Of a stretch of DNA of 64,000 nucleotides, positions 1 through 64,000 are shown piece after piece (position 1 is the stretch's first letter; every line of letters begins with the position of its first letter). A model generated the notes under the pieces. The model saw only the letters and a list, made by a program, of their open reading frames with translations, had not been told where the DNA came from and made no database searches. Origin of the DNA: Parabacteroides sp. PF5-9 (lineage in GTDB: Bacteria; Bacteroidota; Bacteroidia; Bacteroidales; Tannerellaceae); contig NZ_JARXWG010000007.1 in NCBI RefSeq assembly GCF_029893105.1, positions 62,001 to 126,000 on the forward strand. The letters run 5' to 3'. A program made the translations under genes and the position numbers.

Positions 1-566
1 TTAAACATCTCCAAATCAAATAGATCTAACAGATGTTCCATATATTTAATGCTGTTCAGATGTCCGTTCACATCCAGATCGCTGTATTTAATCTGATAAG
101 GAACGCCGGGAGTATTGCTCTCCACAGGGGATATTTTGCCGGGACGTTCGATCGGACAAGAACGATCGGAAAGATAAACACTTAACCCCTCTATATCCAA
201 CGAAGTAGGCCGACGTGTCTCCATGTCGATCGCCGCCCAGATCGAACGGGCAAAAGCCATACTTTTTCCCGTATCATCGGTCAATTCAAAACAACGACTC
301 GTAAACAAACGTCCCACCTCATCAATCCAAGTATATACTTTGATCGGTTGAGACATACTCGGATATTCCTGAATTTCGATCGCCAGGCGCGAAAGCACCC
401 AGGCGGTATGCTTTTCACTCATGTCATTAAACCCAAAACCACGCGTGGATGCATGATTAGAAGCAGCATGCATCAAATAATTCCCGATCATCGGAATCGT
501 TACCCGCCCTCTGAAATCGAGAAGATACTCTTCCGTTACAAAATGAAATTCACCAACCTTTTCCAC
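1..566 (-). CDS. Acyl-ACP thioesterase (3' end outside window)
   Basis: Reading the minus strand from a GTG at 564-566 gives 188 residues that run off the window edge without a stop; about 60 residues of a typical 245-residue family member are missing. The protein begins MEKVGEFHFVTEEYLLDFRG and later contains WIDEVGRLFTSRCFEL and the second hot-dog repeat signature YSDLDVNGHLNSIKYMEHLL. Both match FatA/FatB-like thioesterases, which release fatty acids from acyl carrier protein. No in-frame ATG precedes GTG 566, so GTG is chosen. The gene lies 16 bp downstream of ilvN in the same direction, as the last visible gene of the ilv operon. It may supply acyl chains, possibly branched ones made from valine, leucine and isoleucine precursors; that link is inference. 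Confidence 0.85.
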   Translation of the reverse strand, partial: MEKVGEFHFVTEEYLLDFRGRVTIPMIGNYLMHAASNHASTRGFGFNDMSEKHTAWVLSRLAIEIQEYPSMSQPIKVYTWIDEVGRLFTSRCFELTDDTGKSMAFARSIWAAIDMETRRPTSLDIEGLSVYLSDRSCPIERPGKISPVESNTPGVPYQIKYSDLDVNGHLNSIKYMEHLLDLFDLEMF

Positions 567-582
567 GTATCTTAATTATTAA

Positions 583-1140
583 TCATTCACCATTATTCTC
601 CTCTCCTACCTTCTCTTTCATCGAAGCCAGCATATCACTCAACCGCTCTACTTTGCTCTTTGTGATAGCAATACGCCCCGAACGAATAAATTGCAACACA
701 CCGATTGTCTGACTCAACTCATTGAAAAGCGCTTGTGTTTCGGCATAATGTCCGCTTTTCTCAAGCACCACCATATCTTCATTGATTTCAAGCACATGGG
801 CATTGTATTTACGAATCAACTCTTCCGCTCCATTCATCTTAATAAACAAGTCCGTACTCAGTTTATACAAGGCGATCTCTTGATGTACAAGATCTTCATC
901 GGTATTATAATAAGCTTTCAGGATATCCACTCGTTTGTCGATCTGTTTGACCACCTTATCCATCATGTCTTCCGTCGCAAAGGTAGTAATTGTAAATTTA
1001 TGTACCCCTTTTATAGCCGACGGAGAAACCGATAAGGTCTCAATATTCAACTGCCGACGAGTAAATACAATCGTTATCTGGTTTAATAAACCTACTGTAT
1101 TCTCCGAAAATATAATAACCGTATATAATTTCTTTTCCAT
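583..1140 (-). CDS. ilvN: Acetolactate synthase small (regulatory) subunit
   Basis: This 185-residue protein starts MEKKLYTVIIFSENTVGLLN, an N-terminal ACT domain (about residues 3-75), followed by the second regulatory domain typical of IlvN/IlvH. The small subunit binds branched-chain amino acids and gives feedback control to the IlvB catalytic subunit. An upstream in-frame start at 1188 would add 16 residues that are not ACT-like and would be read from an intergenic repeat, so ATG 1140 is preferred. It sits about 70 bp after ilvB and before the acyl-ACP thioesterase in the ilv operon. Confidence 0.93.
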   Translation of the reverse strand: MEKKLYTVIIFSENTVGLLNQITIVFTRRQLNIETLSVSPSAIKGVHKFTITTFATEDMMDKVVKQIDKRVDILKAYYNTDEDLVHQEIALYKLSTDLFIKMNGAEELIRKYNAHVLEINEDMVVLEKSGHYAETQALFNELSQTIGVLQFIRSGRIAITKSKVERLSDMLASMKEKVGEENNGE

Positions 1141-1150
1141 ATTCTTTAAC

Positions 1151-1170
1151 TGAAGTTTGAAGTTAGAAGT
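1151..1170. repeat. Intergenic 20-bp repeat, copy 1
   Basis: The 20 bases here (tgaagtttgaagttagaagt) recur with one mismatch at 4896-4915. Both copies lie just upstream of an ilv-operon gene start. The function is unknown. Confidence 0.5.
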
Positions 1171-1210
1171 ATCCTTTCTAATTGTCAATTATCCATTGTC
1201 TATCCGAATA

Positions 1211-2908
1211 TCATTTTGGGAAAATGATATTTGTCAGGCATGCCCCTGCCGGAATCATCGGATAAACCATTCCATTCGGTTCTACATTGGCAACCAATAG
1301 ATAAGGACCGTCATAATTTAGCATCTCCTCAATCGCTTCGTCCAGTTCCTCCCGTTTTTCCACCAGGCGGCTGCCAATAGCATACGCTTTAGCTATGCCT
1401 ACAAAATCAGGGTTTACCATAATCGTCCCTGAATAACGTTCCTGGAAGAACAACTCCTGCCATTGACGCACCATTCCCAGGAAGTTATTGTTTAATACAA
1501 TCATTTTGAGATGGAGGTTTTCCTGCATAATCGTTCCAAACTCCTGTATGGTCATCTGCAATCCACCATCACCTAAAAAAAGACATACTGTACGATCCGG
1601 TGCTCCGAACTTCGCACCAATAGCTGCCGGTAAACCAAAGCCCATGGTACCCAGCCCGCCTGATGTCACCACACTTCGGGTCTGACTGTATTTAAAATAA
1701 CGAATACCCATCATCTGGTTCTGACCAACATCCGTCACCAATATCGCTTTATTATCTGTAGCCTCCGATACTTTCCGGATGATTTCACCCATTTTCAAAG
1801 ACCCTTCTGTTGGAAAAACCTCTTTTTGAATAACCTTACGGTTTTCTTCCTCTTCATCCGCATCAAAAGAGGTAATCCATGTTGTATGTTTAGCCGGCTT
1901 TATCAATTCTACAACAGCCGACAACGTTTCTTTCGCATCACCGCAAACATCGACATCTACCGGTACGTTTTTGCCAATTTCACTATTATCGATATCAAAA
2001 TGGATGATCCGAGCCTGTTTGGCATAAGTTTCAAGATTACCGGTCACCCGATCATCAAAACGCATACCGATAGCAATAAGGAGATCGCATTCCATCGTCT
2101 TCCGGTTTGGCCCGACATTTCCATGCATGCCCAACAGCCCTTTATTCAAACGATAATCACTCGGGAGAGCTGATAAACCCAATGCTGTCATTCCGGCAGG
2201 GATATCTGCTTTTTCGAGAAAAGTCATCAACTCTTTTTCAGCATGACTAAGAATCACTCCTTGACCAATCAAAGCAAACGGTTTTCGGGCATTATTGATT
2301 AGTTCGGCTGCCGATCGGATCTGTTCCGGATCAATATCCGGTATGGGTTGATAACTACGGATGTAGTTGACTTTCTCATACACATAATCGATCAGTCCTA
2401 CTTGTGCATCTTTGGCAAGGTCGATTACAACCGGCCCCGGTCTACCCGTTGAAGCGATATAAAAAGCACGGGATATCGCCCAAGCGATCTCTTCAGGTTT
2501 CCGTACCTGATAAGCCCATTTGGTAATCGGTTGAGTAATACCGATCACATCTATTTCCTGAAAAGCGTCTGTCCCCAATAAAGAAGAAGGTACTTGCCCG
2601 GTAATCACCACAATCGGCGTACTGTCCATCATCGCATCGGCTATACCGGTAATGGTATTGGTCGCACCGGGACCAGAAGTTACAATTGTCACTCCTACCT
2701 TTCCTGATACACGAGCATATCCCTGCGCCGCATGCGTAGCCCCCTGCTCGTGGCGTACCAATACTAATTTCAACTGGTCGGTATAATCATATAAACTATC
2801 GAATATAGGAATCGCTTGTCCGCCCGGATATCCGAAGATCGTATCTACGCCTTCTGCTATTAAGGTTTTTAACAAGGCCTCCGAGCCAGTTATTTTTTGT
2901 CCCATCAT
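1211..2908 (-). CDS. ilvB: Acetolactate synthase large (catalytic) subunit
   Basis: This 565-residue thiamine-diphosphate enzyme condenses two pyruvates to acetolactate, or pyruvate and 2-ketobutyrate to acetohydroxybutyrate, the first common step to valine, leucine and isoleucine. The N-terminal Pyr domain carries the catalytic glutamate in VRHEQGATHAA (about residue 54). The central FAD-binding-type domain follows. The C-terminal domain carries the ThDP/Mg motif GDGGLQMTIQEFGTI...NNN (about residues 450-480). The length is normal for the family. Two adjacent ATGs (2908 and 2905) are possible starts. The gene lies about 140 bp after ilvD and 70 bp before ilvN, all in one direction. Confidence 0.95.
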   Translation of the reverse strand: MMGQKITGSEALLKTLIAEGVDTIFGYPGGQAIPIFDSLYDYTDQLKLVLVRHEQGATHAAQGYARVSGKVGVTIVTSGPGATNTITGIADAMMDSTPIVVITGQVPSSLLGTDAFQEIDVIGITQPITKWAYQVRKPEEIAWAISRAFYIASTGRPGPVVIDLAKDAQVGLIDYVYEKVNYIRSYQPIPDIDPEQIRSAAELINNARKPFALIGQGVILSHAEKELMTFLEKADIPAGMTALGLSALPSDYRLNKGLLGMHGNVGPNRKTMECDLLIAIGMRFDDRVTGNLETYAKQARIIHFDIDNSEIGKNVPVDVDVCGDAKETLSAVVELIKPAKHTTWITSFDADEEEENRKVIQKEVFPTEGSLKMGEIIRKVSEATDNKAILVTDVGQNQMMGIRYFKYSQTRSVVTSGGLGTMGFGLPAAIGAKFGAPDRTVCLFLGDGGLQMTIQEFGTIMQENLHLKMIVLNNNFLGMVRQWQELFFQERYSGTIMVNPDFVGIAKAYAIGSRLVEKREELDEAIEEMLNYDGPYLLVANVEPNGMVYPMIPAGACLTNIIFPK

Positions 2909-3048
2909 ATGATTCTTTTTTACTTTAACACTTTGTATCTACAGTTCCCGCACTTGATGTGGGATCGCATTAAAACTGTCCGTATCTTTTTCTTTGAAGA
3001 GTGATACAACTCATTCTTTTGCAGCTCCGCATCAAGTGCGAGCACAGG

Positions 3049-4881
3049 TTAATCTTCAACAATGCGAACCCCACCTTTATCGGCCGACGATACCATTTTA
3101 GCATACGCCTTTAATGATCTGGATATAGTCCGTTCACGTAATGGAGGTGTATACGCTTTCGCCCCGCGTGCCTCTTCAACGGCACGGCGTGCAGCTATTT
3201 CTTCATTCGTCAACTGGACATTTATTGTTCTTTCAGGGATATTTATTTCAATGATATCACCATCTTTTATTAAAGCAATTGCTCCTCCTGATGCTGCTTC
3301 CGGAGAAACATGGCCAATAGAGAGTCCTGAAGTGCCTCCACTGAAACGCCCGTCGGTAATCAGTGCACAATCCTTACCCAGATGTTTACTTTTAATATAC
3401 GAGGTAGGATACAACATTTCCTGCATACCCGGCCCCCCTTTAGGCCCTTCATAGGTAATCACCACAACATCTCCGGCTACGACCTGATCCTTCAATATAC
3501 CTTCACAAGCTGCATCCTGTGAATCGAATACTTTGGCAGGCCCGGTAAACCGAAAGATACTTTCATCGACTCCGGCAGTTTTTACCACACATCCGGCTTC
3601 GGCTATATTTCCATATAAGACCGCCAACCCACCATCTTTGACATAGGCATGTTCCATATCCCGGATACATCCGGCTGTACGATCCGTATCCAACGACTTA
3701 TAGTAGGTCTCTTGTGAGCCAAGTATCAAATTGAATTTGTGTGCCGGTGCACTTTTATAAAGCGCAACAGCTTCTTCCAGAAGATTAGGAGATGTAATGG
3801 CGTATCGATTTATCGCTTCCGAGAGAGTCAGTCCGTCAACGCGTTTAACAGAACCATCAATCAAACCGCCCTTTTCTAATTCAGCCAAAATACCGATAAT
3901 ACCTCCTGCTCGATTCACATCCTGTATATGGTAAGAGCAACTGGGTGCAACTTTGCATAACACCGGTGTTTTACGGGATAAATAATCGATATCCTTCATC
4001 GTGAACTCAACTTCTGCTTCATGTGCAACAGCGAGTAAATGAAGTACCGTATTGGTTGACCCACCCATCGCTATATCCAATGTCATCGCATTCAGAAAAG
4101 CCTCACGAGTAGCGATACGGCGTGGCAATACCGATTCGTCTCCATCCCGATAATATTTATAGGCATTTTCAACAATTAATTTAGCCGCTTTTTCAAACAG
4201 AACTGTTCGGTTTGCATGGGTAGCCACCACCGTACCGTTCCCTGGTAAGGCCAGTCCGATCGCTTCATTCAAACAATTCATGGAGTTTGCCGTGAACATT
4301 CCCGAACAGCTGCCACATGTCGGACAAGCCGCACGTTCTACTTTCTCCACCTGCTCGTCGCTGATCGAATCATCCGCCGCTTCAATCATCGCATCAATCA
4401 GATCCAGATAACGGCCGTCTAATTCTCCGGCTTCCATAGGGCCACCGGATACAAATATGGCAGGAATATTCAGACGCATAGCAGCCATTAACATTCCCGG
4501 AGTAATCTTATCACAATTACTGATGCATACCATCGCATCTGCCTTATGAGCATTGACCATATATTCGACACTATCAGCTATCAAATCGCGTGAAGGAAGC
4601 GAATACAGCATACCATCATGCCCCATGGCAATTCCATCGTCAATAGCGATTGTATTGAATTCGGCCGCAAAACAACCCAACTTTTCGATTTCCGCTTTGA
4701 CTTGCTGCCCAATCTCATGCAAATGCACATGTCCCGGCACAAACTGTGTAAATGAATTGACAATCGCTATAATCGGCCGGCCAAACTGCTCTTCTTTCAT
4801 GCCATTGGCACGCCAAAGTGCCCGTGCACCTGCCATTCGGCGACCTTCGGTACTATATGAACTGCGTAATTTATTTATCAT
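3049..4881 (-). CDS. ilvD: Dihydroxy-acid dehydratase
   Basis: This 610-residue Fe-S dehydratase converts 2,3-dihydroxy acids to 2-keto acids in valine, leucine and isoleucine synthesis. The cluster cysteines are visible in [14 protein letters not shown] (about C119, C123) and [16 protein letters not shown] (about C186-C192), and the C-terminal active-site segment reads [21 protein letters not shown]. It is the first structural gene of the ilv operon. Upstream lie an attenuator (4955-4977), a leader peptide (5025-5084) and a promoter (5116-5146), so transcription into the gene should depend on Ile/Leu/Val supply. Confidence 0.96.
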
Positions 4882-4895
4882 ATTTTTTATTTATT

Positions 4896-4915
4896 TGAAG
4901 TTTGAAGATAGAAGT
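4896..4915. repeat. Intergenic 20-bp repeat, copy 2
   Basis: This is the second copy of the repeat at 1151-1170 (tgaagtttgaagatagaagt, one mismatch). It lies between the ilv attenuator and the ilvD start. Confidence 0.5.
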
Positions 4916-4947
4916 TGGAAGTTACTCCTATCTTCAATATCATTTAC

Positions 4948-4977
4948 AAAAAAAGCCTTTCCCGTATGGAGAAAGGC
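4948..4977 (-). terminator. ilv attenuator (rho-independent terminator)
   Basis: On the minus strand a GCCTTTC arm (4971-4977) pairs perfectly with GAAAGGC (4955-4961) around a 9-nt loop and is followed at once by seven U (4948-4954). It lies between the leader peptide and ilvD. The segment CCTTTCTCC (4968-4976) of its 5' arm and loop is exactly complementary to GGAGAAAGG at 5015-5023, just after the leader stop, which forms a competing antiterminator. Confidence 0.85.
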
Positions 4978-5014
4978 CCTATGTTTATCCTCTTGATTGA
5001 ACAGTTACTACATA

Positions 5015-5023
5015 CCTTTCTCC
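5015..5023 (-). promoter_or_regulatory. ilv antiterminator arm
   Basis: GGAGAAAGG on the minus strand begins 2 nt after the leader-peptide stop codon. It is a perfect 9-bp complement of CCTTTCTCC in the attenuator (4968-4976). A ribosome that finishes the leader would cover it and let the terminator form. A ribosome stalled earlier on Ile/Leu/Val codons would leave it free to pair and block termination. Confidence 0.75.
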
Positions 5024-5024
5024 C

Positions 5025-5084
5025 TTACCTGCTAATGACTAGAAGGACGACCACGAGAATACTATGTAATACGTTCTTAAACAT
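5025..5084 (-). CDS. ilv operon leader peptide
   Basis: A 20-codon minus-strand frame encodes MFKNVLHSILVVVLLVISR and stops at 5025-5027. Nine consecutive codons specify Ile, Leu or Val (residues 9-17), and two more lie at residues 5-6. This composition, the position 25-60 nt downstream of a good promoter, and the terminator/antiterminator pair that follows are the hallmarks of transcription attenuation by ribosome stalling. The product is expected to act only through its own translation and to have no function as a protein. Scarce charged tRNA for any branched-chain amino acid would stall the ribosome and open ilvD-ilvB-ilvN expression. Confidence 0.88.
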   Translation of the reverse strand: MFKNVLHSILVVVLLVISR

Positions 5085-5115
5085 TTTTCTTGATCTGATG
5101 TCATGTTCGACGGTG

Positions 5116-5146
5116 CAAATGTAGAATAATAATCCTTTTCAGCAAA
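5116..5146 (-). promoter_or_regulatory. ilv operon promoter
   Basis: On the minus strand a TTTG -33 element (5143-5146) is followed after 19 bp by TACATTTG (5116-5123), an exact match to the Bacteroidetes -7 consensus TAnnTTTG. Transcription should start near 5109, about 25 nt before the leader-peptide ATG. Confidence 0.8.
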
Positions 5147-5317
5147 GGATTTAAAAGATTTTTCTTGATTTTTCTTTCAATTAGCAAGGAAACAAGACTT
5201 TCTTTCTACAATTTGGCAAATAGAAAACAGAATATCCATCCGCTCCAAATTCATTGGTTGGTTTTCGAAAAGACTACATATTCGGACTTAGCTATACTTT
5301 CTGAAAAAGACCTCTTT

Positions 5318-5881
5318 TTAACTTATCTCACACTGTCCTAACATCGGATAAAATAAACTGACCATCTCTTCACGCGTATAGATCGATTGAAACTCACTGA
5401 CCAAACTTTCGAATACCGAAAAAGACCACTCTTCACGATTAGACGTAATCAGATGTTTCCATAATAAGATTTCTGCCTGTTTTTTTATCGGAAGAACTGC
5501 GTAACAGGAATGATATCCTCTATACAACAGTTTCAAGGTCTCAAAATAACGTTTATTCTCTGAGCGCTCCAACTCTCCACAATGAATAATCGCATAAGTC
5601 GACTTTTTAAGAGAACCACAATCGATATCTACCCACGGAGGTAATAAAATCATTTCGCCCTCTTGCAGCGGATAAAACCCATAATATTCGCCACTTAAAT
5701 ACATTTCACCCTGCAATAAAAAGAAAATACGATACGAATAACTTCGAGTAAATCTCCTCACATTATATGGAGAGAGTTCACGATAAATCACATTTTCAAC
5801 AATCTTATTCAGCCGGTTATCTCGCCGCTCCAGCCCTAAGACATATGCATTTGTTTTACTGTTTGCTACTTCTAGTTCCAT
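5318..5881 (-). CDS. Cupin-like (AraC N-terminal-type) protein without HTH
   Basis: This is a 187-residue protein not recognised as a named family. Residues about 45-100 read like the beta-barrel sensing domain of AraC regulators (RSYSYRIFFLLQGEMYLSG, then YPLQEGEMILLPPW). The C-terminal half shows no helix-turn-helix, so it is much shorter than a 290-residue AraC protein. It could be a stand-alone ligand sensor or a regulator that lost its DNA-binding half. It is transcribed like the ilv operon but lies upstream of the ilv promoter, and so has its own control. Confidence 0.55.
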   Translation of the reverse strand: MELEVANSKTNAYVLGLERRDNRLNKIVENVIYRELSPYNVRRFTRSYSYRIFFLLQGEMYLSGEYYGFYPLQEGEMILLPPWVDIDCGSLKKSTYAIIHCGELERSENKRYFETLKLLYRGYHSCYAVLPIKKQAEILLWKHLITSNREEWSFSVFESLVSEFQSIYTREEMVSLFYPMLGQCEIS

Positions 5882-6236
5882 GTTTATCTAAAAAGGTTTT
5901 AACATTAGGTTTTGGAATCCATTCTCACATACTTAAAACCCAAACATCAACCTTTTTGTTTACAGAAACCCTCTTCTTTTTTTATTTTTTTGAATATGGA
6001 GGGAAAATGGGGGCAATAGATAAAAAAAGAGGATGTCTAAAAAGTACAGCTTATCTTTGAATAGGTTACAAGTCGTTAAAGTTACCCCGTGAGGGGTAAA
6101 ATATGCATAACCCCGGGGAAAACCCGGGGCAGTTTAGACCACTACTATTCTAGAACCCCGAAGAGGGTTCAACCCTTGTCAGGGTTGATTGAAACACGTT
6201 TGACAACCTGACAATTTAAACTACATCAAATAATTT
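5882..6236. other. Intergenic region with hairpin cluster
   Basis: This is a 355-bp gap between the cupin-like gene start and the CotH gene end, both on the minus strand. It holds the four-hairpin block described at 6082-6186. No other gene is seen. Confidence 0.6.
6082..6186. repeat. Four consecutive GC-rich hairpins
   Basis: Four perfect stem-loops lie within 105 bp: TTACCCC/GGGGTAA (6082-6099, loop GTGA), CCCCGGG/CCCGGGG (6111-6129), GAACCC/GGGTTC (6153-6170) and AACCCT/AGGGTT (6171-6186). The block lies in the 3' untranslated region of the minus-strand CotH gene. It could act in termination or mRNA stability, or be an intergenic repeat element. None of the hairpins has a clear U-run on the minus strand. 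Confidence 0.65.
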
Positions 6237-8693
6237 TCAGAGTTTATGGACAACCTTCCTTGTGACAATCCGATTTTGGTTGTCAACAATACGCACAAAC
6301 ATCGCTCCTTTATATTGCAGAGGTATCGATACTGTCGGCTGATCTGTTCTCTTTTCAACACTCAAACGCCCGACTGCATCATAAACATAAATCGAAGAAG
6401 GTGCAGTCATTCCCGACACCACAAGCCGATGATTGTCTATCATAACCTGAATAGCAAAATCCTCTACCGGTTGAATACCATCTATCTCCTGATCGGCAAC
6501 GATCACCAGATCCGTACAATTTTCAGGAATAAGGTATTCCACCTCCCTGGTTGCAAACTCCCTGGTAAACGTCTGTCCTCCGACCGTCGCCGTAATACGC
6601 CAGCCTATCGTTTCCGGCTCTTCACCTTCCCATTTGATTTTAAGAGTTTCGCCGGTAAAATATTGCCCATTGAATGACGAATAAAATAATGGAACATCAT
6701 TGATCGACACTATTCCTGAAGCCTTCAGCGCCTTAGGGATAGTTAATTTGACCGGAGTCAATCCTTTCAATCCGAAATGTTCCCGCAAATGTTCGTACAT
6801 ATAACTATTCCGGTCGAGGCACCACTTTTTCATCCGAGCCACCTCACTCTCCCAATAGTCCATATCTCTGAGTGGCCATCGTTGACGATGATAAGTCATT
6901 TCAGGGGCGATCAACTGTTGAATACTATCTATAACATGTGAAGTCGCATCATAATGGAGTATATCTCCCATATAAACCGCAAAAGCAGAGTAGAATTTTT
7001 TCTTAAACACATCTTGCGACAGAAGAGAGGTAAACAATATCTTAAAATATTTCATTTGTGTTGTATCCGTATTATATGCCAACGCATTATAATCAGGCGC
7101 TTGAGCATACCCCAGACCAAGATCCGTATCTTTTACGATAAACCGCCATTTCCCCTCATCAGTCTTTGGTCGCCATAAAACGACATTACCATGTGGGAAA
7201 TCAGTATTGGCCACATAGATCTGCAAAATCATATAATTAATAAATTCATCCAAATCAACCATATCCATGATCTCGTCATAAGGAACCTGATCGGAAGGAA
7301 GCAATAATTTGGCGACCATATCATTTAGAGCCAGCCGGTCTCCAGCCTTTACCTCCGAAATGGCACCCGCCCAATTTTCAATCATATCAATATTCTCAAG
7401 TCCATCGTAATTGGCTATCACAAAATCATCATTCGAACGCTCACGTAAGTTCTGAATACCAAAATACTGTCCGTTGATAAAAAGAATAGCCGGCTGATAG
7501 GCCTGATAATCCAAATCTACTTTTTCACCCATAAACAACTGGATAGCCGCATCCCGGAAATGTGTATTATAAAAATCATTCCCGGAATTACGAATCATAA
7601 ACGATTTGATTTCCTGATCGGGTTTATCTTTAAAGAGTGGATAATCGTATCTTTTTTGCCCAAAACGTTTGTTGGCATAAAGTATTAAACTCTTTTGCGG
7701 ATACATCCGGGAATAACCACCAGATGTTCGCATCTCTTCTAACTGATTCAGCACACTGCCTTCGTCCTCCGAGGTAAAATATTCAAAATGTACCGGCCGC
7801 CGCCAGTCCTGACTATAATTCGGATTTTCCTTATCTTTTCCTTCCGTATAAATTCCGAGGTCGTCATCCCACAAAAACGTAGGATCCAAACTCAATGAAA
7901 TAATTGGCAAGGTCAATTCCCTGTCAGTAATAATATACGATTGAACAGCCGAACGGTTTATCAGGTAACCGGGTGCAATAATCTTTGCACGTATGGATGT
8001 CGGTTCTGTAAGAGTTATTGAACCGGTATAAGGAATAGACTCCACCGTTGGTTCCGAGCCATCAGTTGTATAACGAATATCAGCTTCTGTAATTCCATCC
8101 GGAATATCTTCCGGCAATAATAAGCTAACACTTACTTCCTGTTTATAAACCCCACCTCTTAAACTAAATACCGGAGAAGGCAACAATACGTCAGCAATCG
8201 CACCTTTATTTTTGTGACCTGCTGTAGGAGTGACAAAATAAGCCCATTCCTCTATTCCGTCTTCTATTCTGCCTCGCGCAATATTGGGTGCCGGCTGTTT
8301 GGGGATATCAACCACCTCATCTTCAAGCTCCCCTTTTGCATTATACAGATAGATGACTCCATTCTTTCCACTCTCCAAACGAAAAGAAGTGTGCAACCCT
8401 GCCTCTACCTTGTCACAATAGATCATCAAATACCCTTGGGCAGGAATAATTGTAGACTCTTTGATCTCCCATCCGCTAGGGAAAATCGCTTGATCCGAAA
8501 TATTCCACCCTTTAATATCAACAGGTTGGCTGCTATCATTATACAACTCTACCCAACTATCCGGAAACTCATTCAGGTCATCCACAAGATAGTCTATATT
8601 ACTCTGCATAAACTCGTTAATCCACACTTTAGCCGAAGAAAAAGGCATTGAAAAACAGATGGATAAAAACAAAAAGAACAATTGTCGCTTCAT
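6237..8693 (-). CDS. CotH-family surface protein with lamin-tail domain
   Basis: This is an 818-residue exported protein. A signal peptide (residues 1-21) precedes a lamin-tail-like domain (VWINEFMQSNIDYL..., about 22-150), a chitobiase/hexosaminidase C-terminal-type fold (IRYTTDGSEPTVES, about 170-255) and a CotH domain (about 265-650). The CotH domain contains the FMIRNSGND and WRFIVKDTDLGLG segments, the latter with the metal-binding aspartates of the CotH kinase fold. The last 85 residues (IYVYDAVGRLSVEK...VTRKVVHKL) resemble a type IX secretion sorting domain. CotH proteins include protein kinases of spore coats; the substrate here is unknown. The protein is likely displayed on the cell surface. 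Confidence 0.85.
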   Translation of the reverse strand: MKRQLFFLFLSICFSMPFSSAKVWINEFMQSNIDYLVDDLNEFPDSWVELYNDSSQPVDIKGWNISDQAIFPSGWEIKESTIIPAQGYLMIYCDKVEAGLHTSFRLESGKNGVIYLYNAKGELEDEVVDIPKQPAPNIARGRIEDGIEEWAYFVTPTAGHKNKGAIADVLLPSPVFSLRGGVYKQEVSVSLLLPEDIPDGITEADIRYTTDGSEPTVESIPYTGSITLTEPTSIRAKIIAPGYLINRSAVQSYIITDRELTLPIISLSLDPTFLWDDDLGIYTEGKDKENPNYSQDWRRPVHFEYFTSEDEGSVLNQLEEMRTSGGYSRMYPQKSLILYANKRFGQKRYDYPLFKDKPDQEIKSFMIRNSGNDFYNTHFRDAAIQLFMGEKVDLDYQAYQPAILFINGQYFGIQNLRERSNDDFVIANYDGLENIDMIENWAGAISEVKAGDRLALNDMVAKLLLPSDQVPYDEIMDMVDLDEFINYMILQIYVANTDFPHGNVVLWRPKTDEGKWRFIVKDTDLGLGYAQAPDYNALAYNTDTTQMKYFKILFTSLLSQDVFKKKFYSAFAVYMGDILHYDATSHVIDSIQQLIAPEMTYHRQRWPLRDMDYWESEVARMKKWCLDRNSYMYEHLREHFGLKGLTPVKLTIPKALKASGIVSINDVPLFYSSFNGQYFTGETLKIKWEGEEPETIGWRITATVGGQTFTREFATREVEYLIPENCTDLVIVADQEIDGIQPVEDFAIQVMIDNHRLVVSGMTAPSSIYVYDAVGRLSVEKRTDQPTVSIPLQYKGAMFVRIVDNQNRIVTRKVVHKL

Positions 8694-9939
8694 AAATTTA
8701 TTAGGTTATTGTTTAGGGTTCCCCCCCTAGCGAACAAAGAAAAAAACAAAAAAGCGAAAAAACAAATAATTTCAAAGCGCAATACGACGTATAGAACGAC
8801 AAAAAACAGGCTATATATCCGAATGAATAGATCCAAAAGCACAACGAAGCCATGATCTCCTTCTCACAGGAATACACCAAATATCCCCTGAGTGTTTTTA
8901 TTTTTATTATCCACCTTCTATGCCCTCCTACACATTCCGTTATTTACATGTATACAAAACAGCATAATCCTATAAACTATCTAACATATTTCATCAAGCA
9001 CAATATATTTACTGCGATATATCGCTTCCTTGATATACCGTTAATATCATATACTTGAACATCTTTCTTTTATATATGCTTAATATGTACATTCTGATTA
9101 TGCATTTTATACATCAAAATCTATGTTTCATATATATACATCCATATAGATACTACACAAAACATATATATAATATATCGACATATTACTATATCTAAAC
9201 TATCATATTATATATATCCGATAATATATATAAATATTTTATATAATATATATATCCAATCTAAAATATCTATAACATCTAATATCATATTTACAATACA
9301 TTTAAAGCATATGTATAACATCCACAATATCAGTTGCAGTCAGGTCATATTTCATTTTAACATTTAAACACACTACTCAAACAGATATGTATCCATTTAT
9401 ATATCTATACATCACACATTTTTACTAGAAATAGAACCTTTAAAATCTAAAATAATTCAACATAAATTAATATTATAAAACACTCTATAAGGATATTTTC
9501 AAATACAAAACAAAATTTTCAAAAAACCCATTCAAGAAAAAAGCCAAGATAGCTAAATAATACGAAAACGTAACCCGCGCAAATCCAGACCAAACAAACA
9601 TAAAATTAGTCTGATTGCAGAATAGGGTGATTTAAACCCCTCCACCACTCGCCTATTTATGGACAAGAAATAAGGAAATACAAAAAAACGCAAGGATCTG
9701 AATCTTAATTATTCGTAATTCACTATCTATCAATCATCAATGTCGCATTTCAACAACTTTCAAAAAATAGCAATCCAGAAAGAACAGAGTCTGCAAACAG
9801 TTATATTCGACTCTGTTTCTATGCTGTCTGTCCCTTCGTGTGGTTTTTGAAAATCCACATATTATTCTCTTTACACCATCCTATAAAGATAAGAACATGA
9901 TTATGACTGCTTTTCTGTAGTATGCAAACTATATTTTTG

Positions 9940-10043
9940 TTATACCTACCTCTATTTTCTGTTAGAGGTACGTCTAAAATCATTTAGAGGTACGTCTAAA
10001 TCTGTTTAGAGGTACGTCTAAAATCATTTAGAGGTACCTCTAA
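9940..10043. repeat. Array A: 22-bp-period palindromic units
   Basis: The 16-bp unit TTAGAGGTACGTCTAA begins at 9962, 9984 and 10006, and TTAGAGGTACCTCTAA (a perfect palindrome) begins at 10028. The period is exactly 22 bp, with 6-bp spacers AATCAT, ATCTGT and AATCAT. A degenerate fifth unit at 9940-9955 (12 of 16 bases) keeps the phase. The array lies about 195 bp upstream of the ABC-F promoter and is the same family as array C (59292-59373). Confidence 0.9.
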
Positions 10044-10237
10044 CAAAAAAGTGTTCATTATATTTCAAATAAACCGACAGCGAAGTGACGTTTTTTTATT
10101 TGATTCATTCACGGAGTAATACCGCAAAAGGGGAAGATATTGTTGCCTACTCTAATCTTTGGCGCAGTTTCTCCCTGCTTTTGACACATTTACCTCCCCA
10201 GACGCGAACAAAAAAGTGAAACTGTATATAATTTTTG

Positions 10238-10245
10238 TACCTTTG
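10238..10245 (+). promoter_or_regulatory. Promoter -7 box of the ABC-F operon
   Basis: TACCTTTG matches the Bacteroidetes -7 consensus and lies 33 bp before the ATG. The -33 element is weak. Confidence 0.55.
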
Positions 10246-10269
10246 TACGCTTAATTTCGTAATTAATAG

Positions 10270-11892
<1,623 letters not shown>

Positions 11893-13731
11893 ATGAAACA
11901 ACGAATACTGTTCATATTAGCTGTATTCGTCGCATGGTTACCGGTATTTGTCATTCAGAAACCGGTATTCATGCTTTATCACCTTTCGCAGACCGCAGAC
12001 GTTTCTTTGACAGAATGGATACTGGTGATCTGGAACGGATTAAAACTGGATTGTACGATTTCGGGTTACCTTACTGTCATTCCGCTATTAGCGACACTTG
12101 TTTCTATATGGCTCAACGGCTCTTGGCTACAGAAATTCATGAAAGGTTATTTCCTGGTTATGGCCATACTGGTAGCTATTATTTTTGCCGTCGATGTCGC
12201 GTTGTATGGTTTCTGGGGATTTCGCTTGGACGCAACAGTGCTTTTCTATCTACAGTCGCCTAAAGATGCGATGGCCAGTGTACCTGTCGGCACTTTTTTC
12301 TTGCAAATAGCTGTTTGTGCGATTTATGCATTTGCCATCTATTCGTTTTTTAAACGACTGATCATCCCATTGGTTCCAGTGACAAAAGCGCATCAACGCT
12401 TACTGGGAAGTCTGGCTGTTATTCTTCTGGGAGGCTTATTATTTCTACCTATCCGTGGTGGTGTTACCACCTCTACGGCCAATGTCGGAATGGTCTATTT
12501 CAGCAAGAATCAGTTTTTGAATCATGCGGCTATCAATCCGACTTTCAGTCTGATAGCTTCACTTTCCAAACAGCAAGATTTTGCGGCACAATTTGATTTT
12601 TTTCCGGAAGAGAAACGCGAAGAACTCTTTAATCAATTAGTTGCTTCCGGCAATTCTTCTCCGGATGAAAGTTCTACATTATTAAATACGACACGTCCAA
12701 ATATCCTGATCATCTTACTGGAAAGCTTTTCGGCAAATGCCATCGAAGTGTTAGGCGGAGAAGCAGGAGTGACACCCAACCTGAACAGGCTTAGCCAAGA
12801 AGGTATCTTATTTACCAACCTATATGCGAACTCTTTTCGTACCGACAGAGGGATCGTTTCGGTCTTAAACGGTTATCTGGCTCAACCCACAACTTCAATC
12901 ATGAAATATCCGGCAAAAAGCCAGACATTGCCGTCGATCGCCCGTACATTGGCGGATAATGGGTATGTCAATAATATGTTATACGGTGGTGATATAAATT
13001 TCACCAATATGCAGAGTTATTTTTTCAGTTCGGGATATAGTCATATTACGGCCGACAGGGATTTCCCCCTCTCTACCCGGTTAAATAAATGGGGAGCAAA
13101 TGATAATGTCACCTTTTCATGGCTGTATGATTCGATGGTTGAAAAACAAAATTCCCCTACTCCATGGATGACTACCTTCCTCACACTGAGCAGTCACGAA
13201 CCGTTTGAAGTACCGTTTCATCACCTGGAACATCCCTACCTCAACTCTGTTGCTTTTACCGATAGTTGCATAGGCAGTTTTATCGATCGATTAAAGACAG
13301 AGCCCATATGGAAAGATTTGTTGGTCGTAATGGTTTCCGACCATGGATTCAGATATCCTGATCATATGCCGGAATATGATCCGCGACGCTATCATATTCC
13401 TATGATATGGTTGGGCGGTGCTGTAAAAGAGCCTCAAATAATCGATACATATGGGGTACAAACCGACCTGTCGGCCACTTTATTGAATCAGCTAAACCTT
13501 CCTTGTAACGAATTCACGTTCAGTAAAGATTTACAGAATCCGGCAGATCCACATTATGTGTTCTATACATTCAACAACGGTTTTGGATTTATAGATGAAA
13601 CAGGTCTCTCCGTTTTCGACAATGAAGGAGAAAAAACAGTACTAGAACAACCCACAACAGGAAGCACGCAACGTATTGAAAAAGGAAAAGCGTTATTGCA
13701 AACCCTTTATGATGATATGGGAGGAAGATAA
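11893..13731 (+). CDS. LTA-synthase-like phosphoglycerol transferase (alkaline phosphatase superfamily)
   Basis: This 612-residue membrane protein has about five N-terminal transmembrane helices (residues about 5-195) and a periplasmic sulfatase-fold domain. The nucleophile threonine is in NSFRTDRGIVSVLNGY, and metal ligands appear in ILLESFS and VSDHGFRYPDH. Relatives transfer phosphoglycerol or phosphoethanolamine groups to envelope glycans or lipids; the acceptor in Bacteroidetes is not known. Its ATG follows the ABC-F stop codon without a gap, which suggests translational coupling. Confidence 0.85.
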   Translation: MKQRILFILAVFVAWLPVFVIQKPVFMLYHLSQTADVSLTEWILVIWNGLKLDCTISGYLTVIPLLATLVSIWLNGSWLQKFMKGYFLVMAILVAIIFAVDVALYGFWGFRLDATVLFYLQSPKDAMASVPVGTFFLQIAVCAIYAFAIYSFFKRLIIPLVPVTKAHQRLLGSLAVILLGGLLFLPIRGGVTTSTANVGMVYFSKNQFLNHAAINPTFSLIASLSKQQDFAAQFDFFPEEKREELFNQLVASGNSSPDESSTLLNTTRPNILIILLESFSANAIEVLGGEAGVTPNLNRLSQEGILFTNLYANSFRTDRGIVSVLNGYLAQPTTSIMKYPAKSQTLPSIARTLADNGYVNNMLYGGDINFTNMQSYFFSSGYSHITADRDFPLSTRLNKWGANDNVTFSWLYDSMVEKQNSPTPWMTTFLTLSSHEPFEVPFHHLEHPYLNSVAFTDSCIGSFIDRLKTEPIWKDLLVVMVSDHGFRYPDHMPEYDPRRYHIPMIWLGGAVKEPQIIDTYGVQTDLSATLLNQLNLPCNEFTFSKDLQNPADPHYVFYTFNNGFGFIDETGLSVFDNEGEKTVLEQPTTGSTQRIEKGKALLQTLYDDMGGR

Positions 13732-13763
13732 AGGAGAGTTTTAAATAATTATCCTTCATCGTG

Positions 13764-13792
13764 TTTGATTCAAAAAACAAACACTATCTTTG
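13764..13792 (+). promoter_or_regulatory. Promoter of the histidine kinase/Ca-ATPase operon
   Basis: TTTG (13764-13767) is followed after 17 bp by TATCTTTG (13785-13792), a full match to the -7 consensus. The start would be near 13799, giving a leader of about 50 nt before the GTG at 13851. Confidence 0.6.
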
Positions 13793-13850
13793 CATAATTA
13801 GTGATATTGACAGATATATACCATTTTGAACTTCAACAACAAAGCAGACA

Positions 13851-16160
13851 GTGAACCGTATAAAACTATTTAGAGAGAGTAAATCCCTACTTACAATTAT
13901 CCTGATTGTATTCTTTTGCAGTCATTTCAATTTATCGGCTACGACAAATAGTCCCACATCCGATTATATCCTTATTCTGAACCCTGACGCAGCAACCTGT
14001 GCCTGGGGAGAAATGATGATCGTTCCTGTGGCAAAAGAGTTGAGAGAAAAATATCCGGAATTGGATGTGCATATCGAATATATGTATGGCCTTGGAATGA
14101 CCACAATGGAGGAAGTGGAGGGTTTTAAAACAAATTTATTTGAGAAATACAGTAAACCGCCTAAATATCTATTGCTCTTTGAAGCCGATATATATGGTTT
14201 CTTACATCAGGAGATTGCCGAACGCTGGAGTGATGTTCCGACCTTGCTGCTCGCACGCGAAGACTACATCGGACCACAACAGTATTACCTCGAACGCAAA
14301 GTTATTCCAGAGGCCGAACGTATCTCGCTGGGAAAAATGAGCCAAACAAACAAAAACCTGACAGCCATTATTAATCAGTTTGATGTTCCCGGTACGCTGG
14401 CGATCATGAAACAGATGCGTCCAAATATCGATAAGGTATTGTTTCTTACTGACGAACGTTATATCAGTGCCGTTCTGCGAAAAGAAGTGGAAGATGAATT
14501 GAAAACGAATTATCCGGAGTGGACTTTGGAGAATATGACACCGGACAAGCTAACGACTGATGAATTGATCAACATATTTCTTTCAACCCCGCAAGAGAGT
14601 GGTATCCTCTATTTTACCTGGTTTAATAATGAGTTGACTGGTGATAAAGATTTGATCTTACAAACCAATGCATACCGGATATTCAGCTTGTATGTCAATA
14701 CGCCGATTATTGCCCTTAACGACGTGGGGATTAAAGAGAGTGGTATGCTTGGGGGGAGTTATACACGCTTTGAACAAGTTTTCGAGATAACTTTGCAAAC
14801 AATAGATTGTATGATGGAAGGCCGAATCAAGGATCATATCATTTATGTTCCGACACCAATGCCGACATTCAACTATCTGGCAATGCTAAAGCATCATATT
14901 TCCTTGTCGCAAATTCCTTCAAACACCTATTTGTACAACCGCCCGCTCACTTTCCTGGAACGTAATAAAACGCTGATAATCTGGCTAACAATTATCATCA
15001 TGTTGAGTTTCTTCCTTGCCCGTCTGCTTTTGTTTTTGCAAAAACGTAAAATGCAGGATAAAGAGATCAAATTATTGGAAAAATATGGGAACTTATTCAA
15101 TAATATGCCGCTTGGATATCAGCAGTTGCAATTAATTTCGGACGAAAAAGGAGAACCTATCGATTTTCTGATCTCTGAAATTAACCCCAACCTAGACGAA
15201 CTGTTGGAACCCTCGATACATTTAGTCAATAAAAAAGTCAGCGAGGTCTGTCCTCATCTGCAACCTAAATTTATCAATCTGTATAAAACCGTCAAGAGTT
15301 CTAAGGAACAAAAGGCGGATATCACTTATTATCATGAAAATACCGGACAGTATTTCAGCGTAATCATCTCTTTTTCAAGCGCCAACGACTGCTTGGATCT
15401 CTTTTTTGTGGATACAACCGAATTGTACAAAACGCAACAGGAATTGACAACAGCCAAAGACAGGGCGGAAGATGCCAACCGGTTAAAATCAGCTTTCTTG
15501 GCAAATATGAGTCACGAAATACGTACACCACTCAACGCGATCGTCGGATTCTCCAGCATACTCTCCACAGCTGAAGATGAAGAAGAAAAACAAAATTATA
15601 TCAATATTATTGAAAGTAATAACCAACTACTTCTGCAACTGATAAACGACATCCTGGATTTATCGAAAATCGAAGCGGGAGTAATGGATTATAATTACAC
15701 GAATATTAATCTGAATACACTATTAACAGAACTGAAAGATTCGACTCAAAACAGAGTGAAAAAGAATGTGGAAGTTCTGTTTGATGAGAAACTGCCTATC
15801 TGTTATATACATGCGGAGAAGACGCGCTTGACTCAAGTGATGAACAATCTATTAAGTAATGCGTCCAAATTTACCAAAGAAGGGTCTATTCGTATTGGAT
15901 ACAAAGTTAATAATGAAGATACTCTTTATTTCTATGTGGCTGATACGGGAAGTGGCATTTCGAAAGATCAGCTGGGAACTATTTTCGGACGGTTTGTCAA
16001 ACTAAACAATTTTGTGCCTGGAACCGGATTAGGATTATCACTTTGTCAGACCATTGTGCATAGTATGGGTGGAGAGATCGGCGTAAATTCAGAAGAGGGT
16101 AAAGGTACGACATTCTGGTTTACAATCCCCTACCGTCCAGTTGAAACAGATACCCAATAA
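13851..16160 (+). CDS. Sensor histidine kinase with periplasmic-binding-like sensor
   Basis: This 769-residue protein starts at GTG. It has an N-terminal signal or anchor segment (about residues 11-30), then a large periplasmic region (about 35-370) resembling an ABC-type substrate-binding domain. A transmembrane helix (about 374-396), a PAS-like cytoplasmic region, the HisKA H-box [16 protein letters not shown] (His about 555) and a HATPase domain with GSGISKDQL and [13 protein letters not shown] follow. It ends without a receiver domain, and no response regulator is adjacent, so its partner is elsewhere. The next gene, a Ca2+ ATPase, starts 9 bp downstream, so the pair is probably co-transcribed. 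Confidence 0.88.
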
Positions 16161-16169
16161 ACACATCTT

Positions 16170-18848
16170 ATGGAAAAAAAACACCAGTATCAGGGTTTGA
16201 CTGGACAGGAAGTTGAAGAAAGTCGGAGACTTCATGGTGAAAACATACTAACCCCTCCCCCAAGAACCTCCTTATGGAAATTATTTCTTGAAAAATTCGA
16301 TGATCCTATCATTCGGATTTTATTAGTCGCCTGGTTGCTTTCGATGATTATTGCAGCCGTGCATTGTTGGGGACCGGAACAGGAAGGCTTTAAAGCATTT
16401 CTGGAGCCTATTGGGATCTTTTTTGCTATTATATTAGCCAGTGGTGTCGGATTTCTTTTTGAGGTAAGAGCCAACAAAGCGTTCGATATTTTGAATACAG
16501 TCAACGACGACAACCTGGTGAAAGTCATCAGGGAAGGACATATCAAACAAATACCGAAAAAAGAAGTCGTAGTCAATGATATTGTTATTCTCGAAACAGG
16601 AGAAGAAGTGCCGGCAGATGGCCATCTATTGGAAGCGATCTCTCTACAAATCAACGAATCGACACTGACGGGCGAACCGGTTATCAGTAAGACGACCAAT
16701 GAAGCCGACTTTAAATTGGACGCAACCTATCCATCAAATAGGGTTATGCGTGGAACAACGGTCATCGACGGCCATGGGATCTTCCTGGTAGACCAAGTGG
16801 GAGATGCTACCGGTTATGGAAGAGTTTACGAAGGTGCTCAAATCGATAACGGCATCGAAACCCCGCTACAGATACAGCTAAAACGTCTGGCCAGTCTGAT
16901 TAGTAAAGCAGGATATACGATAGCCGGGGTTACTTTTATCGCCTTACTGGTGAAATTACTACTCGCTTCACCCGGCATGCCTTTGATAGATCTGATCAGT
17001 GATATACTGAATATATTCATGATAGCGGTAACTTTGATTGTTGTTTCTGTTCCGGAAGGCCTCCCAATGAGTGTGACCTTAAGTTTGGCTTTGAGTATGA
17101 ATCGCATGCTCAAAACAAACAACCTCGTCCGAAAAATGCACGCTTGCGAAACAATGGGAGCAACGACAGTTATTTGTACGGATAAAACCGGAACACTGAC
17201 TCAAAACCAAATGCAGGTCTACGAAACAAATTTCTATAACCTGAGCCAACAACAATTAAGAGATGATGAACTGAGTCTATTAATTAAAGAAGGAATATCT
17301 GTAAACTCTACCGCTTACCTCGATTTTTCGGAAGAAAAAATTAAGGCTTTGGGTAATCCGACAGAAGCGGCACTCCTTTTATGGCTCAATAGCAAAGGAA
17401 TTAATTACCTGGATCTGCGTGAAAATACCGAAGTCATTGATCAGTTGACATTCTCTACCGAACGAAAATATATGGCTACCATTGTTCAATCGGAATTGCT
17501 TAATAAAAAGATCCTGTATGTAAAGGGTGCTCCTGAAATCGTTCTGGCTAAAAGTAAACGGGTAGCAATAGACGATAGCTGTAAATCTGTTGACGAATGT
17601 AAAGCGGGTATTGAGACTCAGCTATTAGCATATCAGAACCAGGCCATGCGTACATTAGGATTTGCTTATCAAATCATTGACGAAGAACAAGAAGATAACT
17701 TCTTCGAAAATGGACACCTCCAACATGCTGATCTCACGTATGTCGGTATTGTCGCAATTTCCGACCCTGTACGCGAAGATGTTCCTGAAGCTGTTCGAAG
17801 TTGTCTAAATGCAGGTATCGCGGTGAAAATCGTTACAGGAGATACGCCTGGAACAGCCAAAGAAATCGGTCGTCAAATCGGGATATGGACAGAGGATGAT
17901 TCCGATAAAAACATCATTACAGGTCCGGAGTTTGAGGCGTTGAGCGACAATGAAGCACTTAACAGGGTTATGGATTTAAAAATCATGTGTCGTGCACGCC
18001 CTACTGACAAACAACGATTAGTCAGACTATTACAGAAAAAGGAAGCGGTAGTTGCTGTCACAGGAGATGGAACAAACGATGCACCGGCATTAAAAGCAGC
18101 CCAAGTCGGATTATCCATGGGAGACGGTACCTCAGTAGCTAAAGAAGCAAGTGATATAACAATTCTGGATAACTCCTTTAGTAGTATAACACGCGCTGTT
18201 ATGTGGGGACGTTCACTTTATCGGAACATCCAAAAATTCTTGGTATTCCAACTCACTATTAATGTTGTGGCCTGTTTAATAGTATTGCTCGGCTCACTGT
18301 TGGGCACAGAGTCTCCACTAACCATTACCCAAATGTTGTGGGTAAACCTCATCATGGACACTTTCGCTGCCGCTGCATTAGCCTCCCTCCCTCCCAATGA
18401 GAGAGTGATGAAAGACAAACCTCGTCGGAGTGGAAAAAATGGAGATTTTATCATATCCCGCCCAATGCGTTATGATATATTCGGTGTAGGATTTGCCTTT
18501 GTTGTCATACTACTGGGTCTACTCTATTATTTTCAGCGTGAAAACGGATTAACCCCCTATAATCTATCCTGGTTCTTTACGTTCTTTGTTATGCTCCAAT
18601 TCTGGAACATGTTTAATGCAAAAGCATTCAAAGAAGGAAAGTCAGCCTTTGCCAATTTAAATGAGAGTAAAACCTTTTTATTTGTTGCATGTATCATCTT
18701 AATCGGACAATACCTGATTGTCACATTCGGAGGAGAAATGTTTAACGTTGTTCCATTAACATGGAAAGATTGGGGCATCATTGTCGGTTCAACATCTATT
18801 GTCCTGTGGATCGGTGAAATAACTCGCCTATTCAGTAGTAAACAGTAA
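16170..18848 (+). CDS. P-type Ca2+ ATPase (PMCA/SERCA-like)
   Basis: This 892-residue inner-membrane pump has all P-type landmarks: the actuator loop LTGEPVI, the membrane calcium-site motif VPEGLPMSVTLSLALSMNRM, the phosphorylation site CTDKTGTLTQNQM (Asp about 337), and the hinge TGDGTNDAPALKAA. A C-terminal block of transmembrane helices follows. It should export Ca2+ (possibly Mn2+) using ATP. The N-terminal cation ATPase domain (QGLTGQEVEESRRLHGEN) is intact. It directly follows the histidine kinase. Confidence 0.92.
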   Translation: MEKKHQYQGLTGQEVEESRRLHGENILTPPPRTSLWKLFLEKFDDPIIRILLVAWLLSMIIAAVHCWGPEQEGFKAFLEPIGIFFAIILASGVGFLFEVRANKAFDILNTVNDDNLVKVIREGHIKQIPKKEVVVNDIVILETGEEVPADGHLLEAISLQINESTLTGEPVISKTTNEADFKLDATYPSNRVMRGTTVIDGHGIFLVDQVGDATGYGRVYEGAQIDNGIETPLQIQLKRLASLISKAGYTIAGVTFIALLVKLLLASPGMPLIDLISDILNIFMIAVTLIVVSVPEGLPMSVTLSLALSMNRMLKTNNLVRKMHACETMGATTVICTDKTGTLTQNQMQVYETNFYNLSQQQLRDDELSLLIKEGISVNSTAYLDFSEEKIKALGNPTEAALLLWLNSKGINYLDLRENTEVIDQLTFSTERKYMATIVQSELLNKKILYVKGAPEIVLAKSKRVAIDDSCKSVDECKAGIETQLLAYQNQAMRTLGFAYQIIDEEQEDNFFENGHLQHADLTYVGIVAISDPVREDVPEAVRSCLNAGIAVKIVTGDTPGTAKEIGRQIGIWTEDDSDKNIITGPEFEALSDNEALNRVMDLKIMCRARPTDKQRLVRLLQKKEAVVAVTGDGTNDAPALKAAQVGLSMGDGTSVAKEASDITILDNSFSSITRAVMWGRSLYRNIQKFLVFQLTINVVACLIVLLGSLLGTESPLTITQMLWVNLIMDTFAAAALASLPPNERVMKDKPRRSGKNGDFIISRPMRYDIFGVGFAFVVILLGLLYYFQRENGLTPYNLSWFFTFFVMLQFWNMFNAKAFKEGKSAFANLNESKTFLFVACIILIGQYLIVTFGGEMFNVVPLTWKDWGIIVGSTSIVLWIGEITRLFSSKQ

Positions 18849-18909
18849 AAAAATAATCCCTTCTACCTCAAACAATATAAATAAAGATACGGAAATTTAA
18901 TTCAAAATG

Positions 18910-18939
18910 TTGCATATTCAAAAAAACACCCTATCTTTG
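18910..18939 (+). promoter_or_regulatory. tRNA-Phe promoter
   Basis: TTG (18910-18912), a 19-bp spacer and TATCTTTG (18932-18939) give a good Bacteroidetes promoter ending 19 bp before the tRNA. Confidence 0.7.
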
Positions 18940-18958
18940 CACCCGTATTCAAAACCAC

Positions 18959-19031
18959 GGTGCCATAGCTCAGTTGGTAGAGCAAAGGACTGAAAATCCT
19001 TGTGTCCCCGGTTCGATTCCTGGTGGCACCA
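18959..19031 (+). tRNA. tRNA-Phe (GAA)
   Basis: This 73-nt cloverleaf has acceptor arms GGTGCCA/TGGCACC with discriminator A, a D-loop AGCTCAGTTGGTAGAGC, an anticodon loop CTGAAAA with anticodon GAA, and a T-loop GGTTCGATTCC. The CCA end is not encoded. The 3' end is the integration site of two tandem islands. Confidence 0.97.
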
Positions 19032-19032
19032 C
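19011..19032 (+). other. att1: island attachment site in tRNA-Phe 3' end
   Basis: The 22 bp from GTTCGATTCC to GGCACCAC are repeated exactly at 34405-34426, and with 19 of 22 matches at 43821-43842. This marks the integration target of both islands. Confidence 0.88.
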
Positions 19033-19054
19033 GAATAAGAAAAGCAAAAAAGAG

Positions 19055-19089
19055 AAAATCCCTGAAAGTCAATCACTTTCAGGGATTTT
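19055..19089 (+). terminator. Terminator after att1
   Basis: A perfect 15-bp stem (19055-19069 with 19075-19089; core ATCCCTGAAAGT) has a 5-nt loop and a T-rich tail. Related hairpins with the core AAATCCCTGAAA follow att2 and att3. Confidence 0.85.
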
Positions 19090-19146
19090 TCTTTTCTCAC
19101 GAAAGTGCAAAATAGGGCAAAAAATAACGTTCTTGGTGGCGTAATC

Positions 19147-19167
19147 GGTGACTTTTTCGAGACTATT
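19147..19167 (+). repeat. Island 1 left-end direct repeat
   Basis: GGTGACTTTTTNGAGANTATT occurs here and at 34334-34354, near opposite ends of island 1. Such subterminal repeats could be arm-type integrase sites. This copy also has inverted symmetry with AGTCACC at 19174-19180. Confidence 0.5.
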
Positions 19168-19271
19168 AAAAATAGTCACCAATTCGATTTTAATTCGCTG
19201 GTATGCTGTATTTTGCATAAGTTTATTTAGGGCTTATTTCCGTAATTTTGAACCATTAAAATTGAAAGGAA

Positions 19272-20492
19272 ATGAGAAGAAATTCATTTGGAGTTTTGTT
19301 CTTCTTAAAGAAGAACCAGTTACTTAAGAGTGGAGAAGCTCCCGTAAGCATGAGAATCACTGTCAATGGACAACGTGAGGAGATTCGTACGAAAAAAAGT
19401 ATTAACCCTTCGCTTTGGAATCAAGCCAAAGAATGTTCCAGAGGTCGCAATAGAAAGTCCAGAGACCTTAACGACTACATTGAATCGGCACAGATAAAAC
19501 TATCACAACTCTTCAATACTATGGAACAGGACGGTAAAACGATTACTGCCAAGATTCTTCGAAATAAATTCTTGGGGATGGATGAAGAAGACCGCAAAAC
19601 CTTAGTCGCTTTTTTCAATGAGCATAACGAACAATGTCGCAAACTAATCGGAATAGACTATGTGGATATTACAATCAGGCGGTATGAATGTTGTGCCCGC
19701 TATCTGCAAGAGCTTATTCGTGAAAAATATGGTGAAGATGACCTGTTGTTGAGGGAGGTTAATAGTGAGTTTGTCCGCAGTTTTGAGTTCTTTATGAAAA
19801 CGGAGAAGAGATGTGCACAGAATACGGTTATTCGTTATATGAAGTGTTTCAAAAAGGTGATTCACTTGGCAATTGCTAATGAATATATAGTTCGTAATCC
19901 GTTTGCTGGCATCAAATTCCACGAAGTTCCGGTCAATAAAGAGTTTCTAACAATGGACGAAATCAACCGGCTTGCCGAAAAAGAATTTAAAATTCACCGA
20001 TTGGAGTTGGTCAGAGATGTCTTTTTATTTTGCACATACACCGGATTGGCATTCATTGATGTTTATAATCTGAGGAAAGAACATATTGTAATGGACAACA
20101 ATGGTAATCCTTGGATTCGTAAAACCCGTGAAAAGACAAACAATATGTGTAACATCCCATTGTTAAGCATTCCTGTTAAAATTTTAGCGAAGTACGAAAA
20201 TCATCCGATTTGTTTGGAAAAAGGCGTTTTGCTTCCGGTAATGTGTAATCAACGCATGAATTCATACTTGAAGGAAATTGCTGATTTATGCGAAATTAAG
20301 AAGCATCTGACTACGCACACCGCACGTCATACGGCGGCTTCGGTAATTTTTTTGGCAAACAATGTATCGTTGCCCAATGTGGCAAAAATGCTCGGTCATT
20401 CCAATACCCGTATGACGCAACATTATGCCAAAGTTTTGGATCAAAGTATTTTAAAAGACATGCAAGAGGTTGAGCTGAGAATAAACAGTTAG
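19272..20492 (+). CDS. Tyrosine recombinase/integrase of island 1
   Basis: This 406-residue Bacteroidetes-type integrase has an N-terminal arm-binding region (about 1-95), a SAM-like core-binding domain (about 105-200) and a catalytic domain with THTARHTAAS (about 348-356), LGHSNTRMTQHYAK and nucleophile Tyr near residue 384. The position of the first catalytic Arg reads CTYTGLAFIDV, without Arg, a substitution also known in the CTnDOT integrase group. It lies 240 bp from the tRNA-Phe attachment site and should catalyse integration and excision there. It is a homologue of the island 2 integrase at 34665. Confidence 0.92.
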   Translation: MRRNSFGVLFFLKKNQLLKSGEAPVSMRITVNGQREEIRTKKSINPSLWNQAKECSRGRNRKSRDLNDYIESAQIKLSQLFNTMEQDGKTITAKILRNKFLGMDEEDRKTLVAFFNEHNEQCRKLIGIDYVDITIRRYECCARYLQELIREKYGEDDLLLREVNSEFVRSFEFFMKTEKRCAQNTVIRYMKCFKKVIHLAIANEYIVRNPFAGIKFHEVPVNKEFLTMDEINRLAEKEFKIHRLELVRDVFLFCTYTGLAFIDVYNLRKEHIVMDNNGNPWIRKTREKTNNMCNIPLLSIPVKILAKYENHPICLEKGVLLPVMCNQRMNSYLKEIADLCEIKKHLTTHTARHTAASVIFLANNVSLPNVAKMLGHSNTRMTQHYAKVLDQSILKDMQEVELRINS

Positions 20493-20684
20493 AATGTCTA
20501 ATTCCAAATTTTCCTTCTCTTTAACCGATATACAAAGATATGCTCCGACCTAAAACACAAGACCAAGCTTCGTTTCCGATAAAAATCTTCCGAATCCTAT
20601 GGATTAGTGTATTTTTATCGGAAAGTCTTGCTTATTTAGTTCTCCGCATAGAAGATGCATATCGGTTGAAAAGAAGAAAAAACA

Positions 20685-20984
20685 TTAACCTAAAGTTTTT
20701 CGATACCCTTCGTCCAACATATGCTGAATATCCGACTCCCGATAGAGTATTTTTCCGCCCAACTTACAATAGGGCAACAGACCTTCGTCTCGATAATTCT
20801 GTAAAACACGACGGCTCAACTTTAAACGTTCTGATACTTCTCTGTCAGTCAGATAACGTTCTCCCTTCAGCATTGGACGATAATTTTTAGTCAGATTTTC
20901 CAAACCATCCAGCATATTTTCAAGGGATTTAAAGAACGATACGATTCGTTCGTCGCTATGCGTTATCAAATTATCATTATCCAT
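20685..20984 (-). CDS. Small HTH protein (excisionase-like), second of pair
   Basis: This 99-residue protein has a MerR/excisionase-type helix-turn-helix: YLTDREVSERLKLSRRVLQNY, then GLLPYCKLGGKILYRESDI. It overlaps the upstream partner gene by one base (TAATG), so the two are translationally coupled. The same pair of genes lies behind the island 2 integrase (35952 and 36253). A role in excision or in regulation of the integrase is likely but unproven. Confidence 0.75.
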   Translation of the reverse strand: MDNDNLITHSDERIVSFFKSLENMLDGLENLTKNYRPMLKGERYLTDREVSERLKLSRRVLQNYRDEGLLPYCKLGGKILYRESDIQHMLDEGYRKTLG

Positions 20985-21298
20985 TATTTATGCTCCTTTC
21001 TTTTATAGGTTAAGTCTTTCTGTTTTTGTATAATAAGCGGAGTAATCCGTTCTATATCATCAGGTTTGTAATACATCTTATGCCCGATTTGGGTATAAGG
21101 TAACGTGCCATTATCCCGATAGTTCTGTAGCGAGCGTTTGGAGATATTCAGAATCACACAAACGTCCTGATTGTCCAGCCATTTCTTCATGCTTTTGTCG
21201 CTATTCCGATTACATATAGCTTCTACCTTTTGAGTAAATGCTCCGAATCGCTCCATCATTTTCTCAAATACTGATTCTTCGATATTAATAATCTTCAT
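20984..21298 (-). CDS. Small HTH protein (excisionase-like), first of pair
   Basis: This 104-residue protein has a coiled N-terminal segment and an HTH: WLDNQDVCVILNISKRSLQNY, then GTLPYTQIGHKMYYKPDDI. It is a paralogue of its downstream neighbour, with which it shares a one-base stop/start overlap. It is convergent to the integrase. It probably serves in directionality of recombination, by analogy with Xis proteins of Bacteroidetes elements. Confidence 0.75.
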   Translation of the reverse strand: MKIINIEESVFEKMMERFGAFTQKVEAICNRNSDKSMKKWLDNQDVCVILNISKRSLQNYRDNGTLPYTQIGHKMYYKPDDIERITPLIIQKQKDLTYKRKEHK

Positions 21299-21685
21299 GC
21301 TATCTATATTTTAGTTTATATTCTTTTTCTCGGCTCAAATATATAATAACATTTTCGCTTAACTATCACAAATTCAAGAGGTGGCAGCTTGTGGCGTCGG
21401 TATGTGGACAAAAAGAAGTCTTATCAATGAAAAACACTGCATATCACTGCATAAAAATCGGCAACGATCTGGTAATCAATTACTATTTGTTTCTTTGCTT
21501 CAAAACTGAATTCAAAACAGAGGTAAATACTATGTTCTGATTGGAACTCCTAATACAGGTCAGAATTGACATAGAAAATAGAATCTGTTATTAATTCAAC
21601 AAAGAGGTAATTAATGATGTCGATATAAGCTTCAATAAGAAACTCTATTTCGACATAAATATCTAACACTAAAATAGAATAAGAA
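21299..21685. other. Intergenic region of island 1
   Basis: This 387-bp divergent gap lies between the HTH pair and the DUF3408 gene. A short direct repeat, CACTGCATA, occurs twice around 21435-21455. No gene is seen. Confidence 0.5.
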
Positions 21686-22063
21686 ATGAAAGCAGGAAGA
21701 AAGAAAAAACAGATTTCAAAAGAGGATTACATTAAGGCGTATTGTCAAGAAAAACGGATAAGAGGACGATTTGCCGTATATATCAGCCCGGAAACACATG
21801 ACAATTTAAAACGTATTGTGAGCTTATTCAAGTGGAAACATTACACTACAACATCTTCATTGGCGGATTCAATAATCTCCGACCATATCGAAGTCCATAA
21901 AGAGCTATTAAACAGTCTTCACAAAGAAGAAAAAATCCGGTTCAAAGTAGATTTCGACGAAGATATAAGGCGTAATAGGGAGAAAATGAGAAAACTCCTG
22001 GGTGATGATTATGTTGATGATGCAGAATCAGAATCTTCTCAACACAATGATTCCGACCAATAG
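21686..22063 (+). CDS. DUF3408-like protein
   Basis: This is a 125-residue, highly charged protein. A lysine-rich N-terminus (AGRKKKQISKEDY) is followed by RGRFAVYISPETHDNLKRIVSLF and SLADSIISDHIEVHKELLNSLH, the pattern of DUF3408 proteins found on Bacteroides conjugative and mobilizable elements. A ribbon-helix-helix-like DNA-binding role in mobilization or partition is likely, but no specific function is established. It precedes the oriT-like region. Confidence 0.65.
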   Translation: MKAGRKKKQISKEDYIKAYCQEKRIRGRFAVYISPETHDNLKRIVSLFKWKHYTTTSSLADSIISDHIEVHKELLNSLHKEEKIRFKVDFDEDIRRNREKMRKLLGDDYVDDAESESSQHNDSDQ

Positions 22064-22096
22064 AAATTGCCTTTTTACATTGAACGGCTAAATGAT

Positions 22097-22238
22097 GTCC
22101 GCCAGCGGACAGATTTGAGAGCAAGAAACATTTATGTTTCGGCTCTCAGCAAGGTGTGTTTTGAGTTACTCATTTCATTTCACGTAACTCAAAACCTCCT
22201 TGCCCGCAAGGGGGAAAACGCACCTCCGAAGTCGGTGC
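22097..22238 (+). other. Candidate oriT with five inverted repeats
   Basis: This 142-bp block precedes the MobC-like gene. It holds GTCCGC/GCGGAC (22097-22110), a compound hairpin GAGAGC-GAAACAT/ATGTTTC-GCTCTC (22117-22147), a perfect 12-bp stem GTTTTGAGTTAC/GTAACTCAAAAC with a 14-nt loop (22158-22195), CCTTG/CAAGG (22198-22211) and GCACC/GGTGC (22220-22238). Dense inverted repeats just upstream of a relaxosome gene are typical of transfer origins; a nic site was not identified. Confidence 0.55.
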
Positions 22239-22329
22239 TTTTAATGAAACCCATTGCATGGGTAACGATATAGAAACAGGAAATTATTTATCGGTGGAGA
22301 CTTGCAGGCTCCACACAATTGATGATTTT

Positions 22330-22761
22330 ATGAAAGAAGAAACAAATTCACGCTCAAAATGGAGCAAAGGAGGCCGTCCTATAAAAAATGACCCAGCCAA
22401 GAACTGCGTAATGGTTCGCTTTTCGGATCAAGAATATGCAAAGTTCTTATCCATGTACGAAGAATCCGGTGTTTATGCAAAGTCGATTTTTGTCAAAGCA
22501 CGAGTATTTAATGAAAGTTTTCGGGTGATAAAAACTGATGAAGGAACACTAAAATATGTGGCAAAACTAACCCAGCTTCATGCGCAATTTCGAGCAGTTG
22601 GAGTCAATTATAATCAAGTTGTCAAACAACTTAAAAGTAATTTTTCGGAGCAGAAAGCACTCGCATTGCTTTATAAATTAGAAAAAATAACGCTTGAATT
22701 AGTCACCACTCAGCAGAAAATCATTGCGCTTTGTGAAGAGTTTAAGCAACGATTCTTTTAG
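22330..22761 (+). CDS. MobC/BmgB-like relaxosome accessory protein
   Basis: This is a 143-residue basic protein. The N-terminus (SKGGRPIKNDPAKNCVMVRFSDQEYAKFL) matches the ribbon-helix-helix start of MobC-type mobilization proteins, and the C-terminal half (LHAQFRAVGVNYNQVVKQLKS) matches their coiled-coil end. An earlier ATG at 22258 would add 24 residues and lies just after the hairpin region; ATG 22330 fits family starts better. MobC proteins bind oriT and assist a relaxase, yet no relaxase follows: the next genes are an HTH regulator and hsdM. The mobilization module therefore looks incomplete, or depends on a relaxase in trans. Confidence 0.7.
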   Translation: MKEETNSRSKWSKGGRPIKNDPAKNCVMVRFSDQEYAKFLSMYEESGVYAKSIFVKARVFNESFRVIKTDEGTLKYVAKLTQLHAQFRAVGVNYNQVVKQLKSNFSEQKALALLYKLEKITLELVTTQQKIIALCEEFKQRFF

Positions 22762-22809
22762 GATTATTTAAAATGCGAAGATTTTATCGAAGTATCCCTT
22801 GAAATTTCC

Positions 22810-22817
22810 TATCTTTG
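22810..22817 (+). promoter_or_regulatory. Promoter -7 box of the hsd operon
   Basis: TATCTTTG matches the -7 consensus. It overlaps the most upstream possible start of the HTH gene (22815), so the true start must lie further downstream. Confidence 0.55.
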
Positions 22818-22841
22818 GAGACGAAACAAATAAGTAATCCG

Positions 22842-23045
22842 ATGAAAATGAATCGTATTAAGGAGGCTTTGCAAGAGAAAGGATTAACGCAGGTATGGTT
22901 GGCTGGAGAGCTTGATAAGAGTTTTAAGATGGTCAATGCTTATGCCTGTAACCGGAAGCAACCAAGCCTTGAAACGCTTTTTCGGATTGCGGAGTTGTTG
23001 AATGTAGATGTTAGAAAACTGATTGTAAGTAATAAGGAAAAATAA
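22842..23045 (+). CDS. XRE-family HTH regulator of the R-M operon
   Basis: This 67-residue protein is essentially one Cro/CI-type helix-turn-helix: IKEALQEKGLTQVWLAGELD, then SFKMVNAYACNRKQPSLETL and LNVDVRKLIV. ATG 22842 is chosen because it lies about 25 bp after the -7 box; ATG 22848 is also possible. It sits 4 bp before hsdM and probably controls methylase/restriction timing like a C protein. That role is inferred from position. Confidence 0.78.
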   Translation: MKMNRIKEALQEKGLTQVWLAGELDKSFKMVNAYACNRKQPSLETLFRIAELLNVDVRKLIVSNKEK

Positions 23046-23049
23046 ATAC

Positions 23050-24624
23050 ATGGCTAAAAACGCAAAAGAAAAACAAGAAAAACCTATTGAGGTAAGTCTG
23101 TGGGAGTCGGCAAACAAACTGCGTGGAAGTGTTGAGCCTTCGGAATACAAACATGTGGTACTGGGGTTGATATTCCTGAAATTTGTCAGCGATAAGTTTG
23201 AGGAACACCGAGCCAAGCTCATTGCCGACAGAAAAGAAAAATACGTGGAGATGCCCGAATTCTATAACATGAGTAATGTGTTTTTTCTCGAAGAAATATC
23301 ACGTTGGAATTATATCAAAGAAAAAGCCAAGCAAGATGATCTGGCACTGATTATCGACACCGCTCTCCATACCATAGAGAAAAACAACAAAAGCCTGAAA
23401 GGGGCTTTACCCGATAATTATTTCTCTCGTTTAGGTTTGGAATCATCCAAACTAGCTTCGTTGATTGATGAAATCAGTGAGATAAACACCCTAAAAGATA
23501 AAGAACAGGATATTGTAGGACGTGTGTATGAATACTTCCTTTCGAAATTCGCTTTGGCAGAAGGTAAAGGGAAAGGAGAATTTTATACGCCAAAAAGCAT
23601 TGTAAATCTGATTGCCGAAATGATTGAACCTTACAAGGGTATCATTTACGACCCCGCTTGTGGTTCTGGCGGTATGTTTGTGCAATCCATTAAGTTTATA
23701 GAAAGCCACCACGGCAACAAACGCGAGGTTTCCATTTACGGACAAGAATACACCAACACTACCTATAAACTGGCGAAAATGAACCTTGCCATTCGGGGTA
23801 TTTCCGCCAATTTGGGGGCGAAAGCCGCCAATACTTTTTCCGACGACCAGCACAAAGACCTGAAAGCTGATTATATTATGGCAAATCCGCCATTCAACCA
23901 AAAAGACTGGCGAGCCGAAGATGAATTGATTGACGATCCGCGTTGGCGTGGTTACGATGTGCCACCAAAAAGCAATGCCAATTACGGTTGGATTCTCAAT
24001 ATGGCAAGCAAACTTTCCGAAAATGGAGTGGCTGGTTTTATCCTTGCCAACGGTGCATTGAGCGGTGGTGGCGAAGAGTATAAAATTCGCCGAAAACTGA
24101 TTGAGAATGATTTGGTAGAAGCGATTTTGGTTTTGCCGCAAAATATGTTTTATACAACCAACATCAGTGTTACGCTTTGGATATTGAATAGGAACAAAAC
24201 CAAACGAACAGTGCAAGTTGGACAAGAGGTTCGCAACTATCGCCACCGCAAAGGCGAAATCCTGTTTATGGATTTGCGCCAGATGGGAGAACCCTTTGAA
24301 AAGAAGTTTACTCAATTTTCTATTAATGACATTCAGCAAGTTACCACTACTTATCACGATTGGCAAACCTCTGAATTGACAAATATTGTAGAAGCTTTTA
24401 ATCAAGCTGAATATTGTTATTCTGCCTCACACGAAGAAATAGAAGCAAAAGATTTTTCACTTGTGCCGAGCAAGTACATTGCTTTCAAGAATCGTGACGA
24501 GAATATCGACTTCGACGAAAAGATGAAAACTCTACAAGCCGAGTTTAAAGAATTGTTGCAAGCCGAAGAGGGGTCGAAAAAAGAATTGCTCAACGTATTT
24601 AAAAGTTTAGGCTATGAACTATAA
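23050..24624 (+). CDS. hsdM: Type I restriction-modification methyltransferase subunit
   Basis: This 524-residue N6-adenine methyltransferase has an N-terminal HsdM helical domain (SLWESANKLRGSVEPSEYKHV), the SAM-binding motif DPACGSGGMFVQS (about residue 201) and the catalytic motif NPPFNQKDW (about 279). It methylates the recognition sequence chosen by HsdS and forms part of the HsdR2M2S2 complex. It overlaps hsdS by 11 bp. It is full length, with no frameshift. Confidence 0.95.
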   Translation: MAKNAKEKQEKPIEVSLWESANKLRGSVEPSEYKHVVLGLIFLKFVSDKFEEHRAKLIADRKEKYVEMPEFYNMSNVFFLEEISRWNYIKEKAKQDDLALIIDTALHTIEKNNKSLKGALPDNYFSRLGLESSKLASLIDEISEINTLKDKEQDIVGRVYEYFLSKFALAEGKGKGEFYTPKSIVNLIAEMIEPYKGIIYDPACGSGGMFVQSIKFIESHHGNKREVSIYGQEYTNTTYKLAKMNLAIRGISANLGAKAANTFSDDQHKDLKADYIMANPPFNQKDWRAEDELIDDPRWRGYDVPPKSNANYGWILNMASKLSENGVAGFILANGALSGGGEEYKIRRKLIENDLVEAILVLPQNMFYTTNISVTLWILNRNKTKRTVQVGQEVRNYRHRKGEILFMDLRQMGEPFEKKFTQFSINDIQQVTTTYHDWQTSELTNIVEAFNQAEYCYSASHEEIEAKDFSLVPSKYIAFKNRDENIDFDEKMKTLQAEFKELLQAEEGSKKELLNVFKSLGYEL

Positions 24625-25756
24625 ACGGTTGGGTGATTATATTCGGGAAGTGGATGTGCGGAATGAAGACGATAGCATAACCAACTTGTTGGGTATTAAT
24701 ATTGATAAATATTACATGCCATCTGTTGCTAATGTTGTGGGAACGGATTTGTCGCGATACAAAGTTGTAGAAAAAGGTCAGTTTGCTTGTAATAGAATGC
24801 ATGTAGGACGAGATAAACGATTGCCTGTTGCTTTATCAATAAAAGAGGATAGGTTTATTGTTTCTCCAGCTTATGATGTTTTTGAAATTATAGATAAAAA
24901 GGAATTACTACCCGAATATTTAATGATGTGGTTTTCTCGCAAAGAATTTGACAGAAACACTTGGTTTTATACCGATGCGGATGTGCGTGGAGGTTTGAAT
25001 TGGAATACATTTTTAGACATGCAACTCCCCATTCCCTCTCCCGAAAAGCAACGCGAAATAGTCGCCGAGTACAACGCCGTGCAACGCCGCATTGACCTAA
25101 ACAACCAACTGATACAAAAACTCGAAGAAACCGCACAGACGATTTATAAGCAATGGTTTGTCGAGGACCAAAACTGCGATTTCAAAACCGTTGAAATTGG
25201 CAACTTTGGCAATGTTGTTACAGGGAAAACCCCTTCGAGCGAATGCCCTGAAGATTTTGGGAACAATATACCTTTTATCACTCCTGGCGATTTTAAAAAT
25301 TATAACAAATTCGCATTAGGTGCGGAAAGAAATTTATCTGAAATAGGATATATAAAATTAAAAAACAAGATACTTCCTAAAGGAAGTGTGATTGTTACAT
25401 GTATAGGATCAGATATGGGAAAAGTTGCTATTGCCTTTGACGCTTGCATTACAAATCAACAAATGAATTCGATAATAGTAGACAAGTCATATTATTCTGA
25501 TTTTTTGTATTATTATTTAATATCTATATCAAAGGAAATAAAAGGAATTGCTATGGGTGGTTCAACAATGCCGATGTTAAGTAAATCTGATTTTGAAAAA
25601 ATTGAATTGCTTAAACCATTAGACGAAACTCTCATAGAGTTTGAAAAAGTGATGAGCCCTATAAATGAAATGAATATTTTGTATTCTAATGAAAACTACA
25701 AACTTTCTGAGATGAGCAATTTACTTCTTTCGAAGATGGTAACAATAGAAAATTAG
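24614..25756 (+). CDS. hsdS: Type I restriction-modification specificity subunit
   Basis: This is a 380-residue protein with two target-recognition domains separated by conserved helical regions. The first half ends in LPIPSPEKQREIVAEYNAVQRRI, the typical central conserved helix; the second TRD begins GNFGNVVTGKTPSSECP. Both halves appear complete, so a bipartite target is expected. No second hsdS or inverted partial copy lies nearby, so shuffling within this window is not indicated. It overlaps the end of hsdM. Confidence 0.92.
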   Translation: MNYKRLGDYIREVDVRNEDDSITNLLGINIDKYYMPSVANVVGTDLSRYKVVEKGQFACNRMHVGRDKRLPVALSIKEDRFIVSPAYDVFEIIDKKELLPEYLMMWFSRKEFDRNTWFYTDADVRGGLNWNTFLDMQLPIPSPEKQREIVAEYNAVQRRIDLNNQLIQKLEETAQTIYKQWFVEDQNCDFKTVEIGNFGNVVTGKTPSSECPEDFGNNIPFITPGDFKNYNKFALGAERNLSEIGYIKLKNKILPKGSVIVTCIGSDMGKVAIAFDACITNQQMNSIIVDKSYYSDFLYYYLISISKEIKGIAMGGSTMPMLSKSDFEKIELLKPLDETLIEFEKVMSPINEMNILYSNENYKLSEMSNLLLSKMVTIEN

Positions 25757-25763
25757 TACTTTT

Positions 25764-28700
25764 ATGAAACTTCAAAAAAAGAAACAGATTAGATTATTCC
25801 TTGTAAAAAAATTGACAAGATTAACTTTCTGGCTAAAAAACAAAGACAAAGAGCCGGATTCCTCTGTTATTTCTCTAGCTCCAAAAGTGTTAATAAAAGA
25901 AGAGGATATAAAAGTCATACAGCCATATTTAGATGAGTTGGAACGTTCATTAGCAGAAAAAGAATTGACAAATATTGCGATTACAGGAGCTTATGGTTCA
26001 GGGAAAAGCACTATAATAAAGACATTCAAACACTTACATGATGAATATGAATACTTAAATATTTCATTAGCTTCATTTAAGGATAATGATGAAAATGGTA
26101 AGAAAAAGTCTCCTGAAGAAAAAGAGCAAGGTGTTGATGAGAATGGGAAGAAAACACCTCTTGAACAGACAGTAGAAAAAGATGATGAGTCAAGAAAACA
26201 GGAAGTCTTCAATACTAGTTTAGAAAGAAGACTGGAGATAAGTATATTGCAGCAAATATTTTATCATGTCAGACCTTCAGAAATTCCAGATTCACGGTTT
26301 AAAAGAATCGTGAATAATAAGCGATGGAAATTATTTCTTATATCCTTCGGATTAATAGTATGGTTAATAAGCGTGTTCGTATTATTTAGATTTGATTATT
26401 TAGATAAACTCAATCCTTCAACATGGGATTTTTCATTAAAATTTGACTGGATTGCATTTACTTCTTTTTTCATTTTCTTCACAGGAGTCGGATTCTTCAC
26501 TAAATACCTTGTCCGTCTATTTAGCAATTCAAAAATCAACAAATTCAGTATAAAAGGCGAATTAGAACTTGGAGACAATGTTGATAAATCCGTATTTAAT
26601 GAACACCTTGAAGAAATTATTTACTTTTTTGAAAGAACTCCATACAATGTAGTTATTATTGAGGATTTAGATAGATTTGATACAACAGACATATTTACAA
26701 AGCTTCGAGAACTAAATATCCTTCTAAACACTTCAAAACTGATTAAACGAGAGATAAATTTTATTTATGCAATTAAAGATGAATTATTTACGGATAAGAA
26801 CGAGAGAGTAAAATTCTTTGATTATATAATACCAATAATTCCATTTATCAATGCTTCTAATGCTGGAGTTAAGCTGGACGAACTCATTAAAACAAGACAA
26901 TTAGAAAATGTTTTGACCTCAGATTTTATTCAAGATATTGTATCTTTTATTGACGACATTGATATGCGATTATTAATCAATATATTTCATGAATTTTGTA
27001 TCTATAGAGAAAATATACCCGCAGAAAATCAAGATAACCTTTTCGCCATGATAGTTTACAAAAACATGTATCCTGATGATTTTGGCAAATTATCAAAGCA
27101 TGATGGTCTTCTCTACAAATTTATTTCTGATAAAGATAAATATATAAGTGGGTTATTAAATCTCTATTCAGAAAAAATCAAGCAAATAGAATCTGAAATC
27201 ATTAATGTTGATAAAGAAAAAATTACTTCTGTACAGGAATTGAGAACTATTTTTTTATTTAAACTACAGACTAAAATACCTGGAATAACAGAGATTTATA
27301 TAGAAAATCAAAGAATTGCTATTGCTCAGTTTTTAGAAGATGAATATTTCGTAAAGCTTTTAGAAGATAAGGACTCGAACATTATATATTATCGCAATGG
27401 GAATGGTGTTTATAATAGCAGCATAACATTTTCAAGCATAATAGATGGTGTAAAACCAACCTCTTATGAACAAAGAGAAAACCTCATTTTGGCTAAAAAC
27501 AATAATCACATTACCCAGTTGAAAGAAGAAATTACCAAATTAAAAAATAAGAAGAGAGAAATAGAATTAAAAAGTTTGCAAGAAATCTTTCAGGAAATAG
27601 AAATTGAACCATATTTAGGCATTTTTTCTAATAATCAAATGATGAGAACACTTTTAATTAATGGGTATCTTAACGAAGATTATGAAGACTATATATCACT
27701 ATTCCATGAAGGAAATATTACTCGAGCCGACGAAACTTTTAAAAGAAAAATAAAAAGCGGCAAAAACTCCCCATTTGATTATCAACTGTCAGATAAAGTT
27801 GGTAATTTGATAAAAGAAATTCCAGATAAATATTTTAAGCGAGAAATAATTCTCAACTTTGATTTATTAGATTTCTTATCTACAAACTTTACTCAATACC
27901 AATCTAAGTACAACGATATTATTTCCATTCTAAGTAATGAAAATAACAATTCCGTTGAGTTTGTCGAGAAATACATTGAAAGAGGGAAAAACTTATCCTT
28001 ATTTATTAAATCACTATGCAAATCTTGGAACAATTGGTGGTACTATATATATGAAGTTGAAAGTCCTTTCGCTTACGATGATAAAAAATTGAAGAAATAC
28101 TTAAAATTAATTATAGAGCTTGCAGATGAAGAGATTGTTTTGCTTATGAATAAGGACAATAAATTATCGGAATTTATAAGTATTTTGCCTGATTTTATTT
28201 CCTTGATTGACAAATCTTATGAAACCAAAACTAAAAATCTATTAAAGAGACTTGATATTAAATTTAAGCAGTTAGATTCTCCTAATGACACAACAAGGTC
28301 ATTGTTCGACTATATTTACGAGAATAATTTCTATGAAATCAATGATGAAAACATATCAATGATATTGCTCTTATTCAATAAAGATATTGACAAACGCACA
28401 TTGATAGAATCAAACTACTCAACCATTTTAAATTCAGGATGTAAAGACCTTATTGATTATATTGAAGACAATATCTCGACTTATATAAATAACATATTAT
28501 TGAAATTGGAAGACAATACAAAAGAAACTGAAGAAAATATTGTTAAACTAATTAATAATGACAACCTAAGCATTTCTGCAAAAACAAACATTGTTTTAAA
28601 GCAGGAAATTCTAATATCAGACATTTCAGAAATTCAAGATATTTCAATTCAGAAAATGTTAATTGATAAAAATAAAATCATTGCAACATGGAGTAATCTA

Positions 28701-29552
28701 TATCTGTATTATGAGACATTAGAAGAGGGAAGTGATTTAGATGATGTTTTAATAAATTATTTAAATCAAAAAGATAATTCAAACTTGCTTTCTGAGCAAG
28801 CGATTAAAGACGAGTTGAAGGGACGGTCAGAAGAAACCATAAAAAGTTTTTCACTAAAAATCATAAACTGTAATGATTTACAATATGAAAACTATATTAG
28901 TATTCTTAAATCAACCCCATATGTATGGAATAGTTTGAATTTTGAAGATTTAGATGAAGAAAAAATAAAATGGATGGTAGATACCAGCTTTTTAACTCTT
29001 ACGGTATACAATTTCAACAAACTGAAAGAACACTTCCCTAAAGAACACATAAAGCTAGTAGAGAAGCAACAAAGTAAATTATTGCCAATATTTGACGAAT
29101 TAGGATTGAGTGGGGATGATATTTTATCATTATTGAAATCTGAAACGATCACAAATAGTAATAAAATAGGAATAATTGAGAAAATTGACGATAGTTTCGT
29201 GACAGAGAATAAAGATATTGCAAAATTAACATGCGATATACTGGCTTTATCCAACAATTCTGTTCCCTTAAACTTTGATATTATTAAGAGCTTACTTAAT
29301 AGTTCTTCTTCAAAAGAAAATAAGATTCAACTCTTGAATAAGCAGGTTGAAGAATTAACGGATTCTCAACTACAAAGTCTAACAGAACAACTTGGATGGA
29401 ATTATCAGAAGTTGTTTAAAAAGCAAAATAAACCAACATTTACTGACACAAAATATAATCGGTTATTATTTGATAACCTTATAAAGAGGGGATTGATAAT
29501 AAGATATGAAGAACACAAAAAGGATGAGTTAAAAGTGTTTGCTAATTATTAA
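25764..29552 (+). CDS. Large membrane P-loop NTPase (YobI/KAP-like), putative defence gene
   Basis: This is a 1262-residue protein. Walker A is GAYGSGKST (about residues 75-83) and a Walker B-like segment VVIIEDLDRFD lies near residue 300. Two transmembrane helices (about 190-209 and 231-252) are inserted between them, the arrangement of KAP/YobI-type P-loop NTPases. The remaining 900 residues are helical, rich in Asn, Lys, Ile and Glu, without a recognised domain. It is inserted between hsdS and hsdR, 7 bp after hsdS and 20 bp before hsdR. It is visibly more AT-rich than either neighbour, which suggests separate acquisition. Membrane NTPases of this architecture are known among anti-phage genes; function here is inference. 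Confidence 0.7.
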   Translation: MKLQKKKQIRLFLVKKLTRLTFWLKNKDKEPDSSVISLAPKVLIKEEDIKVIQPYLDELERSLAEKELTNIAITGAYGSGKSTIIKTFKHLHDEYEYLNISLASFKDNDENGKKKSPEEKEQGVDENGKKTPLEQTVEKDDESRKQEVFNTSLERRLEISILQQIFYHVRPSEIPDSRFKRIVNNKRWKLFLISFGLIVWLISVFVLFRFDYLDKLNPSTWDFSLKFDWIAFTSFFIFFTGVGFFTKYLVRLFSNSKINKFSIKGELELGDNVDKSVFNEHLEEIIYFFERTPYNVVIIEDLDRFDTTDIFTKLRELNILLNTSKLIKREINFIYAIKDELFTDKNERVKFFDYIIPIIPFINASNAGVKLDELIKTRQLENVLTSDFIQDIVSFIDDIDMRLLINIFHEFCIYRENIPAENQDNLFAMIVYKNMYPDDFGKLSKHDGLLYKFISDKDKYISGLLNLYSEKIKQIESEIINVDKEKITSVQELRTIFLFKLQTKIPGITEIYIENQRIAIAQFLEDEYFVKLLEDKDSNIIYYRNGNGVYNSSITFSSIIDGVKPTSYEQRENLILAKNNNHITQLKEEITKLKNKKREIELKSLQEIFQEIEIEPYLGIFSNNQMMRTLLINGYLNEDYEDYISLFHEGNITRADETFKRKIKSGKNSPFDYQLSDKVGNLIKEIPDKYFKREIILNFDLLDFLSTNFTQYQSKYNDIISILSNENNNSVEFVEKYIERGKNLSLFIKSLCKSWNNWWYYIYEVESPFAYDDKKLKKYLKLIIELADEEIVLLMNKDNKLSEFISILPDFISLIDKSYETKTKNLLKRLDIKFKQLDSPNDTTRSLFDYIYENNFYEINDENISMILLLFNKDIDKRTLIESNYSTILNSGCKDLIDYIEDNISTYINNILLKLEDNTKETEENIVKLINNDNLSISAKTNIVLKQEILISDISEIQDISIQKMLIDKNKIIATWSNLYLYYETLEEGSDLDDVLINYLNQKDNSNLLSEQAIKDELKGRSEETIKSFSLKIINCNDLQYENYISILKSTPYVWNSLNFEDLDEEKIKWMVDTSFLTLTVYNFNKLKEHFPKEHIKLVEKQQSKLLPIFDELGLSGDDILSLLKSETITNSNKIGIIEKIDDSFVTENKDIAKLTCDILALSNNSVPLNFDIIKSLLNSSSSKENKIQLLNKQVEELTDSQLQSLTEQLGWNYQKLFKKQNKPTFTDTKYNRLLFDNLIKRGLIIRYEEHKKDELKVFANY

Positions 29553-29572
29553 ATTCTATTGTAATTCGAAAT

Positions 29573-32500
29573 ATGAAATTCACCGAATCCAAACTCGAAC
29601 ATGCATTTGCCGAACTTCTTTCACAAGAAGGTTATCCACATTGCTTGGGCAATACGCTTACCCGTCAGCCCGATGAGGTGCTGATAGAAGACGATTTGTA
29701 TAATTTCCTTAAGAGACGTTATGCCAATCACGGCATTACCGATACGGAAATCAAATCTATTCTGCTGGAATTGAAATCGCTTCCCGTTTCTGATTTGTAC
29801 GAGAGCAACAAGCGTTTTATGAAAATGTTGTCCGATGGATTTATTCTCAAACGTGAAGATCATACTCAAAAAGATATTTATATCCAGTTGATTGATTATT
29901 CGGGATTGGAGGAACAAACTTATACTGCCGAAGAACTAATTTCCGTTGTCGCTGAACCACAAGCCGAATATAAATCTGATGCAAATATCTATCGCTTTGT
30001 AACTCAACTCGAAATTCAAGGTTCGGAAAAACGTATTCCTGATGGTATATTATATATTAACGGATTGCCTTTGGTGGTTTTTGAGTTTAAGAGTGCCATT
30101 CGAGAAGATGCCACTATTCACGATGCTTACACGCAGCTGACCGTCCGTTACGAACGCGATATCCCCGAGCTGTTTAAATACAATGCTTTTTGTGTAATCA
30201 GCGACGGTATAAATAACAAAGCGGGTTCGTTTTTCGCCCCTTACGATTTTTTCTATGCATGGCGACGCATTGCCGGTATGAATAAAGATGTGGATGGCGT
30301 TGATTCTATGTACACCCTGGTTCAAGGTATGTTCCAGAAAAACAGATTGCGGGATATACTGCGAAACTTTGTTTACATTCCCGATTCGTCGAAAAAGAAT
30401 GAGAAAATTGTTTGTCGTTATCCGCAGTATTACGCGGCTCGGGCACTGTATGATAACATAAAACAGGCTCAAAAGCCGTTTGGAAATGGAAAAGGCGGCA
30501 CCTATTTTGGAGCCACCGGTTGCGGGAAAAGTTTCACGATGCTTTTTTTGACTCGCCTATTGATGAAAAGCGAACATTTCGGTAGTCCTACCATTGTATT
30601 GATTACCGACCGCACCGATTTGGACGACCAATTAGCCGGACAATTTACCAATGCCAAACAATATATTGGCGACAATAATGTGATTAGCGTGGATAGTCGT
30701 GAACATCTGCGAGAGTTATTGAAAGGACGTGAAAGCGGCGGTGTTTTTCTGACCACTATTCATAAGTTTACAGAAGATACCAAATTATTGACCGACCGTC
30801 AAAATGTAATTTGCATTTCAGACGAAGCGCATCGCAGTCAAACCAATCTCGACCAAAAAATAAAAGTAAGCGAGAAAGGCGTATCCAAAACCTTCGGATT
30901 TGCCAAATACCTGCACGATTCGTTGCCAAACGCAGTATATGTCGGTTTTACAGGTACACCCATAGATGCGACTCTCGATGTGTTTGGTAAAGTGGTGGAT
31001 GCCTATACTATGACCGAATCGGTTCGTGACGAAATTACTGTTCGCATTGTGTATGAAGGACGTGCGGCCAAAGTAGTTTTGAATAACAGCGAACTACAAA
31101 AAATAGAACAGTATTATAACAATGTTGCCGAAGATGGAGCAAACGAATATCAGATTGAGAAAAGCAAACAAGAGTCTGCCCGATTACATGTTATTCTTGG
31201 CGATCCCGACCGCTTGCAGGCATTAGCCGAAGACTTTGTAACACACTACGAAAATCGTATTTCTGAAGGTTCTTCGGTAAAAGGTAAAGCCATGTTTGTG
31301 TGCAGCAATCGTACTATCGCCTACGATTTTTATAAAAAGGTACTGGCGCTTCGTCCTGAATGGGGAGAAGTCCGATTCGCGGAAGAGGGTGTTGAACTTA
31401 CCGATAAAGACAAACGTGAGTTGAAACCGATGGAACGTATCAAACTTGTGATGACTCGCAATAAAGACGACGACAAAAAGTTATATGATTTATTGGGAAC
31501 AAAGGAGTATCGTAAAGAACTCGACCGACAATTCAAGAATGAAAGGTCAAACTTCAAAATTGCCATTGTGGTCGATATGTGGCTCACAGGTTTCGACGTG
31601 CCGTTTCTCGATACCATTTATATTGATAAGCCGATACAGCAACACAATCTGATACAAACGATTTCGCGCGTAAATCGTAAGTTTGAAGGTAAAAACAAAG
31701 GTTTGGTTGTTGATTATATCGGAATCAAGAAACAAATGAACCTTGCTTTGGCTCACTATAACAAAGGCGACAAAGATAATTTTGAGGATATCGCCCAGTC
31801 ACTTGTAGCAGTAAAAGACCATTTGGACCTGTTGGCAAAACTGTTTTACAAATTCGATAGCTCAGCTTATTTCTCAGGTGGTACATTGGAACAATTGAAC
31901 TGTTTGAACAAAGCCGCTGAATATGTACAGTGCACCAAAGAGTTTGAAACTCGTTTTATGGACTTGGTAAAACGCCTGAAAGCAGCGTATGATATTTGCA
32001 CCGGCAGCGAACAACTGACACAAGAAGAACGAGATTATACACACTTTTATTTGGCTGTTCGTTCTATCGTTTTCAAGTTAACCAAAGGCGACGCTCCCGA
32101 TACGGCACAGATGAATGCCAAAGTGCAGGAAATGATCAAAGACGCTTTAATTAGCGATGGCGTAGAAGAACTCTTCAAAATAGGTTCGGAAGATGAAACA
32201 GAGCAAGATATTTTTGATGAAGATTATTTGGCGAAGATTGATAAAATAAAGCTGCCCAACACGAAAATAAAGTTGCTCCAAAAGCTGTTAGCGAAAGTAA
32301 TTGGCGAACTGAAAAAGGTAAACCGTATGAAAGGGATCGACTTCAGCAAAAAAATGGAGAGCTTGGTGGAACGATACAATCAACGAGATGCCAACGATAT
32401 TCTCAGAAGCGAAGTCTATGAAGAAATGGCAGAACAGCTAACCAACCTAATTTGGGAAGTACATAAAGAGTTCTCAGCTGGCGAAGAGATGGGTATTGAC

Positions 32501-32779
32501 TTTGAAGAAAAGGCTTTTTACGACATACTCAAATCGCTTTGCATAAAATATGACTTCACTTACCCTGACGACAAGATGATTGAATTGGCTAAAAACGTAA
32601 AAATATTGGTTGATACGCAAGCCAAATATCCTGACTGGGACAAGCGAGACGATATTAAATCCGCGTTAAAAGTCGGTCTTATCCTATTGCTTGACGAACA
32701 CGGCTATCCTCCGGTAGAGCGCGATGAAGTATATACCGAAATTTTTGAACAAGCGGAAAATTTCAAGAAAAATAAGTAA
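29573..32779 (+). CDS. hsdR: Type I restriction endonuclease/translocase subunit
   Basis: This 1068-residue protein has an N-terminal nuclease domain with LPLVVFEFKSA (about residue 167). SF2 helicase motors follow, with Walker A FGATGCGKSFTM (about 312) and DEAHRSQ (about 416), and motif VGFTGTPID and the helicase C domain (MFVCSNRTIAYDF...TISRVNRKFEGKNKGLVVDYIG). The C-terminus is helical, for binding to HsdM. It cleaves unmethylated DNA after ATP-driven translocation. It appears complete and functional. Confidence 0.95.
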   Translation: MKFTESKLEHAFAELLSQEGYPHCLGNTLTRQPDEVLIEDDLYNFLKRRYANHGITDTEIKSILLELKSLPVSDLYESNKRFMKMLSDGFILKREDHTQKDIYIQLIDYSGLEEQTYTAEELISVVAEPQAEYKSDANIYRFVTQLEIQGSEKRIPDGILYINGLPLVVFEFKSAIREDATIHDAYTQLTVRYERDIPELFKYNAFCVISDGINNKAGSFFAPYDFFYAWRRIAGMNKDVDGVDSMYTLVQGMFQKNRLRDILRNFVYIPDSSKKNEKIVCRYPQYYAARALYDNIKQAQKPFGNGKGGTYFGATGCGKSFTMLFLTRLLMKSEHFGSPTIVLITDRTDLDDQLAGQFTNAKQYIGDNNVISVDSREHLRELLKGRESGGVFLTTIHKFTEDTKLLTDRQNVICISDEAHRSQTNLDQKIKVSEKGVSKTFGFAKYLHDSLPNAVYVGFTGTPIDATLDVFGKVVDAYTMTESVRDEITVRIVYEGRAAKVVLNNSELQKIEQYYNNVAEDGANEYQIEKSKQESARLHVILGDPDRLQALAEDFVTHYENRISEGSSVKGKAMFVCSNRTIAYDFYKKVLALRPEWGEVRFAEEGVELTDKDKRELKPMERIKLVMTRNKDDDKKLYDLLGTKEYRKELDRQFKNERSNFKIAIVVDMWLTGFDVPFLDTIYIDKPIQQHNLIQTISRVNRKFEGKNKGLVVDYIGIKKQMNLALAHYNKGDKDNFEDIAQSLVAVKDHLDLLAKLFYKFDSSAYFSGGTLEQLNCLNKAAEYVQCTKEFETRFMDLVKRLKAAYDICTGSEQLTQEERDYTHFYLAVRSIVFKLTKGDAPDTAQMNAKVQEMIKDALISDGVEELFKIGSEDETEQDIFDEDYLAKIDKIKLPNTKIKLLQKLLAKVIGELKKVNRMKGIDFSKKMESLVERYNQRDANDILRSEVYEEMAEQLTNLIWEVHKEFSAGEEMGIDFEEKAFYDILKSLCIKYDFTYPDDKMIELAKNVKILVDTQAKYPDWDKRDDIKSALKVGLILLLDEHGYPPVERDEVYTEIFEQAENFKKNK

Positions 32780-32793
32780 TAAAAAGTTAACAT

Positions 32794-34269
32794 ATGATCA
32801 CCCAACAAGAAATCCTCCAACTCCTCCACGATACCGAAAGCTATCGAGTAGAGCGAACGACATCTAAAACAAATACGGATAAATTCTGTCAAGCAATATG
32901 TGCGTTTGCCAATGACATTTCAGGCAATGGAAAGAATGGTTACCTGATGATTGGCGCACATGACAATGGTGAGTTGAGTGGTTTGAAAGTAGATGATGAA
33001 CTTTTGTTGACTATTTCCAATATCCGCACAGATGGGAACGTCCTTCCCCAACCGGTAATGACTGTTGAAAAATTCAGTTTTGAAAAGGGCGATTTGCTTG
33101 TTGCAGAGGTGCAGCCATCTGAATTTCCTCCGGTTCGATACCGTGGGCGTATTTGGGTGCGGGTTGGTCCGCGAAAGAGTTTTGCGACAGAAGCAGAGGA
33201 GAAAATTTTAATGGAGAGGCGTCTATCCAATATTCATACATTTGACGAGATGCCTTGTATGGGAACAACGATGAATGACCTTGATATTGATGTGATAAAA
33301 AGGGAGTTCTTGCCTCAGGCAGTAGCGGAAGATATATTGGTAGAAGATAAACGTCCTGTTGAGGAACAACTTGCCTCATTAGGATATTATGATTTGCGGT
33401 ATAATTGTCCAACCAACGGTGCGATTGTTCTTTTCGGTAAGAATCCGGAGCGTTATCTGCACGGTTCGTATGTGCAATATGTGCGTTTTAAAGGTAAAGA
33501 CCGGGCGGGAGATATTATCAACGAGCAAGTTTTTAATGGAAATCTTTGTAAGGAGTTAGCAAGAATAGATACTTTCATTGAAACAAGTATTGCGCAAAAA
33601 AGACCGATTCCGGTCAGTGTATTACGAGAAGAAACGGTTTCTAAATATCCCTACTGGGCAACACGCGAACTTTTGATGAATGCCATCATGCATCGTGACT
33701 ATCAGACGAATGCTCCGGTGCTGTTCTACGAATACGATGATCGTATTGAGGTACAAAATCCGGGTGGGCTGTATGGTAAAGTGAGCGAGGAAAATTTCCC
33801 GAATGTAAGCGACTATCGTAACCCATTCATAGCAAAAGCCATGAAGATATTGGGATATGTCAATCGTTTCAGTCGTGGTATCTATCGGGTACAAAAAGAA
33901 CTGGTTGAGAATGGAAACGGCGAAGCGATATTTGATTTTGACCTGATAACCGCATTCCGAGCAACCGAGAATGTTTCACAACGGTATTTTGAGGAAGGTT
34001 TTGGGGCTGACACCCAAGAAAATGGGCAAGAAACACCCAAGAAACACCCAAGAAACATCCAAGAAACATCCAAGAAACATCCAAGAAACATCCAAGAAAA
34101 TATATTAGAAGCGATTAAAGATAATCCATTTATCACTCGAAAGGAACTGGAAACTAAATTGGGATATTCTTTAGGGACAATAAAATATCATCTGTCGCAA
34201 TTAGTTAAAAATGGAGTTGTAAAACATGAAGGTTCAACTAAAGCAGGCAAATGGGTTGTAATAGAATGA
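32794..34269 (+). CDS. AlbA_2/HATPase regulator with internal 11-bp repeat
   Basis: This is a 491-residue protein. An N-terminal AlbA_2 (Schlafen AlbA) domain reads TTSKTNTDKFCQAICAFAND, then GYLMIGAHDNGELSGL (about 20-140). A HATPase_c_4-type domain has WATRELLMNAIMHRDYQTNAPV and NPGGLYG (about 285-330). The C-terminal winged helix is TRKELETKLGYSLGTIKYHLSQLVKNG (about 445-490). Such proteins are often annotated as RecG-like or transcriptional regulators and are frequent in defence islands. It lies 14 bp after hsdR and is the last gene of the operon. Codons about 412-434 are made of an 11-bp tandem repeat that could change frame. Confidence 0.8.
   Translation: MITQQEILQLLHDTESYRVERTTSKTNTDKFCQAICAFANDISGNGKNGYLMIGAHDNGELSGLKVDDELLLTISNIRTDGNVLPQPVMTVEKFSFEKGDLLVAEVQPSEFPPVRYRGRIWVRVGPRKSFATEAEEKILMERRLSNIHTFDEMPCMGTTMNDLDIDVIKREFLPQAVAEDILVEDKRPVEEQLASLGYYDLRYNCPTNGAIVLFGKNPERYLHGSYVQYVRFKGKDRAGDIINEQVFNGNLCKELARIDTFIETSIAQKRPIPVSVLREETVSKYPYWATRELLMNAIMHRDYQTNAPVLFYEYDDRIEVQNPGGLYGKVSEENFPNVSDYRNPFIAKAMKILGYVNRFSRGIYRVQKELVENGNGEAIFDFDLITAFRATENVSQRYFEEGFGADTQENGQETPKKHPRNIQETSKKHPRNIQENILEAIKDNPFITRKELETKLGYSLGTIKYHLSQLVKNGVVKHEGSTKAGKWVVIE
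34027..34099 (+). repeat. 11-bp tandem repeat inside coding region
   Basis: The unit CAAGAAACAYC is repeated six times (34027-34092: two CAAGAAACACC, then four CAAGAAACATC), plus 7 bp of a seventh. It encodes an 11-residue periodic linker just before the winged helix. As 11 is not a multiple of 3, gain or loss of one unit shifts the frame. Confidence 0.93.
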
Positions 34270-34333
34270 AATTTCGTATGTTTGTATTGGAAATAGCCTA
34301 AAAGCAAATATGTGCAGAACGCTGCAAGTTTTT

Positions 34334-34354
34334 GGTGACTTTTTAGAGATTATT
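34334..34354 (+). repeat. Island 1 right-end direct repeat
   Basis: This is the second copy of the repeat at 19147-19167 (GGTGACTTTTTNGAGANTATT), about 50 bp left of att2. Confidence 0.5.
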
Positions 34355-34404
34355 CCTCTTTTTGAAAAATATATCAATCAGATTGATAGCCACTTAATTG
34401 AATC

Positions 34405-34426
34405 GTTCGATTCCTGGTGGCACCAC
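34405..34426 (+). other. att2: junction attachment site
   Basis: This is an exact 22-bp copy of the tRNA-Phe 3' end (identical to 19011-19032). It is the boundary between the two tandem islands. Confidence 0.88.
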
Positions 34427-34449
34427 TTTTAAAAGACTTTAAATTTGGT

Positions 34450-34481
34450 AAATCCCTGAAAATAAAACATTTCAGGGATTT
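34450..34481 (+). terminator. Terminator after att2
   Basis: The stem AAATCCCTGAAA (34450-34461) pairs with TTTCAGGGATTT (34470-34481) and is followed by TCTTTTT. It is homologous in sequence and position to the terminators after att1 and att3. Confidence 0.8.
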
Positions 34482-34664
34482 TCTTTTTCCAAGAAATCCT
34501 CCATTTTTAGCAAAACTAAGCAGTTCCTTCGGGCTAAATCGTGGTCATTTTTTAAGCCACGAAAAATTGACCACGAATGACATCGTAAGTCGCTGATTGT
34601 CTTATCGTTTAAGGCTCTCTATTAAGCATGGTTCAAGTATCTTTAAACCATTAATTTTTAGAGT

Positions 34665-35879
34665 ATGAAACAGACATTTAATGTGCTTTTCTTTGTGAGA
34701 AGAACAAAGTTGAAAAAGACAGGTGATACGCCAATCATGCTACGCATCACTATTGAAGGGCAATTAGTTGAAATGCAACTTAAACGTGATGTAAAACCCA
34801 ATCTTTGGAATCAGGCGAAAGAACGCTGTACAGGCAAGGATTCCGCATCTTTAGAGATTAACCGTTATCTTGAATCAGTAAAACTCCGTTTGTTTGAAAT
34901 CCACCGCAAGATGGAAGAAGAAGGCAAACTTATTAATCCAATGGACATTAAACGGAAGTTTCTCGGGCTGGACGAAGAGCACAAAATGTTCTTTCAAGTA
35001 TTTCAGGAGCATAACGACAAGTGCAGGGAGTTGATTGGTAAAGATTATGCCAAAGTAACTATCTCCCGCTTTGATACTTGTTTGAAGTATTTTCGGGAAA
35101 TGAGACAAGTCCAATATCAGCGGAAAGATATTCCATTAAAGGAAGTCACCAACGGTATGATTCATGATTACATCCACTTCCTGAAGGCCGAAAAGGGATT
35201 GCAAGAAAATACGGTTATCCGCTATATGAAGGTAGTAAAGAAAGTATTAAACATTGCGGTAAACTACGATTGGATACCGAAAAATCCGTTTGGCAATATC
35301 CGTTTCCACGAAAAAGAGGTACATAAAGAATTTCTGACCAAAGAGGAACTGGAAACGCTGCGAACAAAAGAATTTGATATTCCACGATTAGAACTGGTGC
35401 GGGATGTATTTTTAGTGCAGTGTTGGACTGGACTCGCCTTCATAGATGTATCCGAATTAAAAGAAGAACATATCATTGCTGATAATGACGGAAACCTATG
35501 GATACGAAAGGAAAGGCATAAAACCGGAATCATGTGTAACGTGCCATTGCTTGATGTTCCATTGGAGATCATTGAGAAGTATAAAGACCATCCACTTTGC
35601 CAGAAGAGAGGCATTTTACTTCCTGTATTGAGCAATCAAAAAATGAATAGTTATCTGAAAGAAATTGCCGATTGCTGTGGAATTAAGAAGAAGCTCTCCA
35701 CGCACACCGGACGCCATACCTTCTGTTCGGTAGTAACTTTGGCGAACAATGTATCGTTGGAAAACATAGCAAAAATGGTTGGGCATACGAATACCCGAAT
35801 GACACAACGTTACGCAAAAGTGTTAGACCAAAGTATTCTCCGGGATATGCAAGGAGTAAAAGAAAGTTTTGCGAAGTAG
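34665..35879 (+). CDS. Tyrosine recombinase/integrase of island 2
   Basis: This 404-residue protein is closely related to the integrase at 19272, with the same start pattern (NVLFFVRRTKLKKTGDTPIMLRI), core-binding domain and catalytic motifs STHTGRHTFCSV and GHTNTRMTQRYAKVLDQSI. The Arg I position again lacks Arg (CWTGLAFIDV). It lies 238 bp from att2, the same spacing as in island 1. It should act on the same tRNA-Phe target, which explains the tandem arrangement. A terminator follows at 35896. Confidence 0.92.
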   Translation: MKQTFNVLFFVRRTKLKKTGDTPIMLRITIEGQLVEMQLKRDVKPNLWNQAKERCTGKDSASLEINRYLESVKLRLFEIHRKMEEEGKLINPMDIKRKFLGLDEEHKMFFQVFQEHNDKCRELIGKDYAKVTISRFDTCLKYFREMRQVQYQRKDIPLKEVTNGMIHDYIHFLKAEKGLQENTVIRYMKVVKKVLNIAVNYDWIPKNPFGNIRFHEKEVHKEFLTKEELETLRTKEFDIPRLELVRDVFLVQCWTGLAFIDVSELKEEHIIADNDGNLWIRKERHKTGIMCNVPLLDVPLEIIEKYKDHPLCQKRGILLPVLSNQKMNSYLKEIADCCGIKKKLSTHTGRHTFCSVVTLANNVSLENIAKMVGHTNTRMTQRYAKVLDQSILRDMQGVKESFAK

Positions 35880-35895
35880 GTTGAATAAATGAAAA

Positions 35896-35930
35896 AACGG
35901 CTGACTCATTCTCGCGAATGTTCAGCCGTT
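35896..35930. terminator. Bidirectional terminator
   Basis: The arms AACGGCTGA (35896-35904) and TCAGCCGTT (35922-35930) form a hairpin between the convergent integrase and HTH genes. An A-run precedes it and would serve as a U-run for the minus strand. Confidence 0.7.
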
Positions 35931-35951
35931 CAGATAGCTCAAGAATAACAC

Positions 35952-36245
35952 TTATAAAGAACCGTCATAAGCGGGACGAAACCGTTCTTCCAAAATCTTT
36001 CTAATATCAGATTCACGAAACAGAATTTTTCCCGGTAATTGAATAAATGGCAAAACTCCGTTATTCCGGTAATCCTGTAAAGTGCGTCGAGATATTTTAA
36101 GGATAGAACAGAGTTCCTCGCTTGTCAGATAACGTTCACCGTCAAATAACGGCTTATGCGTTTTCAGGACGTATTCGATATAAGGCAAGGCATTGTTTAA
36201 CGCTTGCAATAGTTCCCGGCTATCTTGATTAGTATATAGTTGCAT
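35952..36245 (-). CDS. Small HTH protein (excisionase-like), second of pair
   Basis: This 97-residue protein has the HTH segment YLTSEELCSILKISRRTLQDY, then GVLPFIQLPGKILFRESDI. It is clearly homologous to the island 1 protein at 20685. Gene order (integrase, convergent HTH pair) is the same in both islands, so this is a conserved recombination module. Confidence 0.75.
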   Translation of the reverse strand: MQLYTNQDSRELLQALNNALPYIEYVLKTHKPLFDGERYLTSEELCSILKISRRTLQDYRNNGVLPFIQLPGKILFRESDIRKILEERFRPAYDGSL

Positions 36246-36252
36246 GGAAAAG

Positions 36253-36537
36253 TTATTTAGAATTGATTTTGCCTTGTTCCAACAGAGATTTCACTTCGGA
36301 TATCCGGTAGTAGATTTTCTTCCCGATGGTAGAGAATGAAAGTGTGCCGCTTTCACGAAGATGCTGTAGTCGGCGAGGTGGCAGATTCAGAGAAGTAGCC
36401 AGCTCCTTTCCCTCTATCCATTCTTGTTCTATAAACAGAGTATTGTTAGATGGCTGTTTTGGAACTAATGAAGCTATCCGTTCCAGTTTCTTTTTGAAGG
36501 AATCAAAAGATTCTTTTTCTATTGCGATAATATCCAT
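36253..36537 (-). CDS. Small HTH protein (excisionase-like), first of pair
   Basis: This 94-residue protein has the HTH ELATSLNLPPRRLQHLRESG, then TIGKKIYYRISEVKSLLEQG. It is the counterpart of the island 1 protein at 20984. It precedes its partner by 7 bp. Its likely role is excision or regulation of integrase expression. Confidence 0.73.
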   Translation of the reverse strand: MDIIAIEKESFDSFKKKLERIASLVPKQPSNNTLFIEQEWIEGKELATSLNLPPRRLQHLRESGTLSFSTIGKKIYYRISEVKSLLEQGKINSK

Positions 36538-36747
36538 ATTTATTCGGTTTATTACGTTATGCCGACAAATATAGATGAAGAAGCAAGCGTTTTTTGGAAA
36601 TAGGTAGTAGTGGCTTTAAGTGGGAGTTTATGGCATTATACAAAAAACACCCTTTCGGGTGTCATATCGGAATGACAAGAAGAAACGATACCCGAAAAGG
36701 TACTGGTTTTTTAGATTTGAGTATTATAGAACATTCGTAAATGCCCT

Positions 36748-37107
36748 TTACTCTGATTTCTCTATTGGTAAATTTGCAAATTCTTCCTTATATTTATCGC
36801 CCCAGTTCCAAAGTAGTTCGATAATAGGAATCAGTTCTTTGCCTTTATCTGTTAGATAGTATTCAACCTTTAAAGGCAAAACCGGATAAATTTTCTTTTC
36901 CAATATCCCTTTCTTTTCGAGTTCCCCCAATTGTTTGGTCAAAACTCTCTTCGGTGCAATGCCTATACTACGATGTAAATCACAGGGTCTGACAACACCT
37001 TTATTAATTTCAGAAATTAACCAAACGTTCCAACTTGCTGATAAAATATCAAGTGAGATACGTATTGGGCATTCAGTGTAATCAACCGGATTCTTTATTA
37101 CATACAT
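36748..37107 (-). CDS. HxlR-family transcriptional regulator
   Basis: This is a 119-residue winged-helix protein. It has the HxlR start ECPIRISLDILSASWNVWLISEI (with the conserved Cys-Pro) and LHRSIGIAPKRVLTKQLGELEKKGIL, followed by the wing VEYYLTDKGKELIPII. HxlR proteins respond to electrophiles, oxidants or drugs. The gene is divergent from the UvrA-like gene and probably represses it. A near-perfect palindrome between them (37162-37177) is a candidate operator. Confidence 0.85.
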   Translation of the reverse strand: MYVIKNPVDYTECPIRISLDILSASWNVWLISEINKGVVRPCDLHRSIGIAPKRVLTKQLGELEKKGILEKKIYPVLPLKVEYYLTDKGKELIPIIELLWNWGDKYKEEFANLPIEKSE

Positions 37108-37161
37108 AATATTTCGTTTTGTTTTTCTTCGTTGCTAAGCTAATCGGCTATTGCTCAAATA

Positions 37162-37177
37162 GTGATTAATTTATCAC
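37162..37177. promoter_or_regulatory. Candidate HxlR operator
   Basis: GTGATTAATTTATCAC is a 16-bp palindrome (14 of 16 symmetric positions) in the intergenic region shared by hxlR and the UvrA-like gene, about 45 bp upstream of the latter's -7 box. Confidence 0.4.
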
Positions 37178-37199
37178 CCCCTGAAAGATTTATCGCTTA

Positions 37200-37230
37200 T
37201 TGTTCAGGATATTATATTGCCATAACTTTG
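37200..37230 (+). promoter_or_regulatory. Promoter of the UvrA-like gene
   Basis: TTG (37200-37202), a 20-bp spacer and TAACTTTG (37223-37230) match the Bacteroidetes promoter. This sets the coding start at ATG 37252, not at an ATG lying upstream of the promoter. Confidence 0.65.
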
Positions 37231-37251
37231 CTCAAAAATACGAAAAATCTG

Positions 37252-39516
37252 ATGAATAAACAAGCAATTATTGTCCGAGGTGCAAGAGAAAATAACCTCA
37301 AAAATGTATCGTTAGAAATACCAAAGAAAAAGATTACAGTATTTACCGGAATTTCAGGCTCTGGCAAGTCTTCGTTGGTTTTTGATACGATAGCAGCAGA
37401 ATCACAACGATTATTAAATGAGACATATGATAGTTTCATTCGCCATAGATTACAACAATATGGAAAGCCGGATGTAGATAATATGGAGAATTTATCGGTT
37501 TCCATTATTGTCAACCAAAAAAGAATAGAAGGCAACGCACGTTCAACAGTAGGAACCATTACTGATATATATTCGCTACTTAGACTATTGTTTTCTCGAA
37601 TCGGAAAACCGTTTGTAGGTCATTCTACTGTTTTTTCGTTCAACAATCCACAAGGAATGTGTTCGTATTGCGAAGGACTTGGACATGTTAGTGCAGTTGA
37701 TTTGAAGGAACTGATAGATAAGGATAAATCGTTAAATGAAGGAGCAATAAAATTTCCGAGTTTTGAAGTCGGTGGATGGCGTTGGACTCGATATGTGTAT
37801 TCGGGATTATTTGACAATGACAAGAAGATTAAGGACTATACACCTGAAGAGTGGAACAATCTCATTTATTCGGACAATCTCAAATTACAGAATCCTGATC
37901 CGCAATACCCCAAAACAGCTATATACGAAGGAATACTCCCCCGTTTTGAACGTTCATTTTTCAAAAAAGAATCAAGTATGGTTACAGGAAAGAATGGAAT
38001 CAGATATAACGAGGTAGTAAAACAAGGGATTTGCCCTGAATGTGGAGGCACACGTTTGAATCCAAAGGTTCTAGCATGTAAATATGGCGATAAAAACATT
38101 GCGGACTGCTGTAATATGCAGATTGATGAACTACTTGATTATATAAAAACAATACACGACGAATCAGTTACGCCTTTGTTGGATGCAATAAAAGAGAATC
38201 TGCAAAATTTGTTGGGAATCGGATTAGGCTATTTAACGCTAAGCAGAGAAACCTCTTCGCTTTCAGGTGGAGAATCCCAAAGAGTAAAACTTGTACGCCA
38301 CTTAGGGAGTAGTTTAACCGATCTCACTTATATATTTGATGAACCAAGTATTGGTTTACATCCAAATGATGTTCAGAAACTCAATAATTTATTGATTGAA
38401 CTTCGAAATAAAGGAAATACCGTTTTAATAGTAGAGCACGATCCGGATGTAATAGCTATTGCCGATTATGTTGTCGATATGGGAATTGGAGCCGGGAAGA
38501 ACGGAGGAAATATCGTTTATAATGGCAGTTTTGCTGGTTTGTTAGAATCGGACACATTAACCGGAAAATACCTAAAACGAAAAAATCAATTAAAAACAGA
38601 ATGCCGAAAAAGTACAAACTTTTTGTCATTAGATAATATATCATTTCACAACTTACGAAATATATCGGTACAAGTTCCTCAAAAAGTATTAACTGTTATT
38701 ACGGGTGTTGCCGGTTCAGGTAAAAGTTCATTGGTATATTCGCTGATCAATAAAAATAGAAATATTACAATGATTGATCAGAGTGCTATACGTGGCAGCA
38801 AACGGTCAAGTATCGCAACTTACACAGGCATTTTAGATATAATCAGAGTTTTATTTTCCAAACAAAATAGAGTAAGACAATCTTTGTTCAGTAGCAATTC
38901 CGATGGTGCCTGCCCGGAATGCAAAGGTTTAGGAGCAATCTCTACCGACCTTGCTTTTCTGGATGCGGTCGAAGTTCGTTGCGAACATTGCAACGGGAGC
39001 GGCTTTAAGCCAGAAGTCTTGCAATATAAATTGCATGGCAAAAATATTATGGAAATCATGTCAATGACAATAAATGAGGCTCGTGCTTTTTTCAAAGAAC
39101 CGGAAATTGTAAATCCTCTTGAACGACTTTTTGAGGTTGGATTAGACTACCTCACTATAGGGCAATCGTTAAAGACATTTTCGGGAGGAGAACGTCAACG
39201 GCTAAAGCTGGCTTTCGAATTAGGTAAGAAAGGAAATATTTACATTTTTGACGAGCCGACTACAGGATTACATGGCTCTGATATTTCCAGACTGATCAAG
39301 TTATTTGAGAGGTTGGTTGATGACAAAAACACCGTAATCATAATTGAGCACAATATGGATATTATGAGCCATGCTGATTGGATAATTGACATGGGATTAG
39401 GTGCAGGCAAAGATGGTGGTAAAATAATATTTGAAGGCTATCCAAAGGATATTATTAGCAACGAAGTATCACTTACCGGAAAGCATTTGAGAAGATATCT
39501 AAACGAGGTTAGATAA
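37252..39516 (+). CDS. UvrA-like ABC ATPase (UvrA2/drug-resistance type)
   Basis: This is a 754-residue protein with two ABC domains. Walker A motifs are GISGSGKSS (about residue 34) and GVAGSGKSS (about 485), signatures are SLSGGESQRVKL and TFSGGERQRLKL, and zinc-finger pairs include CSYCEGLG, CPECGGTR and CPECKGLG with CEHCNGSG. It is about 190 residues shorter than housekeeping UvrA, as in UvrA2-type paralogues that lack the UvrB-binding insert. Such proteins are linked to tolerance of DNA-intercalating drugs. The divergent HxlR gene suggests inducible expression. It is followed 12 bp later by the RteC-like gene. Confidence 0.85.
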   Translation: MNKQAIIVRGARENNLKNVSLEIPKKKITVFTGISGSGKSSLVFDTIAAESQRLLNETYDSFIRHRLQQYGKPDVDNMENLSVSIIVNQKRIEGNARSTVGTITDIYSLLRLLFSRIGKPFVGHSTVFSFNNPQGMCSYCEGLGHVSAVDLKELIDKDKSLNEGAIKFPSFEVGGWRWTRYVYSGLFDNDKKIKDYTPEEWNNLIYSDNLKLQNPDPQYPKTAIYEGILPRFERSFFKKESSMVTGKNGIRYNEVVKQGICPECGGTRLNPKVLACKYGDKNIADCCNMQIDELLDYIKTIHDESVTPLLDAIKENLQNLLGIGLGYLTLSRETSSLSGGESQRVKLVRHLGSSLTDLTYIFDEPSIGLHPNDVQKLNNLLIELRNKGNTVLIVEHDPDVIAIADYVVDMGIGAGKNGGNIVYNGSFAGLLESDTLTGKYLKRKNQLKTECRKSTNFLSLDNISFHNLRNISVQVPQKVLTVITGVAGSGKSSLVYSLINKNRNITMIDQSAIRGSKRSSIATYTGILDIIRVLFSKQNRVRQSLFSSNSDGACPECKGLGAISTDLAFLDAVEVRCEHCNGSGFKPEVLQYKLHGKNIMEIMSMTINEARAFFKEPEIVNPLERLFEVGLDYLTIGQSLKTFSGGERQRLKLAFELGKKGNIYIFDEPTTGLHGSDISRLIKLFERLVDDKNTVIIIEHNMDIMSHADWIIDMGLGAGKDGGKIIFEGYPKDIISNEVSLTGKHLRRYLNEVR

Positions 39517-39528
39517 AATGGAGTAGCA

Positions 39529-40374
39529 ATGAAAGAACAGATTTCAACTATATCAGAAAAGCTAATAAGCCTTTTTCATGAAAGAGGATTGGGTATCATT
39601 GATGTTATTCAAGATGTTCCTCCGATATTTTCAATTTTGGAGCAAGGTTATAGGGAACTGAAAGAAATAGTCTCCAGTTATAAGTTTCCGACACTTAAAG
39701 ATGAAATCTGTTTTTTCAGAGAAATAAAGCCTCAGCTATTTAGTAAGCTTATCTTTTTACAGAAAATTTATCAACTCAAACTGAATCGTCCAGTCTCAAA
39801 CGAGGCAACACTAAAGATCTATTTGGAACAGGAATATGAAAAAATCAACACTTTTTTCAGTTCAAACCTTGACTTTATCCAGTATTATCGTTCAGGAAAA
39901 ACCTCACTTGATAAATATCATTTTTCGAGAGGTAACCATGAAATACTCTTATCTCTTGAAAGCATTTACCTTGAACGTGATTCAAAGTTTTCAACTTTGT
40001 CTGATTTTAAAGTTGCAAAACTTTTGGCGAATGAGATGTATGCAGCTTATTTGAATTGCGAATTAGCAAGAATAAACTGTGAAAATCTGGGTTTGGGAGC
40101 GATCATTGGGGTACAGTCTAATGAGAAGTGGACTGACTCAAAAGCAGCTTTAGCTGAAATTGTTTATGGAATTCACCTTTTGCATAGTGTAAACGGTGGA
40201 AATATAGACATTAAGGTATTGGCAACCATTTTTTCCAAGATGTTTAATGTCGATTTAAGCGATATTTACCATATTTTTCTGGAAATCAGGAACCGAAAAG
40301 GAGATAGAACCATCTATTTGGACCGAATGATTGAAGCTCTTAATAAACGAATGGACGAACTGGATAACAAATGA
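39529..40374 (+). CDS. RteC-family protein
   Basis: This 281-residue protein ends in WTDSKAALAEIVYGIHLLHS, then VLATIFSKMFNVDLSDIYHI and RNRKGDRTIYLDRMIEALNKRM, the conserved C-terminal pattern of RteC. In CTnDOT, RteC is a DNA-binding activator of excision genes. Here it lies behind the UvrA-like gene and could control island excision. No RteA/RteB two-component pair is nearby. Confidence 0.8.
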   Translation: MKEQISTISEKLISLFHERGLGIIDVIQDVPPIFSILEQGYRELKEIVSSYKFPTLKDEICFFREIKPQLFSKLIFLQKIYQLKLNRPVSNEATLKIYLEQEYEKINTFFSSNLDFIQYYRSGKTSLDKYHFSRGNHEILLSLESIYLERDSKFSTLSDFKVAKLLANEMYAAYLNCELARINCENLGLGAIIGVQSNEKWTDSKAALAEIVYGIHLLHSVNGGNIDIKVLATIFSKMFNVDLSDIYHIFLEIRNRKGDRTIYLDRMIEALNKRMDELDNK

Positions 40375-40533
40375 CTCAAAATAAATCACTAACTTTGTAT
40401 GCGTAAAATACAGAATGACAGAAGTATTTCAGATACTTCATAAGTATATAACATAACGTTCGCTGAACGTCTCTCAACACGAAAACTGGCACTTTTCAAG
40501 AAACAGACGAGACCAACAGTCGCAATGTTCATG

Positions 40534-41292
40534 CTATACGAAAGTATGGCGTGGACTTGCCTGTTTAGCATCATATCCAATTTTACAGCAATCAAAGAAG
40601 ATACCGGAAGTCATTTTCTCTGGAAAGAGAGTCTGTTCATCATTTTCGGATAATTCTACGATAACCTTTAATGTATCTATATCAGTCGTAGTTAATCCTT
40701 TCAGCATCCACTCCTTTTCTTCCGGGTCAATCTCCCAATAATCCTGCCGGAGGATGCGACCTGTACGTTTTGTATAAGGAAGATATTTATTGATATACTC
40801 ATTATACCCAGTCGTATCGTTTTTGAGCCAGTCAAGACATTTGCTAACAGCTTGATCAATCCATGAAATAAGTTGGAGATTGATGGATTCTGTAATATTC
40901 GATGCTTCCTTCTTTATATGCAGAGTAAGTTTACTGTCAATGAAAAGAAAACACTCTTCATTATAATGTTTTACAGAGAGAAGATACCATTTTACTAGAT
41001 CAGGATATTCATCTTTCCATAACTTTTCGAAGTCATCTCTGTTTTCTACTATCCCATTTTCTAAATAATCATTGTAATCTCCGAAATCTTCTATAGAACC
41101 ACGTTCTATGGTTAGCCAAAGTTCACGACATTCATCATTACCACAGATTGCAACACATTGAAGTTTCTCTATTATACTTAACAAAGCATCTTTCTCCTCC
41201 TGACTGAGTAAATCAGGATGGTATTGTGCCCTTTCAATGAGATTATCAAATACAGGAGCAGATAAAGTCGCTATGCCATTTACTTGTTGCAT
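40534..41292 (-). CDS. Unknown protein, possibly C-terminally truncated
   Basis: This is a 252-residue acidic protein from ATG 41292, with no recognised domain. A CxxxxC pair (AICGNDECRELW) and a C-terminal segment SGIFFDCCKIGYDAKQ can be seen; the stop soon after suggests a shortened C-terminus, though this is uncertain. A longer frame begins at ATG 41436, but its extra 48 residues are aromatic-rich and unlike a protein start, and a TACTTTTG box (41297-41304) lies just before 41292. It is surrounded by island 2 accessory genes. Confidence 0.5.
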   Translation of the reverse strand: MQQVNGIATLSAPVFDNLIERAQYHPDLLSQEEKDALLSIIEKLQCVAICGNDECRELWLTIERGSIEDFGDYNDYLENGIVENRDDFEKLWKDEYPDLVKWYLLSVKHYNEECFLFIDSKLTLHIKKEASNITESINLQLISWIDQAVSKCLDWLKNDTTGYNEYINKYLPYTKRTGRILRQDYWEIDPEEKEWMLKGLTTTDIDTLKVIVELSENDEQTLFPEKMTSGIFFDCCKIGYDAKQASPRHTFV

Positions 41293-41652
41293 CCAACAAA
41301 AGTAGTCATATTTTAGCCGATATATCTCATAAAAACAAGAATTGACTAGATAATAGTGGGGGAATTTACTCAGCAAGTGAATGAGAAAAACCTCTTTTGT
41401 TTTGTGCGCAAAATAAAAAGGCCTCATTTTCGTCATGTCGATAGAACAGAAATGCTCTTAATTCATCTCAATACTTTTATTTTGTTTCCATAATGCGCTA
41501 TTTTTGCTGCATAACAGAAACAAAAAAAGGGCTAATTGCTTTAATTGGGGGGGGGCAGGCAGGTTTAATATGATTCCATCCTTTGCAAAAATAATCACGC
41601 TAATAACGAGCAGAACGATGAAAGATAATCATCCTCACTCCCTCCTTTTTTT

Positions 41653-41679
41653 GTCCGAAAAAAGGCAGTAATTTCAGAC
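41653..41679. promoter_or_regulatory. abiE operator copy 1
   Basis: GTCCGAAA-N11-TTTCAGAC is an inverted repeat (one mismatch) and the first of two nearly identical copies spaced 51 bp apart upstream of the antitoxin gene. Confidence 0.6.
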
Positions 41680-41703
41680 AAAATTCAACTCCCCTCTTGT
41701 TTT

Positions 41704-41730
41704 GTCCGAAAAAAAGCAGTAATTTCGGAC
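41704..41730. promoter_or_regulatory. abiE operator copy 2
   Basis: GTCCGAAA-N11-TTTCGGAC is a perfect 8-bp inverted repeat ending 22 bp before the antitoxin ATG. It overlaps a plausible promoter (TTG 41697-41699 and TAATTTCG 41720-41727), as expected for antitoxin autorepression. Confidence 0.65.
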
Positions 41731-41752
41731 ATAATTTAGTGAAACAAGAAAT

Positions 41753-42346
41753 ATGGCACATGTTTTATCCAAGGAAATTAAACACCGCATAATGCAAAAC
41801 GGAGAGGGAAGACTTTATGTGATAAGTGATTTTGCTGATTTGAATAATGATGCGTTGGTTACTAGGGTCCTATCCCGACTTGAAAATGAAAAATTTCTGA
41901 TACGTCTCTCGCAAGGCATCTATTTGTATCCAAGCCGTAATCGTTATGGGATACATAAGCCATCTATTGACACAATTGCAAAAACGATTGCCGAAAAAGA
42001 CAAGGCACGTATTATCCCATCAGGGTTAACTGCGTTGAACGCCTTAGGTCTATCAACTCAAGTTCCAATGAATGCTGTATATTTAACAAATGGCACTCCA
42101 AGGTCAATTACAGTGGGTAATCGCAAAATCATTTTTAAGAAAAGCGTTCCCAGAAATTTTGCTTATCAAAGCGAGTTATTTTCTTTAGCTGTATCAGCAA
42201 TGAAAGAAATCGGCGAAAATAATATTGATGACAATACAATACTAACAATAAAAGAAATACTTGCTAAGGAGCCAAATCAGGAAATGATTAGGCAGGATTT
42301 CCTTATAGCACCACAGTGGATTCGCAAGAAATTAAATATAATCTGA
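41753..42346 (+). CDS. AbiEi-type antitoxin (DUF6088-like)
   Basis: This is a 197-residue protein. The N-terminal winged helix reads DLNNDALVTRVLSRLENEKFLIRLSQGIYLYP, then SGLTALNALGLSTQVPMNAVYLTNG, the pattern of AbiEi/DUF6088 antitoxins of type IV systems. Such antitoxins repress their own promoter and counteract the nucleotidyltransferase toxin without direct binding. It ends 2 bp before the toxin ATG. Two palindromic operators lie upstream. Confidence 0.85.
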   Translation: MAHVLSKEIKHRIMQNGEGRLYVISDFADLNNDALVTRVLSRLENEKFLIRLSQGIYLYPSRNRYGIHKPSIDTIAKTIAEKDKARIIPSGLTALNALGLSTQVPMNAVYLTNGTPRSITVGNRKIIFKKSVPRNFAYQSELFSLAVSAMKEIGENNIDDNTILTIKEILAKEPNQEMIRQDFLIAPQWIRKKLNII

Positions 42347-42348
42347 TT

Positions 42349-43392
42349 ATGGGAACGACGTTAAAACGGAACTGGATATATCTACCTTTAGAAGAAAAGC
42401 AAACCATCCTTGCAAATGTAGCAGAAGAAAAAGGTATTGATGATAATGCCGTAGAAAAAGATTTTTGGGTAAGTATGGTGTTGAAAGCCATTTTTGGATT
42501 GCCATGCTGTAAAGGAGTGGTTTTTAAGGGTGGAACGAGTCTTAGCAAAGGCTGGGATTTAATAGAGCGATTCTCGGAAGATTGCGATCTTGCCATAGAT
42601 AGAGCTGCTCTCGGATTTGGAGAGAACCTAAGTAAGAAGGAACGTACTGAATTAAGAAAAGAATCAAAACGATTCGTAGACAACACACTTGTTCCAGAAA
42701 TAGAAAAAGCATTGGACGCATTGGGGTTATCAGGACATTTTAAGTTGGTAAACCCTGAAACAACAGTATCGGATAAAGACCCTGTTGAGTTTTTCATCGA
42801 ATATACCTCTATATTGCCTAATAAGAATCCATACATAGCCGAAAGAATTAAGGTTGAAATGAGTTGCCGTTCTCTAATCGAACCATTTGAACCTATTGAA
42901 ATGCGATCTATGATTGAAGAAGCATACCCGGATGAGCCTTTTAGTGAATCACCGTTTGTTGTGCCAACAGTTTTTCCGGGAAAGACGTTTTTAGAGAAGG
43001 TTTTTCTTCTCCATGAAGAATTTAATCGAATAGGAGGCGGTAGAAATATCGATAGACTCACTAGGCATCTTTATGACATAGAGAAGATGATGGATGAAGA
43101 ATTTGCCATAAAAGCGATGAATGATGAGTTCTTATACTCTCATATTGTTGAACATCGAAGCAAATTTACCGCATGGAGTGGATTTGATTACCAAAGCCAC
43201 CATCCTTCAACGATTTCTTTCTTGCCGCCGGAACCCTTGGTTGAGACACTTAAGGATGATTATAAAAAGATGCAAGAAGGGTTCATTTATGGAAAGAAGC
43301 TATCTTATGATGAACTAATTAAGCGCATTACTATTTTACAAGAACGGTTCAGAAAACTGTCATGCAAAACTTCGTTCTTTAATCCTAAGTGA
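42349..43392 (+). CDS. AbiEii-type nucleotidyltransferase toxin
   Basis: This is a 347-residue protein. The nucleotidyltransferase core is FKGGTSLSKGWDLIERFSEDCDLAI (about residues 59-83), with the GG-TS-K motif and the metal-binding D-x-D-like residues. A basic helical C-terminal part follows (FLEKVFLLHEEF, HLYDIEKMM). AbiEii toxins block growth during phage infection by modifying RNA acceptor ends. ATG 42349 is preferred; a TTG or other start at 42316 would overlap the antitoxin. It is complete. Confidence 0.87.
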   Translation: MGTTLKRNWIYLPLEEKQTILANVAEEKGIDDNAVEKDFWVSMVLKAIFGLPCCKGVVFKGGTSLSKGWDLIERFSEDCDLAIDRAALGFGENLSKKERTELRKESKRFVDNTLVPEIEKALDALGLSGHFKLVNPETTVSDKDPVEFFIEYTSILPNKNPYIAERIKVEMSCRSLIEPFEPIEMRSMIEEAYPDEPFSESPFVVPTVFPGKTFLEKVFLLHEEFNRIGGGRNIDRLTRHLYDIEKMMDEEFAIKAMNDEFLYSHIVEHRSKFTAWSGFDYQSHHPSTISFLPPEPLVETLKDDYKKMQEGFIYGKKLSYDELIKRITILQERFRKLSCKTSFFNPK

Positions 43393-43820
43393 AAAAAATA
43401 CAAGTATCAGGCATATATACTTTTTGAATAACCGATACGATATCACCCGCAATAATATACAGACTGTGTATATTATTGCGGATACATTGCTTATATGAAA
43501 TTCTGTTGGGGCTCTCTTTCCCATTTTTATCCTATCTACAGAACGATAATTGCCATAGTCCATTAGTTTATTGTGTTGTGCTGTCATTAGTTTATTATGC
43601 AGAATCCAATGTCTTAGACTGTTAATCAATACATTATAGCACTATTTTAAGATAAGATTTCGAAAGAAGCCTTTATTGTTATAGATATTTTTCCTACCTT
43701 TACAACAGAAATCATGCAAATAGCGAGCAGAACGATGAAAAATAATCGTGTGCTAAATCGTGTGAGATTCCAAATTTAAGAAAACATAAAAGGTTGATTA
43801 TCAATAGAGATATAATAATA

Positions 43821-43842
43821 GTTCTCTTTCTGGTGGCACCAC
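43821..43842 (+). other. att3: distal attachment site
   Basis: This site matches the tRNA-Phe 3' end at 19 of 22 bases, including an uninterrupted 13-bp core CTGGTGGCACCAC. It is the outer boundary of island 2. Confidence 0.78.
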
Positions 43843-43866
43843 TTAAGAAGAGTAGCAAAACGAAGC

Positions 43867-43899
43867 AAATCCCTGAAACATAGACAGTTTCAGGGATTT
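43867..43899 (+). terminator. Terminator after att3
   Basis: The stem AAATCCCTGAAAC (43867-43879) pairs with GTTTCAGGGATTT (43887-43899) and has a T-rich tail. It is the third member of the att-linked terminator family and probably the original terminator of tRNA-Phe. Confidence 0.8.
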
Positions 43900-44043
43900 T
43901 TCTTTTTAGGGCAACCCTGTGAAAATGGCAAAAAATGGCCATTTATAGAACATTTCTCTTTGTTCATTCATATGCTTTTTATTTCGGCGAAAAAAAGCAA
44001 ACGAAATAGCATCTAATGTGCTGATTTGCCGAATTTTGCTAAA

Positions 44044-44784
44044 TCACCTATTAATTCCAGCCTTGCGAGCCTGTGAATGCTGTAATTTGCGATTAATTGT
44101 ATAAAATCTCCCGTCTTTAATAAACTTGGATCCGGTTTGTTTGAACCAGAATGAGACCTGTTGCTCCATACATAAATTATGTAATTCCATAACCCAGTCG
44201 AAATTGCAGGGACGGGCATCGTATCCCGATTCTCCGCCAACCACAACTTGTTCCACCCACGAGCCTATATTATATTGACCAAGGGCTATTCGTTCCAAAA
44301 GTGGTTCGCAGATCAGAATTTTGTGTTTGATCGGAGCATCTTTATAAATTGGCAATCGATAGTCTGCACGCTCTTGGTTTTCAATCGTACAGCAGATTGT
44401 AATGTTGTCATAACCATCGCCCCAATCGACAGGTAAAGAGACCCGCAAACGATCAATACGTTTAGTTATCATCATAAATTGTAAATCACTTCGCACCCGC
44501 ATCATCTCCCACGCATCAGCACGCCATTCGTCGGCTTCTTCAACAAAAAAATCGGAGGTAAAGCAGGTATAGACCATCGATCCCGAAGGAATTTTGTATT
44601 CACCGTTACGTTTCTTCTGGATGGGAAGATCAAAGTTCTTAGTTTTAGTAATAATAGTACTATCTATACCTCTACGTGAATCACCCCGGTAGACATAGCA
44701 ATATTGACAACCAGCACTTAGCTTATGACAACCATGCCACAAGTTCCACATTTTCGATTTCGATTCGATAGCGTTTTTAGTCAT
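44044..44784 (-). CDS. DUF5131 / phage Gp37-type three-Cys protein
   Basis: This is a 246-residue protein. The motif CHKLSAGCQYCYVYRGD gives three cysteines (CX6CX2C), resembling a radical-SAM-type Fe-S site, followed by FTSDFFVEEADEWRADAW, FMMITKRIDR and VVVGGESGYDARPC, all typical of DUF5131/Gp37-Gp68 proteins. The biochemical role is unknown. The start is set at ATG 44784; 21 upstream residues in frame look non-coding. No TcmP partner gene is adjacent. It lies just outside att3 and may be older accessory DNA. Confidence 0.82.
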   Translation of the reverse strand: MTKNAIESKSKMWNLWHGCHKLSAGCQYCYVYRGDSRRGIDSTIITKTKNFDLPIQKKRNGEYKIPSGSMVYTCFTSDFFVEEADEWRADAWEMMRVRSDLQFMMITKRIDRLRVSLPVDWGDGYDNITICCTIENQERADYRLPIYKDAPIKHKILICEPLLERIALGQYNIGSWVEQVVVGGESGYDARPCNFDWVMELHNLCMEQQVSFWFKQTGSKFIKDGRFYTINRKLQHSQARKAGINR

Positions 44785-44862
44785 ACTACAAAAATACAGA
44801 TTTAAAAGAGACTCTAAAAATATTCTCGTTAATAACCTATTATTCAACTAGGGATGTTTTGT

Positions 44863-44870
44863 TACTTTTG
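44863..44870 (+). promoter_or_regulatory. Promoter -7 box of the AraC gene
   Basis: TACTTTTG matches the -7 consensus, but ends only 8 bp before the ATG at 44879. Transcription would start almost at the start codon. Confidence 0.45.
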
Positions 44871-44878
44871 CATTTCAT

Positions 44879-45751
44879 ATGCATACAGGAAAAAGGAACA
44901 TTCATAAAATAGCCTCTCGAGGTCGGGTGTTTACCATCACCGATTTTGTATTGGGTAGTTCATCGGAAAAGGATGAGGTCCAGGAAGGTGATATCTCCAT
45001 TTATGGAGGTATGGCTATATGTACTTGTACAAAAGGTGCCTTTAGTTTTAGTATCAACGGTAAAAACTACGAACTTAGCCAAGGGCAGGTCTTCACTTTC
45101 CTGCCCCGGCAAACGATAAAAGTTATTTCGCGAAGTAGTGATTTCTTCGGTCAGATATTGGTCTTCCCGATTGATTTTATGCCCGATTATCTCTCGCCCA
45201 TCAATTATGAGGTTGTTTTCCGGATGATTGAAAATCCGGTGTTATCGGTTTCTCCCGAGACGATGCACTCAATCCTCCAAATGCACTCCCTGATTGTAGA
45301 GAATTATACGAGTAAAGAAAAAGCGTATAAAGAGGAAATTGTAAAAGCCATGTTATTGGCGGTAGTATTAGAGGTTGGTTCAGAATACGCCAAACATCAG
45401 CAAACACGTTTGCCGGCAGTGAAAAACCGCAAGGAGGAATTGACCGAGGAGTTTATTACGCTTCTGCTTACACATTATAAAACAGGGCATCATGTGGCTT
45501 TCTATGCTGAGAAAATGTCTATAACGCCCAAATATCTATCGGCTGCCGTAAAAGAGGTGATTGGCCTTGGCGCTCTCGATTGTATCAACGAGGTCGTAAT
45601 AGCCAAAGTCAAATCATCTCTTAGGAACAGTCAGCGTACCGTATTGCAAATCTCTGAAGAATTTAATTTCCCCAATCCTTCCTTTTTCGGACGCTATTTC
45701 AAACAACACACAGGAGTGACTCCGCTTCAATACCGCAGTCACAATCAATAA
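44879..45751 (+). CDS. AraC-family transcriptional regulator
   Basis: This 290-residue protein has an N-terminal cupin sensor (GAFSFSINGKNYELSQGQVFTFLPR, about 58-85) and a C-terminal AraC double HTH (about 200-288) ending in TVLQISEEFNFPNPSFFGRYFKQHTGVTPLQYR. It is placed before, and in the same direction as, the TolC-HlyD-MFS genes, so it probably activates the efflux operon in response to a ligand. A -7 box lies immediately upstream. Confidence 0.9.
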   Translation: MHTGKRNIHKIASRGRVFTITDFVLGSSSEKDEVQEGDISIYGGMAICTCTKGAFSFSINGKNYELSQGQVFTFLPRQTIKVISRSSDFFGQILVFPIDFMPDYLSPINYEVVFRMIENPVLSVSPETMHSILQMHSLIVENYTSKEKAYKEEIVKAMLLAVVLEVGSEYAKHQQTRLPAVKNRKEELTEEFITLLLTHYKTGHHVAFYAEKMSITPKYLSAAVKEVIGLGALDCINEVVIAKVKSSLRNSQRTVLQISEEFNFPNPSFFGRYFKQHTGVTPLQYRSHNQ

Positions 45752-45867
45752 GGTGAAGAGTATAGAAAACTCACTTTAGAAGGAAAAATCGGACATATTT
45801 GTTACCGTAGCGGTCGGTATTATAATCGAAGATCGCAATACCTTTGCCGCTTATATTTTTTGTGGTA

Positions 45868-47190
45868 ATGATGAAAATATTCCTATTATCTATCTTTAGT
45901 CTGTTGGCTATCTGTACACATTCTCAAACCGTTTTGACGTTGAAAGACTGTCTGGAGATCGGTATTGAGAACAATCTGTCGTTAGAAGGCCGTCGCAAAA
46001 TGATACAAAAAAGCAGGTATGGCATATCCGAGAACCGGGCGCGACTATTGCCTCAGATCAACGGCTTTGCCAACTATAATAACAATTTTAATCCTCCGGT
46101 TTCGGTAACAGACGGTTCTTCGTATGGTACGCCCTACAATGTGACCCACACTTTGCAATATAATAGCAACGCGGGTCTGCAACTACAAATGCCTCTTTAT
46201 AACCAGACGCTCTACACCTCGATTTCGATTGCAAAGACGATGGAAGAGATTAATCAGTTATCCTATGAAAAAGCCCGGGAAGACCTTATCGTGCAAATCA
46301 GCAAAATGTATTATCTGGGACAGGCTACGGTGGAACAGATTGTGTTGATAAAATCCAACATCGCCCGTTTGCAGGAACTAAAGGATATAGCTTTGGCTTT
46401 CTATGATAACGGGATGGCGATGGAGGTCGACATCAAGCGCGTCAATATCAACCTGGAGAACCTGCAGGTGCAATATGACAATTCGCAAGCTATCCTGGAG
46501 CAGCAACTCAATATGTTGAAATATATTATCGACTATCCGGCGGAAGAACAGATTACTTTATTACATGTAGATACGGACCATATAATGTCTGTGCCACTTG
46601 CCGGTTTACCGGAAAGCCTGTATGAAATCCAACTCCTGCGTTCGCAAAAGCAGTTAGCAGAACAACAAAAAAGTATTATAAATAGCAATTATCTCCCTTC
46701 GTTAAACTTGACGGGCAGTTGGATGTATTCAGCCTATACCGATAAGTTCAAAAACTGGTTCCATTCGGGGCCATCCAATCATTGGTATCGCTCCTACGGA
46801 TTTGGATTGTCTTTGCGCATCCCTCTCTTCGACGGGTTGGAAAAGAAACAGAAAACAAGGCAAGCCCGGATGGATATTGAGAAAATCACTTTGGAGCAGG
46901 AAGAGCTACAGAAACACCTCAACACCCAATACCTGAATGCTCAAAACGATATGATGAACAACCTGCGCAACTTCAAACGGCAGAAAGACAACTACCGGGT
47001 AGCCGAAGATGTATACGCCGTTACAACGGAACTTTACCGCGAAGGCATCGCTTCGATGATTGAGGTATTGCAAGATGAAATGCAAATGGTGGAAGCACAA
47101 AACAACTATATCAATGCGCATTACAATTATCAGGTAGCCAACCTGAGCCTGTTGAAACTGACCGGGCAGATAAATACATTAGTCGAATAA
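45868..47190 (+). CDS. TolC-family outer-membrane efflux protein
   Basis: This 440-residue outer-membrane channel has a signal peptide MKIFLLSIFSLLAICTHSQ and two outer-membrane-efflux repeats with long amphipathic helices (LTLKDCLEIGIENNLSLEG; NYRVAEDVYAVTTELYREG). The start is set at the ATG pair 45868/45871; an in-frame TTG at 45844 is less likely because it gives a longer N-terminus before the signal peptide. It forms a tripartite pump with the next two genes, 15 bp downstream. Confidence 0.9.
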   Translation: MMKIFLLSIFSLLAICTHSQTVLTLKDCLEIGIENNLSLEGRRKMIQKSRYGISENRARLLPQINGFANYNNNFNPPVSVTDGSSYGTPYNVTHTLQYNSNAGLQLQMPLYNQTLYTSISIAKTMEEINQLSYEKAREDLIVQISKMYYLGQATVEQIVLIKSNIARLQELKDIALAFYDNGMAMEVDIKRVNINLENLQVQYDNSQAILEQQLNMLKYIIDYPAEEQITLLHVDTDHIMSVPLAGLPESLYEIQLLRSQKQLAEQQKSIINSNYLPSLNLTGSWMYSAYTDKFKNWFHSGPSNHWYRSYGFGLSLRIPLFDGLEKKQKTRQARMDIEKITLEQEELQKHLNTQYLNAQNDMMNNLRNFKRQKDNYRVAEDVYAVTTELYREGIASMIEVLQDEMQMVEAQNNYINAHYNYQVANLSLLKLTGQINTLVE

Positions 47191-47205
47191 AGAAAAGAAA
47201 CAGAT

Positions 47206-48288
47206 ATGAAAGGTACAACACAAAAAAATACACACCCCGAGAAAGTAAAACGATTGAAGAAGCTACGACGTTGGCAAATCGTAGTTAGTCTGTTGGGCGT
47301 TGCGATTATTGCCTGGGGAGTGTTCCAGGTCATCAGCCTCTTCCTGAATTATAAACGCACTGAAACCAGCAATGACGCACAAATAGAGCAGTATATCTCG
47401 CCTATAAATCTACGGGCATCGGGTTATATCAAGAAGATCTATTTCACAGAACATCAGTCGGTACAGAAAGGAGATACGCTGCTCGTACTGGATGACAGCG
47501 AATACAAAATCCGCGTGATGGAAGCCGAAGCGGCACTGAAAGATGCCGAAGCCGGCGCTACGGTAGTAGGTGCCACTTTACAGACTACACAAAATACCGC
47601 TTCGGTCTACGACGCTTCTATCGCCGAGATAGAGATTCGTTTGTCTAAATTACAGAAAGACCTGCAACGCTATAAGAACCTGGTTGCCCGCAACGCTGCT
47701 ACTCCTATTCAGTTGGAGCAGATAGAGACGGAATATGAAGCGACCCGCAAAAAGCTCGAAGTAGTGAACCGGCAGAAAAAGGCGGCGCTCTCGGGTGTAG
47801 ACGAAGTGGCCTATCGCCGTAAGAATACCGAAGCGGCTATTCAGCGAGCTACAGCCGCCTTGGAAATGGCAAAACTCAACCTTTCCTATACGGTGGTATT
47901 GGCGCCAAGTGATGGAAAACTCGGCCGTCGGGCTTTGGAAGAGGGGCAGTTCATTACAGCCGGACAGACGATTACCTATATCCTGCCCGACGGACAGAAA
48001 TGGGTCATTGCTAACTACAAAGAAACACAGATCGAAAACCTTGCTCTCGGACAGGAAGTGGAAATTACGGTCGATGCCATCAGCGACCGGACATTTACCG
48101 GCAAAATTACTGCCATATCGGGCGCGACCGGTTCCAAATTTTCCTTGGTGCCGACCGATAATTCAGCCGGTAATTTTGTGAAGATACAGCAGCGTATCCC
48201 TGTGCGCATCGACTTTACCGACCTGCCGGAAGAAGAGAACGACCGCCTGGCGGCAGGCATGATGGTGGTAGTGAAAGCAAAACTCTAA
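47206..48288 (+). CDS. HlyD/EmrA-type membrane fusion protein
   Basis: This 360-residue periplasmic adaptor is anchored by one N-terminal transmembrane helix (about 27-47). A biotinyl-lipoyl-like half motif (SGYIKKIYFTEHQSVQKGDTLLVLDDSEY), a long coiled-coil hairpin (about 95-200), and the second lipoyl half (VVLAPSDGKLGRRALEEGQFI) and beta-barrel follow. It links the MFS transporter to the TolC channel. Confidence 0.92.
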   Translation: MKGTTQKNTHPEKVKRLKKLRRWQIVVSLLGVAIIAWGVFQVISLFLNYKRTETSNDAQIEQYISPINLRASGYIKKIYFTEHQSVQKGDTLLVLDDSEYKIRVMEAEAALKDAEAGATVVGATLQTTQNTASVYDASIAEIEIRLSKLQKDLQRYKNLVARNAATPIQLEQIETEYEATRKKLEVVNRQKKAALSGVDEVAYRRKNTEAAIQRATAALEMAKLNLSYTVVLAPSDGKLGRRALEEGQFITAGQTITYILPDGQKWVIANYKETQIENLALGQEVEITVDAISDRTFTGKITAISGATGSKFSLVPTDNSAGNFVKIQQRIPVRIDFTDLPEEENDRLAAGMMVVVKAKL

Positions 48289-48294
48289 GAGAAG

Positions 48295-49932
48295 GTGGCA
48301 TCTTACCCAAAGAACTATCCATTTTATAATTGGGTACCCAAACCGTTGGGTATCCTTATCTTGTTGTTTCTTTTCCTGCCTATACTCTCTATCGGAGGCG
48401 TTTACTCGGTAAATAGTGGTGAGATGATGAGCGGCTTGGGCATTGTGTCGGAACATATACAGTTTGCCAACTTCGTAACCGCTATTGGCATGGCCTCCTT
48501 TGCCCCGTTTTTCTATCAACTGGTTCGTATACGCCGGCAAAAGATGATGTGTATTTTCGGCTTCTCACTCATGTACATCTTCAGTTATATATGCGCGAAG
48601 ACCGACAGCATCTTTCTCCTGGCGCTTTGCAGTCTGTTGATGGGTTTCCTGCGGATGGTATTGATGATGGTGAATCTCTTTACCCTGATTAAATACGCTT
48701 TTGGCATGGAGGCCACCCGCAATATCACGCCCGGTATGGAACCGAAAGACGCCGAAGGATGGGACAAGCTCGACACGGAGAAAAGCGCCAGCCAACCTAT
48801 CATTTACCTTTTCTTTATGATATTCGGACAGCTTGGCACTTCGCTTACCGCCTGGCTCGCCTACGAATACGAATGGCAATATGTCTATTATTTCATGATG
48901 GGCTTATTGTTGTTCTCTATCCTGATTGTATTTATCACGATGCCTTATAGGAAATTCTTAGGGCGTTTCCCGATTAACTTTCGCAAGTTTGGCAATGTAG
49001 TAGCCTTCTGCATCACACTTATCTGCATCACCTACGTGTTGATTTACGGCAAGACGCTCGACTGGTACGACGACCCGACTATCCGTTGGGCAACAGCTAT
49101 CGGCATTCTCTCCGCCGGTGTGTTCCTCTATTTAGACGGGCGCAGGCATTTTCCTTATTTCCTTTTGAGTGTTTTCCGGTTACGGACAATCCGCGTGGGC
49201 ATTATGCTCTACCTGATGCTGATGATAGTAAACTCAAGTGCCATGTTTGTCAATGTATTTGCCAACGTGGGCATGAAAATCGATAACTACCAGAATGCCA
49301 CTTTGGGTAATTGGAGCATTGCTGGTTACGTAATCGGTGCTATTATTTCTATTATACTTGGTTCAAAGAATGTACACTTTAAGTATCGGTTTGCACTCGG
49401 CTTCTTTATTATCGGGCTGTCGTCGGTCTTTATGTACTTCGAAGTGCAGAGCGCAGGCCTGTACGAGCGCATGAAGTATCCGGTCATCATACGTTCTGCC
49501 GGCATGATGATTCTCTACGCGCTGACGGCGGTTTATGCCAACCAGCGAATGCCTTTCCATTATCTTTCGACCTGGATTTGCATTATGCTCACCGTGCGTA
49601 TGGTACTGGGTCCGGGTATCGGTACGGCTGTTTACACCAACCTCTTGCAAGAGCGTCAGCAGCACTACGTCACCCGCTACGCGCAAAATGTAGATATCAT
49701 CAACCCCGACGCTTCCGCCTCTTATAGGCAGACATTGCAGGGAATGCGCTATCAGGGCAAAAGCGTTACGGAAGCCGAACATATGGCGGCACTCTCAACG
49801 AAAGGCCGCGTTCAGGTGCAGGCAACACTCTCGGCATTGAAAGAAATGTCGGGTTGGACAATCTATGCTTGTCTCTTTTGTATGGGGGTTGTATTATTTA
49901 TGCCATATCCCAAGCGAAGATTGAAAACGTAG
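48295..49932 (+). CDS. MFS (DHA2/EmrB-like) drug transporter
   Basis: This 545-residue inner-membrane protein starts with GTG and has about 14 transmembrane helices, typical of the DHA2 family. A large loop rich in charged residues (MEPKDAEGWDKLDTEKSAS, about 145-165) separates membrane segments. It is the last gene of the AraC-linked tripartite efflux operon, 6 bp after the fusion protein. Substrates are unknown. Confidence 0.88.
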   Translation: MASYPKNYPFYNWVPKPLGILILLFLFLPILSIGGVYSVNSGEMMSGLGIVSEHIQFANFVTAIGMASFAPFFYQLVRIRRQKMMCIFGFSLMYIFSYICAKTDSIFLLALCSLLMGFLRMVLMMVNLFTLIKYAFGMEATRNITPGMEPKDAEGWDKLDTEKSASQPIIYLFFMIFGQLGTSLTAWLAYEYEWQYVYYFMMGLLLFSILIVFITMPYRKFLGRFPINFRKFGNVVAFCITLICITYVLIYGKTLDWYDDPTIRWATAIGILSAGVFLYLDGRRHFPYFLLSVFRLRTIRVGIMLYLMLMIVNSSAMFVNVFANVGMKIDNYQNATLGNWSIAGYVIGAIISIILGSKNVHFKYRFALGFFIIGLSSVFMYFEVQSAGLYERMKYPVIIRSAGMMILYALTAVYANQRMPFHYLSTWICIMLTVRMVLGPGIGTAVYTNLLQERQQHYVTRYAQNVDIINPDASASYRQTLQGMRYQGKSVTEAEHMAALSTKGRVQVQATLSALKEMSGWTIYACLFCMGVVLFMPYPKRRLKT

Positions 49933-50303
49933 TTTTAACCGTTAACTCATCTGTTTTATCTGAATAACCTCCCTGTTTTTTCCAATAGGAGCAGTATTTT
50001 CTTTTCCTTTATTTAATCGTCTACCAGTTGGTAGACGATCGGGCAACAGTTGGTAGACGATAGTGACCCAATTGGTAGACGATAGTGCACCAACTGGTAG
50101 ACGATTAATCTAAGAGAGAGAAATCACTCACCCATTGAGAAGAAATACTGAGATGAATCTATTAAAACAAATAGAGGGAGGTGTACTGCCTATAATCAAA
50201 CGTGCGTTCGATATAAGAAAAAAGTATTTAATCCGAAGAAAAGGTGAAGATAAATCTTTATATTGAGTTCACATTCATCAAAATAAATAAGTTTTACTGT
50301 TCA
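49933..50303. other. Convergent intergenic region with array B
   Basis: This 371-bp gap between convergent genes contains the 22-bp array at 50017-50104. No gene is seen. Confidence 0.7.
50017..50104. repeat. Array B: four 22-bp palindromic units
   Basis: There are four consecutive 22-bp units, at 50017, 50039, 50061 and 50083. The right half (TTGGTAGACGA or CTGGTAGACGA) is constant and the left half variable; the first unit is a palindrome (TCGTCTACCAGTTGGTAGACGA, imperfect only at the centre). It has the same period and copy number as arrays A and C but a different sequence. Confidence 0.9.
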
Positions 50304-51125
50304 TTAATACTGCTCATCCTTGTTGGGGAAGGTCACTTGTTTGACATCTGAAATATAACTGCCTACTCCCTCAACGATTCGGGTATGCAGGTTTTCATAC
50401 TTACGAAGGAATTTAGGATTAAATCCTTTGGTCATACCAAGCATATCCTGCACAACAAGAACCTGTCCATCCACTTCGCTACCTGCACCAATACCAATGA
50501 TCGGAATACGAAGTTCACGACTGACCTCTGCGGCCAGTTGAGCAGGTATTTTTTCAAGAGTAATACCAAAACATCCGGCTTCTTCCAATAGACGCGCATC
50601 ACTCAACAGTTTTTGAGCCTCTGCTTCGTCTTTACCGCGCACCCCGAAGGTTCCGAACTTATTGATCGATTGAGGGGTTAATCCTAAGTGTCCCATTACA
50701 GGAATTCCTGCTTCAATGATTTTCTTCACGCTATCAATGATTTCTACTCCTCCTTCCAGTTTCAATGCATCACAGCCACTCTCCTGCATAATGCGGATAG
50801 CATTTTTAACCCCTTCGGTCGGATTGACCTGATACGTGCCGAAAGGCATATCGCAAACAACCAGTGCCCGTTTGACCGCCCTTACCACCGAACTGGCGTG
50901 ATAAATCATCCGATCGATTGTCATAGGTACAGTCGTTGTATATCCGGCCATCACGTTAGCTGCCGAATCACCGATCAGTATCGCATCTAAGCCTGCCTCG
51001 TCCAATATCCCCGCCATCGTATAATCATAAGCCGTCAGCATCGCGATTTTTTCACCTTTGTTTTTCATTTCCTGTAAACGCAACGTTGTCACTTTACGGC
51101 TATCTTCCACTAAATATCCTGCCAT
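50304..51125 (-). CDS. panB: 3-methyl-2-oxobutanoate hydroxymethyltransferase
   Basis: This 273-residue TIM-barrel enzyme transfers a hydroxymethyl group from methylene-tetrahydrofolate to 2-ketoisovalerate, the first step to pantothenate and coenzyme A. Motifs are MLTAYDYTMAGILDEAGLDAILIGDS, GHLGLTPQSIN and IIGIGAGSEVDGQVLVVQDMLG. The length is normal. Its substrate is the valine precursor made by the ilv genes in this window. A TAGCTTTG box (51151-51158, minus) lies upstream. Confidence 0.95.
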   Translation of the reverse strand: MAGYLVEDSRKVTTLRLQEMKNKGEKIAMLTAYDYTMAGILDEAGLDAILIGDSAANVMAGYTTTVPMTIDRMIYHASSVVRAVKRALVVCDMPFGTYQVNPTEGVKNAIRIMQESGCDALKLEGGVEIIDSVKKIIEAGIPVMGHLGLTPQSINKFGTFGVRGKDEAEAQKLLSDARLLEEAGCFGITLEKIPAQLAAEVSRELRIPIIGIGAGSEVDGQVLVVQDMLGMTKGFNPKFLRKYENLHTRIVEGVGSYISDVKQVTFPNKDEQY

Positions 51126-51150
51126 TTCTGTTTTTTTTGAATTAAGGAGG

Positions 51151-51158
51151 CAAAGCTA
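51151..51158 (-). promoter_or_regulatory. panB promoter -7 box
   Basis: TAGCTTTG on the minus strand matches TAnnTTTG, 25 bp before the panB ATG. No clear -33 element is seen. Confidence 0.5.
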
Positions 51159-51256
51159 ACCCGCCTATAGAACATAATTAATACTTTTCTAATGGGAATT
51201 AACTATCAGTTAATCGTTTTTACCTATCAACAAAGAGGATTCATTCAAAATATCCA

Positions 51257-51264
51257 TACCTTTG
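51257..51264 (+). promoter_or_regulatory. LysR gene promoter -7 box
   Basis: TACCTTTG matches the -7 consensus and lies 18 bp before ATG 51283. It overlaps a possible upstream TTG start, which is therefore rejected. Confidence 0.55.
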
Positions 51265-51282
51265 GCATCAAATCGGGTAAAC

Positions 51283-52200
51283 ATGGATATCAGACAATTA
51301 AATTACTTTATCAAAGCAGCTGAGTTTCAAAATTTCACAAAAGCATCTAAAGCAGCATGTATTGCTGAGAGTTCACTATCGGTACAGATCAAACAACTGG
51401 AAACAGAATTAGGTGTAGAACTATTTATTCGGGAGAAAAAACGGGTCACCCTCTCTGAAGCCGGGAAAAAACTACTGCCTCATGCCCGAATGGTGATTGC
51501 AGATATCAAGGAGGCAGCAACAGCGGTACAAGATATAAACGAAATGCGAAGTGGCTCGTTGCGTATTGGAGGTATATTCAGTTTATGTTCCCTGTTGACA
51601 GATACGCTGGTTCCTTTTTCTATAAAATACCCTTCGATTCATGTAAAGATTGTGAGTAAATCCGGCAAACGTCTGTTTGAAATGCTCCATGCGAACGAGT
51701 TGGATTTTGTGTTGACTTTCGATTCACCTGTCAGAGACCCTCGTTTAGACCGAATAGAACTTTTTGAATCACCGCTGACCGTTATCGCACATAAAGATCA
51801 TCCAATCGCCAAATACGATCAGATCTCATTAGATGCACTAACGGAGTATCCATTAGCTTTGCCCGAAAGCGGCATGCATGTCAGAGATATTTTAGAAGAA
51901 AGATTTCCGGAGATCATACAAACGCTGAACACACAATTAGAATTAAATGATGTCAATATCCTTTATCAGCTTGTGTGTACAAAACACTGGATTTCTATTA
52001 TGCCTCGATCTATACAGAAAGATCATAACAGGATCAAAGCAATCAAATTATCCGAAAAAAACACCAATATGACCGCTGCTGTCTATTGGAAAAAAGGAGG
52101 ATATCGAAAGAAAACAGTAGAAGTCTTTATGAAAATGTTTGAAGATCACTTAAACGATAGCGCTGTTCTCTACAGATACCGCAACGAAATTTTTGAATAA
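51283..52200 (+). CDS. LysR-family transcriptional regulator
   Basis: This 305-residue protein starts MDIRQLNYFIKAAEFQNFTK, the canonical LysR winged helix, followed by a two-lobed substrate-binding domain (about 90-295). Divergence from panB suggests possible shared control, but no target is known. Start ATG 51283 is supported by family alignment and by a -7 box just upstream. Confidence 0.9.
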   Translation: MDIRQLNYFIKAAEFQNFTKASKAACIAESSLSVQIKQLETELGVELFIREKKRVTLSEAGKKLLPHARMVIADIKEAATAVQDINEMRSGSLRIGGIFSLCSLLTDTLVPFSIKYPSIHVKIVSKSGKRLFEMLHANELDFVLTFDSPVRDPRLDRIELFESPLTVIAHKDHPIAKYDQISLDALTEYPLALPESGMHVRDILEERFPEIIQTLNTQLELNDVNILYQLVCTKHWISIMPRSIQKDHNRIKAIKLSEKNTNMTAAVYWKKGGYRKKTVEVFMKMFEDHLNDSAVLYRYRNEIFE

Positions 52201-52599
52201 AAGAGCGGCTTTAACAAACGAACTTTTCCAACTATTGATTTACGTTATTTACAAAAAGAAGAATTCTACTTTTTGTAAAACTCTTTTTTTACTAAAAAAA
52301 ACAGCAGATTTGTCTTATTTTTTTACGCACAAGACAAGAAATATAGACATGTGACATAACGTTGTCTTTTTTTTCTGAAAACAAAAAAAACACCCACTAA
52401 ACGCGCAAAAGTTGTTTTTACACTAACCAATTGATTCTCTAATTTTGTATCGTGTTTCATTTCAGTACAATTCACAACAAACTTTGTAAAGAAGATAGTA
52501 CAAAAAGAGAATACCGTTTTCATAAAAATTGAGGAGAAGTTACAAATAAAACTGCGCCTGTTCTTTAAAAGGACAGCATACGTTCGACAAAAAGAGTTC
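52201..52599. other. Leader region of the fimbria-like operon
   Basis: This 399-bp gap holds a TAATTTTG -7 box at 52440-52447, which would give an untranslated leader of about 145 nt. No terminator or gene is evident. Confidence 0.5.
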
Positions 52600-53940
52600 A
52601 TGAAAAATTTATTACAGCAGATATACCGGGGATTATTATTACTCTTTTCATGCGCAAGTATTGTTTCTTGCACATCTGAAGAGATACCTATCAAAGAATC
52701 AAACGATAAGGAAGTTCTCTTGGAACTCCCTATGACTCGTTCCGGAGACGAAAACGAAAATCGCATCGCAAATGCCCGTTTGATCATTTTCAAAACATCC
52801 GGCAACAACAGACTGGTTCTCAACCGATATAAAAGTGGATCAGACATCACCTTCTCCGAATTAGTACCAGTCGGAAATCTGGATATATTCATTGTCACGA
52901 ATGAAAAAGCCGCATGGGCGCTGGATAATATCAGTTCAGCTTACGAACTCAAACAAAAAGTCATTGATTATTCGGCATACCCGGCTGTAGATTCCCAGAC
53001 ACCGATTCCGATGTTTGCTGCATATCAAAATGTATATGTCAATCCATCCGGTGACATCTATAAAGATGGCAACTCTTTATTTATAGATAATGTAATGGGA
53101 CGAGTTTCGCGGCTTTATTCAAAGGTGACTATTCATATGGCCTGTGTCTTTGAAAATGCAATTGATATCGCCAATCCATTTGAAGTGAAAAGCGTTTCGA
53201 TCAAACACCTGCCTAAAAAATCGTATTTATCGCCCGCTCCTTATACAGGGACAGAGACTACCGATTTTTTTAATGGAGCCAACGCCCCGCAGAGTGATTA
53301 TACTCCGATCCTGAATGGCGCTGTTCAGACAGGTTTCAGCGGTAGTTCTTCCTTTTATATACCGGAATATGTTGTGAACGATATCAACCTGTATAGCTAT
53401 GTCTCGATCGTCTTCTGCCGAAAAAATAATCCGGCGATCGAACAAGAATACAAATTGGTATTGGGCGACGGACTGAAAGAGCACTCCAACGCCTATATGC
53501 TTCATTCACCCGACAGAACAGCTGCCGATTTGACCATCAATCGCAATACGGAATACATCTTTAATGTGATTGTCAAAGGTTTTGGTGGTTACGGTGAAGA
53601 AGATATGGATATAAATGCCCATGTGCTCACCTGGAAAGGAGTAGACATTTATAAAGATTATACCCAATATACATTTACTGTTTCTCAGAATACATTCAGA
53701 ATTCCGGCAACGCAATTGCCGCATACTGCATTATTGTACATCTATACCAATTTCCCCAATGGCTGGGATGCACGATTCGAAAACCCTTCGGGTCACTTAC
53801 AATTCCCGAACTATACTCCAGGATTTTCGATGTTTTCCGGCTTTTTACTCTTTAATGTGACAGGGGCTATCGCTTCACCGGAAACAATCATAATCAACAG
53901 TGGAAATATTACAAAGAAAATAACTGTTAGTACATATTAA
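52600..53940 (+). CDS. Fimbrillin-like (FimB/Mfa2-type) lipoprotein
   Basis: This is a 446-residue lipoprotein. The signal peptide ends in a lipobox (CASIVSC, Cys about 24). An early PMTRSGDENENRIANARLIIF segment is the typical start of fimbrillin-fold domains, and the rest alternates beta-rich segments with ITRNTEY-like phrases (DLTINRNTEYIFNVIVKGF) common to Mfa2/FimB-like anchors. It is exported and lipid-anchored. As first gene of the operon it may anchor or cap a type V pilus; the exact subunit role is inference. Confidence 0.78.
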   Translation: MKNLLQQIYRGLLLLFSCASIVSCTSEEIPIKESNDKEVLLELPMTRSGDENENRIANARLIIFKTSGNNRLVLNRYKSGSDITFSELVPVGNLDIFIVTNEKAAWALDNISSAYELKQKVIDYSAYPAVDSQTPIPMFAAYQNVYVNPSGDIYKDGNSLFIDNVMGRVSRLYSKVTIHMACVFENAIDIANPFEVKSVSIKHLPKKSYLSPAPYTGTETTDFFNGANAPQSDYTPILNGAVQTGFSGSSSFYIPEYVVNDINLYSYVSIVFCRKNNPAIEQEYKLVLGDGLKEHSNAYMLHSPDRTAADLTINRNTEYIFNVIVKGFGGYGEEDMDINAHVLTWKGVDIYKDYTQYTFTVSQNTFRIPATQLPHTALLYIYTNFPNGWDARFENPSGHLQFPNYTPGFSMFSGFLLFNVTGAIASPETIIINSGNITKKITVSTY

Positions 53941-53963
53941 CGAAAACAAAAAGAAATCAAAAG

Positions 53964-56354
53964 ATGAAAAAATGGTGGATATATGTAATGATCCTTTGTT
54001 TGATCGCATGTACTAAAGAGGAAAAGGAGCCTACGCCTCCTTTGGTTGGTCCTTTAGAAATCGCCTTAAAAATCAAATTTCCCAAAAGTCAGTCACTCTA
54101 TTCCAGAGGACTGACAACAGTTGAAGAAAACCGTATTGAAACACTTCAGATCTTTGCTTTCACCAACGGAGGTACCGACAATCAGCTCGATGATAAATTT
54201 GCGTATAAGATTGATGTATACTCCGGGATTCAAGCAATCGGAGAAGAGATCAAACAGGTCAATGTCGCCTTAAGAATGCTGGAAAAACGACAACGGCTGG
54301 TTTTAGTCGCCAATCCTCCTGCCGGCATATCGATCGAACCCACTGTTGGCACAACGATGCGTGATATTTTCACTCCCATCCAATTCTCTGCATCTCCCTG
54401 GCGGACAGAAGAGATTTCCGATTTTCCGGCTTTTCCGATGTGGGGGCAGATGAAAGATTCCATATTAATCATGCCGGACTCCAACGAATTACCCAATACG
54501 CCTATAGAGATCAATATGTTTCGTACTATGGCTAAGGTTAATATCGGAGTCGATACTCAAAATTTCTCTTCGACATTGTCCAACGATTTCAAACTCGAAA
54601 CCGTTTATGTCTGCAACGCCAGTGAATCCAGCTATCTGACTCCCCATTCAGACTATATGAGCGGTTCAAACATCAATCAATTGGAAATAGATAAAACAAG
54701 GCCTACAGCAAATAAATTCGCAGAACAATCATACGCCGTATCTTCCCCTTACAGAAGATTAGACAACACGATCTACATCCCTGAATCAGACATTTTATCC
54801 GAATCCAACGAACCTGCTTTTTTAGTTGTAAAAGGAAGTTATAAAAATAAACCGGGCTTTTATCGGATCGATTTTGTCAGATACACCCATTTCTACCCGA
54901 TATTACGTAATCACGAATACAATATCAATATCATAGGAGTTAATACAGGCGGTTATTCCACGCTGCAAGAAGCCAAAAACGCCCCACCCTCAGAAGACAG
55001 TTTCTCCCTTATCATCGACGAAACAAATGCTGTTTTGAATGAGTTCACATATAACAACGACTATATGCTGGGAGTAGATATAAGCGAAGTGCTTTTCGAC
55101 TGGGACAAACAACTGGTAAGTTCGGTAAACAACAAGATACTCGAACAATCCATCCATTTGTTTACCACTTATACCCAATGGTCGGCAACCATCGAAAACG
55201 GAGCGACCTGGCTCACTCTTGTAGACGGATCGACCGAAACGTCCGAAATATCAGACAAAGACCAACCGTCGAACACCCTTTCGACCTTTAAGATCCGTAT
55301 GAAAGAAGAAAATCTGACCGGCAAAGAACGATCTGCTAAAATCACGTTAAAAGCCGGATTACTCAATATTCAAATCAATGTCAGACAAAGCGGAGGAGCC
55401 AACGCTTATCTTATGCGATTCGAACCGGGAGCCAATAAGGCGACTATTAGAATTCCTCTGGCTTATATACGCGAGGCCTTACGACAAACCACTCAGACCA
55501 TTCCGGATATGAGTGATTTGAATGCGAAAGTCATATGGCATGAAATTAAAGAAAGTTTTCCGGTCACGTTTAGTGCTACACTCAGTGGAACCGAATACAT
55601 AGAGGTAACCGCCAACGCCACTAACGGCATCTATAACGGAAATGCCTTAATTGCCCTTGTCAAAGGAACAGGCATCGGCATGGTGGGGAGTGGCGATCCG
55701 CAAAAAATAGTATGGAGCTCACATGTATGGAGTATGCAAAATAAAGGCACAGATAATCTCGATTATGATTTTCACAATCCGAATCAAGAACGTTTCATGC
55801 CGACTATACTGGGTAAACATGCTACAAACAAAGGGATGTTTTATCAATGGGGCAGAAAAGATCCGTTCCCTGCATATCCGAATGATGTGACGCCAAGAGT
55901 CATTTCGACCGTTCCGGTGTCAGCGTCGAACACTTTAATCGATGCCATTCAACATCCGACCATATTCTACTCTTCGCATTCCGACATTCACGACTGGGCT
56001 GGTAGTTTGTCTAACAAGGATTTATGGCATACAACTCAAAAGACCTACTACGACCCCTGCCCTACCGGATGGCGTGTTCCTGAACGAAACGAAAGTAACC
56101 ACTACTGGCATATTCCTACCGAAGGCAACATCTTCCTGAACGGTTTTATAAATGGGACTACCGGAGAATGGAAAGCCAAAGACTCCTTTCATTTCGGTTA
56201 TCTTTGGACGGCAACGGCAAGTATGCTTCCCGATCATACCCCTGTCCTTTGTATCGATAACACCGGAAATATTGACGTAACAGCCTACTCCTCTCGCGTT
56301 GTGGGACATTCGATCCGCTGCATCAAAGACATTACATTGGTAAAAAACAAATAA
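53964..56354 (+). CDS. Fimbrillin-like lipoprotein with BACON-like and FISUMP-type domains
   Basis: This is a 796-residue lipoprotein (lipobox LCLIAC, Cys about 16). A fimbrillin N-terminus includes a likely Arg-protease site (QSLYSRGLTTVEENRIETLQIFAF). A BACON-like beta domain follows (TTYTQWSATIENGATWL...NVRQSGG, about 400-475). The C-terminal 150 residues read GMFYQWGRKDPFP...YYDPCPTGWRVPERNE, the FISUMP/lectin-like pattern. This architecture fits a tip adhesin of a Bacteroidales type V pilus. The next gene is 18 bp downstream. Confidence 0.8.
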   Translation: MKKWWIYVMILCLIACTKEEKEPTPPLVGPLEIALKIKFPKSQSLYSRGLTTVEENRIETLQIFAFTNGGTDNQLDDKFAYKIDVYSGIQAIGEEIKQVNVALRMLEKRQRLVLVANPPAGISIEPTVGTTMRDIFTPIQFSASPWRTEEISDFPAFPMWGQMKDSILIMPDSNELPNTPIEINMFRTMAKVNIGVDTQNFSSTLSNDFKLETVYVCNASESSYLTPHSDYMSGSNINQLEIDKTRPTANKFAEQSYAVSSPYRRLDNTIYIPESDILSESNEPAFLVVKGSYKNKPGFYRIDFVRYTHFYPILRNHEYNINIIGVNTGGYSTLQEAKNAPPSEDSFSLIIDETNAVLNEFTYNNDYMLGVDISEVLFDWDKQLVSSVNNKILEQSIHLFTTYTQWSATIENGATWLTLVDGSTETSEISDKDQPSNTLSTFKIRMKEENLTGKERSAKITLKAGLLNIQINVRQSGGANAYLMRFEPGANKATIRIPLAYIREALRQTTQTIPDMSDLNAKVIWHEIKESFPVTFSATLSGTEYIEVTANATNGIYNGNALIALVKGTGIGMVGSGDPQKIVWSSHVWSMQNKGTDNLDYDFHNPNQERFMPTILGKHATNKGMFYQWGRKDPFPAYPNDVTPRVISTVPVSASNTLIDAIQHPTIFYSSHSDIHDWAGSLSNKDLWHTTQKTYYDPCPTGWRVPERNESNHYWHIPTEGNIFLNGFINGTTGEWKAKDSFHFGYLWTATASMLPDHTPVLCIDNTGNIDVTAYSSRVVGHSIRCIKDITLVKNK

Positions 56355-56372
56355 TAAAAGAGGCCATTCAAC

Positions 56373-58397
56373 ATGGAAATACGAAAATTCATCTGTGCTC
56401 ATTTGCTATTAGTTTGTACACTATCACTACAAGCGGATGGGTTATATAATGCCGGAAACATGTATGTCGGAGGTCTGGTTAATAGTGCTGTCCTATATAT
56501 TAAAGGTGATTTAACGGCAGGAGGCAACTCCCAGATCATGCATCCCGGTAAAACAATCCTGACCGGCAACCTGATTAATAATGTGACACATACAAACTCA
56601 TTTGTGTTTAATGATTCGCCCAATGGACGCAGTGGTCTTTTTGTCTTTCAGGGAACAACGCCACAACGGATCTATGGGAGTGCCAACAAATCGACCAATC
56701 CGGTCAAATTTCCCCATACAGTCATTCTAAATAATCTACACAATATAAACCCATCTTTAACTGTTGATCCGGATATGAGTATCAATCTCAAGGATATGAC
56801 ATTTATTCAGGGACGTCTCATTCTGGATTCAAAAACTGCAGACGACAAAACGGTTGTAGCTCATCTCTGGCTGGAAGATAATGCAGCAACCATCAACAAC
56901 AACCTTGATCAACCTCGGATACAGGTTAATCTGAACATAGGCGCACATTTAGATCTCGGACGTCTGATCGGATTCACCCCTCCCTTTGAAGTACTTCACG
57001 CCGACTATTTTTTCTATAATTTCCTCTCCGTACCTGCCGAAACAGATTTATTCAATGGGTCAAACAACGATTTGTGGATCACAGATCCTTTAAGGGGCTT
57101 AACAGGAGGAACTGGCTATATTCTTGGACAAGGGCTTGTACCTTTTTCCAATACCATGTATTACTTAAGCAGTATTGATCAAAGATGGAAAACGTCACCC
57201 AACAATGCGAAATTTAGTGATGTTATCAATGATAAATTTATGTTTGGACGATATTCTGCCCCTGCTTCATTTAAAGCGATATTGGCCAATGAAGGCATCG
57301 ATGGGTACACCGGAGAAAAACTCATTAATAATGATGTATCAATTACTTTGAATAATGGTTACAACTATTTGGGAAACCCGTTTACCGTCCCGTTGGATTT
57401 AACCGACTTACTGGGTAACAACCGGAACGAATGGGGACTTGCAACCGGACACAATGTGAAGAGAAACTACTATATATTAGCCCCAAACAGTACGGGACAT
57501 AGCACCGACGGAGTACAATTCACCTTCACGGCCAGTTATCTGGTGGGACAAAAAGAAGGAAGTACCACAGACCTCTACGCCAACAATAACCTGATCGCCC
57601 CAATGCAAATGTTTGTACTGAAAAATGAAGGAGGTCAAATTCATTCATTCAAAATACCACGCTCCAGAAGAAGCCACGGTGATGTCTCGTTTCTTCGCAG
57701 TTCAAAAAATGAATTCACCGAATCCGTCGACGAACTATTGATCGAAACCCGCGATACACAAACCGGAGGCTTCGACCGCCTATGTATCGTCTTTCGCGAT
57801 AACGCCGATGCAAAAGCGACCGATAGGTATGATACGGAGAAACTGTTCAATAACACCGGTGGCGTCAACCAGATATATACCCGTTCGGCTGATGGAAAAA
57901 AACTGACAACAAATGTCGTTCAACCCACAGAGAAAAAACTGACAATGTATTTTGAACCACCTCTGGAAACCCAGAAAATCGAATTGGATGCGTACAGACT
58001 GAATAGTTTACACGCGATAAATCAGGTCGTACTTGAAGATAGACAAACCGGCAACCAAACAGATCTGACCAGAAATCCACGGTATACATTCTATGCCAAT
58101 CCTGCTGATCGAATCGACCGGTTCGTATTGCATTTCTCCTCCTCCATCGATCAGAATGACCGCATCAACCAATCCGTATTAAATGCACATTATCACGAAG
58201 GAATTATTGCTATTCAAGGCTTAGAGAGCAATGATCTCGGAAAAGAAATTTCATTATATAATATGCAAGGACAGTTATTACACGTCACAAAAATAACAGA
58301 GACACCTTCTTATAATATAAACATGCCATTGCAAACTGGTCTATATCTCCTTAAAATAAGAGACAGAAAAGAAACCATTAAACTCCCTGTTAACTAA
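56373..58397 (+). CDS. Exported protein with type IX-like sorting domain
   Basis: This is a 674-residue protein. The signal peptide (about 1-21) precedes a beta-helix-like region of short repeated motifs (LYNAGNMYVGGLVNSAVLYI, LTAGGNSQIMHPGKTIL). A middle region has GYNYLGNPFTVPLDLTDLL. The last 75 residues (ISLYNMQGQLLHVTKITE...GLYLLKIRDRKETIKLPVN) resemble the T9SS type A sorting domain. It is the third gene of the fimbria-like operon and may be a surface-attached partner. Its function is unknown. Confidence 0.75.
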   Translation: MEIRKFICAHLLLVCTLSLQADGLYNAGNMYVGGLVNSAVLYIKGDLTAGGNSQIMHPGKTILTGNLINNVTHTNSFVFNDSPNGRSGLFVFQGTTPQRIYGSANKSTNPVKFPHTVILNNLHNINPSLTVDPDMSINLKDMTFIQGRLILDSKTADDKTVVAHLWLEDNAATINNNLDQPRIQVNLNIGAHLDLGRLIGFTPPFEVLHADYFFYNFLSVPAETDLFNGSNNDLWITDPLRGLTGGTGYILGQGLVPFSNTMYYLSSIDQRWKTSPNNAKFSDVINDKFMFGRYSAPASFKAILANEGIDGYTGEKLINNDVSITLNNGYNYLGNPFTVPLDLTDLLGNNRNEWGLATGHNVKRNYYILAPNSTGHSTDGVQFTFTASYLVGQKEGSTTDLYANNNLIAPMQMFVLKNEGGQIHSFKIPRSRRSHGDVSFLRSSKNEFTESVDELLIETRDTQTGGFDRLCIVFRDNADAKATDRYDTEKLFNNTGGVNQIYTRSADGKKLTTNVVQPTEKKLTMYFEPPLETQKIELDAYRLNSLHAINQVVLEDRQTGNQTDLTRNPRYTFYANPADRIDRFVLHFSSSIDQNDRINQSVLNAHYHEGIIAIQGLESNDLGKEISLYNMQGQLLHVTKITETPSYNINMPLQTGLYLLKIRDRKETIKLPVN

Positions 58398-58488
58398 ACA
58401 AATGCCTATTTATTAAAACCGAACAAACAGAGACACAAGTAATTTACATGTTTTTACATACGTAATTATACTGTTTATTCAAACAATT

Positions 58489-58520
58489 AAAAGTTCTGAC
58501 TTGTGAAAGCCGGAACTTTT
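58489..58520 (+). terminator. Terminator of the fimbria-like operon
   Basis: AAAAGTTC (58489-58496) pairs with GAACTTTT (58513-58520), with two further pairs inside, and is followed by T residues. It lies about 90 bp after the stop of the last gene. Confidence 0.65.
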
Positions 58521-58557
58521 TTCATCTATATATAAGAAGGAATAAAACCACCGAACA

Positions 58558-59175
58558 TTATAAAACTATTTTCCCATCTTTCACCATATTAACAAGTTCT
58601 ATGGCATTTTTAGCACCGATTTTCTGAAGTCCGCTTTTCCGATAACCATTCACCGTTTCTGTTGTAATAAACAACTGTTCCCCGATATCACGGCTTCTAT
58701 ACCCTTCGACAACCAATTTTAAAACCTGTTTTTCACGAGGAGTCAGCCGAAACCTCTGATCCGCTACCCTCTTTTGCATCAAGATCTTCACCTCAGTAGA
58801 GAGAAAAATCTCTCCTTCCATGACTTTCTCCAAACCGATCAACACCTCCTCCGTCAATTCACTTTTTAAGATATAACCAGCAACACCAGCATTCAACACC
58901 GTTTTAATGATCGAATATTCATTATGAGTAGATAATATCAATATTTTCTGCTCCGGATATTTCTGTATGATTTCCTGACAAAAGTCAACCCCGCTACCAT
59001 CCGGCAAAATTAAGTCCAATAAAAGAATATCGGGACGTCTTATCGTTAATGTTTTCTTGCATTCCGTTAATGTATAAGAGACATCGCAAATCTCTGCTTT
59101 CCCAGAATTACGGATAGACAGACATAACCATTCCACCAACATTTTATGATCTTCCACAATATGTACACTTACCAT
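58558..59175 (-). CDS. LuxR/NarL-type response regulator
   Basis: This 205-residue regulator has a receiver domain with phospho-acceptor Asp in DILLLDLILPDGSG (about residue 56) and a LuxR HTH (RLTPREKQVLKLVVEGYRSRDI, then TTETVNGYRKSGLQKIGAKN). No histidine kinase is adjacent. It is divergent from the Hsp70 operon, and the shared intergenic region holds array C and two CCCC-N7-GGGTAT sites, so it could regulate both sides. The orphan kinase at 13851 is a conceivable but untested partner. Confidence 0.92.
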   Translation of the reverse strand: MVSVHIVEDHKMLVEWLCLSIRNSGKAEICDVSYTLTECKKTLTIRRPDILLLDLILPDGSGVDFCQEIIQKYPEQKILILSTHNEYSIIKTVLNAGVAGYILKSELTEEVLIGLEKVMEGEIFLSTEVKILMQKRVADQRFRLTPREKQVLKLVVEGYRSRDIGEQLFITTETVNGYRKSGLQKIGAKNAIELVNMVKDGKIVL

Positions 59176-59291
59176 AACGCTTCTTGTTTTTATCTATATT
59201 TTTAAAGACAGGGTTCTTTTACACACACGATTCAAATAGAAAACCGGATCTTATATGTCCATTTTTTAGAGACACGTAGGTCTGTTTTCTG

Positions 59292-59373
59292 TTAGAGGTA
59301 CGTCTAAATGAAATTAGAGGTACCTCTAAAACGATTTACACCTACCTCTAAATGATTTTAGACGTACCTCTAA
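59292..59373. repeat. Array C: four 22-bp-period palindromic units
   Basis: 16-bp units begin at 59292 (TTAGAGGTACGTCTAA), 59314 (TTAGAGGTACCTCTAA), 59336 (TTACACCTACCTCTAA) and 59358 (TTAGACGTACCTCTAA), exactly 22 bp apart. TTTTCTG precedes the first unit, as in array A, and CAGAAAA follows the last, so the array is itself bounded by an inverted repeat. Confidence 0.9.
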
Positions 59374-59414
59374 CAGAAAAATACAAAGTTAAAGTTACAA
59401 AAGCATCTACGCCA

Positions 59415-59490
59415 CCCCACTTATAGGGTATTATCATTCTTTTTTTTAGTAAAAAACATTACCCACAAAAACCCCCATTAATGGGGTATG
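59415..59490. promoter_or_regulatory. Two CCCC-N7-GGGTAT sites
   Basis: CCCCACTTATAGGGTAT (59415-59431) and CCCCATTAATGGGGTAT (59473-59489) are 58 bp apart; the second contains a perfect 14-bp palindrome. Their position between a response-regulator gene and the Hsp70 operon makes them candidate binding sites for that regulator. Confidence 0.5.
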
Positions 59491-59509
59491 AAATCAACTC
59501 CTCTTCCTT

Positions 59510-59517
59510 TACTTTTG
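59510..59517 (+). promoter_or_regulatory. Promoter -7 box of the Hsp70 operon
   Basis: TACTTTTG matches the -7 consensus 40 bp before the ATG. The -33 region lacks TTTG and overlaps the second CCCC-N7-GGGTAT site, which suggests activator dependence. Confidence 0.55.
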
Positions 59518-59557
59518 TTGCATATCTGCAATAACAACGTGTGTAACCTATACTTAG

Positions 59558-61249
59558 ATGAAACAAATACATGAAAACCCATATCGGATAGCAGGACTTC
59601 TTGCCAACTCAACCGAAAGAGAACTCCAAAAACAAAAGGCGAAAATCACACGCTATATCAGTGTCGGTCGGGTGGTTGATTCGGAGTATGATTTTTCTTT
59701 TCTGCGGCAGATCGATCGTTCGGAAAGTGTGATCAACAAGGCCTTTTCGGGTATTGAGCAGAATCAGGATAGAGTAATGCATGCGCTTTTCTGGTTCCTG
59801 AAAGTCAATCCGTTTGACGAGACCGCTATCAATCATCTGATCAACGGACATAAAGAAAAAGCGATAGAGATCTGGGAGAAAGTGACCGCCGGTAAAGGGG
59901 TTTCGCCGAAAAACTTTTCGTGTATCAGTAATCTGGCTACATTGAAGTTATTGGGAGGATCTAAAACTGAAATTCAACAAGGACTCGAAGCCAAGATTAT
60001 GTTGATCGAGTCAGACTGTTTCCAAGCGTTTATACAGACTGTAGCCGATGAGACCTATTCGGAAAAAACGGAAAAACAGATCGAAAAATTTATCAGTGAG
60101 GTTTTACCTCATCTCAAAAAGAAATACTCCGATGCGGGAACGCTTCAACTGTTCAAAAATTGTAATGGTTCATGCAAGCAATTCCTGACCCAGAAGTTTT
60201 CAGACGAACCGATCCATAAAATAGAGGCGCAACTCGAAAAAGTCAAACAGGGAAGAAGAGAGAACAAAGCCGGATTATACAAATTGGGGAAAAAACTGAT
60301 CGCAGATTGTAAAAGCGATTTAAACACATTAAAATCGGTATTGGGGCAAGACAACCTGACCTACAAAGTGATTTCAGACAATCTGGCCAAAGAGATCCTG
60401 CAATGTGGTATTGATTATTTCAATGAGATGATCAAACAGAGTAATCCGGCCAAAGAAAGTTTGGAACTATTGGAATATGCTCTCTCGATCACCCAAAATA
60501 CCCAGACACGTCAACGGATAGAGGAGAACATAAAGGTGATGAAAAATAGTGAAGTCGAATCGGCTGTCGAAAGTGAGATTAATTTCATTACCCAACAATT
60601 AAATCAACTGCAAAACAGTTCATTCAGTATCTCTAAAGCAAAAAATTTCGTAAATGCCTGTAAGCCCAAACTAAATACCCTGAAATCGAGTTTAGGAGCC
60701 AACAATGAAGTGTATCTCACCATCAGTGGAGCCATTGCTAATAACGCTCAGGGAGCACTCATACAGGTGGTCAATGAAGCCCAGAATGACTTCACAAACC
60801 GCATGACATACGATCGGTTTGGTGCACTTAATACACTTAAAAGTATTATTGTTGAGGCTGTCGATGTATCTACCCTTATCGGAACATTGGATATGCCTAC
60901 CGACATACGGACAAGATATAAAGAGAATCACAATGCATTAATGCAACTGGCTGGACAACTGGCCTCCATACCCACCGGAGGAGGAGGTTATAGTTCTGCT
61001 GGTGGAAGCAGCGGCAAAAAAGGATGCTACATTGCCACCATGGCATACGGAAGTTATGAACATCCACAGGTTATCGAGTTAAGACGTTTCAGGGATGATT
61101 TTTTGAGTAAAAGTATTGCCGGACGTCTCTTTATCCGTACCTACTATAAATACTCACCGGCTTTGGTTGAGAAGTTAAAAGAGAAAGAACAAATAAACCG
61201 CATCATACGTACCCTGTTAAATTCATTTATAAAATTAATCCGATCATAA
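59558..61249 (+). CDS. CFI-box C-terminal protein of the Hsp70 operon
   Basis: This is a 563-residue protein. The N-terminus (ENPYRIAGLLANSTERELQKQ, then KITRYISVGR) resembles the short J-like start found in proteins paired with bacterial Hsp70s. The middle is long helical repeats (about 130-460), with two copies of a CKxxLNTLKSxLGxxNxxYxxIS motif near 247-272 and 368-392. A Gly/Ser-rich linker leads to a CFI-box-type C-terminus GCYIATMAYGSYEHPQVIELRRFRD (about 489-515). Its stop overlaps the next start by one base. A co-chaperone or client-binding role is inferred from the operon. Confidence 0.72.
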   Translation: MKQIHENPYRIAGLLANSTERELQKQKAKITRYISVGRVVDSEYDFSFLRQIDRSESVINKAFSGIEQNQDRVMHALFWFLKVNPFDETAINHLINGHKEKAIEIWEKVTAGKGVSPKNFSCISNLATLKLLGGSKTEIQQGLEAKIMLIESDCFQAFIQTVADETYSEKTEKQIEKFISEVLPHLKKKYSDAGTLQLFKNCNGSCKQFLTQKFSDEPIHKIEAQLEKVKQGRRENKAGLYKLGKKLIADCKSDLNTLKSVLGQDNLTYKVISDNLAKEILQCGIDYFNEMIKQSNPAKESLELLEYALSITQNTQTRQRIEENIKVMKNSEVESAVESEINFITQQLNQLQNSSFSISKAKNFVNACKPKLNTLKSSLGANNEVYLTISGAIANNAQGALIQVVNEAQNDFTNRMTYDRFGALNTLKSIIVEAVDVSTLIGTLDMPTDIRTRYKENHNALMQLAGQLASIPTGGGGYSSAGGSSGKKGCYIATMAYGSYEHPQVIELRRFRDDFLSKSIAGRLFIRTYYKYSPALVEKLKEKEQINRIIRTLLNSFIKLIRS

Positions 61250-62169
61250 TGAAGAAAGTTATACTTGCAGCATTTATTTGCAGTACCTCCATTTTGTTTG
61301 CTCAACAATCGACGGAAAATACACTTATCGAAAAAATCCCCGGTATTCAACAGCACATAGAGCAGCTGACTTCTGAAGTAAACAGTCAGAAAGTTTTAAT
61401 AGAGAAACAACGAAATACAATCAAAGAACTGCAACAAAACACGGGCAAGCTTGAAGAACAGATCAAGCAATTAAACCTGTTTGTTGAACAAAACAAGCAA
61501 CAGATCAGCGGTGTATCCAACAATCTGGAGAAACAGATTAAAGAGTCTGAAGAGAAAGCAACACAATCCATTTCTCAACTGGGAGGAGATCTTCAGAAAA
61601 ACCGACTCTACTGGATCATTGCCACACTGGCGATTCTTTTACTGGGGACACTCATGTATTTTTTCCTGAAAAAACACATCAAGTCATCACAAGATGATGT
61701 AGAGACACAAATCAGAAACACCAAAAAATCATTGGATGATGAGGGGTTGAGGTTAGACAACAAATTGATAGAGGTGTTGGAGTCGCAATTGAAAGTGCAA
61801 CAGGAAGAGTCGAAAGGAGGTACAACTTCCGGCACTAAAAACATCGACCACTCCTTAGCGCTCAAAGTCGCCGATGAAATAGCACGTATGCAGAAAAATA
61901 TTTCACGCATGGATGACGACACCAAAGGGTTGAAACCGTTGGAAAAAGGGATCGAACGTATCCAGGCCAACTTTGCGGCAAATGGCTATGAAATGGTCAA
62001 CTTATTGAATGTCGATTACGATGAACGAATGAATATTGATGTGATCAATTTCATTGAAAACGATTCGCTTCCTGAGGGTAAAAAGATGATCACCAAAATT
62101 ATCAAACCACAGGTGAATTACAATGGCATTTTAATTCAGAGAGCACAGGTAGAAGTATCACAAAATTAA
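61249..62169 (+). CDS. Membrane coiled-coil protein with GrpE-like C-terminus
   Basis: This is a 306-residue protein with signal peptide (1-19), a periplasmic coiled coil (about 25-115), one transmembrane helix (about 121-140) and a cytoplasmic part. The C-terminal end (KPLEKGIERIQANFAANGYEMVNLL...IIKPQVNYNGILIQRAQVEVS) resembles the C-terminal beta domain of GrpE, the nucleotide exchange factor of Hsp70. It may therefore tether an Hsp70 to the inner membrane and drive its cycle. The similarity is by eye. The start overlaps the previous stop (TAATG). Confidence 0.7.
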   Translation: MKKVILAAFICSTSILFAQQSTENTLIEKIPGIQQHIEQLTSEVNSQKVLIEKQRNTIKELQQNTGKLEEQIKQLNLFVEQNKQQISGVSNNLEKQIKESEEKATQSISQLGGDLQKNRLYWIIATLAILLLGTLMYFFLKKHIKSSQDDVETQIRNTKKSLDDEGLRLDNKLIEVLESQLKVQQEESKGGTTSGTKNIDHSLALKVADEIARMQKNISRMDDDTKGLKPLEKGIERIQANFAANGYEMVNLLNVDYDERMNIDVINFIENDSLPEGKKMITKIIKPQVNYNGILIQRAQVEVSQN

Positions 62170-62181
62170 ACATAGATCAAA

Positions 62182-64000
62182 ATGGCAAGGATAAAAATTG
62201 ACTACGGCATTGACCTGGGAACCACCAACTCGGCAATATCCAGAATGGAAAGAGGAGAAGTGAGAATCATTAAATCGCTTGACAAACAGAAAGACACAAC
62301 CCCTTCTTGTATCGCTTTTAATCCTAAAGGAACGATATTCGTCGGTGATAAAGCATACGACAGTTACAGATCGAACAGTTTGAAAAGCCTCTCCAACAAA
62401 ACGCCATTGAACGCCTATGTGGAGTTTAAAAGAACCATGGGAACCGATAAAAAATATCATAGTTCCTATTTGAATAAGGAGTTTAGTTCGGAAGAACTAT
62501 CGGCTGAAATATTGAAAAGATTAAAAGAGTATATACAGGATGAAACGATCAAAGCGGCCATCATTACTGTTCCTGCCGCTTTTAAAAACAATCAGATTGA
62601 CGCAACACGCCGAGCCGGCAAATTAGCCGGATTTGATCATATAGAAGTATTGCAGGAACCTGTGGCGGCTTCGATGGCTTACGGATTGGACAGCAGTAAA
62701 AAAGAGGGATTCTGGCTGGTGTTCGATTTCGGAGGAGGTACATTCGATGCTGCATTATTAAAAGTGGAAGACGGGATCATGAAGGTCATCGATACCGAAG
62801 GTGATAATTATCTGGGAGGCAAAAATCTGGATTATGCCGTCGTAGATCAATTGATTATTCCACACATCCAGCAAAAATTCAGTATTGACGGGATGTTGTC
62901 TGATGACCATAAAAAAGCGGAATTCAGAAGCGCCCTAAAATTCTTTGCCGAAGAGATAAAAAACAACCTTTCTTTCAATGCATCACATAATATTTATGTC
63001 GATCCGGGAGATTGCGGGGAAGATGATAACGGGGAAGAAATTGAAATCGATCTGACGGTGGTTCAGGATGATCTTAAACGGATATTCACACCTATCTTCC
63101 AGAAAGCGATTGACTGTAGTTTAGCGCTTTTAAATAGAAATAATTTGAAAGGGAGTTCCCTGGATTCGCTGATTCTGGTCGGTGGGCCAACCCTCTCTCC
63201 GGTGCTTCGTGAAATGCTCGACAAACAACTCTGCAAACCCGATACGAGCGTCGACCCAATGACTGTTGTATCGAGAGGAGCAGCTCTGTATGCCTCAACG
63301 ATCGATATCTCGGAGAGTATCAAAGAAGAATCACGCGACCGGACAAAGATCCAATTGGAAATCGGACATGAAGCATCCAGTGTGGAACCGGAAGAGTTTG
63401 TGACACTCAAAATATTGGCCGACAAAACAGAAGGCACAATTCCTGATAAGGTCTTTGCCGAAATAAGCCGAGGCGATGGCGCCTGGTCGAGCGGAAAAGT
63501 AGAGATCAATACATTAGGTGAAGTGGTTGACGTTCAACTTGCCGAAAACAAAATGAATGTTTTTGAAGTGACGCTCTATGATGATAAAGGGAATGTTTTG
63601 GAATGCGAGCCTGCCTCGTTCAGTATTATTCAGGGATCAAAGATCGGAAGTGCTACCCTACCCTATAATATAGGTATTGAGATATTACAAAAAGTGACCA
63701 GTAAAGTGGTGTTTGTCACAGTTAAAGGATTGGAAAAAAACCAGTCTCTCCCGGCTACAGGGACAATCAACGGATTAAAAACCCAAAAGCAAATACGCCC
63801 GGGAATGGATACCGACTTTATTAAAATTCCTATTTATCAAGGCGAGCATAACTCTGAAGGGACACGAGCAATTTATAACGAACACGTATATGATATCATT
63901 ATCAGTGGGGCTGACCTTCCGGCATTATTGCCGGAAAGTGCAGATGTGGATCTGACTTTCAGCTTAGATAAGTCACAAAAAATGACCGTTCAGGCGTATT
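62182..64000 (+). CDS. Hsp70-family chaperone (3' end outside window)
   Basis: 606 codons are visible and the gene runs off the window. The ATPase domain has phosphate-1 YGIDLGTTNSAIS (about residues 8-20), phosphate-2 VFDFGGGTFDAALLKV (about 183-198), the adenosine loop LILVGGPTLSP (about 331-341), and connect and hinge motifs. The C-terminal half differs from DnaK: the canonical substrate-binding domain is replaced by less conserved beta-rich sequence, so it is a specialised Hsp70 and not the housekeeping DnaK. It lies 12 bp after the GrpE-like gene. Confidence 0.88.
   Translation, partial: MARIKIDYGIDLGTTNSAISRMERGEVRIIKSLDKQKDTTPSCIAFNPKGTIFVGDKAYDSYRSNSLKSLSNKTPLNAYVEFKRTMGTDKKYHSSYLNKEFSSEELSAEILKRLKEYIQDETIKAAIITVPAAFKNNQIDATRRAGKLAGFDHIEVLQEPVAASMAYGLDSSKKEGFWLVFDFGGGTFDAALLKVEDGIMKVIDTEGDNYLGGKNLDYAVVDQLIIPHIQQKFSIDGMLSDDHKKAEFRSALKFFAEEIKNNLSFNASHNIYVDPGDCGEDDNGEEIEIDLTVVQDDLKRIFTPIFQKAIDCSLALLNRNNLKGSSLDSLILVGGPTLSPVLREMLDKQLCKPDTSVDPMTVVSRGAALYASTIDISESIKEESRDRTKIQLEIGHEASSVEPEEFVTLKILADKTEGTIPDKVFAEISRGDGAWSSGKVEINTLGEVVDVQLAENKMNVFEVTLYDDKGNVLECEPASFSIIQGSKIGSATLPYNIGIEILQKVTSKVVFVTVKGLEKNQSLPATGTINGLKTQKQIRPGMDTDFIKIPIYQGEHNSEGTRAIYNEHVYDIIISGADLPALLPESADVDLTFSLDKSQKMTVQAY

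Follow-up and report, generated by a model that had tools for sequence, protein, structure and literature searches.

The window, by which we mean the whole 64,000-nt stretch of DNA that was analysed, carries on its minus strand an operon for branched-chain amino acid synthesis. The first gene of this regulated operon, ilvD (3049..4881; TIGR00110, 792.9 bits against a cut-off of 618.15), is followed by ilvB for the acetolactate synthase large subunit (1211..2908; TIGR00118, 682.6 bits), ilvN for the small subunit (583..1188; TIGR00119, 78.2 bits, and PF10369), whose true start may lie further in than these annotated limits, and an acyl-ACP thioesterase-like gene (1..566; PF01643/PF20791) that runs off the window. 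ilvC is found downstream of the thioesterase-like gene, outside the window (locus L125; TIGR00465, 319.6 bits), giving the order ilvD-ilvB-ilvN-(acyl-ACP thioesterase)-ilvC. Lying between ilvN and ilvC (window 1-566 and L125), the thioesterase-like gene would fall under branched-chain amino acid control. A 187-aa reading frame (5318-5881, minus strand) with no NCBIfam or Pfam match is located on the same strand, just 5' of the putative attenuator described below.

The initial annotation placed a promoter, a leader peptide, an antiterminator arm and a terminator within 4948-5146, and we found all four on the minus strand where it put them. The promoter (5116..5146) consists of TTTG (-33) at 5146-5143, a 19-nt spacer and TACATTTG (-7) at 5123-5116, and we assign it to the Bacteroides type by what we take to be the consensus for such promoters. 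The pattern TTTG-N17-21-TAnnTTTG precedes the leader in 48/55 sequences from the same family and 18 of 31 from other families of the order, compared with 6/2,750 and 4/1,550 shuffles. Transcription would start at about 5109..5111, ~5-7 nt past the -7 box. The leader peptide ORF MFKNVLHSILVVVLLVISR (5025..5084; ATG 5084-5082, stop TAA 5027-5025) is conserved in relatives and, as annotated, has 19 residues with nine consecutive Ile/Leu/Val codons. These occupy positions 9-17 (ATT CTC GTG GTC GTC CTT CTA GTC ATT; 5034..5060) and are predicted from the sequence and from folding to be the regulatory codons; the Leu and Val codons are mostly the rarer ones in the window's genes (CTA 0.07, CTC 0.11, CTT 0.15, GTC 0.19). 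A run of nine within an ATG ORF of 12-35 aa was obtained in 0 of 2,000 dinucleotide shuffles of its own upstream region. Since three of the 670 short ATG ORFs in the window, the ilv leader included, reach at least nine Ile/Leu/Val in 10, the run alone is suggestive, not decisive, and the weight of the argument rests on the position and conservation of the predicted leader, not on the run itself. The other two such ORFs (44621, plus strand, and 37426, minus strand) were rejected as leaders, as they are antisense within longer reading frames.

As in ribosome-mediated attenuators, an intrinsic terminator is located between the leader and ilvD (regions 3 and 4; 4948..4980, minus strand), with a 12-bp stem at 4980-4952 and a T run to 4948. 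It is the sole terminator-like site in 4800-5400 (shuffles mean 0.4). Region 2 (4999..5024, minus strand) contains the antiterminator arm GGAGAAAGG at 5023-5015, and region 3 (4968..4984, minus strand) contains CCTTTCTCC at 4976-4968, the terminator 5' arm. The two arms are exactly complementary, as the annotation noted, and ACATA at 4984-4980 in region 3 can lengthen the antiterminator via pairing with 5014-5010. GGAGAAAGG begins 1 nt past the leader stop, a placement that would let a terminating ribosome cover the arm. Between the terminator and the ATG of ilvD there is a separate 14-bp hairpin (4903-4937, minus strand). The MFE of 4880-4950 is -18.8 kcal/mol (z -6.3), equally stable shuffles were obtained in 0 of 200 cases, and the hairpin perhaps protects the mRNA 5' end after read-through.

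The initial annotation described the device as a compact two-state version. In the MFE fold of the leader, however, the leader codons are paired with the antiterminator arm and the sequence after it. This protector stem was missed by the annotation, and because it is conserved we reject the two-state design. The arrangement read from the sequences is the classical three-state one, with a 1:2 protector, a 2:3 antiterminator and a 3:4 terminator. The protector strand, region 1 (5055..5076, minus strand), is delimited by the MFE fold, by RNAalifold on 41 family sequences and by pair counts. In alignment A1 (41 of 52 distinct family sequences), 90.4% of the protector stem cells are paired and 25 cells are changed on both sides, compared with a shuffle mean of 10.8 (0/500 as high) and with slid controls that are 37-64% paired; the structure for these counts was taken from one member, so they are biased in its favour. 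RNAalifold, working from the alignment alone, recovers the same stem minus its outermost helix, and one of its pairs is A-U 18 times, G-C 13 times and G-U 8 times. The terminator stem is likewise conserved (98.5% of cells paired), and the antiterminator arm is 97.8% paired with little variation within the family. Alignment A2, made of 22 of the 31 other-family sequences and three family ones, was inspected only.

We asked how widely the leader is kept, using a set of sequences upstream of ilvD drawn from the better matches of homologue searches: 60 from the same family and 40 from other families of the same order, own sequence included, with L012 (86 bases, cut off) omitted throughout. An ORF with at least seven Ile/Leu/Val in 10, no more than 400 nt upstream, is present in 55/60 family and 34/40 other-family sequences (shuffle background 48/1,200 and 36/800, respectively). 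At the stricter level of at least nine in 10 the counts are 45/60 and 13/40, and 0/1,200 and 0/800 in shuffles. The common leader peptide of the family is MNNVLHIILVVVLLVISR. Distant leaders, for example MKNSQLYVINLLVIILGIIT and MSIYSRIISLVVVVLVKRLPG, are altered in peptide sequence and retain the amino acid make-up. An ATG-started leader at the seven-of-10 level is absent in 11 of the 100 sequences. In a named set, the best 80 IlvD matches kept from GTDB, the leader ORF is present in 37/80, carriers including Bacteroides graminisolvens (DSM 19988, L152, which has the terminator as well), Phocaeicola faecalis, Labilibaculum and Marinifilum, and absent in 43/80, among them several Prevotella-type records. 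The leader is thus not universal, given the 11 sequences and 43 named relatives that lack one. The candidate ilv attenuator appears widespread across the Bacteroidales and is computationally strong at the level of the order.

We then compared, for each of 86 sequences, the terminator 5' arm with its best complement between the leader end and the terminator. These are what remained of 101 after omission, before the covariation and folding tests, of sequences with no convincing leader (L042, L057, L060, L061, L063, L066, L073, L088, L089 and L098) or no terminator detected (L049, L081, L094 and L101) and of L012; L099, with arm and terminator wrongly detected, was kept in the counts. L057 may by eye have a weaker leader, which was not counted. 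In the 31 other-family sequences, the mean arm/terminator fit is 21.5 within the same genome and 16.6 across genomes, and the same-genome value was reached in 0/20,000 permutations, indicating that an antiterminator competing with the terminator is conserved by covariation. This support comes from the other families because the arm barely varies within its own. Joint changes of arm and terminator are seen in L083 (GAATGG with CCATTC), L092 (GGAGGGCT with AGCCCTCC) and L079 (GTGGAAAGG with CCTTTCCAC). The arm starts between -5 and +4 nt from the end of the leader stop in 52/55 family and 25/31 other-family sequences, and in many distant sequences the TGA stop forms part of the arm. Retention of both the Ile/Leu/Val codons and the pairing arms in relatives had been set beforehand as a test of the initial reading, which passes it on the leader counts and permutations given above.

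To model the switch, we set a ribosome on every leader codon in turn and folded the RNA 3' of it, taking its footprint to extend 14 nt beyond the first base of the A-site; the calculation was at equilibrium, with no kinetics. For the window sequence with no ribosome, P(terminator) is 0.86, so that an untranslated leader is predicted to terminate, via the protector stem. P(antiterminator) is 0.96-0.99 when the A-site lies at codons 9-16; at codon 17 the two structures are balanced (antiterminator 0.44, terminator 0.45); and at codons 18-20 P(terminator) is 0.87-0.89. As the antiterminator wins at codons 9-16 and the terminator at 18-20, the Ile/Leu/Val codons 9-17 sit almost exactly at the stall positions that flip the fold. 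The model thus reproduces the earlier proposal that stalling frees the arm and completing the leader masks it. Across the family, mean P(antiterminator) is 0.61 at Ile/Leu/Val codons and 0.00 at the stop. For the 31 other-family sequences the mean is just 0.26, and the value is near 0 in about half; there the finished terminator is more stable, so either the switch is kinetic and has to be settled ahead of region 4 synthesis, or our model oversimplifies. A decision before region 4 is synthesized is usual in such attenuators.

The same genome offers further leaders for comparison. Upstream of hisG we found the leader MKFAVNHHHHHHYIGQLFGGR, with His6, plus a terminator, and a His-rich leader is present at 12/15 hisG loci of this and related genomes (none in L105, L114 and L117). 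The leuA gene, which is on this contig but beyond the window, is preceded by an Ile/Leu leader MKLNSTNSIIILISIILLWERDRK and then GGAAGTGAG; the next terminator contains the exact complement of the latter, CTCACTTCC. A match to Bacteroid-trp (RF01692) precedes trpB-trpE (68.8 bits; gathering 49). At the trp locus L122, the ORF scan did not find a Trp-rich ORF before trpE, and the first 121 bases match Bacteroid-trp with its 5' end cut. A Thr/Ile-rich leader was not found in the thrA upstream region. In L124, 5' of an aspartokinase/homoserine dehydrogenase gene, a 23-residue ORF MSADLAYYTWALTMTPWGVRINN, a CCGG-rich inverted repeat and TTCTTTTT can be seen by eye, and this ORF is a possible leader. 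Thus, as read from the sequences, leader codons track the pathway across ilv, his, leu and trp in one genome. That codons follow the pathway, with His before hisG, Ile/Leu before leuA and a trp leader, is the strongest argument that ribosomes read the leader codons.

Sequence comparison shows that the elements are there and conserved, that their pairings co-vary and that leader codons match the pathway, and together with the folding it strongly supports the reading of attenuation by ribosome stalling that was proposed at the outset. We put the probability that this element controls the ilv operon by ribosome-mediated transcription attenuation at roughly 0.93. We infer from these data how transcription start, leader translation, stalling and the switch would play out in the cell. 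Transcription would begin near 5110, and the leading ribosome would translate the 19-codon leader behind RNA polymerase. When charged Ile, Leu or Val tRNA is scarce, this ribosome would stall on codons 9-16/17 and cover region 1; the 2:3 antiterminator would then form in place of the terminator, and polymerase would proceed into ilvD-ilvB-ilvN-thioesterase-ilvC. When the amino acids are ample, the ribosome would reach the stop codon that abuts region 2 and cover the arm, regions 3 and 4 would pair, and transcription would stop near 4948. If the leader is untranslated, 1:2 pairing would likewise allow the terminator to form. Such a mechanism would require coupling of ribosome and polymerase.

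We also considered whether the element could work with no sensing by ribosomes, either as a constitutive weak terminator or through an RNA-binding protein or metabolite that picks the fold, in which case the short ORF would be incidental. Another factor might in principle drive the alternative folds, with nothing direct to indicate one, but such a scheme sits poorly with an ORF that keeps its Ile/Leu/Val codons despite sequence divergence, with an arm located at the stop codon in nearly all sequences, and with hisG and leuA leaders that have His and Ile/Leu codons instead. We regard it as very improbable. Equally slim is the chance of a mainly translational effect, in which leader translation governs ilvD translation by reinitiation or start sequestering and the terminator is secondary. 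Leaders near structural genes possibly promote reinitiation (PMC4833913), and the very stable hairpin at 4903-4937 stands between the terminator and the ilvD start. However, 143 nt separate the leader stop from the ilvD ATG, and the parts that are conserved and co-vary are the T-run terminator and the arm that competes with it. The hairpin occurs once in its own genome, the only one searched, with up to 3 mismatches allowed.

Action in trans, whether by the leader peptide or by the short transcript that ends at 4948 and would serve as a small RNA, has a precedent in the trans-acting leader peptide of Sinorhizobium (PMC7298713), and we give it hardly any probability here. The element is just 5' of ilvD in the sets examined, which favours a cis role and does not oppose an additional role in trans, and nothing found here supports trans action.

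Ribosome-mediated attenuation itself is a textbook mechanism, classic from E. coli, and the phylum already has a known example in Bacteroid-trp. The enteric ilvGMEDA, ilvBN and leuABCD attenuators of E. coli and Salmonella have codons for the end products, 1:2, 2:3 and 3:4 pairings, and a stop codon beside region 2. The ilv element shares with them the leader codons, this set of pairings and the stop placement, whereas no sequence relation to them was seen, and it differs in its Bacteroides-type promoter, its 19-codon leader and the lack of a match to an Rfam leader family. Searches of the open literature brought up no publication on a Bacteroidales ilv attenuator. Two older comparative studies, Vitreschak 2004 and Lopatovskaya 2010, may have predicted such attenuators, and the abstract of the former reportedly mentions Bacteroidetes/Chlorobi.

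Against Rfam 15, no family reaches its gathering score over the ilv element, and thus no riboswitch or protein-binding leader does; among weak matches at E up to 10 none is an amino acid leader, and RF01692 has no match in 4880-5320 even at E 10. Leader-peptide attenuation in the phylum is known from Bacteroid-trp (PMC2864571), which Rfam calls the 'Bacteroidete tryptophan peptide leader RNA'. Both it and the ilv element are peptide-leader RNAs upstream of amino acid operons in the same phylum, but Bacteroid-trp is a tryptophan leader of other sequence, and the ilv element does not match its model. The ilvB-II, ilvB-OMG and ilvB motifs likewise place a uORF with many branched-chain codons upstream of ilv genes, and ilvB-II also has a terminator (PMC10272879). 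In contrast to the present element, located before ilvD and without an Rfam match, ilvB-II (Corynebacterium) and ilvB (Leptospira) are of other sequences and precede ilvB. Leader-peptide attenuators have been inferred upstream of amino acid biosynthesis operons in Flavobacterium psychrophilum (PMC9723704), which belongs to the same phylum but to the Flavobacteriaceae; the conserved 5' elements named in its section on the subject include pheA and hisG, not ilvD. A transcriptome study of B. thetaiotaomicron likens short ORFs to leader peptides and makes no mention of ilv (PMC7366714).

We built a covariance model of the family ilv element (R1) to follow its distribution. In its own genome, R1 scores 126.5 bits at the ilv element, and the second best match is the leuA leader at 40.2 bits. 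Two further matches, at 32.3 and 29.4 bits, resemble the terminators commonly seen at gene ends (L233 by its ORFs and L234 by eye) and were rejected, so scores below ~33 bits carry little weight. Above 33 bits, R1 detects 30/80 named relatives and 25/40 other-family loci. Beyond the order, IlvD belongs to a more distant type, and a phylum-wide IlvD search at E 1e-50 returned two genomes besides its own. Among 19 class-level loci (18 genomes), examined with a leader scan that recovered the positive controls L001, L130 and L131, three show by eye an Ile/Leu/Val-rich ORF followed by a terminator-like hairpin. The matching arm is TGAGGCAC with GTGCCTCA in L139 and GAATGGC with GCCATTC in L141, and it is weak in L140; we treat these loci as a lead toward a spread of the ilv attenuator beyond the order. 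Among the best 80 IlvD matches kept from GTDB, the leader is absent from 7/7 Desulfobulbaceae records (L190, L194, L202, L211, L217, L226 and L228, which include Electronema, Desulfogranum and Desulforhopalus). The N-terminal part of their IlvD is 85-90% identical to that of the window over the 150 residues compared, and judging by these sequences it looks as if the gene had been transferred without its attenuator.

We lean toward the wider view that the Bacteroidales employ classical leader-peptide attenuation for a whole group of pathways (ilv, leu, his and trp in one genome), conserved over dozens of families, with the first ribosome running close enough behind RNA polymerase to decide its fate, and that some lineages place two complete ilv attenuators one after the other as a serial gate, their leaders differing in Ile/Leu/Val make-up. 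Initiation in the Bacteroidales is generally regarded as independent of Shine-Dalgarno pairing. If the ilv element acts as proposed, it would offer a conserved natural readout of how ribosome and polymerase are coupled in the Bacteroidales, a dominant order of the gut, and it would account for how branched-chain amino acid synthesis is set, including the acyl-ACP thioesterase gene in the operon. The putative attenuator would also be a ready amino acid-responsive switch for Bacteroidales genetics and is a candidate new Rfam family.

The tandem arrangement is the least expected of our observations. In four relatives, two leader-plus-terminator units lie in series 5' of ilvD (L219 1143-1450, L222 1090-1390, L229 1144-1445 and L101 271-570), the carriers being Labilibaculum, Marinifilum, a Marinifilaceae record and L101. 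Tandem attenuators are known in Salmonella mgtCBR (PMC3641672). In L219 the two leaders differ in make-up, MQFNSVIIISVIIRVLLDTIRG being followed by the Ile/Val-rich MLSFKVVIIVIIISIVIIRMTRRESVHIQ.

Follow-up and report, generated by a model that had tools for sequence, protein, structure and literature searches.

The 3' end of the window (the whole stretch of 64,000 nt of Parabacteroides sp. PF5-9 that was analysed, corresponding to contig positions 62001-126000) enters an operon of five tightly spaced genes that extends beyond the window end. These genes encode, in this order, a protein with a likely degenerate J-domain, a transmembrane (TM) GrpE-like protein, an Hsp70, a Ser/Thr-kinase–AAA+ fusion and a TerB-like protein. 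The architecture of this membrane Hsp70 operon is well supported, while its function, as deduced from sequence and predicted structure, is best read as that of an inner-membrane Hsp70-AAA+ remodelling machine, which would serve as an accessory module against envelope stress or phages.

Three coupled genes had been predicted in the window and their + strand ORFs were confirmed at 59558-61249 (gene 1, 563 aa), 61249-62169 (gene 2, 306 aa) and from 62182 past the window end (gene 3), with genes 1 and 2 sharing a 1-base overlap at position 61249. Downstream contig DNA was read as well. Continuing past position 64000 completed gene 3 as an Hsp70 of 846 aa (62182-64000 in the window, continuing to window-equivalent 64722) and revealed two further core genes outside the window: gene 4, encoding the kinase-AAA+ fusion (595 aa, window-equivalent 64745-66532), is separated by 22 bases from the Hsp70 stop, and gene 5, encoding the TerB-like protein (178 aa, window-equivalent 66534-67070), follows after 1 base. 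Convergent cobalamin genes are found downstream of gene 5. The kinase-AAA+ and TerB-like core genes had been missed in the original prediction, as had the mobile accessory nature of the operon and its defence-gene neighbours. Its proposal that the set is separate from the housekeeping DnaK-DnaJ-GrpE agrees with the rest of the host genome, in which another DnaK (contig C15) and another GrpE (contig C19) are encoded, so that the operon represents a second, dedicated set. A housekeeping GrpE was present in all 41 Bacteroidota genomes sampled.

The product of gene 2 was expected to be a membrane protein, and indeed an N-terminal hydrophobic segment, probably a signal peptide (61249-61308), and a single internal TM helix (residues ca. 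122-140, 61612-61668; hydropathy 2.28) occur in 47 out of 47 sequences. In the AlphaFold2 model built from these 47 sequences (the window protein and its relatives; pLDDT 84), a continuous helix is predicted from residue 24 to residue 190; it includes a predicted coiled coil (61318-61611) that we infer to lie on the periplasmic side of the membrane. Since this helix is unbroken, a single rod made of coiled coil and GrpE stalk would cross the membrane. GrpE dimerises via its long helices, and a signal might be transmitted through the rod of gene 2. A cytoplasmic GrpE-like domain had been proposed for residues 200-306 (61846-62166) and was recovered by structure prediction: the best 13 Foldseek matches of the model in the PDB were all GrpE (lowest E 9.2e-6, highest probability 1.00), in agreement with a GrpE fold, which is defined by a long helix, a helical bundle and a beta wing. 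At the sequence level, the Pfam GrpE model (PF01025) gave E 0.15 for the window protein, with 12.2 bits for the whole protein and 15.4 bits for the domain, below the cut-off of 25.8; when the isolated domain of 16 relatives was searched, GrpE was the top Pfam family (5 of 16, best E 6.5e-5). A profile-profile comparison of the domain with a set of 30 Bacteroidota GrpE rows, at least three of which are wrong ORFs, was set aside as weak (probability about 1%), though the aligned region was sensible. In the record of plasmid pHALHY02, which carries a copy of the operon, the GrpE-like protein is named "septum formation initiator".

The product of gene 1 combines a J-like N-terminus, helical repeats and a C-terminal CFI box, and its AlphaFold2 model is all-helical (pLDDT 92); 44 relatives were aligned or scanned. 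When an N-terminal profile (111 residues, 15 sequences) was compared with the PDB, J-domains ranked first and made up 20 of the 22 matches at E<=1, in register, which places a likely homologous, degenerate J-domain at residues ca. 1-80 (59558-59797). Because individual E-values are weak (best 0.032) and Pfam DnaJ (PF00226) has no match in gene 1, this homology falls short of proof. Moreover, the HPD tripeptide is absent from 45 out of 45 members, and in the profile alignment its position is occupied by x-V-G (S-V-G in the window protein). The J-like domain originally predicted thus stands as the top profile match, in a degenerate form devoid of HPD and of a Pfam DnaJ match. A fold search with the whole of gene 1 returned TPR or alpha-solenoid-type and designed helical matches, none at E<=0.001 and no J-domain.

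Gene 3 had been described as a divergent Hsp70, which is apt in that its ATPase domain is clear and its C-terminal half lies outside the Pfam match. PF00012 scores 224 bits (cut-off 20.6, E 3e-66) and ends at residue 373, hence covering only the ATPase domain (residues 9-373, 62206-63300), whose catalytic motifs are intact; by pattern, GIDLGTTNS, EFKRTMG and DFGGGTFD are kept in about 50 of 57 Hsp70s, the others being mostly truncated or divergent. The C-terminal half, from residue 376 (63307-64000 in the window), is conserved across 9 relatives and displays about 110 extra residues followed by a region that by eye resembles the substrate-binding beta domain. No solved structure in the PDB was matched by a profile of residues 376-622, so the substrate-binding domain is unconfirmed. 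In the canonical contact, the HPD aspartate of the J-domain meets R167 of DnaK. Of the 49 Hsp70s compared, 34 have Glu, 9 have Gln and 2 have Arg at the equivalent position, the R167 equivalent being missing in 47 of them. Loss of HPD in the J-like protein together with replacement of R167 in the Hsp70 suggests, from these alignments, that the J-Hsp70 contact has been rebuilt in this operon.

The kinase part of gene 4 (PF00069, 121 bits) has HND and DFG in the window copy. By pattern, roughly two thirds of the members have DFG; most relatives carry Glu in place of the catalytic Asp of HRD (HNE), and the motif has been lost from one subgroup, so that many of these kinase-like domains may be pseudokinases. 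The AAA part (PF00004, 131.7 bits) keeps Walker A in 49 and Walker B in 48 of 52 members (pattern) and, in most cases, an aromatic pore loop, which is compatible with protein threading. The gene 5 product scores 16.9 bits with TerB (PF05099), below the cut-off of 24.4; its plasmid homologue is annotated as TerB family. In PADLOC-DB 2.0.0 (2023), the J-like and TerB-like proteins match no known defence family, the GrpE-like protein and the Hsp70 have weak coiled-coil matches only, and the kinase-AAA+ fusion matches only generic kinase or AAA models.

The original prediction also placed a CFI box in gene 1, and this was borne out with CFI-box-CTERM (NF041770), which scores 80.4 bits (cut-off 40) at residues 490-557 (61025-61228). 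The last helix of the box, at the C-terminus, is cationic and amphipathic (hydrophobic moment 0.74, charge +4). Among the J-like C-termini of 45 relatives, 14 have a CFI box, 25 have predicted TM helices instead and 6 have neither; only one of the 14 CFI proteins has a weak TM call, and the six with neither include a split gene with the box in its second part, a hydrophobic tail just under threshold and a truncated gene. On the Hsp70 tree these CFI/TM states require 12 changes, at least 10 of which are forced by well-supported branches, about the same number as with shuffled labels. Two pairs of loci illustrate the exchange. In the first, L058 and L059, the J-like proteins share >90% identity over the first ca. 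350 aligned columns and 20-45% thereafter, one ending with a TM helix and the other with a CFI box, and their remaining four genes are 95-98% identical. In the second, L026 and L027, a similar identity break occurs and the C-terminal third is replaced; overall, identity elsewhere in the operon is 93-99% within the two pairs. This alternation of the CFI box with TM helices suggests a module for membrane anchoring, and most simply the two would be equivalent means of holding the J-like protein at the membrane. The view that the CFI box marks a processed or modified C-terminus thus found no support, modification of its Cys being a possibility.

The swapped C-terminal third, set in operons that are otherwise so similar, could also be that of a polymorphic effector, for instance with membrane-perturbing TM segments, that would be inhibited by the chaperone and freed upon infection. 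In its favour, TM helices form many of the C-termini and in some they precede further domains. This explanation is nevertheless judged unlikely, since the CFI box and the TM helices look like equivalent anchors and no known toxin or pore domain was recognised in the two C-termini that were scanned.

A genome-wide scan detected 58 loci, 34 of which have all five core genes. The co-occurrence of three genes, anticipated by the original prediction, proved strict in this phyletic survey: J-like, GrpE-like and Hsp70 genes are found together in the plasmid copy and in every one of the 47 loci whose operon is not truncated at the end of a contig. Searches driven by GrpE, in which the Hsp70 was not used, detected further genomes with full-length or long matches, and J-like and Hsp70 genes are neighbours in all of these loci but one, which a contig end truncates. 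In total, the gene set is found in dozens of species. Fragmentary coiled-coil matches with E-values of roughly 1e-6 to 1e-9, obtained when the phylum was searched, were discarded as chance, their loci having no J-like or Hsp70 partner. Some loci are incomplete, with split genes in L043 and the kinase-AAA+ gene missing from L051, L070 and L071, as expected if the genes were a decayed or chance neighbourhood devoid of joint function. Against this stand the strict co-occurrence, the tight gene spacing and dN/dS values of 0.03-0.22 in four pairs, with the exchanged J-like C-terminus excluded; co-occurrence and purifying selection together refute it, leaving it a negligible chance of being correct.

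The operon is rare, being found in 9 of 59 other members of the family and as 5 clear cases among 394 other genomes of the phylum. Copies from Shewanella, Paraglaciecola, Nautiliaceae and Ignavibacteria are nested within Bacteroidota in the Hsp70 tree, and near-identical operon copies occur in different genera and families, both of which indicate horizontal transfer. Relaxase or mob genes adjoin L024, L058 and L059, and one copy, with the five genes complete, is carried by plasmid pHALHY02. No operon copy was found in phage records and viral contigs, so that carriage by phages is unsupported.

Several copies lie inside or beside known defence loci. In L031 the operon lies within a BREX cluster, with brxC on one side and pglX on the other, and in pHALHY02 the five genes are flanked by SIR2/WD40 genes and by BrxL-PglZ-McrC-like genes. 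HsdR is found upstream in L029, type I genes downstream in L052 and L063, type III genes downstream in L064, and candidate defence genes nearby in L026 and L053; for the window copy, a type I HsdR and an AbiE-like pair occur at 15-30 kb only. BREX or restriction-modification genes lie nearby in 5 of about 46 loci, where a rough estimate predicts about one, an excess that was noticed post hoc. An N6-methylase gene is found in the flank of two loci, as against about 0.4 when estimated by hand from host-genome counts, which give only a rough background. The majority of loci lack any known defence neighbour.

Other recurrent neighbours are accessory genes for a DUF6804 membrane protein (16 loci), a secreted SH3 protein (7 loci) and a lipoprotein (5 loci), all of which point to the envelope. 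The same membrane Hsp70-AAA+ machine might then have been selected for accessory envelope proteostasis, that is, for refolding or removing damaged envelope or membrane proteins. Every part of the operon is a protein-quality-control part, the accessory genes encode envelope proteins and no nuclease or toxin domain is recognisable among the core genes, all of which would fit such a role; yet the operon is rare and patchy, moves horizontally, exchanges a module of its J-like protein and has BREX and restriction-modification genes as neighbours. Because of this rarity, mobility, module exchange and neighbourhood, a role in conflict is favoured over one in envelope stress, which we regard as doubtful. 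The patchy, mobile and defence-island distribution suggests a conflict-related selected role, and the reading towards which we lean is that of a dedicated inner-membrane Hsp70 machine whose suggested role is directed at phages or other envelope-disturbing agents.

If this reading of a conflict-related machine holds, the J-like protein and the GrpE-like rod would concentrate the Hsp70 at the inner membrane, and the rod would make nucleotide exchange respond to events in the periplasm or envelope. Clients would pass from the Hsp70 to the AAA+ ring for unfolding or extraction, in much the way that DnaK and ClpB cooperate; the kinase-like domain may tune the AAA+ motor and the TerB-like protein may also be regulatory. 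The loss of HPD and replacement of R167 would insulate the system from the housekeeping DnaJ and DnaK, and the role under selection would be protection against phages or other envelope-disturbing agents. More tentatively, the operon could represent a new mobile anti-phage class, in which the TM GrpE rod reports envelope disturbance to an inner-membrane Hsp70-AAA+ machine with a redesigned J-Hsp70 contact and exchangeable anchor or effector tails, the CFI box being membrane-binding.

When compared to DnaK-DnaJ-GrpE, the operon shares an Hsp70 ATPase domain, a J-derived domain and an exchange factor of GrpE fold; it differs by a GrpE-like protein that is transmembrane with a coiled coil, a J-like domain devoid of HPD, an Hsp70 with a divergent C-terminal half that in nearly all members has no R167 equivalent, and its occurrence as a mobile accessory operon distinct from the housekeeping set that its host also has. 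As in the DnaK-ClpB disaggregase, an Hsp70 goes together with an AAA+ ATPase in which an aromatic pore loop is retained, but here a kinase is fused to just one classic AAA domain, which is of the FtsH/CDC48 type and not ClpB, and Hsp70 and AAA+ belong to one membrane-tethered operon. HSP70, GrpE and a protein with a DnaJ domain are also encoded by predicted GAP1-N2 GTPase conflict systems (Kaur et al. 2020, PMC7159879); these are centred on a GTPase and occur mostly in Actinobacteria and Firmicutes, whereas the operon has no GTPase and instead combines a membrane GrpE with a TerB-like protein and a kinase-AAA+ fusion. CoCoNuT defence loci (PMC11090510) contain Hsp70-like NBD/SBD units, coiled coils and serine/threonine kinases and are co-located with BREX and type I restriction-modification; the operon, in contrast, has no McrB GTPase, McrC or HEPN nuclease, and its Hsp70 motifs are intact. 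Finally, phage sensing by bNACHT25 needs DnaJ (PMC12169576). As far as these three sources were consulted, none of their systems has the composition of the operon or a transmembrane GrpE, and a literature search (subscription papers and preprints excluded) retrieved no description of the five-gene set and no paper naming the CFI box. What is new here is an Hsp70 machine in a membrane-tethered and mobile form, with the paired loss of HPD and R167, the alternation of CFI box and TM helices, and a rare, patchy and horizontally spread operon, several copies of which are set within or next to BREX or restriction-modification loci.

These data indicate that the operon may be a bacterial stress or immune system that has yet to be described. 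If so, an exchange factor that spans the membrane could let an envelope signal directly set chaperone activity, and the paired loss of HPD and R167 makes the two proteins natural candidates for an orthogonal J-Hsp70 pair. The unexplained CFI box would gain a testable role as a membrane anchor. The operon would also add a candidate to chaperone-centred defence systems, which fits the recent evidence from bNACHT25 for chaperones in phage sensing (PMC12169576).

In two near-identical operons from Empedobacter and Chryseobacterium (loci L058, 6121-7881, and L059, 6159-7895), the last third of the J-like protein has been replaced, the pair differing by a transmembrane tail versus a CFI box. In the window copy, residues 255-291 and 372-408 form an internal repeat with the pattern LNTLKSxLG...Y..IS...A, which suggests that the mid-region contains tandem helical repeats. 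In another locus (L043, 6260-7927 and 11367-13101), the J-like and kinase-AAA+ genes each occur as two ORFs with breaks at domain borders, resulting from either fission or a frameshift.

Directly upstream of the window operon and divergent from it, a gene for a LuxR/NarL-type response regulator was identified by eye (58558-59175, minus strand) and is a possible regulator of the operon. Further upstream, a pair resembling the AbiEi/AbiEii toxin-antitoxin was noticed by eye at 41753-43392. At 29573-35879, a tyrosine integrase gene is grouped with genes for an HsdR-like type I restriction protein and a protein resembling ATP-binding transcriptional regulators; the group was read, also by eye, as a mobile defence segment ca. 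25 kb upstream of the operon.

Among the related loci, 16 carry a gene for a DUF6804 membrane protein of 95-110 aa (e.g. L059, 12096-12383), located either 3' of TerB or between the Hsp70 and kinase genes. A variant operon (L070) has a second Hsp70 gene, and a kinase-AAA+ gene was not found on its contig. A protein kinase-WD40 fusion gene (1978-5544) lies 22 bases 5' of this variant, and a related gene occupies the equivalent position in L071. Finally, a BREX cluster in L031 (1438-18536) harbours the five-gene operon as an insertion flanked by brxC and pglX.
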